A stretch of DNA of 64,000 nucleotides from Branchiostoma floridae (Eukaryota > Chordata > Leptocardii > Amphioxiformes > Branchiostomatidae), in assembly GCF_000003815.2 (NCBI RefSeq), contig NC_049983.1, forward strand, positions 12,100,283 through 12,164,282, written 5' to 3'. Shown here one piece after another: positions 1 through 64,000 of the stretch (the stretch's first letter is position 1; each line of letters starts with the position of its first letter). Below the pieces are notes generated by a model that was not told where the DNA came from, did not search any database, and was given only the letters and a program-made list of their open reading frames with translations. Made by a program: the position numbers and the translations under genes.

Positions 1-3000
1 ACAAGGGAGGGTAGGTAAACTTACTGTCACAGTAAACAGGGCAGCTGTAGTTGAAAAACATAAGTAAACACACTGGCTATCTCAGTCGGAACTTCATTCA
101 CAATCGTTAAGGTTCAGGGAAAGAATTAAATGGCTACTGTACGTAAAATTAGGTTTGTGGTGCAAATGTTTTGTTGCAGGCCTCTACGCCTACTCAGAAA
201 CGATATCGGTATACGCCTGACCCTCAAAAGTCGCTGTTTTGCTTTGATCAATAAACAGAAAGGTTTGTTGACAAAAGTTTAAGTTTCCAGGTACTTCTAA
301 TGATTGTCTGTGCCGTCTGTTGACGCCTTATTATCCACTCTGACGTGTAAGCCATCCATCAGCAACGTAATCCCGACAACAACACGAGGGACATGATCTG
401 AGCCCGTCGTCTTTCATGACCTCGAGTTACCGAAACATCAGCGCCATCTGTAAATAAGCATCGTCATGCACATGTTGATGTCAGGCATGAAGAAATGTTG
501 GGAAATATGGGCAGATCTGTGTACATATTAAGAATTAGGTCAGGATTCTTTGTTGTTACTTCAGAAATGATTATATTAAGTTATTAACCATCTAAAGCTT
601 CATTATTACCAGAGATCATTTAAGCTAAAATGACGAGGTTCCCAGTGAATCAATCAATCTATTACCGGTAGAGGTGCGTCAAAAGTATTCAGCGGTCTTT
701 TTATTCATCGTACTGCAAGATCATCTACCACTTGCATGATTGTCAAATCCAAATTCTTTATTTCATGACTTTCGGATTGATTCATACAGATTGATCACGC
801 CAAACAGCGGTTGCAAGCGGTTGAGCATACTGGTCATCCATCCGGAACATGGACGGATGTCTGGCAACCCCCCATAGTTTATAAAATTAAATATTCCATC
901 TTTTCAAAAGAGACATTGATATTTGCAAGCGGGAAGGTTTCTCGCTTGGTCAGATATACAAAGTTGCAAGCCAATCCGCTTGTCAGTGCTACTTCAAAAT
1001 GTTATTTCAAACAGTGCTGTTGTTCGGCCTTGTTTGCTGTGAGACAAGCAACGTGCGCTGCAACGTGACTGGTCATGGATCCGTGCCTTAAGAGGGCAGC
1101 AATCAAGACATCTCCTTCTGAAGTACAGACAAGGAAAGACAAGACAAGGTCAGCCTTTCGTCCGGAAATCAGGGTAAAGGATTCTAGGATAGCTTGTTTC
1201 CCTCGTAAGCCACTTGCTTTGAAGAAGATATCATATACCTGAAGTACCTATACAATAGTCTGAGCTGACACAGCGAAAACTGCAATGTACAGGCCACCAA
1301 CGACGCCCATCTTGTTTTAAACTTACGGTGGGTCGGCAGCCAGCAAGGGACAAAGGGCACAGGTGTTTTATTATCATTTTGATACCAGGTATATTATGGC
1401 GTTGTTATTGCATCCAGTGAATGAAAAATGAGTGCCGAGTCATCTATTGAAATTAGATGCTCGTAGTCGGCTCAATACGAATGCCTTGATGAGTTCTCCT
1501 GTTAACTATACCGACTGGGTAAACATTTGCACAGCAATGAATTTGGCTGTGTGATACTCTTGAACTTCTGTCAGGCGCGACACTGTGGTCGACAGGTACT
1601 CGATAACTCTACTTCATCATTCCCCATTCAAGCTCACTGGACAATTGTTTTAAAAAAGATGCCACGTTCTTAATCTTACTTCACCCTTTTGTCGTACTAC
1701 AACGCCTTAAGCTCTGAAAATCTGCACTTAATATTCCACCATTTATTATATGTTCTTTATAGTGATATGATACTAAGCATTTACGTGGAAGAGAAACAAT
1801 AACCGTTTGGTGCCTGAAGTGTTAAACTTTTCACCCTTCATTTGCCATGCAGTTAATAACTATATACAACGCACAGTTTGATTGACAGCTAAAAAGAATG
1901 ACCTGTTTTCCCTCCATCTCCAGACCGTGTGCTCTTTTATTTGCCATTCCATAATATACCTCTTGTAATAACCCAGTATCCCTGGGCTAGAAATTCCGCC
2001 CTGCTGACGTTTACGGGTATTTACTTGCTCTACTTTTCGTGGCCGCAAAGTTGGTGCACATCTGCTTTTTGCATGTGTTGACGGTTATTCGGAAGCTTAA
2101 TATCTTGGTTTTTCTGTCAATGACCTGTCATCTGGAGCGAACAAACAGCTTAATTCCCTGCCATGCCCATTCAGCCGCGCCGTGTTGACCCACCTGCCCA
2201 AACCACGTCAGCGACGTGAAATCACAAACAAAAAGGCAGCAATAGTCGCCATGGCTCCACAAGTACGGAAGCTATGTGGAGCCTCGCCTGTCGTCCTAAA
2301 ACCTCCTCCATCTTCCCTAAGGGTCTGCATGCAGGTGGAGGGTGCAATTTTTTCTCCTCGCTTCAAAGAAAAGGCTTGAAAAAGGAGGTAATTCATCAAG
2401 TCCTTATGGTCAGAATTTCAAGGAACTCCTTTTTGTCAAGAGATCAGGATATGTTGAAATTTGAAGTGGGAGTCTCGCAAGACTCAAGATGTTATCGAAA
2501 AAGAGCTTTCCCCTAATCTTACCTTTGATGACGTCATTCTGAGAGGTGTAAGGGTTTTCTAACATATATGTGACGTCACATAGCAGGAACAGGAAAACAT
2601 CTTCGTTGCGCATGTCTGAGTTCCAATAGCATGCATGATGTCCAAGCACTAACAAGCATCAGCTTGTCTTTGTTGCCATGTGCTTACTTTCTTCTTTAAA
2701 GGATTTGGATGTAATTTCAGAGAAATAGAAGAAACTTGTAGCATCCTGGCGTTTTCTGGTACATCCGCTGGTAATTAGTCACCATATTGCTTACAAATGT
2801 AGATCTTGAAATTTTGTAAATTCAGACCTCATGATTCATTTCCCCTTAATGGTTTTCCGGACGAAAAAAATCAATTCTACATTCATGTATAAATTTATTA
2901 TATGGTGATGATCTTTAGAACAGTGACCAATATGTCAGGTCATTGATGTCAATGCTCGGACATTGCTTTCCTTGAGGATGTCCAGCAGATCCTTTCATCT

Positions 3001-6000
3001 CTTTTAATTGATGTCATGCGTCTTAGTCCAGACGTTGAATTGACATGTTTGTTTAATTTGGCAAAGGCTGTCCTTCCACCACCGTGACATCCCTAAACCG
3101 TATTGTCCCAGGAGATCAGTTTTGAACTCTTGTTGGTTTTGCTGATGTAAAGTGATTGCGTTTACTAATCCAGCCCAGACACTCATCGAGTACAGAAACT
3201 GGCGCGAATCTCACAGATAAGACAATTCTGTCTCCTGTTGTTGTTTTTTGGGATGACATCATTGACGCAGCTTTACTGCACCGTCTGACAACAAAATCTC
3301 CGATAAACTAGCTTTAGTAGAGGAATCTGTTTTCTTCAAAGCTGAATACCAGTGGCACATGCTATCCCAGCAGGTTTCAGTTGACTGGTGAGTAATAGTA
3401 GAGCTTCTCCCATCCTGTTCTTCTAAGATATGAAGTAGAAAGGAAAAGCAGCATAATCTTATCCAATTGTAAACAAGGGCGACAATCATTTGATCCAATC
3501 ACTGCAAACGCAAGTGTAAGAATTCCTCTGTGTTCTCAGTTGTTGATCTATTTTTATGTCTTATGTGATAACTGCTAGTCACTGAGATTACATAACTATA
3601 ACTGCTGCCCAATATTCAAAAGAAGAAACAACAGCAAGATCATAATGCCAGGTCTAAGGTCCTGTCTGCGCATGAATATTACTAGTAGTTCCTGTGTCAG
3701 CGATTCATGAAGTTCGAGGCAATGCTTGTTGAAGGACGCCAGCAATACTGGAAACAATCCAACCATACGATCTTGTCTGAATCCATGGGGATTCTTACAA
3801 TGCGATAGTTTCATTCCCCCTTGGCTTGTTTACCTCCTTTCAATGACCTTCAATGCCGCCCGGCAAGTTAAAATCGTTCCTGTCAAGTTTAAGAAGTCTC
3901 AGCCTGCGCGCTTGGCGGTAGTACCCTTAATGTCTAGCTATGGGTGTTGGGTCTCTTGAGCCTGATTACCCGCACAGTGGTGTGAAAAATGTTCACCTTA
4001 AGACGCAGATAAAAGGAAATGGTTTAAGCAACTTAACTTGAGGAGAAATGAATATCTCTTAAACACGATTTACATGAAGCAGGAGACCTGGAGGCCTTAC
4101 ACCTGTGTGTTGTACGCTTATCTCCAAGGTTGGTAAAACCCACGGGGATTTCTCCTGACCTTTCCTGCCTGATTAAAGTCCTACTGTTACGCTAGAGAAT
4201 GTAAGACTTGACCTTGGTGGTGGAAGCAAACAGAGTTTCAGATCGATTCTAACCCACACAGAGCTAGAATGCACCGCGTTACCATTACATTTGTGCAACG
4301 CATTTGGACATTATAAAATTGTTCTATCTACCTGAGTCGGAACGAAATTAAACAAAATCACGAAATATTCAACGATAGAAGACCAAGTTAAGCCAATGTT
4401 ATCAACACACCTGGAAGCATTTTTGTTCATTTTTTTCAGGTTTGTTTAAGCTACTTATAGGCGAACTATGAAAAGTTATGGTCTTCATCCCAGACTACCG
4501 TACATACATGTAACGTTACACAGGTGAACACGACCTTTTCTAACGTTATATCCCAGACTACTGTACGTACATGTACTCAGGTGAACACGACACGGGTCTC
4601 TCCACTTCCCTTCGCGCGTGGCAGGTCTGACCTATCACCAACCCCGCTGTCACGTGATCACAACGCTGGGTGTTAGATAAGAGGCCACTTAACCGTTTGA
4701 GGTCAGTCCCAAAGCCAGGCAAACAACCTGCCGTCGCCAGGACAAGAGGGGTGAGTGGCGGGAAATATTGATGATTGTTCCATGTTTTTATATTACTTGG
4801 GTTTTATTATAGATATGGTGTCGAGGGTCTAGGCAAGGGCAGTCATGACATGTGCATTGCCTCGTGAGGGGTAGAGAAAATGTTGCATAGGAATACAGAA
4901 GTTGTTGCAGCAAAGGGAACTGGCGGCATGTTCAACATCGTTGGGCGTTGGCGTCAGGCATTGATTCCTTGTCATAGCTCTTCCACTTGACGACATGGCA
5001 TTGTGTGAGAAATTATTGGGTGCAAATTTAGGCGGGACCTGCACAATGCAGCCTCTATGTCATGTCGTGCAGAGGGTTAATCGATTACTCGTGTATGCTG
5101 TACACGTCAAAACATTACTTTCTCTGGAAGAAAGATATCCAAGTATTCTAGATGATCTCAGTCATTGGTATATTTCTTGGTGTTGGAAAGATTAGGATGA
5201 AGCTCCTACGTCATGTGACGTCATGTCAACATACAACCTCTTTGTTCACTGATCTAAATCATAGTATTGTTTACAGTTTTGTCGCACCGGTGTAAACATG
5301 CAGAATTTAACGCGAAAGACTACCTATTATTGTATTGTTGAGTTGTGGATGGTCGGACCAAGCCCACCGGAACTGTTATTTTTTCCTTGATGTCCCCTTT
5401 CTATAGCACAACAAAACAACACTGTTTTCTGTGGCACAACAACAAAACAACATTGTTTGCTAAATGAACGCCTGAGAGATGACAAAGTATTTGAAGATGT
5501 CGAAACAAGATAGATAGGTAATTAAGATACAAGTTTGCTTTCGACGGTGTGTTTATGAATTGGACGCCAGGTGTAAACAATAGTTTTCTTGGATTTAAAG
5601 TGTTGCACACACGTAGAATACAAATTGACGGGAGCATGTTTTGGAATTGCGATAGTTGAGAGAGATTTGATGGGGGTTATGCGGAACAATACCGGACCGA
5701 CGCCGTTGGGCACGTCTGCTTTCTCTCCTGAACAGACACCACGTGCGACAGCAGTCTGATTACACCTGCATTGTCCCGGAGAACTCAGCCGAGGCAGCCG
5801 CGGGCGGACAAACAGCCCCGTTTGCCTTGCTGACAGCCCCTTGTACTGTACACACATGGCTGCTGTCACCTGTCTTTGTATTTCCCGCGCTGTGATTGAA
5901 CTGTGATGTTGACTTTATGTATCGTCCTTTCGGTAAATAAGACCAACAATGTCACTGCGAATTCAGGAAAAAAAACTGTATGGGTACCAGGGCCTGAAAG

Positions 6001-8640
6001 TATGGATCATGATGCTCAGAGCTTAGCAGGTATTTGTGATCAAAAGACGCCATTTATCACTGCAGTGCCGCTGCGGGCCCAGATTTTGAGGGGAATGATC
6101 CGTGACATAGTCATTCCGGAGCTCATGGGAAGACCTGTAATTATAGAACAATCACTGTCTTTTTACACTTACCGTAGCAAGCCTAACAGCGGTAGCATAC
6201 CAATATCAAAGTGTTTCAACATGTACATGCATTTTTACCGTTTTTAGATAGAAAATGCCAAGGCAGCCCGCACCAAAGTTGAGAGAAACGATTAAGAGTG
6301 AGGGAGAACCATTGGCTAAAGGTCAATGACCATTTGTAACGAATCAGATAACCGTATCATGTGTGCTGTGAAAATATTTAGTCACCGATCAAAGATCATT
6401 CTGATTAGATTATAACGTTACTGCCTTAGTGGTTCATTTCCGTCAGAACTTTAGGCGTCTTCAAGCGCGTACACTGGCTTGTTCAAGTTTGTTTTTGTTC
6501 ACAGGCTGTTTCGTTCATGACACTGCAGTGATTTAAGAGCTGGAAACATTGTTGTTGAATACCGTCGTGGTCTGCCTTGGCTAGGTATGGTAATTTGTCC
6601 TTCCCCATGATGCACCTGTTCCACCCACCTGTTTATTTGGTGCAGTACTGATAGAATCCGCTAAGCACGCTGCTGCACCGCAGGTTACGGTCAAAATGGA
6701 ACCTGATTTTCTAGTAGAGGACATGCACGTATATTGGATGTTAGAGAGTTGGAAAAAACTTCCTGATTCTATAGGACTATTTCATACGAAAGCTTAGAAA
6801 AACACTTTTCTGCGCATCTCTGTCACCAACAACAGATGACTAAGCCGTTTCCCCCAAAGCCCTTACTACTTTTACCTTAGAAGACACATAAAAAATCTGT
6901 CTGATATAATGTCATCATAAAGAGGATGTCATAAAAATTCCGATTAGGCAAGCATAATGTTGAGTGTAGCCAGGGCTGTGTAGTACTTCTAGGTGGTGAG
7001 TAACGATTTTGTATTGACACTAGCAGCTGCATATTCGCATGCAGGGCAATTTTAGAATACATTACACTGCAAGAACCACAATCTAAACAAACTGTCTGGG
7101 GGTGCCGCAGGTGTACGGAGAGATTTGCCTTTTCTCTTAGCGGTACGAATATTTACGTGCGTTATCTGAAACTAGTGGCGCTGGAGGTAAAGAACGTGAC
7201 TTTGATGTCAGGCTCCTATTGACTGTACTCCTTAACCTGTCGCATGGCAGGTTGGTTGATTTTTCGTTGACTTCATGATTATGCCATACTTTCATGGATC
7301 AAATCAAAGACAGGTGTGAGCTTTTATTTGGTAGACTGTGTGGTTAAGATTCTCATATAATCTATATCACCTGTCGAAAACGTCGAGAATCTATTGTCTT
7401 ACCTGCTCACTGTCCATTGTAATTTATCGTTACCCGAGTACGAAAATAGAGTTCAGAAATGTTTGACATTTTTCTTAACCAAACGAATGGCAACTCCAAC
7501 TGTCACAGCTACAATAGCCATGGGTTAATGGGACAAAGTCACTGTCAAGTGATTCATGTTGATTTTTCGTATTAACCGTGCACGTGGTTGGTGCTCCTTT
7601 ATTCCACCTGACTAATAATAGTTACACCAGTCATTCTATTGTCAAGGGTTAGAAAGGAAGTGTGTTTCTTTTGTAAGGCTGACTCAGCTGCCTGTCACTC
7701 TGCTGACATTGATACAAGTTCAAGGTTGGAAAACACGTACGAAGTACATTCTTGGCGGGATAGAACTGTTTCTGCGCTACAAGAATAAATAACAGCCTCT
7801 AAAATTTCAATAAGAGAAAAGATGAAGTCAGGTATGATCGTTTTGAGACACTTTTCGCACAGGATATTTTCTGTATCGTGTATCCCCAAATGTCGGAAGT
7901 TATTATAGACTGGCTCACTATGGTAATGGTGTTGGTGTGTTCATCACTGCGAACTTCCGATCGTACGATCTGTATGTTTTCTGAGGAAATCGTTGGAGAC
8001 AGTTTACAGGCACACCTTGGTGTTTTCTATACCCTGTGGTGTTTGATTACCGATAGATGCACGAAGTGTTTGGCTCCTGTGTCCGGGCCTTGATAACCAT
8101 CACAAGGTTCTACAGTCCTCTATCCGGAGACACGCTAACCTTGCCAGGATGTGTATTTCACGCAGACGCTCCTCGTTTACCACCAACAAGTTTGTCGCTA
8201 AACAAGAAGTGAGTTGTAGTAAAAGCAGAGAAAGCAAACACGAACTGTTCTAAACAATCTTAAAGAGCAGCAAACATGTCCATCCGGTCGGGAAAGTGTA
8301 CTTGATGTTATCTGTTACAGGTTCTTTAAAGGGGAATGTGGCCTATCCGTGCAAATGACACATGTCACATTGTCAATGGAGTGTAGAATACACAAGAAAC
8401 TCAGAAAAACACAACCACAAAAGGTTGAGACAACAACGGCACGGTTATGAAAACTAGGGTCGCTAAAGCTGGGTATAAGCCTTCGAGGGGGTAGGAAATG
8501 ACAACACGTTGTGCCCGCTCTTTGAGTAGGTTGTAGGGAGCGCGGATAGCCGTGCGCGGAGCAGTAGGGATCAGTGGGAATGTATGGAGCGCGTCTGTGG
8601 GCGCCTGACTATTATGTCCTCGCGTCACAATAGGGCGGGT
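1..8640. other. Intergenic DNA without a recognisable gene
   Basis: No open reading frame here looks like a conserved protein, and no pair of splice sites joins short frames into one. The longest frames (about 115 codons, near 5522-5869 minus and 5903-6247 plus) have no domain signature and no family I know. I see no transposon end, tRNA or rRNA. The only structured pieces are an imperfect direct repeat at 4489-4591 and a short duplicated CAACAAAACAACA tract near 5405-5460. Distal regulatory elements of the downstream RhoGEF gene could lie here but cannot be recognised from sequence alone. Confidence 0.6.
4489..4591. repeat. Imperfect direct repeat of about 45 bp
   Basis: Two copies (about 4489-4535 and 4551-4591) share TCCCAGACTAC, a GTACnTACATGTA core and the end CAGGTGAACACGAC. 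The first copy carries a few extra bases. Spacing is about 62 bp. The repeated CAGGTG is an E-box-like hexamer, but no function can be inferred from that alone. Confidence 0.6.
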
Positions 8641-9266
8641 TTCTCTGGCTTTGCTTTTGCTTTTGTATAGTTTACACGGATCGGTTGGACAAAATCGTGG
8701 CGCCATCTTGGGTCCCGCCTCCGATCCCGTCCGTTACCATGGTCACTATTGTGCCCACGTCACCTGACGGACGACAGCCGCCGTTCCACAGGTGTCACAT
8801 GTCATACCGCCGCAGGCAGGCCAAGGACCCTGTTGGCATTTTTTTCTCCCGTGGGCTTCCCTCGGCAGCTCTCCTAAGGGGGGTAGAAACGACCCACCCT
8901 ACGATGGGTGATGATGACATACGCGACAGAATAGATGTCTTAGACGACGTCGTGAGCACAAGACCACATCGTCTTGGTACAAGACAAGGAGAAGACTGGC
9001 TAACGGTCCGGCCGCAGTAGTAGTGATTAGTGGCTAGGTTAGAGTTAGAGTGTTGTAACGCAAGGGTACCACCATCGACGTGCTGTTTGTGAACGGCGAA
9101 AAGACCTACTGGAATCCTACCCTTTGAGCGCATCGAGAGATCCACGACAACTGTAATACGCTGTGTGCCCAGAACACAGCTCCTACAGGGTGACGGAAAG
9201 GAGGAACTACTGAGACCTGATAGTACTTCCCTCCTATCGTAAATCATCTCAGAGAAAAGCATAGTC
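8641..9266 (+). promoter_or_regulatory. Probable promoter and 5' UTR of the RhoGEF gene
   Basis: Base composition shifts from AT-rich to GC- and CpG-rich around 8.5-8.7 kb and stays so through the first coding exon. At about 8698-8712 is GTGGCGCCATCTTGG, which contains a YY1-type GCCATCTTG core, a motif common near the start site of TATA-less animal promoters. Close behind is CACGTCACCTGACG (E-box/CRE-like). No TATA box is placed to fit. An in-frame TAA at 9240-9242 closes the frame upstream of the ATG at 9267, so the interval up to that ATG reads as 5' UTR. The exact start site is inference. Confidence 0.45.
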
Positions 9267-12200
9267 ATGGCACATAGACATTGGAGTGTTGACGAAGAGG
9301 TGAACTTTATTATCCAGGACCTGGGAGGTTCTAGTGTGACGAGGAGGGCCAGTGCCCCGGACATCACCAGGAGAAGACTCAGTCTGCCGGCGGACAGGCG
9401 AGCAGGAGAGGCCGAGCGGACCGGACAGGGCACGGGACACCGGGACCTGCAGAACGCACTCCAGGTTAGGAACAGATTCTTTATGTCTGTCACAATCGTC
9501 ATCAGGCTATTGGCATTGGTAGAAAACAATTTTGGGTCATTGCTCCTAGGTGAGGTGAGGTGAGATGTTCTATGGACATACGCCCTGCTAATATACTCTC
9601 TCCCCTGCCAACCTATAAGTGATCATTTGTTTTTATACTAGGATTATGATAGCGTGTACAATAGCGATAACGTTAGCTATCAATAGGATGACTTTGTTCC
9701 TGACAATTGCAGTAAAATCTTCGTATGTAGTCTGAATGATACAGTCATGCTGTTACTCATGATGGCATAATGTCATAGATATTCGGTTAGTACTGCACTC
9801 GGTGAATCACGTAGTTTGTTGAAAAACATATCAATCATAGAAGACTGCAGGTCAATGCACATCATTCGTGTGTTACGATCCGTGTAACAGCGCGCGGGAC
9901 ATTGCCTTACCTTTTCGGTTCTCCTTTGTCATACCAGTCCCTAATTATAGAGCACGGTCGTGCCCCGGCCAACAGCGAAGTACAACTGCAGCCCAAAGTG
10001 AATCACTCACCGTGCAATGGTGACTGAGCAATCAATGTCAGAGATGAATAGATACTTCAAATCGGTATTCAAATATATCAGTTGGGCTCGTAGCAACCCG
10101 GGAACGCCGTAAGGTGTCTAGATGAACCGGACTTCCTTTTCCCATGTCTGGTTGGAGATTTCTGACGAGTTTTTTTGTGTGTGATCTTAATCACACTAAT
10201 CTGCCTCTTGGCTGGGGTTTTCTTGTAACAGCTGCTCCCTGCCTGGTTACGGGCCCAACACATACTGGCGTTTCTAAGTTGGGCATGTAAGTTGTTTAAA
10301 CGATGCCATCTTCTTCAATTAGCGAAGAGAAATGCGATTGCACAGTGAGAACGACCAAGGCAGTGTCTAGCAAACTTCGAAAGCGCCATAAAATCTAATC
10401 AAAGCAATAAAGGCCACTTCCATGTTTTAATCCAATGTGTGTAGTCTTTAAGCTGTTGCATCGTCATAAACACCTTTATGTCTCCGAAGACTTGTGGAGG
10501 AAGCGTTTTCACGCCAGCGCTGTTCCTACACTAAGTAATGAATAGCACCGACAGCCCTGTTATCAGTAGACAGAAATGACAAGGCGGTTAACATGTTACA
10601 ACAAACCGTACAGAACTGCGGTGGGAGGGTGACAAGTACCAGGCAACAATCGAGAAAACCTCTCAACCGTCGGCCAAAGATCAGGCGCAAGTACTAACGT
10701 ATACGTGGAGGACCTTGTGTTGTTGAAAGGCCTTACTCTAACAACCTTGATCTCAAGTTGAGGATTATTTCAGGGCTTACTGGATCAACGTCACACACTC
10801 TGTAGTAAATACAACTTTCTGGGTCGCCACCTTGTCAGGGAGGTATCACGGAATGTGGCAATGTTATCATAAATTCCTCTCTCTTACTTGCCCGGTGATG
10901 CTCACTTTACAATGATAACTAACTTGTAGCATCAAAACAAGCGTAGTCAAATACATAGCCATTGAGCTTGTCGACCAATCTACCACATCATAAAATCACT
11001 ATCGGCATAGATTTGACGGTAATTATCTCAAAAGAACTAGTGTTACCTAGATATGACCTGCTGTCTGAAATGTTCTCTGAGAGGGACCTAAATTTAGTTG
11101 GAAACTCCAAATATATCTTAATTACTTGTAGCAGCTCATTTTATTAATTGCCTACATCCATACTTACGATAGAACATAATCTAATAAGGAGACTATGTTT
11201 GCATGTTTAGGTTATCCAGAAGACAATCGTGGCGATGTCGGAGCCCCGCCCTCCCCCCAGGACCACGTCCATCTCGTCTCTGCCTGACGCAGGCTCAGGG
11301 ACGTCACCCAAGTACCCCGGGCAGATGGAGCGCGGTCAGATGGCTGATTACGAGGCTACCTTCATGGCGCTCGAGCGGGAGAACGAGATACTAAAGGTAA
11401 ATCATTTAAAAGTAAAAAAAAAGAGTATTCCTATGAAAATTCAGGTTATCAAAGTTATTTTGTACATTCAGCCTGATCTTTTCGAAACATGAAATCTTGC
11501 AAATTTTAAGTTTCATATTTGATACTGTTTAACCCGCTACGAAGATTATCAAAACCGATTTTGTAGATTATAGCCTCATCTGTTTGAAACACAAAATCTT
11601 GTAATTCTAGTTTCAATGTCGATATTTTCTAACCCGCTACAACTGTTCCCCTGTCTTACAGAGTAAGCTCCAGAACGCCATGCGGCGGGAGATCCAGGCC
11701 CTGCGCACCAGTAAGAAACTGGCTCGGGACAACCACAAGCTGAAGCAGGTCGTGCTGAAACAAGAGGAGGCAGGGCACGGGCAACAAGGTAGGAGCTACA
11801 CAGTTTTTAAACGAAACCTGGATGGTAATCCTTTGGAACTACTGTAGGGGTAGCTGTTGGTTAATCAAGACTTTGATAATAATATCCGTCTTAATTCCCT
11901 GCCTTGTTTGACATTTGTTAGTTTAGTCCTAGGTTTAGCTTATTTGTTCAGTTCCTGGTGGTGTAAAATCCCTTCAAAGGTTATTCCTTTGAATACTCAT
12001 GAATATATACAAACTAATAATGCGTTGACAGCACATGGATTACAGTCAACAATACTGATTAGCAGAAGACACAAAAACTGATAACAAGGAATACTTTGCG
12101 TTCTTCATTTCTCTCTGTTGTACCACCAATTGAAGATGTTTATCATTACCCCCTGCTATCAGATAATTAGCTACAATTATTCCTAACCACCCCACTTACC

Positions 12201-15200
12201 CCTGCTCAGGTACAGGTGTGCACACAAGGTGTGTTACCTGCCACAGGTACTCTAACAAAGTGGAACACCGTCCACAATATCCGTACTAACATCTGTGCAA
12301 CAATAACGGCAGTTTGTCTAGCTGACCTCTTGTATGAAGTGTTATAGACTGGCCCTTTCCCATTTAGCGCTCTGCGAGCTTTATGAATATTCAGTACATT
12401 CGTCAATGTCCAATTCTATGGACAACTTTCGGAAAGGAGAACATCAAGCTTCAGATCATGTAGGTTTGATTTTTTTCGTTTTAGACATCTCTAGATCTAC
12501 GCTACACCGTACAAAATCAGTTAAAGGGCACTACTAAACTCAATGTGGTCTACTATAGATTGCTTGACTTTGAAAGAGGTGCGAGCCGTTCTATTGCCTG
12601 TAATATCTTTGGCAAACAGTAAGGATAAAAGAATCTCTCTATTTGTCAGCCTCTTGTTGATGGTATTTGGGCCATCATCTATTGCAAATGGGTTTGATGA
12701 TGCTACAGAATGATGATGCAGCAGTGTCTTGTAGTGATAGGGGGACACTAACGAACCATATCGAGTCTAGACAAACTCTAATGTTATGTATTTGGGACTA
12801 AAAAAACTGAAATGAAACTTTTGTGAGAAACATAACTGAACAGGCGTATCACTTATCTAAATTCCGAAGGCCTTTATTCCGTTTTCTGTTGGCACAACAA
12901 TATAACCAAAACAATGGGACAAAGAACTGTCAACGTCCTCTCACAAGGTTAGAGTCGGGTAGTTAGCCTTACATACTTCACAAATGTATCACTGGCCTTT
13001 CTGTGGCAACAACGTTCTTATCAGAGTGTGGGGAAACAAGAAACAACGACAAATCTGGTGTTTTTGTCCCAGACCGGAATATATCTTATTTATTTGTGGT
13101 ATTTAAAGAAGAGGCATGTGACGAAGGCTGTGCGAAAATAAAGGGAGTTGGCCCACCTTACATCTGCACATACCGACTCGGTGCGTCAGCCGTGACCACA
13201 CGAAAAGTAGCGGGAAATTCTAGACATTTGTACAAGAGTAACGTGACGTTTGTGAGGAGTGCTATGTGGTGTGAATCGGCCTGGATTCAGCTGTATGTTT
13301 TTGGTCAGGAAACGAGAATAAAACACGCGTCCTAGATAGTTGGGATACCAGAACAGCCTATTCGCACTCACATACCGGCCACCTGTCTCGCCAAACCGTC
13401 TTACTCACACAGAACGGAGGCGATGTCCCGACATTGTACCCAACAGGGATATCAGTGTTGGTTAGGATTTGAATGTCACCGACTTTTTCCTTGAACTTCT
13501 GCAAGAAACCTTATCCTTATCCGAGGACAAGTTGTCGCCACGTTACTTTTACACTTATCCTAACAAAAGAAACAGAACTTTGACAGAAAGTATCGGTTTT
13601 CGGCGGCGACAATGCCGGAGTATGTGTACACTGCCGGCCGGGCATGTATGGGCCCTTTCACCGCGTGTTTTCCTAGCGAGAGGTATTGACTCAATACGGT
13701 AAGGTAATACATAGCTGTCACCTGCTCTCTCGGCAGATTGACAGGGCAGAGAAAGGCGGCCAGCCCACGGTTACTGCGGACTAATTTCTCTATTTACCTA
13801 CGATTCTGGGGACTTAAATGGCCTCTTGATGATTTGGCGTTGATAGGGTAGGAAAAGTCTGTAGCCTGGCGGTTCAACAATGCACCGGTGTGGTGTGGCG
13901 GCGGCCTTTTCATATGCCATGATATTCACCTTTGGTGACCACTAATTAGTGACAAAAATAATATACTTAAATGAACAATGAATCACCTAATTACTTCAAA
14001 CGTCGTTGGTGATTAAAGTTTTCCCAACACTGATTTGGCCGTCACGAAACTTTTGTTGACATTTCGGCTTTACCTGCACGTCTGGGCGGTAATTAATGAC
14101 TAAACAGTGTCCAAACAACACACGATACGGTAGAAAGTGGAAGCTGGGATATCGTTATCCTCGGTTCATTGCCGACAGTTATAAGTGTGTTGTAGTACGT
14201 GCGGAAACGTGAAATGGTAGACAGGACGGCCACGTGCACCCCGGGACCACCCTGCATCAACAACAGGAACTGGAACGCTCTCAAGTACACGTAAGGTCTG
14301 TAGTCTGTCTCAGAACAGGTAATACAAGATCAGTGTGAGTTACAGACCTCAAACCCTAACAAGGCCGTTCAATTGTGCAGTTAATCAGTTTATTTGTATT
14401 TGATAACTTTTCCTAGGACCAAATCTTTTTCCTCTTCTTCAAAATAACCTCTTAGGCGACCCAACCGTACCAACTGTACAATTCAGTTATGTCACTATTA
14501 CTCCAGCCCTTGCTTCCAGGTAAAGTAAACAAACTTTAGTATATTGTCACTTCTGGATGATTTTCTTTTTCCGCTGTTTTCCGCGTATCTTTAACACACA
14601 AGGCATCTCAAAATGATGAGGATGATACTGATCATGACAAGTTGCTACATTAATACCAGGTATCCGACACTTAGTCTCCCATTCTAGAGCGTATATTGAA
14701 TATATGATGACAGCGTGTTATCTGGTCTACTCCCTTCTTCGTCTTGTGCGGTCCCACATTATAGGCCATCATAGTAAAGGACTCCGCTTATTGACGTCAT
14801 GTGAGAATGATATGTATGAGATAGGCACGTGCTTTATGTCATCCTACAAGGAGGAAGGATGAAAAATTGACTTATTTGTTTGTGCAATCTTTAGCACAAG
14901 GTCATTCGTAGAGAAGGAAAAAAAGACAGATTGTTTTATTCTAATCTCATCAAAATAGTACGACATCTATGTATAGAAGTAAGACAAAGAGACGCATTGC
15001 AGCCCTCCACAATAGACGCCAGAGAACACGTTTGGATAAGAAGGTCTGACAATAGGAGTGCCGTGAAACACCATACAAAAGACGCGTCCAGTTATTTTCG
15101 TCGCCATCTGGCGACACCTGAAACTACTAAAGAACACACCTGAGCATTGCCTCAACAAGGGTCAGAGGTCAGCGGGGTGTACTGGTATTGTGTGGAATCA

Positions 15201-18200
15201 AAACACAGAGACAAAGCGCCCGTGCTTCTCTTACAAAGTGATATAGCTTTCTCAACAGATTCTGTCCGGTCACCTGACAGAACCTAACCTCTGGGTGAAA
15301 GGATTGTTAGCCATCTTGTTTCCTTTCCAACATGGCCGCAATGGATAGAGCTTCTCGAAATGGAAAATTTGGGATTTGTAGAACTCTTCGGAGTCACATG
15401 ATTTTTGGTGCAAATTGCGTGTTTCTAGCATATTGGTAATTTTGATGACATCATTTTGGAATTTATTTTTACTGTGGTCCCCCTTTTCGCTGAGTTATAT
15501 TCGCACTTTCCATGCATGCTTTTTGTACTAACAAAGAAAACAAACAGTATAATCAGGTTACATACATAAATAAAAGTAGATGTAATACAAATAGTGATAT
15601 GTTCACAGGTATGTGTATTGCATGACAACACATATACTAGGGTTGTTGAACTCACAATTATTTTAAACCAGTGGTTGATTGAGAAGTGCTTCTTGATGAT
15701 CAAAAGGCATCATTTTCTTGTTAGGCTATTCTTAAAGTTCAATAGCAAGAACAAGTTTCCTAACTGTGTACATCTTGAATCAATGGTTTGCTCCCATAAG
15801 TCTTTTTCCTACATGACTCATCCACAGAAAAGGCTAGCTCACCGTGCTCTAGGCGATCCAAAAACACCGCGTCTTTATCTGGTTACTTAACGTCGACACT
15901 TTCTACACGTTACAGACGTTGTTTGATCTGTGATAACACATCTAAAGAGCACTTGAGGTAGATCAACATTTGCTGTTCAGAACTAGAGCAAATATTTTTT
16001 TTAACAGACTCGGTTTCTCCGAGCAGTTGTGGTTTGGTTCCTTAATGGAGCATGAAGATGTCCTGTGTTCTTTACTGTGGACGTGGTCTGGACTGAGCGA
16101 ATTGTCATGAATACGGGGCTACGATATCAAAAATACATGGTTATTTCCTCTAGCACAGCTTTGTTGATGTCTATGTGGATCCGTATCAGTCCTATCTATA
16201 CAAAAGGAACCGTTTCTTTCGAAACGGAATGCAAGGGGAACAAGAAAGGGAAATTGAAGCTTTTTAGACAGTGGGACAGTGAAACCGTAACAAATGAGCG
16301 ATGTATTCATGTCTGGAATCCGGCTTCCGGACATAAAGGAGCCTTTACCATACTAAATAGAAAGTAGAACAGCGAGTGATACTAGAGAAGGACGTATTGA
16401 TTATATCGTCCCTATTGCATGATACACAAATGCCCCTAATGTACATCTGTTGTGTAAGATCCTCACGCTATAGCCGACCCGTCTTGCAGAACGGGACCTG
16501 CCGTGCATGGTGACGGTTGGTGGGGCTTAACTCCGCCTAATGGCCGCAGACCCTCTCCTGGTCCCACCTCACACCAGCCCAGGCGTGTAAAGACCCACAG
16601 ACCAGCGGCATGTCTGGCTTAATGTGCCCAAAATAGCAACGAGCTGGTCTATCTTAGCCATGCATTGCAATACAAGCGGCCCGTGCCAGTGATTAGTCAA
16701 AGACCCACAAATCACATCAAATATGATTTTGGATTAGTTAAGTTTCAGGCTTTATTTGGCGAAAAACGGGAAAACCAATCATGATATTTAAAGGTAATCT
16801 TTTGATATGATTTGCGTAAATCATTACTTAATTGTCAGGTTTGTTATTTTGGTGGAGCCAGGTTGCTGGCACTTTGCAGGCTCTCAGGATTCACTCTTAG
16901 CACTTTAACAGTGAGAATGAGTGAGAGTTAAACATACACATCAACCACAAAAATGCTCTTCGAAGCCGGATCGTTGTTAAAAGTAACAACATCCGAAGGC
17001 TTGGTCGTTTGTTCTGTTGTGTTCCACTCAAGACCACGTACTTCTCACTTTGAATGACATCTTTAAAGGCTGAAGCACTGCGGAATTTCTTATTCCGACT
17101 GTCGACAGAACAGCTTTTGGGACGGTCTCCTCGCTGTTAGTGATGATTGTCTGTTCACGCTGTATTCAGCCTGATCCATTTGCGACGTTGTGCCCCATTT
17201 GAAGTCAATGGAAACCGAGGGCTACTGGGAACGCCCGGTGTTCAGGAGACATTCCAGCACTGCTGTCACAGTCCTTTACTTCTCCTCCGTGTGAGATACC
17301 CTCAGCATAGGTTGTGCATTTAACGTGCTTTTATAAGTTGTGTTATACATTCTTTCTTCGTATCCTTCATCGACCTCAACAGAGGGCACTTCCTGGGAGT
17401 GTGGACCCTTGTAATCACGGTAGGGGTCGCTTCTTTCCCTTCACGGTTGAGACAGCCTACAATCTGGACATTCTTCTCTTCATTCAATGTTGTTAGCAAG
17501 CCTAGTGGCTAACCTAGTAGTTTAGATTCCTTCCTTATCTTACTTTCTATCTCTCTGACAATTGTACTACCCCGTTCCTGTAAGACCCTGTAACGTGTGA
17601 TCCCGACACGCCTGCTGCCGGCCGTCTGACGGATCGGCAGGCTCCGGGATTAACCTTAAGATGACAAGTTGGCGAACAATAGTAACTCAGAATGAAGGAA
17701 AACTCTGGGAATGCACCACACGTAGACTGGCTAAGATGCTTATCACCAAGCCAGGCATAACAGACTGTCGTACACAAGGTGTGAGACACAGACATGGTGT
17801 GTTGTACAGTACAGGTGGGTGTTGAACTTGTATTTTGTCGTCCTCCTCCTCAGGACACCTGTCTCTACCGAAGCACGCCGGACTGTCCGCCGCGCGGTGC
17901 CGGTCCCCCATCGACATGGAGGCGCCCATGGTGGTAGGGAACGGTCAACAGCAACAACTGCCCATCCACCACGAGAGGAGCAACTCTGGGGACGACACGC
18001 TCTCGTACCCGAGGGACGACTCGGATAGCGCCATCGTCATGGAGAGCGACATGTCTCAAAGGTCAGCTCTCATGAAAACGTTTTTTTTATGTTTTATTTT
18101 TAGAGATTTTAAATGCGATTTCCAATGCAGTCCTTACAAAATCACAACAAATAAAGAATTATACATTCACAATGATAAAACATAAAGTAGTAATCAGTGA

Positions 18201-21200
18201 GCACATGAGTAATAAATCAACTCAAAATAACAATCAATAACAAATCAAAATCATAAAACATCTCTTAGAACTATCTCTATAATTACGTGAATCTGACCAT
18301 TGATGACAGCTTCCATTTGGCTATAGTGTTTGTTTTCATTAATGTCTGACAACCTGAATTATTTTTGTCATTGTTTGTTTTGCCTTGTCTGTCGATAATC
18401 ATCAAGATTACCGACTAGAATTAGCTTGTTCATCTCTGTTCATTCTCCATTCCGGTGAATTAGTAATGTTTAACCTATTTTCTGCTTTTATTTAATTCCC
18501 AATTGACATATTTTATCCCTTTTTAAGGCATCCAAGTGACAGTGACGACACCTCTGGGTCCGGGGACGACCGCCATCTTGATATGTCAAGGACAAGGAAA
18601 GGTCAGACCCCGGCACGGAGCGTGTCGGTGGTTATAGAGCGACAACGTGGCCTGTCACCCGCAGGTCAGGGCAACAAGAACATTTACGGACAGCTGGAAA
18701 TCACCGGAGATCGCCATGACGTACGGTTCCCATGGCAACGCGATGTAGCCACTCAATGTGACTTTAACGCTGACGTCATGTGTAGCCGTTGTGCGATGGT
18801 TATCAGAGAGGAGGATGAAGGTGTTGAGAAGGAGAACATGTCAGTTGGTCAACAAACTGTCGTCCGCAGAGACAAGAGTAAAATGCAGATGACCAGGGCC
18901 CGGCCAGCATCAGCCGACTGGTCTACTAGATACACGAGAACACTTGATAACAGTAACTTCAGGCCGCCCAACGTGGCGAGGCCGAGGCTACTTGCTGAAG
19001 AACTCACCGACGATGTGCAGCGGCGGCGAGCCGAGGCTGCTCGGATGTCCTTCGCCAGACGCACACACCTGTCCCTGGACGCGCCCTCTGAACCTTTACA
19101 GGTGGTGAACCTGAGAGAACCCGGGCAGGGCAGGAGGGGCGAGAGGCCCATGTCGGACGGGTGGGCCGACCAAAAGGTCCAATACGGCAGTGTGCCCTCT
19201 GAGAGCTTGTACTTCCCCCCTCCCAGTGACTCCCCCAGGGTTGTGAGAAGGGAGGCGGCTGATGTGCGCAGGATGAGGCCAATGTCTGCAGACTGGTCAA
19301 ACGTCTCCACCAGCTGGGGACCACCGGTCAAACCTCCGCAGACACAGACAGGCTCGGACCCTGAAATCAGGGCGCGGGTGTTTGCGTCAGAGGTGCCTCC
19401 CATGGACTATCAACAACCAGAATCAAAACAATTGAACAGGGCAACATCACTTCCGCCAGCAACCTTCAGGGTGCGTACACTTACCGACAGAAACACCATT
19501 AATCTTCCCTAACCACTTATTTAATATATCCTCCCTTTCATTCACATGAGTGTTTTCAATAACCTTATCAGTAGGCTGAACTTGAAACCGCTGTTTTGTA
19601 GGATCAACACAAGCAGCTCCATGGCGTCGGTGTCAGCACTGTGGAGGAGGAGGATGACGGCCCGTCAGCTGATGACAGCTCTCCCAAACGGGCCAACAAA
19701 GGGTCAGCTTCTCCCAACACTGACGACGGCTCTTCGGACGATAATTCTGTTAAGGTACAGTAAACTCTTTCTCTGTGTGACGACTGGAATTGTTAGTACT
19801 ATTTACTCTGCCCTGTTTCTTCTTTTGCTGACATACAGAACTACAATATGTAGACAGTGAAAGAACATCGGATTTTATTCCCGGTCTACGGCAGTGATCA
19901 CGTACTAACTTATAGCAAACCGTAAGACACAAGATATGTCAAACGGGGAGCGTCTCCTTTTATCCAACGGTTTATGTAAATAACAACTGTGTTGCTATTA
20001 GAATGACAACAGAGATGGCCTTCAGTTAATCAACTTTGCGTCATTTGAAGAATAGAAACGTAGTACGGGGGGTCTGATGAAAAATTATTTCCGGCTGGCG
20101 TTAGGGTGTTTGCTAGCCTTTTGACAGTTTGGCAATCTTTCCAACCCACTGACTGTGTTGTTTTTGTTGTTTCAGGGCACGGACGATGACACTCCAAGGT
20201 AAGAATACTGCAAAACAACTAATCTAGTTAACCTTGACCCTAGAGAGGGTTAATCTCTAAGCAGATCTACCTGTACCGGTGGATCAATGGGCATTTGCCA
20301 CAAGGGCAAATGGACTGTTTTGAACGTTCCATTGAGATTGTTTAGGCTAGTGGCTAAAGCCTGCCCACCACAGGCATATCTCCTTTGAGATTAGAGAGGG
20401 GTCTCTACCAAACCTTCTTCAACACTAAATATTATATTTCTTGAAGTTTCCCTGTTTGTCTTTTTCTGAAGTGTTTAGTAGCCCTCACGTACACAATTAA
20501 CAAACGTTCACCATTTGCACAATGACCTTAACGGCTGAAACATGATTCCCACGTCCAAAGACAGACATGTCAACGCGAGACCTCTTAAGTTAAAAGTAAT
20601 TTGTGATAGACAGAACGCAGGAGACATAACCTCAAACAGCTGCTGGACGTCCTCGAGATATTTACTTGTCCGTGAATTCAGGTAGCACGTACCGCGTCCT
20701 GGGCTGGCCTGATGTGAAACAGTACACTGTGTGTCCGGTACGAGGCATAGGCAAACAGGAATTGGCCTCTGCCCGATTACCCCGATGTACCAGGTTTCGT
20801 TAAAGCTACAAACTAGTCTTAGCAAAATATTCTTTCCGCACTGAAAGTAGGTCAGAAATGCGGACGCTGCAGCTGTAGGGCAGCCTGAGTGTTTTGGTTC
20901 TAGAATCTAGTGTGGATTTGAGTTTTGAATCCGGCCAGTGTCAGTCAGCTTTACTGCAACTCTTAACCAAACGCATGAGTCTGCACGGAGCTGACCTGAC
21001 AATGATTCGCGCTGTGCTGCTGTTCTACAGAAAACGGCGGCAGAAGAGAGCACTGAGGCGGCGGAGTTCGCTGATCGTGAGCCTGCCCGGACTGCAGGTG
21101 TCGCCGGGAGACTTGCTAGTCTGTGAACCTGGGGACTATCATGACGGACAGGCAGCATTAGCAGGTACGTCTTTATGGCAAAATTGAGATAACGGAATAC

Positions 21201-24200
21201 AACTCATAATTGATTGTACATCATGTTTTGTACCGGCATGATAAGAATAACGCGTGCTGCAGTAGGATGCAAAATATCATTTAAGTGACCCCAGCCATGC
21301 ATGTGTTTGTCTAAATGTCTCCTACTTGCACCTTTACAGCTCTTAAAGACAGACACAGGGGGTCTGCTGCTAATCTACTTGAAGGTGAGTAACTCATCGT
21401 GATTCTCTGTTGTCTCATTCATGCAGGAATCATTCATTTACTGACGTTAACGTATCCAATGTGTACAACAATTACAAACCTGGCGTTCTACTCAAACTCC
21501 ATGTGTATTGTTTTCCACAGATGAGAAGAAGACGAAATCGGCATGGGCCTTCCTGAAGACGAACTTTGTAAGTATAGAACCAAAGCCTGTGTTTTATGTA
21601 TTTCATCTTCCACACTGAGGACGGTAAAAATGACCAATCAGAAAATGACCTCTGCTGTAGCTGAAGCTTACGGAGTATCCCACTTATTTTCACAGACCAA
21701 GAGTAAGGAGAAGGATGAGCGCAAGAAGAGCACGGCCTTGGAGGTCGCCCTGACCACCATCAAACAACGGGACCTTGGAGAGCATCATCTTAATGCCTAC
21801 AAGGTACTAATAATCGATTAATGCAGTAAAAAAGTCATATCTACGCCTCACAGTGTATTTTATTTATGTTTTGATAACTCTGTAGGGGTGAGACAAAATA
21901 CGAAGAACGTCTGACGCCACGTTTATGGTTTGTCTTCGGATTCACACTGACCTCCACGAAGTTGAGCACAAAATCCAAGCTTTCTTCATTACTCCATCAG
22001 ACCACCCAGCAAACGTGTGTATTGCAAAAGCGTAGCAACTTGTTCTACACGATAAACACACACAGGGGAAGCCGCAGCTCGTGTTACCGGTGTTTGTAGA
22101 ACTTGGCACGGTACCAGACCGTACCTGAGCCGGATGGTGCCGGAATCCCTGTACCAACTACGGCACCTGGGAACGTTAGAAGTAGTTCCCACGTGCCTTC
22201 AAACAGCCGTTACTATTCTAGCTTGTGCAGTAGACCAATCGAACGGTCTCTATAAGTCAATGCAAGCGTATGTTGGGATACAGGAAAGATGCCAGGCATG
22301 TTTTTACTAGACAAGCCTCTTTCCAAATTGTGCGTGACCAACGGTACTCCATGGATTATTGTTATGTTAACCTTATTTTCAAACATGTTGTTATCAGGAC
22401 TCCCATTGGACAGACCTGATGGCCACCACGGAGCTGGGCTTACCTTCCCTGCCCCTGACGGAGATGGAGAAGAAACGGCGCGAGGCAGTCTGGGAACTCT
22501 TCACGTCAGAGTGTGTGTACCTGCTGGACCATCTCCTAATCCTCAAATATGTACGTCATTGTCACGTGATATTATGGTAGAAGATAGACCTAAGTAATCA
22601 ATATCTAAGATTCATTGATTAAAGTATGTATACTTTAGTAATGCCACATTATGCAAATGTAAGTAACATCAATTTGTATTGAAGAAGTGAACTTGACAGA
22701 AGCAAGACATTCCAGTGTGTTGAATATGATTTCTCCCTTTCTCCTCCTTCAGGTGTTCCTAGAACCTTTACTAGAACTACAGGAGCAGGGTCACGTGGCC
22801 TTTGTGGACACGCCCAAGCTTTTCGCAAACCTAGACGAGCTCTGCCAGGTGAGTGTGCAACATGTGACATAATGCAACAACATGTGACAATATCGGCCCG
22901 AATGTATAGTATAGTGTAGGCCCAAAGTGTGTTATGTTTCATAATGTTTACGCTCATATGTTTATGATCATTTGATACAACACATTGCAGAGTTTGTAAA
23001 TTGAAGTACTAAAATATTCACGACTTGTTTTGTCCAGGTGAGCTCCTGGTTCTGTAAGGAGTTGCTGAACAACCTGTTGAATAACGTGACTCCCATGGAG
23101 TTCGGCAGCACGCAGGCCGTGGTCAATGCCTTCAACACGGTACGTATTATTTCTAAAAAATAAGTCACGTTGGGTTGATTTTGTTTGGATATCATGAAAT
23201 AACTCTTTATGTCGAAATAGCTCAGTTGAGATGGTCTCCCGAGACGCCCGCTTCTGGTAGCAAGCTGTCGAAAACCGTAATTGTCTTACCCATCGTGTCT
23301 CTTGCAGACTCTGAGAGTTTTTATTAAACTATTTTGTTTTTGTAAGATAACTTCTCCACATCATAACCCATGCCAATCCCTTATTTCTTGCAGTTTGGTA
23401 CCCGGGTGTGTCCACCCTACCAGCGATATTGTCTCAACTACTCCAGTGCACTCTCCTACATGGTCGAACTGCGAAAGAACGAAGACTTCAAGGAATTCAT
23501 CCAGGTAAAAAAAAAACTGCAATCGTGGAAAAATATATATCATTGAGAACAAGCCCATTTCGTAGCTATCTACCAAATAGTAGTGTGAAAATTTCAGACG
23601 AAATCTATGTGAAACATACCAAACATTCCCGTGACTTGTATTTCCAGTGGTGTGAACAGGACCCACGGTGCAATCGGTTGAAGCTGTCGGACCTGCTGGT
23701 GGCTCCCATGCAGCACCTCACCAAGTTCCCGCTCCTGCTCAAGGACATCCGCAAACGTACCGAGGACGCAGACGACAAGACTTCCCTAACGGCAACTTTA
23801 GAATCTGTGGAGGAGTCTATAAGTAAGACACATTCTTAATCAAAATATAATGTTGAATGTGTCTGGTTTTCTTTTACTAAAGTTTCAAACATTTCATCTC
23901 CAATATAGCTGCAGCTTTAAACTTTTAAACCTAAAGTACAGAATGTCAAATAACTCTTGTTTTGATGTGTTTTTGAAGGAGAACTTGAGGGGAAAGTGAA
24001 GTGGCTGACGAACTTTGAGCGTCTACAGGAGCTACAAGAACTCATCGAGTTCCCCGCAATAGACCAGGAAACAAAGGCATATGTACCAGAGGTACGTTTT
24101 TCTGCATAACAGCCCAAACTAGAACTAGGGAAACTCTGTTGGATGATACATTAAAAAAACAAAGCTAAAGGATATATGGAAAACTGGATTTCTAGGTCTT

Positions 24201-25631
24201 CATGCACTGGGTAAGCTTTGGTCGGCTTTAATGTTTTCCACTATGTCTGTATCAAATGTTTCCTCTTGTTTATCTCATAGTTCCTGAGGGCGACCCTGAT
24301 GAAGCAATCCCACCAGAACATCCTGGCAGATCCAACGAGACAACTACTATATGAAGGGTCACTGTGCATGTTAGGTGCGTTTTTACATGTCTTAGTCTTG
24401 TGTATCTGACGGATAGACCAATGTAACATTTAAGGAATAGAGCTTAACTAATCTTGACTTTGAAAGTGTGGTAACGGTTTCTTGCCTGAAATTAAACTTC
24501 GAGTGCAATATGAATCTTTATATGGCTATTCATTTCATCACATGGTTATGGCATGAGTATTGGCACTAATCAACTGTCTTCCTTGTTGACATTGCCAACA
24601 GAGAGTGGAAAGCCTGTTGATGTGTACCTGTTCCTGTTTGATGATTTGTTGCTTATAACGAAGATGAGGAAAAACGCAGCGAAAAAGGTGAGGCACTGCT
24701 TAAATCCTTTTCCTTACTAGTGAAACATTCTAAGGTGTTAGCTTAAAGCTTGACCTAGTAGGAAATTAAGTTTGCCTATTGCCTTTTTTGTATTCAATTG
24801 CAATGTTTTGATGATGCCACTGTATGTAACATTGAAATAGTACAATTGCTGACTTTCCCTCCTATTTTTCAGAAACAATCCATGGACCAGTTCCCCCATG
24901 GCTCTGTCTCTTCGAGGAAGACCTCTCTGATGCACAAGGATGGACCAGTCTTCACCGTCTACAGACAACCTGTGCCGCTAGACAGGCTGGCCATACATGA
25001 TGTTGACATTCCTCAGTCTGTTGGTCAGTACTATTCAACACTTGTACACTGATACACTTGGCAGGCTTTTCAGCCTTGGTTGTTGGTGACCTTAAGTAGA
25101 GCGGCAATGCCATGTTATAATAAATTGGACAATTGAGTGACACAAGCACACCATCGGCTGACATATAGTCTAATAGTTGGTTAAGGCAGTCCAACATTGG
25201 CTGGTAGAATCATGGAAGGACACTGAATTGCTAGAGACTGTAACAATAACAGGCTTATCTGAGCATAATTACAATGTAACATTTGTATGTTACAAAAGTA
25301 GTACATTCCAATTGAATGAGAGTAAAATGAGGTAGCTGTAGCATTTCCTTGGACATTCTCCAAACAGTGGAAACCAACTTACTATGCTGTAATTGTTATC
25401 TAAAGTATGACTTTTCTCCCCACAGCTACTGGACTGAAGCATGCCTTCGTGCTGGTCCATGAGAACCGTTTCCAGCACGCAGCTGCAGTCCTGACCCTGC
25501 AGGCCTCCAGTGAACCCATGAAGGCCACGTGGCTGGCCAACCTGAACAGCGCCAAGGACAACTGGCGGGAGTTTCTGGACAGCCAGGACCAGCAGGGACA
25601 GGACAGTACCACTGCGGAAGAGAAGTCCTGA
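9267..25631 (+). CDS. Rho guanine-nucleotide exchange factor, DH-PH (PLEKHG family, PLEKHG7/5/6-like)
   Basis: The 21 coding exons are 9267-9464, 11220-11396, 11662-11788, 17854-18061, 18528-19470, 19602-19754, 20176-20198, 21031-21164, 21340-21384, 21521-21567, 21696-21803, 22398-22550, 22753-22848, 23038-23139, 23394-23504, 23648-23822, 23979-24091, 24281-24374, 24602-24687, 24873-25023 and 25426-25631. All have GT-AG borders, and phases add up to 3450 nt (1149 residues). The start is fixed by an in-frame stop at 9240. Features in order: a charged N-terminus; a coiled coil at about 110-165; a long disordered region with three RPxSxxW motifs (362, 443, 487); an RRRSSLIVSLPGLQVSPGDL block near 620; a DH domain at about 738-940 (DLLVAPMQHLTKFPLLLKDI is the classic helix); a PH domain at about 985-1135 (DVYLFLFDDLLLITK). 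Family knowledge: DH-PH proteins load GTP onto Rho GTPases at membranes and the actin cortex. The block near 620 and the PH sequence remind me most of PLEKHG7; PLEKHG5/6 are alternatives. The protein ends soon after the PH domain. Confidence 0.9.
11789..17853 (+). other. 6.1 kb third intron of the RhoGEF gene
   Basis: This is the largest intron of the gene, between the coiled-coil exon and the first Ser-rich exon. I see no spliced exon in it. One small patch near 15311-15345 has a CCATCTTG and an AACATGGCCGC in YY1-like contexts followed by a 35-codon frame (15332-15439), which could mark an internal promoter or chance. A GC-rich patch around 16480-16600 has no recognisable content. The 1.75 kb first intron (9465-11219) likewise holds nothing I can name. 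Confidence 0.5.
22398..25631 (+). other. DH-PH catalytic module of the RhoGEF (exons 12-21)
   Basis: Exons 12-17 (22398-24091) encode the DH domain: EKKRREAVWELFTSECVYLL is the first conserved helix (CR1), and KLSDLLVAPMQHLTKFPLLL in exon 16 is the signature CR3 helix that contacts the Rho switch regions. Exons 18-21 (24281-25631) encode the PH domain. They begin with the strand LLYEGSLCM, contain the YLFLFDDLLLITK strands, and end with the alpha helix MKATWLANLNSAKDNWREFL. No catalytic exon is missing or frameshifted, so the copy looks functional. Confidence 0.88.
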
Positions 25632-26800
25632 AATCATCCCATATTTCACTAACCATAAATGACATCCACATGCCTGATACATAAACTGAACATTGCCAAT
25701 CCGTCGTGAAAGCGACATCCAAAACAACTGTCAGACTCCTTATCATTCATCGTCTGATGTTAGAAATACTTAAGACAATCATGTACATGGGTGTCTAATG
25801 ATCTTTTCAGTTGTGACAGTTACAATGTTGTAAACGAATACTGTTCTCAACTTAGCTTCAACAGGCTGTCCTGAATGAATTATTGTCTGGCAAAGATGCG
25901 GGTAATCTGGCACCAGACCACTGTAAACACACTGGTCTCAGGAGGACCTTGTATGTGCTCACCTGTACCAAAGTTTTGCAATTTGAAACACCTGTTTTCT
26001 TGCTGCATGTATTCAAAGCCACATATTCTAGGTTGCAGTATCCTCTAGTATATATTTCTAAGTTTACTTATGTGCTGTTTTTAGCAATATTGTTTTAAGA
26101 ATCTATATCTACAGTACTATTGTTTCATGTAACATGACCAGTTTAATATTTGATTAGAAAAATGTAAAAAAAAGGTAAACATTGCATTCATATTTAGATA
26201 TCTTAAATTGCCCCAGTTGACCTGGCTGCTATTACCCCAAGTGTATATTCAAATGGTAAAACCCTTTATTACATTTTTTTTTCTTTTTTTTTTTGAGTGG
26301 TACTACAAGCAAGTTTGTACCAGCCTGGTTCTATTATTATTATGCAGTACGATAGTAGCATGTGGATGAGAAACATCATAAAGAATTCCACTTCTCCAGT
26401 AATAGAAATGGAGACTTGGCATTGTTGTGACAGTTTCTTTCATACTACATTTTTGTACATCTCTCTTGCTACTGAAAGACCCAAAGGTATTCCTAAAATC
26501 ACTGTATGTATCCATCTCTACTCTTTGTAGGTGTTTAGTGTGTGACTGCTGAATTGGACTGCCAATTTTGTTCCACGGATGCTCTTACGTTTCTCTATGT
26601 TAGTATGTAATCTGAAGCTTACCATGACATGGTTATTTGTACAGAGGGATGTGTGGTCTGCTGTTCACAGGTATTGTCAGCTGGGAAACATTTTCATGAT
26701 AGTACTGTCCAGCTAGTAGTCACTTCTTTCGAATATATGAATATTGTATGTGTATAATATTCACAATATGTACAATAAAACATTTTATAAGAAAGAAAAC
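25632..26800 (+). terminator. 3' UTR and poly(A) signal of the RhoGEF gene
   Basis: AT-rich, without conserved frames. A canonical AATAAA at 26774-26779 follows a run of TATGTGTATAATATTCAC, placing cleavage at roughly 26.79-26.80 kb. The 3' UTR would then be about 1.15 kb. Confidence 0.65.
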
Positions 26801-26887
26801 AGTGCTGTTCATTGTGTCAATAGGTATTGTGTTTGAGGGGAAAAGAAATACAATAGACTGTAAACATTTTACTTTTAGGTACTAAAA

Positions 26888-27497
26888 TTTATTGCTGAAC
26901 TTCCCACAGAATAAAATCTTTATTTCTTTAATACACAAAAATTCAACATAACGAAGAAATAATGGAATCATAATACATGTCTTAACGATGCAAGAATCCA
27001 CAGGGATTGCTAAGAAATAGCACACCAATAAACTGTATGTACAAGCAACTCAATGACCTGTGAGAGTCCACTGTACAATGGGTGTACAAAGCCTCTGCAA
27101 GATGAACAAACTTATCTACAAAATTTTATATTTTAATCTACAAATCTGTTAAAAGAGGCAACATATTGACAAAATGATTGTAAGATTCTTGCTCTTGAAA
27201 TTGAAATTGCAAGCCCTTATAACTCATATATGACAATTTCGATAAAAACTCTGTAGATACACACATTCATATGTCAAAAATATCTAAAAACTGTACATGT
27301 CATGTCCAACAATCTGAGGTCATAGTCAACAAGGATGTAATCAGAATATCATCATGTCCTATGCCAAAGTTGTTCTACTGTAGTCTGTTCCATACATCAA
27401 TCCAGTTAAAATTCAGGCATGTGCTAGAATTGTGGTAGTCTTACTATAGCCTACTCCATAGTAGTGGCCTTGTTTAGGTCATGTGCACTGTTATCTA
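26888..27497 (-). terminator. 3' UTR and poly(A) signals of CCDC66
   Basis: On the minus strand AATAAA hexamers lie at 26919-26924 and 26888-26893, about 570-610 nt past the CCDC66 stop codon. They face the AATAAA of the plus-strand RhoGEF gene across only about 110-140 bp, so the two genes converge with almost no spacer. Confidence 0.6.
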
Positions 27498-30400
27498 CTA
27501 TTGTGGTCCATGATGTGAGTTCTGTAAGTCAGACTGGAAGGCTGTTATAGGGGGAGACATGCAGGACTCGATCTCACGCTGCCTCATCAGTAGACCCTGC
27601 AGAGACACAGGACCATCAAAAACATAAACACAAACTCTACAGAGAATTGAACACATTCTCACACCTTCCTAAGGCTGTTTGGAGTATGGTAGAAGGCCTA
27701 CTTTATCCAAGCACAGACTGTTGAAAGAAAGGAAGATACAAGACCAGTACTCACCTCCCTGAGACTCTTCAGCTGCTTGAGGATCTCTCCTTGTCTCTGG
27801 GGATTTTTCACCACACTTGGGTTCAGCAGGGGGTCCTGAAGAATGGCAAATATTTCATTTCAGTTCATCACAAGAGATCTGAATCTATTACTACCTTGAG
27901 GTGATGAACTTTGCTGGTGATGAGGTTTAGCCATTATCTGCTGACTTCAACTAGATCTCTTTTGCATAATATCAATTCAATTCAAAGCTAGGATATAAAA
28001 ACTCTCTCCAACAGATCTCTAAAATGACACTGACAAAAGACATCGGATGGTTGTCTGAAATGTCTGACCGTTTCAAAAATCATATCCAGTTGCTTGAGTA
28101 ACTGCTTTTTAGCGTATCTTATGACCTGGATGTGTAACCTTCATCAATGTAACCCTTACCTTAGCCTGTCCAGCACTTGCAGACCTCATGCTGTCCGGCA
28201 CCTGTTCCTGCCCTCCCCTGTGAGGACTGTGGTCCGTGCTGGCGCGCCTGCGCAGCCGGGGGGTCTCCCGGGTCTCCGGTAGGGACATGGGCTCCTGCGG
28301 GTCCAGCACCCCGTCGTCTGTCCTCCGAAACGGGATGAAGTCTCCGTCACGCAGCGGGGAGTGGGGATGGTCATTTACTGTTCCATATCTACTTGTAGAG
28401 AAATACATGTCTGAATGTAAATCCAAATCAAGTATAACATCAAAATGAGATTGTTATAAACAAGACTGTAAGTAAGATAATATCACATATTTAGTGTAGT
28501 GCAGAAAAATATACAGAATACATATTGTAATTAACGTTCTGCAACATCACATACAAGAAACTGCAAGATTGGCGTACCTCTCAGGAGACTTCTGTCTCAC
28601 TTTTGGCTTCCTGTCAGGGCTTTTGCTTGGGCTGCGACGGGGGTTTCTGCTCCTGTCTGGGCTCTGATGGGGGTTTCTTTCCCTCTCAGGACCTGACTGC
28701 TTGGTTTTGCTCCTCAGAGCTGGAATAGGAGGTGAGTTTGCCCTGGGTGCGGAGTCGTAGTCATACTGTACAGGTTCTGCAGCTCCATCCCATGCCCTTT
28801 GTCCTCTGGCATTGGGACGGTCCCCCTCACCCCGCTGTGGGGGAGACAGGGACCGTTCCTTCTTGTCCTCCTCTACTTTCTTCCTAAGTGCAGGAACGGG
28901 AGGGGAATCTGTCCTAAAGTCCTGCACCGTTCTCACTGTGTCCTGTCGTTTTGGTTTCCGACTAGTCCTTTCATAAGGCGCATACACATCATCATCATCT
29001 TGTCTTTTCTTTCCTGCCAGAGTTGGCACAGGAGGTGACTTACGACCAGTCACTTCTGGTGATGACCTATGTTCTACGAGCCTCTGTCGGAGTCTCTCCT
29101 TTGAGTTTGCCTCCATCTGCCTCTTTAACTCTCTCTCCCTCTTCACAAGATTTTCTTCCCTCTTTTTCTTCAGTTTGTTAGGATATCTTTCGGATGCTTT
29201 CACAAATTTCTTCCCTTGCACCTTTGAGCTGCTCGCTCCCCACTTGGGCTTCTCTGCAGGTTTCTCGGTTTTCCTCTTTGTTCTGCTGTTCTCCTTCTCG
29301 CTGTCCGTGGCAGCAGCTATCCTGTTGCTGGGCTCCTTCTTACCACGTTTGGGGGCATCCCTGTTCTGTCTGCTCCTCGACTGTTCCCTCCTCTCCCTAT
29401 GTGGTGGTAAGACAGCCAAGGGTCAATCAAAAAGCATGATGTATTGTGTATCACTAGCAACTGCATATAATAAGTACAGCACGTACAATGAAAGAATTCT
29501 TAAATAAAAACAGGTAGGTCTCACCTGTACTCTATCTCCACACTGCTGCTGTCTCCCTCCTCAGGCAGAGTGACAGGGGCTTGTTCAGGCAGACGGAAAG
29601 GGTCTGTGGAAAAACAGCAAGTGCTACTGTTTACATCTTTAGTACCATTGGTATAGAAAAAAGTGTGCATCTGCTGTCAGCTTTTTGTGCAATAAAGATT
29701 TGACACAGATACTCTGTATTTTGCACATCACAACTTGTCAATGACTATCACGTCAAATTAGACCAGTCTACCTGTCTGCACAGCTGTTTCCCTTCTAGGC
29801 GAGACGTATCCCACGGGGGGTGGGTCTGCTTCCCTGGGGGAGTGGTAGGAAGCCCCTGGGTGATGGGGAGGGTCTCTGCGGGAGTGGACGACACCAAACT
29901 GCTCCCGAGGGGAGAGTCCCTGGAGTGGGGGGACCTCCCCTGGGTGGGCGGACCTGTAGGACAGCTGGGGCTCCGTGGACTCGAAGGTGTGTCTGAGGTT
30001 GGTGACATCATGGCCGTGTCTCTCCAGGTGTCTCATCCGCTGCTGTCTCTTCTCCTAGGAGGAAACGTCAGGATGGGATCAGCTGTACATCAGTGACACT
30101 GTCATGCTTTATACAACTAACATGACTCAGTTGCACTCTCTGGCATTCTAAGGTTTGTAGCAGTTTAAGCATTCAAAAATATTTACACTACATACAGTTG
30201 TATCATTACACTTGTAATCCTAACTTCTATTACCGGTACTTTGGAAGTGCTATGAGCCATAAAAGACAAAAATGACAGAAACCATCTATTTTACCACAGA
30301 GGGAAATGCTTTCCTTTATTGTAGATAACACCTATACATGCCTTGGAGTGAATGTATTACCTGCAGTGCCTGTTGCTCAGCCTGCTGCATGGACTCAAAT

Positions 30401-33400
30401 AGCATCTTTGTCTTCTGGTTCAGAAGCTCCTGTGGTTCGCCACCCAAAAAACAAGGTACAACATTCCAACACAAATCCACAAAGCAAGATGTGAAAGGAG
30501 TGTATTTTTGCTATGTATGTCACCAGAAATGTAGTAGTATCTATTATTAAATGTTTCCCACAAATACAGCATGCAAGTTGTATGTTTCCCTATCATGCAA
30601 AGTGTAATCTAATTAAAGCTCACACAAGAAATAGCCCAGGAGATATGATAATAGACAAAGCAAATGCCCACTCCATACCAACTGGTCTTCAGTTTAAATA
30701 GCACTAGTGATACAGACATTGCTATATACAACTGGCCTGCAGGTATGTTTCTGACATTGAGAGAAGAGAGCTGCCACAGTTCGGTGCCTAGAAGTGGTCA
30801 ATGGCCTTGCACTGAGCAAACAAAAAAACCTTTGTACACATAACGAATAGAAGATTTGCAAATACACTGTTGCTTCCAGATCAGTATACATAAAACCATC
30901 TCTGACCTCCTTCCTCCTCTGCTCGTGCAGTTCCCTGTCGAACTGGTCCTGTAAGGTCTGCCTCTCCCTGGCTAACCGCTGCTCCTCCTCCGCCTCCTCC
31001 CGCGCTCGCCGCTCCCGCTCCTCCCGCTTCACCCGCTGGCGCTCCTCAACCTGCTCCTGGATCGCTCTCTGGAGGATTGGCAATCAATCTGTTTGTTTGT
31101 TTATTCATTTTGCACATAAAAACAATAAAAATAGTAAAGAAAAGTGAAGTAAAGAAAAGTGCTGGAGGAGGGGAGAAGCCTGCATGGCTTGTACAAAGCT
31201 GTTATTCATCAATCTCTAAAGCCTGCATCACAATTTAAGCAAGTGCCAGCCAAATTTTTAGATCAGCTGGAGCTTGCTAAATTGTCACAAATTGGACTGG
31301 GCTCAGTATGTCATTCCAGAAAGTTTAAGTTACTGTCTTTTCTGCCTTTTTTGTAGCCTCCTTCACCGGCCTCTCTGGGAATCTTGGCAATTTTTTTTTT
31401 CGGGGGGTAGGTTGATTCGCGATTTTTAACCGGGAATATTATGCCGGGAAAGGAACATATGTCGGGAAAGGAATATGCACCGGAAAGCTTGTACGGGCTA
31501 GGCGAAATCGGCTTCCCAGTAGGCCTGCTACTTGTCGCTATCTACAAAGCCCCATTAAAAAACACTTATCACCATTTGGTATGGATGTGCGAACTTCCCG
31601 TCATAAACGCATCCAGCACTGGCAGCCCGCCACACAACCCGTCACGCGATGACCCGTAACTTTGTAACGGTCGTCGGGTCACGCATTTCAAACCACGGCT
31701 CATTTGAAAACGAGTACTTACCGTAGAAAAACTCCGCTGAAACTTCCCATCAAGTACGAAAGAGCAAGGGCCGAACGGGCAGCCAGGGAAATCTTTTTAA
31801 GTAACTCTCGCCCCCTCCACCATTCAGATTGCCGGTCGGATCATCGATGGTGTATATAAAAGCAAGGATTTCTTAACCTCCTTGATAAAAGTATGTTTTT
31901 AAACCCACTGGTCCCAGTGACACATGCACATTAAGACAAAAAAAATGTTTTACACTGATCTGAAATGTAAGTTTTTCACGTCTATCAATTATTCAAACTC
32001 CGGAAGTGACAAAGGCAGGCAGCGTGTGCACGGTTTCCGGTAACGTTACGTAGGCTTGTGGCACGCTTCGGGGTGGCCGTACACTATTAACGTTGACGTG
32101 TGAAGTGCTTGTCGCGATGCTGTGAATTACTTCTCGCGACAGTGTGAATAACTTCTCGCGAATACATTAATTGGCCGTCTGAAAGGCATTCTTAATCTTT
32201 ATTGCGTTTGTAGATAGCGACAGGTAGCAGGCCTACTGGGAAGCCGATTTCGCCTAGCCCGTACAAGCTTTCCGGTGCATATTCTTTTCCAGACATATAT
32301 TCCTTTCCCGGCATAATATTCCTGGTTAAAAATCGCGAATCGACCGTCAGCCGTACTTTGGGTTAAGTTAAACTTATCCCAGCTAACTATCTGCTAAATC
32401 TGACTACAGGTGCTACATGTATATGATGAAGGAGTTATTCTATGCCTGACCTTATGTTCCAGGTCCTTCAGACGTCTTCTTTCCAGTTCCTCCAGCTGGG
32501 CAGGGTCCTTCAGCGCTGCGCCAGTCCGTAAAAAGTTTCTGTGTGAAAATATTATAAAGATACATAAAAGATACTCATGTTAACAGTAGAAACCTTATAC
32601 CAGTACACAGGGTTAGGACAGGAGATGTCTCCAAGTCTGCCAGGGCTCCTGGTGGGTAACATGACCAATGACAGCAAGGTTAGACAAGTAAGAACCAATA
32701 CCAGGAGGCAAGATGACTAATTTTAGGTTTTGACTATTTCTGATGAAAGGGTACGCTAGACTGAAAAGTGAAGGAAGATAGTTATAAGGCAGAGGTGAAG
32801 GAATGGTCTGGGACAGCCAACTGGATCAATGGCAAGGAAGAGGCGGTAAGCCTACATCTAATCAATAATAGACTATGGCAGAATTCTACAATAGGTATAG
32901 GAATTTCTAAAATACTGTCTGGCAAAATGCATCAATGAAATGATGAGGGACTGAATAAGGAAATATCACATCAGTGCTGGTAGAAGTGCATCTGTGCTAA
33001 CCATCTGTAGGTTAGGTGCTGTTTAAGTGATGAGGAAATGACAAAGATTTAGTCACACATAATGATTCTTCCGTGCACAGCTCATACAGGCATGTTATGT
33101 GCAGATTACTACAGTGCAAACCCTGACCAGTGGACCACATGTGTGAGGGATAGAATGTTTTAGTGGCAGTCACCATGGCAACAAATACTCACACAGAGTC
33201 ATCATCAGGGTGTGTGGGTTCAGCTCTGCAACACAGGTTAACACATGGGGAGTCATGCCAACGGAAACGTAAAGCAGCCTCAGGCAAGCATCAATTTTTC
33301 ACAACCACAAGAAAATTAGAACGTACATGTATTATATTGGTTATGCAGTAGAACAGGTTGCATTGCATTGATTATGAGGTTAACGTGTAATTTGACTTAA

Positions 33401-36400
33401 AGATACGTGTCACAATCAAATTTCTTCTCCACCCGAAATCTGGCTCAAATGCTATGTTCTTTACAACTAATTACCAAAAGACTCAACAGATGCAAAGTTA
33501 TCACAATCTAGTTCATATATGAGTCCTAGCTAGCTGAGTTTGTTTCATGTATATCTGTGTCCATCCGGATAAAGAAACATCCACAGAAGGGCCATACCTC
33601 CTCTCCAGGGATGAACGCAGGGTACCACTGTGGTCTGCCTCTTGTGCTACGGTGTCTTGTACCACAGGGGTGGGGGACTGAGTCTTCTGGGGGTGGGGCT
33701 CTGGGACAGGGGGTGGGGCATCAGCTCCCCTGGCTGTGGGCTGCTCTCGTGTAGTGGGATGGTAGGTGTCAAAATGACGTGTCCAAGCATCCATGCCTCC
33801 GCCCTGGATGGGAGATGTGCTGGGTATCAGTACTTTTACTGGCTGGATACCAACACAAGGGAACATTGTAACAACAGAGATGTCTGTAGAAACCTTTCAT
33901 CCATAAAAACAGCAATGTGTGGTACTATAGAAAATTAGCCTCAGTTAGTGTACGTGTTGACTGCTCTCAAACAGGACTGGTGATCTTGTGAGAGGTGGAA
34001 AGTTTCACATTTGTGTTCAAAAACAGAAAAAAAAAGTTACAAAGGATTTATCCAGTGATAAGCTGCAGCAAAAGAAATGCATGGTGCAGATGCAGTATGG
34101 TTTATCACCCTGGTTGTGCCTTCTTGGATCATTGCTGTAAAATTTCCTTCCATGTTAGGCTGAAAGCTGTACTGTAACAGATGGTATAACAGATTACTTA
34201 ACTTAATATTCCATTATTTCACAGGTAAAAAGTTCTGGATATGATGATTTAAGGTGGGTAAATTACAAAAAAGTACAGTACATCATTTCTAAAAATTTCA
34301 TAAGTGACCTTGTATGACACAATTGAGTTTAAAGGTCAACCTAAAGGGCTCGATGAAAATCACATTCTTTAAGATTATGCAGCAGACCAATTAGACAGCA
34401 CATGGCCTCACCTCTTTATCCCTCTGCTTTTCCCTTTGTTTCCTCAGTCTGGCCTCCTCACGCTGTTTTTCTGTGTATCAGGACAGACATCAGGGTAAGT
34501 GGTGTATATCATCAACATCACTTCAGGTGTATAAACTATTGTATCATGCATCTAACAATCTATATTTCATGTTTATTGGCTAGAAAAGAAAACCCAGGAT
34601 AAGGCTTACCCAGTTCCTGTAGCCATTTCTTCTTCTCATCTTGATCTGTTGTGGCATACTGGTCATCACCAGGGGCTGCTCCCTTTTTCAAAACAAACAT
34701 TTAAAAAGAGATCAGATGTTCAGATCTACACATGAGTGATGGAGGAAACCTTGCAGCAAGTTCATCCCAAGTCTAAATGCAAATAGAGCTACATTGTACT
34801 CTCACCTCTCAAATAGAAGTACCCCCTGGAATAAAAGTACCCCCCGGACAAATCTTCAAAATCTAATAAAAGTACCCCCTGGAATAAAAGTACCCCCCGG
34901 AAAAATACCAAATTGACATGTAAACTGTGCCCATGCTACTTCAGTCCAAGAGATGATGATAAGCAGGTAGGCTCTTTTTATTTATTTATGCCTCAGTACC
35001 ATATCAGTCATTTTTTTTTATTACCATATCAGTTAATTGTATAAATAATGAACAGAATAATTCCTATGTTATTGCACATATTTTCTTTATCTGAGTGTCA
35101 CACCATCAACAAAGATTAAAATAAAAGTAAAAAAATGAATGAAAATAAAAATTGAAGAAATAAAAAAAGAAGTTTATTTCATAATCATTGTTACAAAATA
35201 ACATTTTGAAGAAACATTCCAACTTAGAATACCTTATTCACCACTTGTGCTATTTTCAATGTTGCAGAAACCAAGGTCATAGACACTGCCCCCTATCGAG
35301 AAATACCGGTACTGCAGGAAATATATGATTCTCTCGCGCATTACCGCGAGATTCGGCGTGAGTTGATGAATCCAACATGGCGGATCTTTTCGAGCCGATT
35401 GAACGCTATGCTTTGTTTTGGAATGATTTTTTCGTTGCTGGAACATTAAAACAAGTTGACTACGGGTGAAAAATAGTGGAAAAGTATTGGTAACTTTTTA
35501 ATTTGTTTGGTTGGTGGTTAATTTCTGTGTTTTGATAGAGAATTTACGGAAGTAAGCGACTGTGTGTGTAGCATGTGACCTCGATGTTTTCGTCTTTGTT
35601 CAGCGCAACATTTCAAGATTTTTGGAAGGTTAAAGATGGTTCAAAACGAAAAGGATATATTTTTTTACGAGTCCAGAGCCGAATCACTTGTGTTCCGGTA
35701 TTTTTGGACCTGAACCGAAACGTTTTTGCAAGTCCAGAACTGGTCCTGCGTACCGGTACGCATCCCTAGTTATGTTTGGGTCAAAGCGCTAGCGGCAGGG
35801 AAATCCGCGATGCCTCGTCCGAAAAATAGTGAATATTAAGCAAAAATACAGCGGAAATATGGGCAGAAAATACCAAACTTTCAATATTTTTGGGGTCCCT
35901 GGTTAGTAAAGAAAGCCCCAATTTGAAAAAAAAATAAACGTACCGTCTAAAATAAGGACGTACCGGGTGGATTTTGAGGCGGAAAAAAATAAACGTACCG
36001 GTACGTTTATTTGAGAGGTGAGAGTATGTCTTTCCTGTGATATTTCTTACTGTACAACTAAATATCAACTGTGCCTCATTTAAAAGATCAAATCTATGCC
36101 GAAGCTGCATCTATTATTAGTTTCCTACATAAGAATTGAATACTTCATATTCCTCCATGTTATCACTTGTAAAAAATGTTAAAATTCCATTGATCAGATT
36201 TCAGTTATCCTGTCACCAACAAATCAAACAATAGTGAAACCAACTATGTGTCATTCAAGAGAACAAATCTATGCCAGGGCAGCATATATTCTTAGCTTCC
36301 TCCATCAAGAATATACTTATTCCTTGATGTTCCTAGATGTTATCACTGAAAAAAATACTGAAATCCCAGTTTTCAGCTATCTTGTCACCAATCATCAAAC

Positions 36401-39400
36401 AATAATGAAACCATTTCTTAAACACATCCAGAACACTTCCATCTCACCCCTATAGCAAACGAGCTCCTCATGGCATGTGGAGGAGGTACTGTGGAGACTG
36501 CCCGCTGGTGCTGACTGGTGGCAGCTGGTTCAGCCTGTCCTGGGGACTGGGTCTGGTTGGGCTGTGTCTGCTGTCTGGGTGCTGTCTGGTTCACAGCTGT
36601 GTCAATGGCTCCTCTGGGAGATGCTTTCTGCTGTGACTGTTATGGAATAAGAAGTGAACATGAGTGACAGTTGAGAAGATAGAAATACATGTGTATTGAG
36701 TAGACAGATAGCTCTGCATAGGAGCATTGGGTACTTAAGGCTGTGAGAATAAAATTACAGTTTATTTTTTGGTAAGCAAAAACCAAAATGCTTTTGCAAA
36801 ATGCTTTCTTATAAAGTTTTCATGTTTTTCTCAGTAGAGTATTTTAGATCCAGTACAAATGATTGTACACTTGTTTCCTTTTGCCAACTGTAAGGATTCA
36901 GTGAGTAAATTGATTAACCAACGAACTCCGATCAGTAATGCTGGACAGAAACGAGTGGAGACACAGGTGTCACCTCCAAAAACAGGATGAACTGAACTGA
37001 ACGGAACTGAAGGATTCATGCAAATAACAAATTCTAAACTACCAGTAAGCTGAGAGAAACATTCTATAACGGGAGGTGCCCCAACACGGTACGCTTTTTC
37101 TTGCGCTCAAACTCATGGCGCTCCATCGCTAGTTGCCTGAGAGTGGTCAAATTTTGATGACTGAATTTTTTACTCATAGATTTGAACAACATACTTGAAT
37201 AAGAAATGCATTCATATGGTTCATGAACCTTTCGCGCTGCGTGTTACAAGCGGCAAACACTGAAAGACAATTTCGTGTATGTAACCTTCCAATTTTGTGC
37301 TACGCTGGACAGTGTGCCTAACTCGGTACGCTTTTTTTTATACTTTACTCTCTTCAGAAGTAAGTGGTAAATCTAAGTACACAGAAAAAATTAATAGTAT
37401 GATATTTTAGCTTTCTTTTGACAGTAAAATCGTGACTGTATGTACTTCTTGTCTCACATGAGGAAGGCTGTACCTGGAACAATCCAGCTGATGTTTTACG
37501 GGCAATGGGCTGAATGCACTGATTGTGAATGCCCGACTAAAAAAAACATTACGAAAAAACGACACCACCAACATCAACAAAACTCTGTCTGATTATATGA
37601 AAATATCACTACATCTCTCTGTCAAGTCTTATTTTCATAGACAGCACGAATCATTTGTTACAGTCAAATAAATCTTTGGAGCGTTCTCTAGTCTGCCACC
37701 TTCACGGCCACACTCCCCTGGGAGTACAATGGTGGCAATGTTTATGTCGCTTCCTTTTGGTTGCTTTTCTACTCAACAAACATTTGAAGACCCATATTCA
37801 TAGTGTTTTATGGAGCTTTATTCCTGTGTATCATGGCAGTTGTGTGACTGCTTGGATGAGTTCGTATAGTTAGCGACACGAGCCGCCAATACGCAGAGGC
37901 CGGTGACCGCAGTGATTCAGCACTGTCAACATTACTGTTAGAATTCTGCTCTTAAAAAAACATGAAGTAAATATGTTTAAGTATACTTGGAATGCAAATT
38001 AAAGCTGTGTGCATGGACTTGGTTTATTTAACTTTGTAATCAGCATAGTCATTGGCAACAAACACGGTGTACTTATGGATAATAAGATCAGCAAAAAATC
38101 CGTAACGTCTTACGACGGGGACCGTCTTAGGGCGGCCCCCGTTATACATGTACCAAGAGCACGTCATGATGATAATGCATAACTGATGACAGATGAATGA
38201 TAACAGATTCATTTAAATAAGTAACATGTTCAAACATTGTCCTCACCCTTCTGGTATCGCCGTACTCAGCCATGACCTTCCCAGACTGTGACCTTAGCGG
38301 CGCGCCTGCCCCGGGACGTCCCCACGGCACATAGTCCTCCGCTGGCCGGGCTCGCTCGACTGCCGACCGGTCACGCGCCTGCTGTTCCCTACGCTTCTTG
38401 TCTGCGATCTGTTCCTCTGTAGGCAGAAATCCGACATATGATTATGTTTACATTCACAGAAATTAAACTTGGTCTGTCCTTTCTTCTTTTTCTACAAAAA
38501 AATAGGGTCAACGACCTAGACCAGATGGCTGTCACCATGGTTTTTGTGCAGTGTTTGATTACACTATGTAGCAAGTAGCAGGACAAAACTAGAGGGGCTG
38601 GTCACCAATCTACTTATTTGTTTAACAAAACAGTGGTTTGTTGGGCTACACCCTGTGAATGTTAAGTTTCCAGTTGTATTAGTGTCACAAAGTCAGTTTA
38701 TCAGTCCCATCTCTCCAGTCTTTTACAAGTTCTTTGAACCAACCCAACCCTGATTTAGAGGAGATTATCATCAATGCCTTTTACGTCTAGAATTTTCTTC
38801 GATACAGTCCGTCTTTATATGACTCAGAAGCCTGACCCACCTAACTCTCTCCTGAGCTGAGCCTTCCTGGCCTCAGCTGCTGTTCTCTTGTCCTCCTCCT
38901 CCTTACCAATGGTGGATAACAGTCCTCCATAGCTGGGCTGATGCTTAGTGCTGCAGACATAGAAGTAAGATATACACTTTACAGTCACTGTTGCTTCTAG
39001 GTTTCTATTAGATGTACATGTACATCAGCAGTGTCTATGGGTCCCCTTTCTTTAATCTGCAATTTAACAAGCTACAGCCCCCTCCCCACAAGAACACACT
39101 TGGCACAAGCCACATGATAAAGAATGATAGAGGAGTTGCCCCATTCAATGAAAGACTACACGAGCAAAAAATGATTTCTACATCAATCTTTCAATCTATA
39201 AATAAAATTCTATAAAATAAAAGTGAAGAAATTTTCAAAAGTATCATACACCACAGTCTGTAAACATTGAAGTTTAGAACCTATTGTAACCTCAATGCAT
39301 ATCCAGTGTTATGTGCAGATACAACTAGTGCACAGTTCATTAAATATTCATGTCATAGAGACTGGGAGAGCATGATTAACATGAAGGGTAGTAACAGTAA

Positions 39401-41586
39401 ACAATGGTATACACAATCATGTTATACCTTACCTCACATGAATGACTCATACACACAGGGGCATTTAAACCACAAGGTACAGGCTGTAAGTGGAGCTTTA
39501 GTTGAGATTGGTGGCTGACACAACTTTGACACACAAACACACTCATTCAGTCTTACTTTCTTACTTCAATATGGAGATTCAAAGCAACAGGAGAATAGGT
39601 GTACATTTATCTACCAAGTTGTAAGTACATGTACCTGTGAACGTTGTTGTCTGGCTGTTGATGTGAAGGTGGTTCATTGGGTGGTGCAGCCTGAGCCTGT
39701 ACTGTCCCCTCTCCTGGGGCAGTTTTCTCAGTCTCAGCTGGCTGGTCCTGAGTCACCTCAGCAGGCGGTTCAGACTGACCACTGACCGGCTGGCTGGCGT
39801 CCCCGGATCCATTTCCTGACTGTGACGTCTCTTGAGTCGCTTGTTGTTCAGTTTCAGCAGGAACAACTTTTACTTGATTGTTTTCTAAAAAAAAGACCAT
39901 AAAAAATGAAACACAAAGGACAAAAAGGAAAATGCAAATTCTCTACCAGAGACATCAGTTACTGCATTGATACCATAGCAGAAAAGAGCCTGCAGAAAAA
40001 TGCCATTGTATAAACATCAGAAAAAGCCCCACTTACCAATTTGAACATTAACAGCACTGCTAGGGTCTGATGCTTTGCCTATAGAAGCCAATATGGCATT
40101 CAGCTGCTCTTGTGTCAAAGTTACAGTTCCTTCTCCAGCCTTCCCATCATTCTTTGTTCCTTTCCCATCATCCTTTCCCCTCTTCGTCCTTTGATTGAGG
40201 GGAGGCTTTCTATTGGCTGGTTTGACTTTCTTTGCTTGGCTCTGATTGGATGTTGGTCCTTCATCCCTGTTCTCATTGGCTGGTTCCTCCTGAGCAGGTC
40301 TTCTCAGGGGATGTTTGTTCTGCTTTGACAGGTAGATGTCCTTCTGTAAACGACACAAACAAAATTAAAAATCTTCAAAATGTTTAATGATATTAATGGA
40401 AATAGAATACTGAAAACATAAATCAGATTTCTGATGCGTAAAATATGTACTCAAAAGAAAATATGATACGGGAAACAGCCCTCACCTTTTTCTTTTTCGG
40501 CTGGGGTTGGCCTGTCAGGATAACATGAAAAGATTGTTAGAAATCAGTGTGTAGTGTACAGTAACATTCTGGATCTTAAATACAATAGTCTAATGTTACA
40601 TCAGGGATGACACAGTAAACTCATCATTGGCCAAAGTCTGATTATTTTTTAGGTGTGGAGATATCAGTTTTCTGTTCCTTTTTCTTCCAGTCCTTTTCTA
40701 CATGTATGACTGAGATAACTAAGGCCGCATGGCGCGTTGGATACACCCGATCCCTCAATCTCGGAAGTTAAGTCGTGGTCCGAACAGTTCTTGGATGGGA
40801 GTCCCCCAACCAAGGACGACCGGATTGCTGTATCCGGACCAAGCATGGTCATTCCACAAAGTCGTCCTCCGGGAGGGACGTAAAACGGGGGTACCGTGCT
40901 CAAGTAGGTGCCTCGACCACGTTAAACAGCCTCGTTACTCATTGGGTACCTACTGGCTGGCAAAATACACCAGATGATGATGATTATATTACCTGGAAAT
41001 AACAAACAGTAACTGACCTCTGACCGGGAAGATGGCCGGCTTCCCATCATGAATCTGCACTGCAAGGTTCCCACTGTCATGGGAAAAAGATTAGAATAGG
41101 GATTTAACATTGATCTAGCATTGTTCCCTGTATGTTTTTGCTGATTCTCAAAGAAGATATCATGTAACAACCTTAAATTAGCATATCATAAAACATCGGA
41201 TAAAGAATACAATAACTTCAACAGCACTGCATCAACGCATTGTCATCAAAATTACATTCAGTTTTAATATATGTGGTCGTGCACGAAAATTACGTTAACC
41301 TTTAATATAATTTTCATAATACTAGTTCAACGTTATTTTGTTTATAAACACATAATTGAACTGTTTCTTGGTATCAAATTATGATCAATGTCGACAAAAT
41401 ATAAGCATATAGAGTCTGCTAATGAAAAGTTGGTAATAGCAACTTCGCAGAGACTGACATCGTAGAAAAAGTAAGTTAACGTTACGTTCTGGTCCAATAA
41501 GTTTTTCAGACATTCAGTTTGGAAGATCATCGTCTCCCCTCCCCATATGTGGCCAGTTCCTTCTTCCCAACTCACCCGAAATTCAT
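27498..41586 (-). CDS. CCDC66: Coiled-coil domain-containing protein 66 orthologue
   Basis: The 21 coding exons, in transcript order, are 41586-41576, 41073-41018, 40511-40486, 40343-40037, 39884-39635, 38950-38841, 38416-38247, 36636-36448, 34682-34610, 34470-34412, 33803-33598, 33225-33193, 32538-32451, 31068-30907, 30429-30361, 30054-29772, 29603-29525, 29396-28578, 28388-28160, 27835-27755 and 27596-27498. All are GT-AG and total 3399 nt (1132 residues; human CCDC66 is about 950). Collinear matches to the vertebrate protein: MNFGGNLAVQIHDGKPAIFP at the start; LTQEQLNAIL (107-116); an STIGKEE...EARKAQLRREL helix (about 230-254); ALKDPAQLEELERRRLKDLE (about 503-524); a Glu/Arg-rich helix (527-580); ASERYPNKLKKKREE (about 790); DPLLNPSVVKNPQRQGEILK near the end. 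Family knowledge: CCDC66 is a microtubule-binding protein of centrosomes, centriolar satellites and cilia, linked to retinal integrity. The start codon is preceded by a 5-codon upstream frame. Confidence 0.92.
31401..32353. mobile_element. 0.95 kb inverted-repeat (foldback/MITE-like) element
   Basis: The arms at 31415-31548 and 32207-32340 are reverse complements over 134 bp with about six mismatches, from ATTCGCGATTTTTAACC to GCTATCTACAAA. Weaker similarity extends outward to about 31401 and 32353. The 660-bp interior carries no transposase frame. It contains a good TATA-like TATATAAAAG (31853-31862) and two GTGAAT-ACTTCTCGCGA repeats near 32.13 kb. No clean target-site duplication is visible. 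It lies in a CCDC66 intron between the exons at 32451 and 31068. This is a non-autonomous DNA element; superfamily not assigned. Confidence 0.75.
34797..36026. mobile_element. 1.2 kb TA-flanked DNA transposon, non-autonomous
   Basis: The left end TACTCTCACCTCTCAAATA (34797-34815) is the exact reverse complement of the right end at 36008-36026. Reading TA as the duplicated target, the element starts CTCTCACCTCTCAAATA, which would fit a Tc1/mariner-type TA target. Inside each end are subterminal repeats: GTACCCCC(T/C)GGA occurs four times at the left, and GTACCG blocks with AATAAACG at the right. The interior has TCTCGCG/CGCGAGA arms (35332-35351) and a YY1-like AACATGGCGG whose ATG opens a 30-codon frame (35377-35469). 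No transposase is seen. It lies in a CCDC66 intron. Confidence 0.7.
35377..35469 (+). other. Short ATG frame with donor-like end inside the TA-flanked element
   Basis: The ATG sits in AACATGGCGGAT, a context typical of initiator-proximal YY1 sites that double as start codons. The frame runs MADLFEPIERYALFWNDFFV and ten more residues, then meets ACGG|GTGAAA, which resembles a splice donor, just before a stop. It may be a captured first exon of a host or transposase gene, or chance. I do not recognise the peptide. Confidence 0.25.
36066..36411. repeat. 175-bp imperfect tandem duplication
   Basis: Copy A (36066-36240) and copy B (36241-36411) share the order CAACT-TG, AAATCTATGCC, GCAGCAT/GCTGCAT, TTAG-TTCCT, ATGTTATCACT, CTGTCACCAA and CAAACAATA-TGAAAC, with many scattered substitutions. 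Copy A begins 40 bp outside the TA-flanked element. Old, intronic and non-coding. Confidence 0.75.
40723..40984 (+). mobile_element. 5S rRNA-derived SINE (SINE3 type)
   Basis: The 5' part (about 40723-40840) follows 5S rRNA. It has CCCGATCCC, then ATCTCGGAAGTTAAG (the A-box region of the internal promoter), then TTCTTGGATGGGAG (the C-box), at the spacing found in 5S genes, then decays. The body after 40840 contains CTCCGGGAGGGACGTAAAAC and ACGTTAAACAGCC, similar in style to conserved SINE central domains of marine invertebrates (not checked). It ends in GATGATGATGATTAT, a short 3' tail repeat. It lies in the CCDC66 intron between the exons at 41018 and 40511, on the opposite strand. Too diverged to be a functional 5S gene. 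Confidence 0.72.
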
Positions 41587-41600
41587 GTCATCTCCTTCAT
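41583..41600 (-). promoter_or_regulatory. Five-codon upstream ORF overlapping the CCDC66 start
   Basis: In the minus-strand leader an ATG at 41600-41598 opens ATG AAG GAG ATG ACA TGA. Its TGA (41585-41583) overlaps the CCDC66 ATG (41586-41584) as ATGA. If the transcript starts upstream of 41600, this arrangement would favour reinitiation or leaky scanning. The start site is not known from the sequence. Confidence 0.4.
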
Positions 41601-41800
41601 AATACCCCCTGTAGCATCAGCGAATAGACTCCGACAAATGTGTATCTATATGTTGTTCACAATCGCAGAATTCAGCCCGTTAATCCGATCTTCCAGTCCT
41701 GCCTACAATGTTATTCTGCCCAGTGGTATTTGAGGTATTATGGCCTCCGTTTAACGGCGGCGCGCACACAATAAGCGCCACGCTACTATTGGTCAATCCC
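41587..41800 (-). promoter_or_regulatory. Probable CCDC66 promoter, overlapping the foldback arm
   Basis: The 157 bp between the CCDC66 ATG and the foldback end at 41744 are AT-rich and unremarkable. The first 60 bp of the arm are GC-rich (GGCGGCGCGC) and contain ATTGG at 41788-41792, which is CCAAT on the CCDC66 strand about 205 bp upstream of the ATG. This is the only promoter-like composition near the gene start, so the promoter probably lies partly in the element. The same motifs sit at the far arm (CCAAT at 50589-50593). Confidence 0.4.
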
Positions 41801-42068
41801 ATCGGTGAGGATAGTTTCGTCGACGGCAGTACAGCAGTTCCGCCATAATTCAACATTTGAGCGCATAAAACACGGCCTTTTAGAGCATACTCATGCTATG
41901 TAAGCCCTTAAACAGGTAGGTCCTTTTCTATATGATTCTAAGAAACATAAGTAATCGGAATTGACCCGAGCTTATGGTTCAAAACAGTAACTTTGTTACG
42001 CATATTTATCCCGGAAGCAAGTCGCTTCCTTGCCCCTAGTTAGTCCCTCATTCATCGGTTAAATTTTA
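41744..42068 (+). repeat. Left terminal arm of the foldback element
   Basis: Unique-sequence part of the arm. Landmarks running inward are GGCGGCGCGCACACAATAAG, CTACTATTGGTCAATCCCAT, CGACGGCAGTACAGCAGTTC, ACACGGCCTTTTAGAGCAT and TCCCTCATTCATCGGTTAAA. All recur in reverse complement in the right arm. Compared with the right arm it lacks about 20 bp between two CAT triplets near 41848, consistent with a microhomology deletion. Confidence 0.85.
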
Positions 42069-43247
42069 GCTCTCTAGAGACCAGATAACACACCTTACAG
42101 GTAATATTTGCGTGGCTCTTAGCTCTTGGGACCAGGTAACACACCTTACAGGTAATATTTGCGTGGCTCTTAGCTCTTGGGACCAGGTAACACACCTTAC
42201 AGGTAATATTTGCGTGGCTCTTAGCTCTGGGGACCTGGTAACGCACCTTACAGTTTATATTTGTGTGGCTCTTAGCTCTGGGGACCAGGTAACACACCTT
42301 ACAGGTAATATTTGTGTGGCTCTTAGCTCTGTGGACCAGGTAACACACCGTACAGGTAATATTTGCATGGCTCTAAGCTCTGGGGACCAGGTAACACACC
42401 GTACAGGTAATATTTGTGTGGCTCTTAGCTCTGGGGACCAGGTAACACACCTTACAGGTAATATTTGTGTGGCTCTTAGCTCTTGGGACCAGGTAACACA
42501 CCGTACAGGTAATATTTGCGTGGCTCTTAGCTCTGAGGACCAGGTAACATACCTTACAGGTAATATTTGTGTGGCTCTTAGCTCTGGGGACCTGGTAACG
42601 CACCTTACAGGTAATATTTGTGTGGCTCTTAGCTCTGGGGACCAGGTAACACACCTTACAGGTAATATTTGTGTGGCTCTTAGCTCTGGGGACCAGGTAA
42701 CACACCGTACAGGTAATATTTGTGTGGCTCTTAGCTCTTGGGACCAGGTAACACACCGTACAGGTAATATTTGTGTGGCTCTTAGCTCTGGGAACCTGGT
42801 TACCCACCTTAGGCCACACCAATTTAATTTCTTGGTTCACGGATTCGCTCGCTCCTATGTTTTGGGAAATAAAATAAAAAATTACCACTCAGCAAATTTT
42901 CACCATTAATGAAACCATTCACCAGCTTTCTGGTGTAGCAAATTGGCCTTTATATTATAAGCTCCTTAAAGTGTGGATACAGGTGCTGTTACTGTACAAT
43001 AAGTGTTTTTGTACTTTTTTGGATTAGCCATTACCTTTACCCCAACCATTTTACAATTTTTTTTTTTTTAATTTTTATTTCGCCCTCTCGCTCCATATTT
43101 TTTATGAAAATCTCCGTGAACCACGAAATTAAATTGGTGTGGCCTTACAGGTAATATTTTTGTGTCTATTAACTCTAGGGACTAGATAAGGCACCTTACA
43201 GGTAATATCTTTGTGGCTTCTAGCTCTGGGTACCAGGGAACACAATT
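42069..43247 (+). repeat. 51-bp minisatellite, left array (split by a MITE)
   Basis: About 14.5 units run from 42069 to 42811, and two more degenerate units follow at 43145-43247 after the MITE. The unit contains ACCTTACAGGTAATATTTG, then TGTGGCTCTTAGCTCT and GGGGACCAGGTAACAC. Period 51 is exact (for example GTAATATT at 42101, 42152, 42203). As 51 is 17 codons, the array is open in a frame on both strands (42112-42909 plus, 42373-42888 minus). That is a consequence of the repeat, not evidence of a protein. Confidence 0.9.
42812..43144. mobile_element. 333-bp MITE with TTA target duplication (PIF/Harbinger-like)
   Basis: Terminal inverted repeats of about 31 bp begin GGCCACACCAATTTAATTTC and differ at one base near position 21. 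The flanks are TTA at 42809-42811 and TTA at 43145-43147. Removing the element and one TTA restores an intact CACCTTACAGGTAATATT of the 51-bp unit. A 3-bp TTA/TAA duplication is the mark of PIF/Harbinger elements. The interior is AT-rich and non-coding. Confidence 0.85.
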
Positions 43248-44724
43248 CTGCATTCACAGTACATTCAAATAATTGTTTTGTTGCTTGTTTTCACTGTACA
43301 TGTTTAGCTGGAGGCACGTTCTGTAGCCAGATGCTTCTTATTAAATCTAAGGAGAGTAAGCTATTTTACATTTCTCTAGCAGCACAGACCCACTGGTCAG
43401 ACCACTGGAACAAGATTGATGGCCAATACATGTTCTATATCTTGTCTTGCCTGTGTGATTAGAATTTTTGTACATTGTTTCAGATGGAGATTGTCACTAA
43501 GAAAATGAAGAGTCATCAGGGAAGGCTTGCCACAGACCCACACTGATGTAGACTTGAGTCAACCAGGCGAACTGAGTTGCATTTGCTTATGAGGTAACAA
43601 GGACACAGAAAACATATTCTTAACAAAAGATACACGAACTAAGATCTTGGAACAAAGTCAAGGATAGGTTCCACTTCTCGCTTCTTGCAGGTATGAATGT
43701 ATGGAAAGGATGGAGCTTATATTACATTGTTTGTCTAATTGCGTATTTAAAGTAACATAATTTTTCCTGTGCTATGTTGATATTAGAAGATATGGAACAT
43801 ATATTGTATGCAATTGAGGCTATTTATCTTTGTTGTATAATACCGTCTGCAACAATATGACATCCATCTTCATTCTTATTTAGATCACAATTTTTACAAC
43901 TTCTTGGCTGCACAGGAGTCTGTAATGTGCACCTTTTAGTTTTTAGACATTGATTTTGTGTGAAGTATCTGGAGATTTGTGATGGATTTTCTATGTCATG
44001 TTATATATTTATTATTTTGTGCACAATTCTCCTAGCCTAGGTCGTACTCTGTATGTTTGTAATTTGTTGCACATGACAATGACAATGTGAGACATTTGGC
44101 TACTGTTATGTGAAATGATAATATCCAAAGTGTACATGTAAATATGTTCAGGTTGACTTCTTTTCTGTTAGCAGTGGAAAAGGAAGGGTCCAACGTATCA
44201 TGTAATGAGTAGGTTCTTTGATGTTGAGAGGTGTTAATATTTTCCAACAGTGAACATGACAACATTGTTATGGTATTTGGTGACAATATTTAGTTTGAAT
44301 AGCTCAATTCTTACATGATGTTTTTGTAAAAAAAACACGAAAGTTTTTGCAAAGAACTTAGAAGATGATACGAAATGTCTTTTGTCTCCCAAAGTTTTTT
44401 ATATTATATACATGTACTTTTGTGCAAATTGTGTCACAGAGCGAAGGAGATAGTGAATTAAGTATGTTTACATTACCTACTGGTGCACAATGAAGTTCTT
44501 ATTAAAATGTGAACCTATACCGATTCATTAGACTATTGCTTCAAGTTTCTTTTGTGTTAAGTAATTTTATTTGATGCTTCTCGGATTTTTTCAGAAAAAT
44601 ATTGGGGTGGGCGGTCGAAAAAAAAAGGAAAATAAAATTTTGCAAAAAGTGTTGGGTGAACATATGAGGCTTTAATATATTACACAAAAAAGCAAGGTTA
44701 GTAATCAAGATTTCAGCGTTTCGT
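43248..44724. other. Interior of foldback element without recognisable genes
   Basis: AT-rich sequence with only short frames. No transposase, reverse transcriptase or integrase motif was found. A frame fragment near 43660-43740 faintly resembles the tail of a LINE ORF2 but is too short to call. Confidence 0.5.
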
Positions 44725-45854
44725 CTAAAAAATTATTCCGCACCCAATAAAGTTAGTTTGAAGAAAATCAGACATCGTTTCGCGAAAGCATTTTTTATGC
44801 GAAAAAATGCTCTTTTTGCCTCAGAAGGGCAAATTAAGATTTTTTGACCAAATTGTTGCATATTTGATGTAAAAAAATTATTCCGCACCTAATAAAGTTG
44901 GTTTGAACAAAATCGGACATTGTTTCGCGATATCAATTTTTTATGCGAAAAAATGCACTTTTTGCCTCAGAAGGGCAAATTGAGATTTTTTGACCAAAAA
45001 ATTGCATATTTGATGTGAAAAAATTATTCCGCGCCCAATAAAGTTGGTTTGAACAAAATTGGACATTGTTTCGCGATATCATCTTTTTATGCGAAAAAAT
45101 GATCTTTTTGCCTCAGAAGAGCAAATTGAGATTTTTTTACCAAAAAATTGCATATTTGATGTCAACAAATTATTCCGCACCCAATAAAGTTGGTTTGAAC
45201 AAAATCGGACATTGTTTCGCGATATCATCTTTTTATGCGAAAAAATGCTCTTTTTGCCTCAGAAGAGCAAATTGAGATTTTTTGACCAAAAAATTGCATA
45301 TTTGATGTGAAAAAATTATTCCGCGCCCAATAAAGTTGGTTTGAACAAAATCGGACATTGTTTCGCGATATCATTTTTTTATGCGAAAAAATGCTCTTTT
45401 TGCCTCAGAAGAGCAAATTGAGATTTTTTTAACCAAAAAGTTGCATATTGGATGTGAAAAAATTATTCCGCACCCAATAAAGTTGGTTTGAACAAAATCG
45501 GACATTGTTTCGCGATATCATTTTTTTATGCGAAAAAATGCTCTTTTTGCCTCAGAAGAGCAAATTGAGATTTTTTGACCAAAAAGTTGCATATTGGATG
45601 TGAAAAATTATTCCGCACCCAATAAAGTTGGTTTGAACAAAATCGGACATTGTTTCGCGATATCATTTTTTTATGCGAAAAAATGCTCTTTTTGCCAAAG
45701 ACGAGCAAATTGAGATTTTTTTACCAAAAAATTGCATAGTTGATGTCAAAAAATCATTCCACACCCACTAAAGTTGGTTGAACAAAATTGGATATCGTTT
45801 CGCGATATCTTTTTTTCTGCAAAAAAATGCTCTTTTTGCCTCAGAAGAGCAAAT
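44725..45854 (+). repeat. 146-bp satellite array, about 7.7 copies
   Basis: ATTCCGCnCC recurs at about 44736, 44881, 45027, 45173, 45319, 45466, 45613 and (as ATTCCACACC) 45757, giving spacings of 144-147 bp. Each unit reads through AATAAAGTTGGTTTGAACAA, GGACATTGTTTCGCGATATC, ATGCGAAAAAATGCTC and TTTGCCTCAGAAGAGCAAAT. Middle copies are nearly identical; the first and last are most diverged, as expected when unequal exchange homogenises the centre. The array stops exactly where Penelope-like sequence begins. Confidence 0.92.
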
Positions 45855-46240
45855 CTGAGCGATCACTCAAGACCAGGGTCCTTGAGCACAGACTCCCGAG
45901 TTCAACAACCTCAGAAGTTTCCCAACATATTCATATAGAATCGCCTGGTCATTCGGTCTCAAAGGACAAAGTTAAAATCTTGGACATAGAGCCTGACTAT
46001 TTTGCTAGAGGGATCAAAAAAGCCATCTACATCAGAGCTTTACAACCATCCCTATTTAAAACAGAGACATAGCCTTCCTGCAACCTATGATCTGAGCTTG
46101 CTGAGTCACGCGTTCTATTCAGTATTTGCTAAAGATGACGTCACGACAGCAGTGGATTGTTCATCTCTTGACAAAGACTGGTGCTGTTCAGTCGAAAATT
46201 TGGATGAGGCCAATTTTTGTGTTGGATATTACAGTTAGAA
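45855..46240 (+). pseudogene. Penelope-like element remnant, GIY-YIG endonuclease C-terminus
   Basis: The frame SLKTRVLEHRLPSSTTSEVS continues through HIHIESPGHSVSKDKVKILD and IEPDYFARGIKKAIYIRALQ to PSLFKTET and a stop at 46072. Out of frame it continues HSLPATYDLSLLSHA. The order R-EH, H-GH, V-I, E-x-R-KEAIYIR, P-LN and LP-YD-LL is that of GIY-YIG endonuclease domains at the C-terminus of Penelope-like retroelements. A frameshift near 46060 and the missing N-terminal part show it is dead. Confidence 0.65.
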
Positions 46241-46827
46241 TAGTTCAATAATGACTGAACTACCAACGCAGATGAACTTTCAAATTAAAAGAAAAATGCA
46301 ATTGTGCGTGATGCGCTTCAAATTGACCTTGATTTACCCATGCGAAACATGGATGTCACGATGCGGCCACGCGGCGAGCGCGCAACTTTAACATGTTTGT
46401 TTTTCACCTTGTTTTTTTTTCTTCATATTTATCACACATATTCATGTGGACTTATGTAGCCTCTCTTTGAAATCCCAATTCGACATGAAACATTCGTTTC
46501 CAAGTAACTCTCAGTTAAAGTTTTGGAGACTTGGCATCTATGATAACCTATTTCTCGCAACTTTACAGTAAATGTTGAAATTTCTACAAATATGAGAGGT
46601 ACCACATAAAAAGGAACCAGTGATATCACTGAAAGGCCAGTGATGTCACTAAAAGGGTATGTTGTGTGTGGCTCTTATTGCATCTCTTGTAAAGCTTTAT
46701 TTCGCTGCAGTCAAGCCACCATGAATAAATAGTGGTCTTTCGAAAAATACTTGTGCGGGACACTGAATCTTTTGAAGGAAAATTACTATTAAGTGTCGTT
46801 TATGTCTCTTCTACAAAACAAAAACGG

Positions 46828-48240
46828 TTTCTCTCAAGTTTGGCTGGCATATCGATGTATATTATCATTATTGTTACATAGATGAATTTAATTGGGGGTA
46901 ATATTTACTTATTGATATAAAGTATCTCCAAGCACATCGACAGCAAGCGCCCAGGAAGGAAGTGGAAACGAAAGACTTGACCAAATGGAACATCACGATT
47001 AAATTTGGCACTCGTTCTGCTGATCACGATCATCATCATTGAACAGGCGGTTTTAGAACTCGTCAAAATACAATGACACACCGCGGCAGGGCAAATCCTG
47101 TAGTTCCGCCAGGATATAGAATGTCGCCATTATATATAACTTGTATGTGTATTCATCAATGCGCACTATGAAGGCTATCTGACAAATGGAATATCAAGAT
47201 ACGTATTTTTGCCAATTGTGCAGATAACAATTCATGAATAGTGGGTTTTTAAACGTCGACAAATGACACCGATAAGCGCCACCTGCTGTACAGATATCGC
47301 ATGAGCTGAATAATGAAGAAAGATGAATCGCCTATATCTGCAATTAGATAGACGACAGAGCAAAACCGCTTAAAGTACATATAGATCAGTATATTAGCCT
47401 ACCGTGGTGAAAATTTCATTGACAGACACCGATTTTTCCTCGTTTCATGAAGTAAATCGCACTCCCGTCATGCGGGGTTCAAATCGGACTAAAATTGCCT
47501 AAGTGGAACATAGCGGTCGGAGTGCGCTCTCACGTTTTTGCCGACACGTCAGTGGTTTTCATACCTCTCTTAGGGAACGACAGATTTCTACCAAATTTGG
47601 TCGGCATATACATGAAAACCTACTTAGTCGCTGTATGAATTCTCATTTAATCATTTTGATTGGTTATTGAGTTTTGAGCTGTTGACGTTTGGAAAATAAA
47701 AGTCCAAAGTGGACTTTGTAGCACAACTCACGGGTATACCGAGTGTAACCACTCACAAAGGAAAGTGCTGATATCGCCGAAATACCCTTAGCAGAGTTAT
47801 ATAAAATTTTGTGCCTATTTCAGGTTGGAAATCCCTAACCCGACATCATTTTGTAATGTCGGACTTTCCGGACTTTGGACTTTTGTGAGATCACAAAAAC
47901 TGACGACTTCGACAGATAAATGGACTCGGTATATCTTTAAACAATTGCAAAATAACGAAAGAGTAACATTTCTAGCAACACAGATAGCTCAGTATATTAG
48001 CCAACCGTTGCCAAAGTATTAAGTGAAAAATACCACTCGCACTCGTTTGATAGGAAAACCTCGTTTGATAGGACTATTCGGCAAATGGGGGTTGGAACGC
48101 GAGTTCCGTGATCCGGACGTGAACGTTTAGAACTTCATCTGCCTCATTAATGTTATGAGAATCGGATTTCTTTCAAATTTGGCTGAAATATTTATAAATG
48201 CTTGCAAAGTCGCTGTGCCAATTGCTATGCTGAAATCATG
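46828..48240 (+). repeat. Degenerate repeats of about 0.6-0.75 kb
   Basis: The motif TTTCT--CAAATTTGG-(T/C)GGCATAT recurs at about 46828, 47587 and 48167. CAGTATATTAGCC-ACCGT recurs at about 47391 and 47991, in the same relative order. The copies are heavily diverged. At 47841-47863 and 47881-47898 are two small hairpins (CCGACAT/ATGTCGG; TTTTGTGA-GA-TCACAAAA). No coding capacity. Confidence 0.5.
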
Positions 48241-48722
48241 GATCATTATCGTGTTACTTGTTACTGGGTAACTTTGTAATCAGTGGTCTCAAACACAAAC
48301 CCACCTCCGCTGGTTTCCAAAACAGAGTGCCTACTAAGCCCTATTATTTTGGGTACATAATCCACACACATAAACGCGTACACTTTATTCATACACCTCC
48401 ACATTATGCTGGATACTACTACTACACTTGGGGTGGATATCGCTTCGTCGTACGTGCAACTGCGTGCTGTCTACGTACAAAACGTGGGCGATCCTTTGGG
48501 ATCTGTACGAGGAGTGATCAATAAGTCCTTGGCCTCACCCAGAAATAATGATGAAAGTTATTTGCAAGTTCTTGCCCGAGGGCTAATTGAAACATGAAAC
48601 ATACAGAAAATATAGTAAACATGCATAAAATAACTTAAAAACACTTTGGTATAGATAACAATGGTGACAAGTCTAGAAAAGTGACTATTCTATCAATGAT
48701 ATGGACTGCTGAGAGCTACAAT

Positions 48723-49349
48723 CTACGCATTTGGGGTTTGATTTCTTTTCAGTGGAAGACGAAGTACCCCACCCTTTTCTATAATGAGTGGGTTATGTGA
48801 CGTTAACAGCGTTATAGTTTTGTTTTCGTCAGTAAGCGTTTGGAAATTTTTGTGTTCTGCATGCCTCTTCAAATAACTCCTTTCTTTCCTGGTCATTAGA
48901 GAGGCAGTTAGAAATAAAATGTATTTCGTCTTCCACCGGTTTTGCAATACAATGGTTACATGCTCTTTCGCCCACAGGTAGCTTTTTGTACCGCCCTTTC
49001 TCAATTTCAAGGGGGTGAGCGCTAATTCTAAGTTTCCCCCTTGTCGATCTGACCACGAATTTATCTAGTAACGTTAAATAAGTTATCATTGAGTATCCCT
49101 TCTTTTATAGTTTCTTAAAAATCTTAACTTACCATTACCTGTAGACAGTCTATGAGAAAATGTCTGGATATATATATCTTTCAACCCTTTTCTTAGCGAT
49201 GTACATATATGCTTGTTGTCTAACCACGAATCCATAGAGTTCCATAAAAAAGAGCAACCAGTATTGTCTAGAATTTCCTTTACGTGTAACAAGCACAACT
49301 CATATTTCGAAGCATAGATGTCAAGTATTAAGTCTTCATGAATGTGCAC
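48723..49349 (-). pseudogene. Decayed non-LTR retrotransposon ORF2 C-terminus
   Basis: Three overlapping minus-strand frames (49349-49086, 49089-48829, 49010-48723) read as one protein broken by frameshifts. The middle frame has LRISAHPLEIEKGRYKKLPV, GERACNHCIAKPVEDEIHFI and SNCLSNDQER, a C-x2-C-(n)-H-x4-C knuckle found just after the reverse transcriptase of many LINEs. The next frame continues DENKTITLLTSHNPLIIEKG. The reverse transcriptase itself is absent. Confidence 0.65.
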
Positions 49350-49835
49350 CGAAATTCAAATTATTGTGATCATTACTTTTTGTAACGTTAGGTAAGGTAG
49401 ATGGGGAAAACGTGGACAATTATGCTGCGACCTGAGGTGTGCGGGTCAAGTTGCGCTGCTGGAAGTTTGACACCCACTTCTTTCATCATGATCAAACATT
49501 TTGACAATGTCTTTTGTTAATGACAACGACTTATGGCATAGGGAACTCGACCCACGCGTCTGATCACAATTCATCCTTGTTTTTCTCGCCACTTACCTTC
49601 TGATTTGCAAAAAAAAAACCGAATGCCTGGAAAGTAATGACTGCAATGGTTTGAAATTTGGAGGATATTGATAGAAGACTTGATACTACGAAGCTGTGAC
49701 TCAAAATTTGAGTTGTGCTTATTCTTTCTGGATGAGGCCAAGGACAGAGATCGTACGTACAACGCACTTACCACTTGCGCCACCAACGATGCACCCAACC
49801 GCTCACGGCCAGGCGTGGCATGGCCTCTCTGCTCT

Positions 49836-50289
49836 CAGAGCTAAGAGCCACGCAAATATTACCTGTAGGGTGTGTTACCTGGTCCCCAGAGCTACGCGCC
49901 ACGCAAATATTGCCTGTAGGGTGTGTTACCTGGTCCCCAGAGCTAAGCGCCACGCAAATATTGCCTGTAGGGTGTGTTACCTGGTCCCCAGAGCTAAGCG
50001 CCACGCAAATATTGCCTGTAGGGTGTGTTACCTGGTCCCCAGAGCTAAGCGCCACGCAAATATTACCTGTAGGGTGTGTTACCTGGTCCCCAGAGCTAAG
50101 CGCCACGCAAATATTACCTGTACGGTGTGTTACCTGGTCCCCAGAGCTAAGCGCCACGCAAATATAACCTGTACGGTGTGTTACCTGGTCCCCAGAGCTA
50201 AGAGCCACACAAATATTACCTGTAAGGTGTGTTACCTGGTCCCCAGAGCTAAGAGCCACGCAAATATTACCTGTATGGTGTGTTATACG
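49836..50289 (-). repeat. 51-bp minisatellite, right array
   Basis: About nine units of the same 51-bp sequence as the left array, in inverted orientation (GAGCTAAGCGCCACGCAAAT, then TTACCTGTAGGGTGTGTTAC). It is shorter and more homogeneous than the left array. It begins abruptly after GGCCTCTCTGCTCT and ends at the unique arm at 50290. Confidence 0.9.
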
Positions 50290-50637
50290 TAAAATTTAAC
50301 CGATGAATGAGGGACTAACTAGGGGCAAGGAAGCGACAGTCGCTTCCGGGATAAATATGCGTAACAAAGTTACTGTTTTGAAACATAAACTCGGGTCAAT
50401 TCCGATTACGTATGTTTCTTAGTATCATATAGAAAAGGACCTATCTGTTTAAGGGCTTACATAGCATGAATATGCTCTAAAAGGCCGTGTTTTATGCGCT
50501 CAAATGTTGAATTATGATATTGTAAGCGAACAGCATGGCGGAACTGCTGTACTGCCGTCGACGAAACTATCCTCACAGATGGGATTGACCAATAGTAGCG
50601 TGGCGCTTATTGTGTGCGCGCCGCCGTTAAACGGAGG
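50290..50637 (-). repeat. Right terminal arm of the foldback element
   Basis: Reverse complement of the left arm. It carries about 20 bp not present on the left (between ATCATAATTC-side and GGCGGAACTG-side sequence near 50515-50540). It ends CCGCCGTTAAACGGAGG at 50621-50637. Just outside are AAAATGGCGTCG and CATGCGCAG, reminiscent of YY1 and NRF1 sites. Confidence 0.85.
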
Positions 50638-52730
50638 CACCTATAGCTCGGTATTTGGTTGCCCGAAAAATGGCGTCGTAACGACAGGTTACGGACATGC
50701 GCAGTTCTGTTTAGAGCGTCACTTAGCGAACTTCAGGTGAATTGCAGGGAGGGTAATTTCTGTGTTTGGATTGTAATATTCAACCAAGGAGATTTTGACA
50801 AAACCTATAGGACGTTTTGATAAAACCTCATTGATTCAATTTCATTGAGACTATATCAGTGTATTACAATGCAAATGATCCACAATTAAGTATCTTGTTA
50901 GCATAGCTCATATCAATGCATCGTCTCTTCTTTCCCAATACAGAAGTTGCAAGTTCACATATGTTGCAAATATCCTTCTTCAGAAAGCAACGGTATTTCC
51001 TCATTAATTATGCAAATGATGGAAAAACAATAATTTATGTGTTAGATGATATTGGTCTTTATCTGACATTAACCTACGTGTACCACTAGTATGAACATGC
51101 CATCATTTACCATTGCTGCCATTGTCGGCTATTAAATGACATCTATTTTCGAGGGCCGCTTCATATCAATATACCAGCGGTGCTGCATGCGCCATCGTTC
51201 CCATGACAACGGCTCTTACTTCCCGTTTGGCTTGCTTTCATACCAAGAATAGCTGCAAGAGAAAAGAGCCTCGTGACATGTGCACGACAGAGAGGAAACC
51301 TTTGCCTGCTGTGCTTCCTTCTTTAATTGCGGTCTTTTCATTTTCGCCTCAGGCAGACGATCGAGACTCGTAGTTTATGGAATGACGACGGTCATTTCAA
51401 TATTGTAGCAAAACGTTACAATGCGTCTGCATTTTAATATTGTAACAAAAACTCCGGACAGAAATCTCGAGGAATAACAGTAAGACCTTTAAGTGGTTTA
51501 TGGAATGACGACAGCCATTTCAATATTGTAGCAAAACGTTACAATGCGTCTGCATTTTGATATTGTAACAAAAACTCCGGACAGAAATCTCGAGGAATAA
51601 CAGTAAGACCTTTAAGTGGTTTATGGAATGACGACAGCCATTTCAATATTGTAGCAAAACGTTACAATGCGTCTGCATTTTAATATTGTAACAAAAACTC
51701 CGGACAGAAATCTCGAGGAATAACAGTAAGACCTTTTCACATATGCAAGTCTCCTGAAGCCCCAGTAATTGAGGCTTTTTCCTGTACACCTGTTGCACAC
51801 GGTAAAACGTGACTTTTGCCTCCCTCCAATCAGTGATTCCAGACGTTTCCGTGAGTGAAGACATGCATGCAAGTCACGACACACTGAAGCACTGATGGCG
51901 ACAATAAAGCAATTGGCTTGCAATGCGAGCATTCCTGGTTGGTGCTAGCTGGAACTGATTGTCTAAGATGTTTACATACTATGAAATGAAGACATGCTCA
52001 CTTACAGATGTGGTCACTCGCAGAAATCATATACGATTGATATTCGGATAGCTTTAAAGTTTAAATTTGCCAGGTAGGCCTTTGAAGATAAACAATAACA
52101 CGGCTTCAAAAGCATGTCGTGGTATGTTCCTGTGTAACATGTTTGTCACGCGTCCGAACGGACGTGCATATGTTTGGAAGTTATGTGAAAGTTATTACAT
52201 ACAGTATTCATGAACGGGTTGCCACGCGTCACTCGGTCGTTGTATAGAATCTATTTATATCACAAAAAGTATGTTAGAATTGATGAGTCTACCTCAGTAT
52301 AACATGGCTCGTGTAACAGTTGGTAAAAGGGCTTGTAATAGTATGATTGCAAAAACGCCTCAGCATATTTCGGTCATGTAGTGTTTTTCCCCAAGGACAC
52401 AGCCGCTATGCAGCCTTTGCAAGTGCCGCGATATGTTGCATGTGTCCTTAGGTTGGGGTTTACAGGTGCATTAATATTGATGGCCTTCTTCAAGCGGTAA
52501 AAGCTGGCATGAATGATTTCGCAAGGAATGTATAATTTGGTGAACCCAGAAGGCTCAGAAATCCCATTTTCCCCCGAGGCCGGTGATAATAAGATTCTCA
52601 CGACTTGAACAATGCCGCCTCGTACCGCCGGTCCCCATGGAAACCGTGTTTGCTTTCCGGACGAGAGGAGAGCTACCTGACGTCACAGCTGACGTGCTCA
52701 TGCGAGTGGGTGTCCCGTTCCCTCACAAGT
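50638..52730 (+). other. Spacer upstream of the TRIM-NHL gene
   Basis: No coding frame is recognised. It contains the 123-bp triplicate at 51373-51740 and ordinary AT-rich sequence. The region just before the TRIM start (52560-52730) is GC-rich and open in the TRIM frame from a TTG at 52605. It has no upstream ATG in that frame, so it reads as 5' UTR or promoter. Confidence 0.5.
51373..51740 (+). repeat. 123-bp tandem repeat, three copies
   Basis: Copies begin at GTTTATGGAATGACGAC near 51373, 51497 and 51619. Each runs through CATTTCAATATTGTAGCAAA, ACGTTACAATGCGTCTGCAT, ATATTGTAACAAAAACTCCG and GAGGAATAACAGTAAGACCT. The copies differ at only a few bases, so the triplication is recent. Each unit holds ATTGTAGC and GTTACAAT, a short imperfect inverted pair. 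The last copy breaks off after AAGACCTTT. Confidence 0.92.
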
Positions 52731-54740
52731 ATGGCAGCTGGACTCGTTAGCGAGATTAATGAGGAGTTTCTAGTCTGTCAGATCTGCTATAACGACTTCG
52801 ACCGCCCGAAGATTCTTCCGTGTCTTCACACCTTCTGTCAGCCATGCCTGGAGAAGCTTTTTGCCGCCCAGGCGGACAGGAACCTGTCGTGCCCCACCTG
52901 CCGGCAGGAACTGTACTTGCCCCCGCACGGTGTGCAGGGGCTAAAGGACAACTTCCTAGTGTCCAAACTCCGTGACGTCGTTACCAAACCAGGAAGACCG
53001 CCGGCAAACGCACAAGACGTCACCATATGCCGCGTCTGTTCGACTGGTACGGGCGCTACCTTCTACTGTGTGGACTGTCGGGAATACCTGTGCCAGGTGT
53101 GTACGGACGCCCACCGCCGACTCAAGCTCACACGGGCACATAACATTGTAGCCACAGGCAACTCTAGTCCCGTTATGGCTGACCGTGGGGACAACAACAC
53201 TTCAATGTGCACAAGGCACGGCGAAATCAACAAATTTCACTGCGACACCTGCCATCTGGTAATCTGTCTGCACTGTGTTGTTACCGCCCACAAGGAACAC
53301 AGGTATGTGGAAATAGAGGAGGTGGCGGAGAGGGAGAAAAAGAACGTAAGGCGACTCCTGCCTGTAGCCCGGGGGATCGCGTTTCTACAACAAGCTAAGC
53401 TCAATGAAATGCATTCATTGAAGCAGAAATGGGACGCCCGTGTTGACCAGACTGTAAGCACTGTGGAGGCTCGGGCGAAACTAATGATAGACGCCATACA
53501 AGAGTTAAAGCAAGCCAAAATCAGTCATATCCAAGCGCTATACGCGGCGAGTAAGAAGGAACTGGTTTCGGCAGTGCAGGCGGCGGAAGAGAATCTCAGT
53601 TCCGCTAAGAGTTTCGTCCAGTTCGCGGAGAGCATGGACGATAATGGCACTCCTATGGAGGTGTTTACCCAAGCACGTGACCTCACAGGTAGACTACAGA
53701 GGTACATAGACAATGATAATAAGGGGAAAGTCGACGTTTCTAGTTCTTTGATGGACATTCAGTTTTCCTCAACTGTCACAGAGGGGGCAGAAGAACTGGA
53801 CCGTCTGTTCGGCAGTTTGTCTATCAGAGCGCCAATGCCGGAACCTTGGCCGACTCTACCGACAATTCCGTCTGAAACGCCTTATGAAACGCCCAAGACT
53901 GTCGCCAAGCCTAGCCGGACGCTGAACCCCACGGGAACCGCACGGCTATCCACAGCCTTGGGTAAGAGGGGGAGCGGGGACGGAGAGTTTGACTGGGCGG
54001 CGTCCGTGTTTGTCAACAACGAAGGTTTCATCATCGCGACGGACGTCCGGAACAAACGCCTGCAGGTGATGGACGAGGAGAACCTGTACGGAACCATTAA
54101 CCTTGGCTTTGAACCGTGGGACGTGGCCTGCAAGGACAACGGCGACCTCCTGGTCACCGGAGATGGACACTCCATTCACGTGCTGGACAACCAAGGTAAG
54201 GAGAAGGAAACCATCAATGTGGAGGGGTTCAGGGAGAAGGACAAGCCCTCCCGAGGTATCGCGGTGGACAGGCTGGGCCGGATCATCGTGTCTATCGGGT
54301 GGCAGGTGTTCGTGCTGCTGCCGGACGGCACGCCGGTCCACACCCTCGCCTCCTCCTCACACCAGCTCTTCGGTAACCAGCTCCGCCTCACCACCAACAG
54401 CGACAGTCAAGTCATCGTCAGCGACTGGAGAAACGATATTATCAAGGTGTTCGGACAAAACGGAGAGTTCGTAAAAGAGTTTGGGCTGTACGGGTCCGGG
54501 GATGGGTACTTCGACTATCCAACCTCCGTCCACACGGACGACCACAACAACATCATCGTGGCGGATAGCAAGAACCACCGAGTGTCGCAGTTCAGTAAAG
54601 ACGGGACGTTTGTGCGCCACCTGTTGTCCCGGGATAACGGGCTGTGGCACCCGCAAGGTGTGGCCATCACTCCCGACGGGAAACTTGTCGTCTCGGACAG
54701 AAGCGAAAACAGTTGTGTCAAGGTCTACACTATTGACTAA
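52731..54740 (+). CDS. TRIM-NHL protein, RING-type E3 ubiquitin ligase (TRIM2/3/56-like)
   Basis: A single exon of 669 codons. Of the possible starts, the ATG at 52731 (MAAGLVSEINEEF) has A at -3 and G at +4 and lies just ahead of the RING, as in TRIM proteins. The open frame further upstream has no ATG. RING at 16-57 (C16, C19, C31, H33, C36, C39, C54, C57). B-box 1 at about 100-140 (C100, C103, C113, C116, C121, C124, H128, H137). B-box 2 at about 160-190 (C160, H163, C171, C174, C179, C182, H187, H190). Coiled coil at about 205-330. NHL beta-propeller at about 407-669, ending VKVYTID. No filamin domain is seen between coil and NHL, unlike TRIM2/3/71. All zinc ligands are present, so it should be an active ligase that recognises targets or RNA through the NHL domain. 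Intronless TRIM-NHL genes have expanded greatly in amphioxus, so one-to-one orthology is unlikely. Confidence 0.92.
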   Translation: MAAGLVSEINEEFLVCQICYNDFDRPKILPCLHTFCQPCLEKLFAAQADRNLSCPTCRQELYLPPHGVQGLKDNFLVSKLRDVVTKPGRPPANAQDVTICRVCSTGTGATFYCVDCREYLCQVCTDAHRRLKLTRAHNIVATGNSSPVMADRGDNNTSMCTRHGEINKFHCDTCHLVICLHCVVTAHKEHRYVEIEEVAEREKKNVRRLLPVARGIAFLQQAKLNEMHSLKQKWDARVDQTVSTVEARAKLMIDAIQELKQAKISHIQALYAASKKELVSAVQAAEENLSSAKSFVQFAESMDDNGTPMEVFTQARDLTGRLQRYIDNDNKGKVDVSSSLMDIQFSSTVTEGAEELDRLFGSLSIRAPMPEPWPTLPTIPSETPYETPKTVAKPSRTLNPTGTARLSTALGKRGSGDGEFDWAASVFVNNEGFIIATDVRNKRLQVMDEENLYGTINLGFEPWDVACKDNGDLLVTGDGHSIHVLDNQGKEKETINVEGFREKDKPSRGIAVDRLGRIIVSIGWQVFVLLPDGTPVHTLASSSHQLFGNQLRLTTNSDSQVIVSDWRNDIIKVFGQNGEFVKEFGLYGSGDGYFDYPTSVHTDDHNNIIVADSKNHRVSQFSKDGTFVRHLLSRDNGLWHPQGVAITPDGKLVVSDRSENSCVKVYTID

Positions 54741-54928
54741 TCTCTGTGTTTATACATTTGGAATTGCATCATATTAAAAATGGAAGAAATGCAGGGCGTG
54801 GACATCATCCCGGACGGGAAACTTGTCGTCTCGGACAAAAGCAAAAACAGCTGCGTTAAGGTCTACGCTATTGACTGATCTCTGCTTTTATAACGTTACA
54901 TTTCTCAATTTGTATCAAATTGGAAGAA
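54653..54928 (+). repeat. 138-bp duplication of the TRIM gene's 3' end
   Basis: 54653-54790 holds the last 29 codons and start of the 3' UTR. 54791-54928 repeats them. Both carry GACGGGAAACTTGTCGTCTC, AAGGTCTACnCTATTGACT and a TATA-rich tail with GGAAGAAATG. The offset is 138 bp, a multiple of three, so the second copy remains in the TRIM frame and ends in its own TGA, but beyond the TAA at 54738. An ATTAAA at 54773 may be the poly(A) signal. Confidence 0.88.
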
Positions 54929-57900
54929 ATGGACTAACAAACAACGTGTGATAAGCACTTGCTCAATATATCCGTTTGAACTGGTTTTCATTAAGGCGAA
55001 CACCGCCTATCTAAGACATAAGTTGTGCCAAGTGGTGTAATATTAATTGTGACGTTGACCTTCACCCTAGTTGTATCGCCACAGCCGCTGGGGCCGCCCA
55101 ACCACCTGTTGCATATTTGTCCTGTTTGTGTGAACTGTGAACGGTTTGCCTGTTGAAAATTCCATACCTGAACATCAGACACCATGTCCTTTTTAAGACA
55201 GAGGAAAATTGTGTAATTGATCATGACTTTATCATGCCAATCACGTTCCAATGTTGGTACGAAACCACGACCACTTTCCTGTCTCTGCGTCCGGTTTCCG
55301 GTTCTGAATTCTCAAAAATTACAAGTCATCGGAATCGGAAGGCAAAAACCTTTACTTCCCGGTTAAACTTTCAATTTAACTTCGACAAAGTGCAACAAAG
55401 AAAGCAAACCTCTTTGACAAACGTAAACGTGAAATAGAAGGGTATTTAGAGATGATACGTGTCGTTTGGCGACAGAGAGGACACTGCGAAAGGAAGGGCA
55501 CGAGAGTGCGTTTGTTTGCCAAAGGAAACATGCCCTTTTGGTGCTCACGGTTCGCTTCCTGAGGAATTAGAGCAGGCTTATGTTATGGATCACGAAACTA
55601 TGGTGCTATGTTTTAAAGTGAATCTATTGAAAATACTTCTCATTTCAAAATATGTCGACAGAATATAACCCTGATATGTATGATATTTTTGGAAATAAGA
55701 TTACAAAAATTGACCCAGTTATCTGGACTATGTGCCAACAAATGTATGTATGTTTTGGAATAGATCGATGTACACCCAGTATTAACATGTGTAGCTTCGC
55801 ACCTGTGTTAGCCTTACGCCGAGTACTTTTGTTGGTTAGAATAACATTAGTTGTATCAACACAGGCACCTTACGAAGGTATAAATAGAAGCTTTACTAGG
55901 TGGCTGTTGTGTGTAGCAAATATTATCCACGCCATATGATATGCTGGAGGAAGGCATATTGCGTGATATTCCATTTGAATGATTTAGAGCATCGACGTAA
56001 TGTTAACACGTTAGAGGTAGCATAAAGATTGATAATTAAAGATAAGAATCAACAGCCAAGTAACGGGTCAACATATTAAAAATATCCCACCCCTGCCGCA
56101 AGGTTTTATTGTAATATCAGGCCCGGAGTTCGAATAAGGGTGAACCTTGATAAAATCCTCTTATACATAAATACTTATCATGAATCTAACATTCAATGAC
56201 GGACGATTTATATCTTGACTCGTTAACATCATGTTCCTTGCACTTATGGCAGAGTTCATGACTGAATTCCTCTGGGCCCTGGAGATTAAAAGAATAAAAA
56301 TAAAACTAATATCCGGTGTATTGTTCAGTCACTTTAACTTGGCAAACTGCCCACATCAGCACGAATTACGTAGGTGTGAACTGTCAACTTCACTTGTTGC
56401 TTAGAGTTAGAAGCAGCAATTAGGAAAATCAACGTCCACGTCACTTTTCTTTCCTACGAGATCTTATCGACACTAAAAGCTTGGGATGTTTTATCCACGA
56501 GACCAGGTGCTTTATTGACATAACGGTACGGTGTTGTCTTACAGCAAGGCTGTTAATGATTGATCATGATTGTGCCATGACGTTGGTGGAAATGAGAAGT
56601 TGCGTGATCTTACTGCTCGTAATTGAATTTGTTGAGTCACTGATGAAAAATACCCGGCGCTATCTGGGCATTTATCTAGTTGCTTGTTGCTGTTGGCCAG
56701 TCATGCAAGCAATATATAATTCCACGGAAAAAAAGTTGTAGCCCCCTTCTTAAAATTTACTAAACCTAAACATTCTCAATCATCTGGTAGATCGTTTTAG
56801 TTGTTCATCGTAGCCTGACAAAAATTGAACTCATTTTTCTTTTTTTGCAATACGTACTTTATCTCCTCAGACTCAGGACCATTTGTGGCGATGGGAGTAG
56901 CTGGTGTTTAACATAGCTCGCAACGAGGCCCGGAAAAAGAATGTTTAGTAGCAACCATTCTTTGCAATCTAGAAAAAAATGGATGGGTTCGCTGCACAAA
57001 ATCTTATCGACTTGAAACACCTTTGTGTTTAACTGAATGCGTTATCGTTCTAATATGCAGTGCATGGTAAGGTTTCTAAGCAGCGTATTCCAAAGGCCAT
57101 AGTTTAAGCGTATTATTGGAAATGTGCGTCACTGGAATTGTGCGTCATTCCGCACTGTTGTCGGGAGAGAGAATCATTGCTGATTCGTTGTGGTCTTTCT
57201 GTAGGTGTCTATACAAATGTATTACAGAAAGGGTTCCTTGATATGCTATTTCTAATGTATAAGTGTGCTGAAGACGCGGCACTACCTTAGCAGATGGGTG
57301 TACTATCTGCGAACTGTCCAGCCGAATATCAACCATATGTCATCTTTCATTTCTGCTGACTTCCTGCTCCCTAGGCTGAGACTAATCAGTCTACCTTATC
57401 TAGGCCAAGCAAACAACAAAACAAGGCGTGCTGCTGTCCGCATCATTGCTTGCTTTATTCATTTCATGTGCGGAATAAGCAATTCAATGAAGGAAACATT
57501 TACCCAGTTGGCTTGACCCTCCCAACCTGCCACCACTGGGTCCCACAGTTTATACACGATTATTCACAGTCTGACATGGTGCTGCAGCTGAAGCCTTCTC
57601 ACAAAACCAGCACAATCTGACTTACTAGTGTTCGCTGGAGGGAAGCAATTCCTTTGTCTTGTATTGTATCATTACTAGTTAGTGAATTCCTGACATGTAC
57701 TAAGATTCTGGATCTGTGGTCTTGTGCTACAGCATTTCCGAGCATCTGAAACTGAACATTTCGAATTGCAATGACATTGTAAAATGAAAGGAAAAACTTC
57801 TCCTGACTGATACACACTATGCATTCCAGAAGGCTTATTCTGTGTACAATTTCCAAAATACAACACATTTGTTATTCAGTGCACCCAAACAAAAAACATG

Positions 57901-60600
57901 TACTTCCCACTCAAACGTATGGGTGCCAGGATTGTGTAATATCAGGCTTCCATTGTGAAAGTCTGATTAAAAAAAAAGAAGTCTGCCAACAAAGTTAACA
58001 GCAGTTTCCAATCAGTAGTACTCCAGTAAGTAGCCGTTAATTTTCATAGCTGTAGCTATGCTAGATTACAACATGGTTACAGGGTTATTGTAACATTTCA
58101 GACTTAAATATTCCTGGTCAAAACAAACTTGGGACACAGTAGTGCCACTGTCCACTTTCTATCAAGTGTTGGATTGGTAGGTGCAATGTAGTTACAAAAG
58201 GCATTGCAGGTATTCCATTAAAATTGGAGGGGGGTGGGGTGGTGCTCATACCATTTTTGTCAAAGACAGAATTGTAAGATCGACAGGGAGTCATGTAATC
58301 AGAATAAAAGGTGGGAGCATTGCAGTGGTCTAATAACCGAGAGGTCAAAGGGGTTAAGAACAGTTTTACCATCCCTCCTTAACAATTATAATGGAATAAC
58401 CAGAACAAATGTTTTCATACTATCATAGTAAGAGAAAAATGTCCAGCCCGGTTGCACGAACATTTTACAAGAGCTGTGTTTCATGTCTAGAGTTACTGGA
58501 TGTAAATGGAGTGCGGTACATTAATTGACATCAACAAAATAAAATGTAAGGTTTGATACACTGTACCCTTTTGCTGTGGATGTACAGCAAAACAAAACAA
58601 AACAGAACAGGACAGACGTGGTTTTGACCAGGAATATACCTGTTACATGGCCTGGTCAGAGGCCCATGGATGTATCATTCTCAGAGTGGTACATAGCCGT
58701 CGCTTCTCATTCAAATTCAATGCTGTGTTGTGACCACTTCTCAAAGATCAATTTGTGACTGCAGCATAACAACAATGTGAGGTAACTACAAAAAAACAAC
58801 AACTGTAGCATTTTATATACAAGGGTTAATCATAATACTGATATCCAAAACAATTAATATTTGTACAAATCTGCTTATTCCATCATAGTTACAAAGAGCT
58901 AGCATTTCAGCCAAAACTCTTGATGAAATTGTACAGAATTTTACCTTTTGATATTGCATAATATTTGAGATAGGTACAGAAATATGGAAACATTCACTGT
59001 TAGCATGTAGGCAATGTTCAGCACTCACTTCTGCAATGCAGATATCACACCTTTATACATTGCATACAAGTTGATAATTTGGTTACCAAATTTAGCTATA
59101 CAAAGCACCATATCTACCTAAAACACACATTTCCCTCTCCAATTCAGCTGTACAGGGTAAGGCATTTGTATGTTTTGCTGCCATCTTTAAATTTGCAGCA
59201 TTGTTGCATTGATTATTATTGAGTACACACTGAACACATGGCTGATGGCAAAGCAGAAAAAATGTTTTGTGACATTAGTGGTCACTGGGATAAAACAACC
59301 AACCTCAAACATTTCCCAGCCCACAAATTCTCCCAATTATCATTTGCTTCACTGTGCCATCAAGGGTTACATGTCATTGGCCCATTTCAACATGAAATAA
59401 ACTTCTCTAATTGGCCAAACACAAGACAGTGAGTCCAACCGTTTTTTTTTGGGGTGCTAAGCTAAATATAAAAAAAAGAAAGCAATCATCACTTAACTTG
59501 GCATTTGATATCAAGCAATCATTCTGGGCTTCAAACCAGTTCCAAGAAAAATCTAGAAGTAACGCTTGGTGACCCAAAAAAATGTAGAGAGGGGCTTTTA
59601 CAGCTTCTGAAGTTTGCTTCACACAGTATCACACAGTGTTGACTGTAGCATACACTTCAAATACACAAAATATTTTAGGGAAAGCTCACACTAAACAGTA
59701 TACTTTCACAACTCAAGCCAAACTTGACATTGCATTCTGTAAGAGATACTTTCCACCTCTTTAGTCTTACACAGGTGATGACACTTGAGCAGGGGCTATC
59801 TCTGATGTCATGACAGCTATTGTTTCTCTGGAGTAAACTATCCCCAAATCTTGAGAACTCTCAGGCAATCTATACAACGTTTCAAGTATTACCTCTAGAG
59901 TTCACCTTTAGAGTACACAACTGCCAAAATGACTTGGCAGCTGACAAACATCCACATCACTAACAATCTGCTCTCTTTGAAAGCTTGTCAAGTTATAAAA
60001 CCACAACAGTCACAGGCAGACTTCACTTACACTCAAGCTAACACCTAAAAAAAGGCAGGGTCATGGAAATGTTACCACTTAAACAAGAGTACAGCTGTAA
60101 CATGGTACATGGTTGACCAGCATCTAATGTACATGTATTTTCATTCTTTGTCTTTCTGACACAACAGAAACCTATGGCTTTGCGAGTAAAGAAAATAAGT
60201 CTGAGCTGTCTAGAGAGCAAGATGTATTGCCCAATAAAGGGTAAGTACACATTTTCCACATAGCTGATGACATATCAAAATGAAGAGGTATTTATCTGGC
60301 CAAGCCCAGCTCTACACTTCTGTGTGCTTTTCACACTGTTCTAACATAGCTACAATGATTAACAGGGTTGATTCTAGCCTACTATTCCTTTTTTGTCTCA
60401 GGCAAATTTACATGTATATTGTCAATTTTTCTGGATCCATTTTTCAATTTGGCAGCATGTTTGGTATACTTGGTATACAAGAACGGTGTACGCATTCAGG
60501 AATTATTCGAAGTGCAAGTCCGTCTGCTTCCCATTCACTTCATCCACATGACTAGTCTGTTCATTTCACTCTTTAATCATATGTGGATGCCCTGTACATA
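54929..60600. other. Gene-free stretch including the 3' UTR of the WNK gene
   Basis: No conserved frame, transposon end or RNA gene was recognised. An AATAAA at 56293-56298 (plus) is a possible distal poly(A) signal of the TRIM gene. On the minus strand the WNK 3' UTR starts at 60600, and its end could not be fixed. The nearest clear minus-strand AATAAA is at 57454-57459, about 3.1 kb away. A short AAAACAAAAC/AGAACAGGACAG tract lies near 58590. Confidence 0.45.
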
Positions 60601-63600
60601 CTATCTCTGCGAGGTTGGCGGATTGCTGGTGCCTTTCTGCAGATGGCCGTAGGGCGCCTGTTGGGGCTGCTGCGCCTGTTGGTAGGCCTGCTGGGGTAGG
60701 CTTGCCGATGGTGGAACCGTTCCCCAGCCTTGCTGCTGCGGGATGTACACAGCCTGTGACGTGGGGAAGGTCTGCTGATTGTACTGGGTGAAGTCTGCGT
60801 GCATGGCCCCGGGGAACGTCTGCTGGTTGATCTGGGAGAAGTCGGCGAAGCCCTGCTGCTGCAGGATCTGCTGCTGGTGGGCCAGCATCTGCTGGTGAGC
60901 TGCCAGCATCTGTGGTGGCGGCATCGCGTACTGGGGAATGTTACCACTCGACAGCTGCCTCTGAGCGGGTGGGTCGCCCTCCGACTTCCGTCCCAACTTG
61001 GGCGTGCTCGACGGCGTACTGCCCGACGATGACCCAGAATGCAGCACGGGCTGCACGGCTGGCGCGGCTTGCTGCACGGCAAAGCTACTCTCCATCTCCT
61101 GGCGGATCTGAGCCTCCCGTATGGCATTAAGGCTGAGCTTTTCTGTCACAGTAGGGGCTCCCTTCTTCTTCTCCCAGTCCACCAGGTCAGCATACTTACT
61201 CAACAGGTCATCTGTAAGCTTCTTGCCTTCCTGCCCTTGCTGAGCCTGCACATCAACTTGACTGGACACAGTGCTCATGATGGACTCTGTGGACTTGGAT
61301 CCTGCCATTCTGGGCTGCTGCATAATGGTCGGGGTTGGTGGTCCACTCTGGGTCTCCTGTGGCGGCGCCCCCGGCTCCTGTGAAGCAGCTGTCTGCACCT
61401 GTTGCTGCATCTGCTGCACCTGGGCCTGCTGTTGCAGCTGTTGCACCTGGGCCTGGTTCAGCTGCTGCATCTGACCCTGCTGCAACTGCTGCACCTGAGG
61501 ATGTGGGCACATCAACTTGTCAGTAAGGCAGCTCAAACGACCTGTTCATGCTTATCCTTACAAATAAAAATTCACAGGAACAGAGACATTAACTGCTGGA
61601 ATAGCCAGAACAGAGACATTAACTGCTGGAATAGCCAGCTGCTCAACAGAAACTAAAGTAGTGTGACAGATAAGATTATGCTAGGTTTATGTGTGGATAC
61701 CAAATGTTAGTAAAATAGACCAGTGAAGACGAGAGTTAGGTCAACAAGAGTGGGACATGTAGACATACAGTCTACTTTTCAACAGCTTAATTCTGCATTT
61801 GAACTTGACGAGGAATGAATGGCTACTGTTGCGGTGAGTAACACAAAATACAATGGCTTGAATTTCATGAAATGTACTTCAGACCTTAAAGTCATCCAGA
61901 GTATAGTAGCTAAACCAGCGACTTGAAGGGGATCCAAAGCTATACTCTGCAGAGTAGCCAAGTAACTGATGGCAAAACAATAGAAAAGGCATGAAATCAA
62001 ATAGAAAAGCTGGAGGGAAGAATATAAGCATTTATCACAGTTGCTTGTCAATTTTGGTTGCCTAAACTGATGAATATCAACCATTGGCATTACCATTGAG
62101 AACTTTTGAGGAGTTGGCATAAAAGAATACAAAGAACCAAAAATTGGTTTCAAATTGTATGCTAAATGTAGTCCAAACGTCCTGTTTCATGTAAGTGGTT
62201 GTGAGCACTTATGATACAGTCATGCAGTAGAAGTATTGAAGACATGCTTTTGTCCATAAGAAATCCTGACTAGACTGCATGGAAGAGCGAACAAAAGTGA
62301 TGAAGACATAGAAGGATATACAGAAGATGCAGATGCCATCAACAGGATGTCTGTGGTCAAACTATCATGTCAACTTGCAATAACTAACTCTTATCGAGTA
62401 CTAATGGTAGAAATATTTCAGGTAAAAGGTTTATACTTTACAAGACAAATGGTTTCATAATAGCCTGGGAGCCATCCCTGTTGAGCTGAATAATCAATAC
62501 ATTTGCACCAGCTCCAAAACAACAACAACACAGGAGCTGATCAACCCAAGAGGGATGGACCCAGGCTAATCAGGGCTGTCAGACTGACCTGTGGGTTGGG
62601 GATACGTGGCACCGAGCTGGACCGCTGGTGAGGCCGCGCTGGTCTTTTCTTCTGGATCAACAGCCTTTCCACTTCCTGTTTCTGTCGCATTTGCACCTCA
62701 GCTAACTCCTGTTTGTGCCTAAAGAAGCCAAAATACTACTGTCAGGATTTATCGGCTGAGCGCACATTTCAGGAAGGGTTTCCTCCTGCAGCCAATGTTC
62801 ACTCAAAAGTTACTCTCCTTACAACAGGGTCAATACTTGCAACAAAGCTACCTTGTACAATTTAAATGAAAAAATCTACTGCAAAAAACTGAATAAGATG
62901 CTTCCTCTTCCTCACACACTCACTCATAGCTCAATGTTAGGAATGCTGAATCTTTTGTGAATGTCAAAATGTGGTCAGCAAACATTTGCCTTATGGCTTA
63001 ATACCTAATTACAAAGGGTGTGTATAATATACATTATGCATCTAGAACCTTTATTCCAATTTCATACTTACTTCTCTAATAGTAGTTTCATCTCCTCATC
63101 ATTCAAACCCTCTCCACTTGAAGACAGGTTGTTTTCATCAAGCACAGGCGATGTCGCTGCACCCATAGGGACTGACTCCACTCGAAATCTACCGTTTTGT
63201 TGAGAACTGACTCCACTGGGCTCCTGCGATGCTTGAGATGAAGGCACTCTTCTCTGTGGACCACAAAATACACGGAGTGTACTGTACTGTACTGTAGTGC
63301 ATGAGACAAAGTCTACCAACAAGACTAAGTACCACCCTTCTAAGTATAATCTATAGAAGTAGCTGTGTAAAACTTAAACGAGTGGTCAATCAAACAGGTA
63401 TAATAAAACATACAGATCACTTACCAACTGGTCAATGGGTGGGGGCTTCTTGAACACGTCATCATCTGAAGGCATCTTCTCAGCAGCATTGTTGTCTGAA
63501 GCAGCAGCAGCAGCGGCTTGTTGTCCAGTGAGATCGTCCCTCTCTGAGTCTACTGGTCCCCCTGACTGAGTGTCCTGCTGGCCCCAAATGTCCCCATTTT

Positions 63601-64000
63601 TAGCAGCAACAGACACTTTGTCCTGGATGGTGGATATCAAGAATCTTCCCTGTTTAGTTTCATCTTGTCCAGCAGCAGGAGCCTGTGTTTGGGACGGTTC
63701 CACAGCCTCTTGTCCCTCTACTTTCTGTACTGTTTGGTTGACCAGCTGCTGCACAATGCCTTCCACTTGCTGCTCTTCCGTAGTTACAGGCATGTCCTCC
63801 ATCTTTGCTTCAGGCCCAAGCTCTGCACTTGGTGACACCAGGAACCTTCCTACCTTGCCATTGGAACCAGAACTGGGCGTCAGTTGTGAGACAGCTGGAA
63901 TCGGCCCCATACTTGGAGGCATACTACCTGGGATCTGCATGGGCGCTTGTCCTGAAGCAGGACCAGTGAGATACTGAGATTGAATAGGCAGAGAAGTTGC
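60601..64000 (-). CDS. WNK: WNK-family serine/threonine kinase, C-terminal part (gene continues past the window)
   Basis: Four coding exons: 64000-63425 (open at the window edge), 63253-63072, 62718-62589 and 61494-60601. Together they give 593 residues and a stop at 60601-60603. Three GRFx[V/I] motifs occur: RFLV (63836-63847), RFLI (63635-63646) and RFRV (63179-63190). In WNK kinases RFx[V/I] sites dock the CCT domain of SPAK/OSR1. Next is the coiled coil LLLEKHKQELAEVQMRQKQE, matching the conserved WNK C-terminal coil with its His-Gln pattern. The last exon is Gln-rich, then has TDDLLSKYADLVDWEKKKGA, and ends HLQKGTSNPPTSQR, like the vertebrate WNK1 terminus. The kinase domain lies outside the window. 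Known role: chloride/osmotic sensing upstream of SPAK/OSR1 and cation-chloride cotransporters. Invertebrates usually have one WNK, so no paralogue number is given. Confidence 0.9.
61578..61637. repeat. 30-bp direct repeat, two copies
   Basis: Two adjacent copies of a unit containing CAGAGACATTAACTGCTGGA (at 61581 and 61611) lie in the last WNK intron. Non-coding. Confidence 0.85.

Follow-up and report, generated by a model that had tools for sequence, protein, structure and literature searches.

The window analysed here, a stretch of 64,000 nucleotides from Branchiostoma floridae, contains an 8,918-bp element (copy E1) with long inverted arms, bracketed by a perfect 7-bp direct repeat. From the outside inward, each side consists of the 7-bp duplication, an 11-bp tip, about 330 bp of unique arm and an array of a 51-bp unit, and the two arrays enclose a core of 6.6 kb that contains a 146-bp satellite. 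The features are given below, with the strand where one applies.

41725 to 41731: left target duplication GGTATTT, 7 bp, a perfect match to the right copy
41732 to 50649: complete element E1, 8,918 bp
41732 to 42071 (+): left arm, tip GAGGTATTATG followed by unique inverted sequence
42072 to 42811 (+): left array of the 51-bp unit, 14.5 copies, 93% matches
42812 to 43144: nested MITE-like insert, 333 bp, with 33-bp inverted ends and a TTA duplication
43143 to 43244 (+): remainder of the left 51-bp array, about two diverged units
43245 to 49835: core, without coding signal and largely common to the sister copies
44727 to 45859 (+): 146-bp satellite array, 7.8 copies
45782 to 46069 (+): reading frame with a Penelope-like end by eye, without a library match
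48829 to 49101 (-): reading frame earlier labelled a LINE fragment, without a library match
49836 to 50285 (-): right array of the 51-bp unit, inverted, 8.8 copies, 96% matches
50286 to 50649 (-): right arm, inverted, its tip reading GAGCTATAGGT inward
50650 to 50656: right target duplication GGTATTT, 7 bp, directly outside the element end

A first-pass annotation had set the limits at 41744 and 50637; the true ends lie 12 bases further out on each side, and the 11-bp tips found there differ from each other. The nearly identical inverted ends of about 330 bp that it reported were recovered, with positions 41743 to 42145 aligning near-perfectly to the reverse complement of 50226 to 50638; the alignment is interrupted by one gap of 21 bp and two small ones, and a few positions are changed. 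The left arm of E1 has a deletion of about 21 bp that is absent from the other arms aligned. Inverted arrays of about 16 and 9 units had been described, and we found 14.5 plus about 2 on the left and 8.8 on the right; the figure of 16 reflects the resumption of the left array beyond the nested insert. The 146-bp satellite is also present as described. The insert, presumably Harbinger-like given its TTA duplication, interrupts the array as CACCTTA-insert-TTACAGG, so that neighbouring 51-bp units show the target as it stood before insertion, and it occupies the identical site in E1 and in four sister copies (E2 to E5).

Sister copies and target duplications

We searched the genome itself (513,431,437 bases in 431 contigs) with the left arm (window positions 41744 to 42073) and obtained 15 matches from 15 candidates, all of them scored. 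These form six inverted pairs, here family A, and three single arms (S1 to S3). The search for inverted arm pairs elsewhere that the first-pass annotation had proposed thus returned six pairs of the same arm type, in addition to six of a related type treated below. The A pairs are listed with their length, the 7-mer directly outside the terminal GAG and their content of N.

E1, contig C5: 8,918 bp, GGTATTT, no N
E2, contig C4: 8,608 bp, TTGTGAG, no N
E3, contig C19: 10,654 bp, GACATTT, 100 N
E4, contig C5 again: 11,287 bp, CACTACT, 1,512 N
E5, contig C8: 8,195 bp, GTTTTGA, 464 N
E6, contig C1: 15,179 bp, ATAAGAC, 3,882 N

The assembly gaps in E3 to E6 could conceal sequence. An additional partial copy lies on contig C3 near 7.775 Mb; a gap of 2,425 bases adjoins it, and 51-bp arrays occur at 7.779 Mb.

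Comparison of the arm termini, also proposed in advance, revealed perfect 7-bp duplications around 6/6 A pairs, around the solo arm S1 and around four of the six related pairs. Over all 13 brackets examined (12 pairs and S1), 11 duplications are of 7 bp, one is of 8 bp, and one bracket is without a duplication. When the flanks of E1 to E6 and the related copy B1 were compared, the two flanks of the same copy were equal in 7/7 cases and flanks crossed between copies in 0/42. Promoter-type motifs were seen near the insertions; they were picked after the flanks had been viewed and serve only as a lead.

The tips are conserved and slightly asymmetric across the six A pairs. A degenerate pattern written from those same tips occurs at 13 sites in the genome, which are both tips of each A pair and one tip of S1, and the reversed control occurs at none. 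S1 itself measures 379 bp between two copies of ACCAACC, and looks like an internal deletion that retained only ACCTC of the opposite end.

Copies E2 to E5 align to E1 over a large part of the core, with differences particular to each copy. In E3, an assembly gap stands in place of E1 positions 6907 to 8105, E5 carries internal deletions that are also present in the copy on C3, and E6 is without several core blocks, the Penelope-like stretch included. The same satellite occurs in E2 to E6 and in the related copies B1 and B2. What had been called a mosaic core is therefore sequence common to the family, as seen in its sister copies.

Where the core aligns to E6, B1 or C1, its mismatches are spread about evenly over the three codon positions, with no clear codon-phase bias. 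A decayed gene was considered and rejected, given a longest stop-free frame in E1 of 113 amino acids (array frames excluded) and the lack of a clear phase bias. The frame at 45782 to 46069 resembles by eye what we take to be the end of a Penelope GIY-YIG region. Neither the Penelope-like label nor the LINE label could be confirmed: neither frame has a Pfam match, the frame at 48829 to 49101 has none in NCBIfam, and PDB searches gave nothing better than E values of 0.34 and 0.045, respectively. Long frames in four core relatives (L030, L031, L032 and L035) were likewise discarded as element genes, as they belong to an inserted reverse transcriptase fragment, an assignment based on a Pfam run on L030 alone among the four. 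No RNA family reached its gathering score in the window, and no viral contig exactly matched a 23-base stretch of the arm.

As the first-pass annotation had noted, no transposase is visible. The core lacks coding signal, and the autonomous copy that the annotation suggested seeking was not found. A search for the P-type domain PF21788 gave no match in this genome, and none in 14 control genomes either.

Age of the copies and rival explanations

Among E1 to E5, left arms are 98.9 to 99.7% identical to one another and right arms 94.6 to 99.7%, whereas the two arms within one copy are 92.3 to 97.2% alike. In a tree, the arms of these five copies group by side, not by copy, and both arms of E6, an old copy, cluster together; no end motif was found in either arm of E6 or in the right arms of E4 and E5, and the inner ends of these four arms were therefore cut at a fixed length. 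The grouping by side indicates that whole elements moved.

Two core blocks that exclude the arrays were compared against E1 without counting gaps: E1 to E5 differ at 0.27 to 0.76% of 2,513 to 3,298 sites, and E6 differs from them at 9.9 to 10.5% of 1,609 to 2,337 sites. Whole alignments that count gaps give about 96 to 98% for large blocks. Published heterozygosity in sequenced amphioxus species is 3.2 to 4.2% (PMC12500494). E1 to E5 thus differ less than two alleles usually do, and, taking that published figure, their movement was very recent, which bears out the first-pass suggestion of an element that is possibly mobile or was recently so.

We conclude that E1 is very probably a complete copy of a non-autonomous foldback-type DNA transposon family. 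It has the structure of a foldback element, with long inverted arms containing tandem repeats, and the dispersed copies with target duplications show that it moves as a unit. The foldback family first proposed from the single locus is thus supported by six A pairs, each within its own perfect 7-bp duplication.

Four other accounts of these observations were weighed. The least improbable, although we consider it unlikely, is a dead mobile family in which near-identity reflects gene conversion and not recent movement. Long similar arms favour conversion, as is argued for Galileo (PMC3573991), and the failure to find a transposase would suit a dead family; however, the arms within each of E1 to E5 are less alike than same-side arms of different copies, and core differences are mostly private to one copy (27/29 two-state sites), as following a burst. 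We give very little credence to the alternative raised in the first-pass annotation, in which ordinary DNA is framed by a segmental inverted duplication or a palindrome at a fragile site and no transposon ends are involved. A core of mixed repeats between long inverted arms would fit it, but it is contradicted by the sister copies: six places, unlinked or far apart, carry these arms and this core, and each has a 7-bp direct repeat of its own. A composite, in which two single-armed elements landed independently and in opposite orientation on either side of local DNA, is highly improbable, since, although the one-armed S1 with its own 7-bp duplication exists, a single duplication brackets both arms in 6/6 A pairs with related core between them, and S1 itself has the look of a deletion derivative. 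Equally hard to credit is a palindrome created from a single arm by faulty assembly: the assembly is gapped, with runs of N in E3 to E6, but E1 and E2 are free of N, the two arms of one copy differ by fixed side-specific changes common to other copies, and their flanks differ.

Subfamilies around a shared core

A core probe (window positions 46100 to 48100), for which 40 of 1,645 candidates were scored so that counts are minimum values, identified at least seven loci at 80 to 85% (L030 to L032 and L034 to L037) that are colinear with parts of the core and that we refer to as subfamily B. Two copies read in part or whole, B1 and B2, both have the satellite and 51-bp arrays. B1 was traced to both ends; it is 14,065 bp long, is bracketed by the duplication AGTGGAA and was read with a single gap of 100 bases. 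Its 178-bp arms differ at one position and start GAGGTAACTCC.

The A and B arms gave no convincing alignment to each other (29 of 500 shuffles scored equally well), and the outer arms have in common only their first six bases, the tip GAGGTA. The B arm used as a probe returned 13 matches (13/13 candidates scored), which are six inverted pairs spanning 14.1 to 17.2 kb and one partial match. Three pairs besides B1 have 7-bp duplications (CGCGTGA, CACTGAC and CAGTGTG). The pair on C13 fails the scripted 7-bp test, yet has the 8-bp AAATTTTG on both sides, and the pair on C299, which is situated at a contig end, has no matching duplication. The partial match adjoins S3 in the same orientation, and S3 (C2:420278-420622) looks from its sequence like a chimeric arm with a B-type outer half and an A-type inner half.

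The cores of A and B are mostly 82 to 87% identical by block. Array units of the A copies and B1 have mean identities of 79.6 to 85.4% (group means), a figure inflated by the omission of units that match the consensus at fewer than 36 of 51 positions. Units and core are shared by A and B and the outer arms are not, so the arrays and core appear to have outlasted the outer arms. A 204-bp array probe gave 236 matches from 40 candidates scored, and among the matches listed all fall in A or B loci, the C3 copy, S2 or C15:698959-699467, the last close to another core relative. Counted units range from 4 to 41 per arm in E1 to E6 and B1, with some counts depressed by gaps. A motif that we take to be THAP-type occurs once per 51-bp unit; it was set aside because 15.6% of shuffled units also have one.

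At least 10 further loci (here labelled subfamily C) match part of the core at 72 to 74% and share long sequence among themselves. In the 10 kb read from each of two of these loci, neither a 51-bp array nor a long inverted arm was present.

It is possible, though doubtful, that the outer ends were exchanged on a non-coding chassis made up of the core, the 146-bp satellite and the inverted 51-bp arrays. On that reading it would be the arrays that persist and not the outer arms, and successive transposases may have served one giant passenger lineage.

Proposed mechanism and known foldback systems

Movement would depend on a transposase from another element, acting in trans, that recognises the GAG tips and probably also several sites within the arms, and that would insert the element at target cuts staggered by 7 (rarely 8) bp. 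The THAP domain of Galileo binds close to the element end and also within the tandem repeats of the arm, and it was proposed that having many binding sites offsets the cost of length (PMC3688188). By analogy, the inverted 51-bp arrays may be repeated transposase-binding sites that offset the great length of the amphioxus element. Slippage or unequal exchange could make the arrays longer or shorter, and the element would take passenger insertions, the MITE for example, along with it.

In flies, Galileo is tied to inversions (PMC3573991) and DAIBAM lies at three inversion breakpoints (PMC4079207), and in amphioxus large heterozygous inversions are proposed to be one main cause of crossover coldspots (PMC12500494). 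A recently active foldback family of 8 to 17 kb is a candidate source of amphioxus inversions, and the copies found are few enough for one-by-one testing. The family also makes it possible to ask experimentally if repeated arrays compensate for the cost of length.

A literature search, with most subscription journals and Repbase outside its reach, found no account of such an amphioxus foldback element among the papers listed and no paper with "amphioxus" and "foldback" together. The foldback elements FB of Drosophila and TU of sea urchins have long inverted arms with tandem arrays, and the amphioxus family resembles them in this structural respect. Like Galileo, a Drosophila element of the P superfamily, the amphioxus family has long inverted arms with tandem repeats, duplications of 7 and rarely 8 bp (PMC4168063) and copies without a transposase gene. 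Unlike Galileo, with its target consensus GTANTAC, it has no apparent target consensus (none of the duplications listed fits GTANTAC on either strand, by inspection). No P-type transposase was linked to the family, and its tips begin GAG. The duplications of 7 or 8 bp are those of the P superfamily, yet are not diagnostic by themselves; Mutator-type duplications, as in Tetris and Tm1, are of 8 to 10 bp, mostly 9, whereas 11/13 brackets here are of 7 bp. Tetris/DAIBAM, a foldback element of the Drosophila virilis group, similarly has three-part arms (flanking domain, tandem repeats and inner part), a variable core without conserved reading frames and no known autonomous copy, but its duplications are of 8 to 10 bp, its repeat unit is of 220 bp, and its authors place it in the Mutator superfamily (PMC4079207). 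Tm1, a Mutator/foldback element of root-knot nematodes, has composite inverted ends whose repeat numbers vary, and its terminal motifs of 7 bp, which lie beyond the inverted repeat, are asymmetric, much as the two amphioxus tips differ, but its duplications are mostly of 9 bp, its unit is of about 14 bp, and a transposase-bearing group is known (PMC3169594). The amphioxus foldback family is thus real and young and known in kind, its 7(8)-bp duplication resembling that of Galileo; as a family it is new, and it is unusual for its size and for outer arms that have changed while arrays and core were conserved.

Relatives of the element in the same genome

Among the copies of subfamily B, which share the 51-bp arrays and 146-bp satellite of the foldback element but have other outer arms, four (L030, L031, L032, and L035) carry at an identical location an insert of ~1.1 kb that includes a reverse transcriptase frame, and in L030 this frame has an RVT_1 domain match. 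Because they have this insert in common at the same place, these four copies constitute one branch within subfamily B, of which the insert is the marker. Ten loci labelled subfamily C (L041 to L050; e.g., C4:19.84 Mb and C8:21.94 Mb) match parts of window 46687-48271 at ~72 to 74%; compared with one another over stretches short of the loci's ends, they are mostly 88 to 99% identical across kilobases. An older relative lies on contig C15 (L039/L053, at 687 kb), where the satellite, the Penelope-like stretch, and the core are found at about 76 to 85%; 51-bp arrays occur some 12 kb away, at C15:698959-699467.

Motifs flanking the insertion sites

Promoter-type motifs resembling those of NRF1 or YY1 lie within 100 bp of three of eight insertion sites, in the following flanks:

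window 50657-50760, right side of the window's own copy (E1)
flank of sister copy E4
flank of sister copy E6

The same motif types occur in 4.9% of 1,098 overlapping 200-bp stretches of the window, a comparison to be read in light of the motifs having been picked only after the flanks were inspected. These post hoc sequence motifs suggest a possible preference of insertions for promoters.

Genes and other repeats in the window

Downstream of the element, a 715-aa open frame (window 52593-54737) with RING, B-box, and NHL repeats is a TRIM-NHL-type gene; an exon with a RhoGEF domain lies at 23351-23833. Roughly 700 bp past the element's right end is a 123-bp tandem repeat (51373-51736; three copies, 98%). 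An inverted pair at 31410-31548 and 32207-32345 (139 bp, 95.7% identity, spacing ~660 bp) is a candidate for a further inverted-repeat element.
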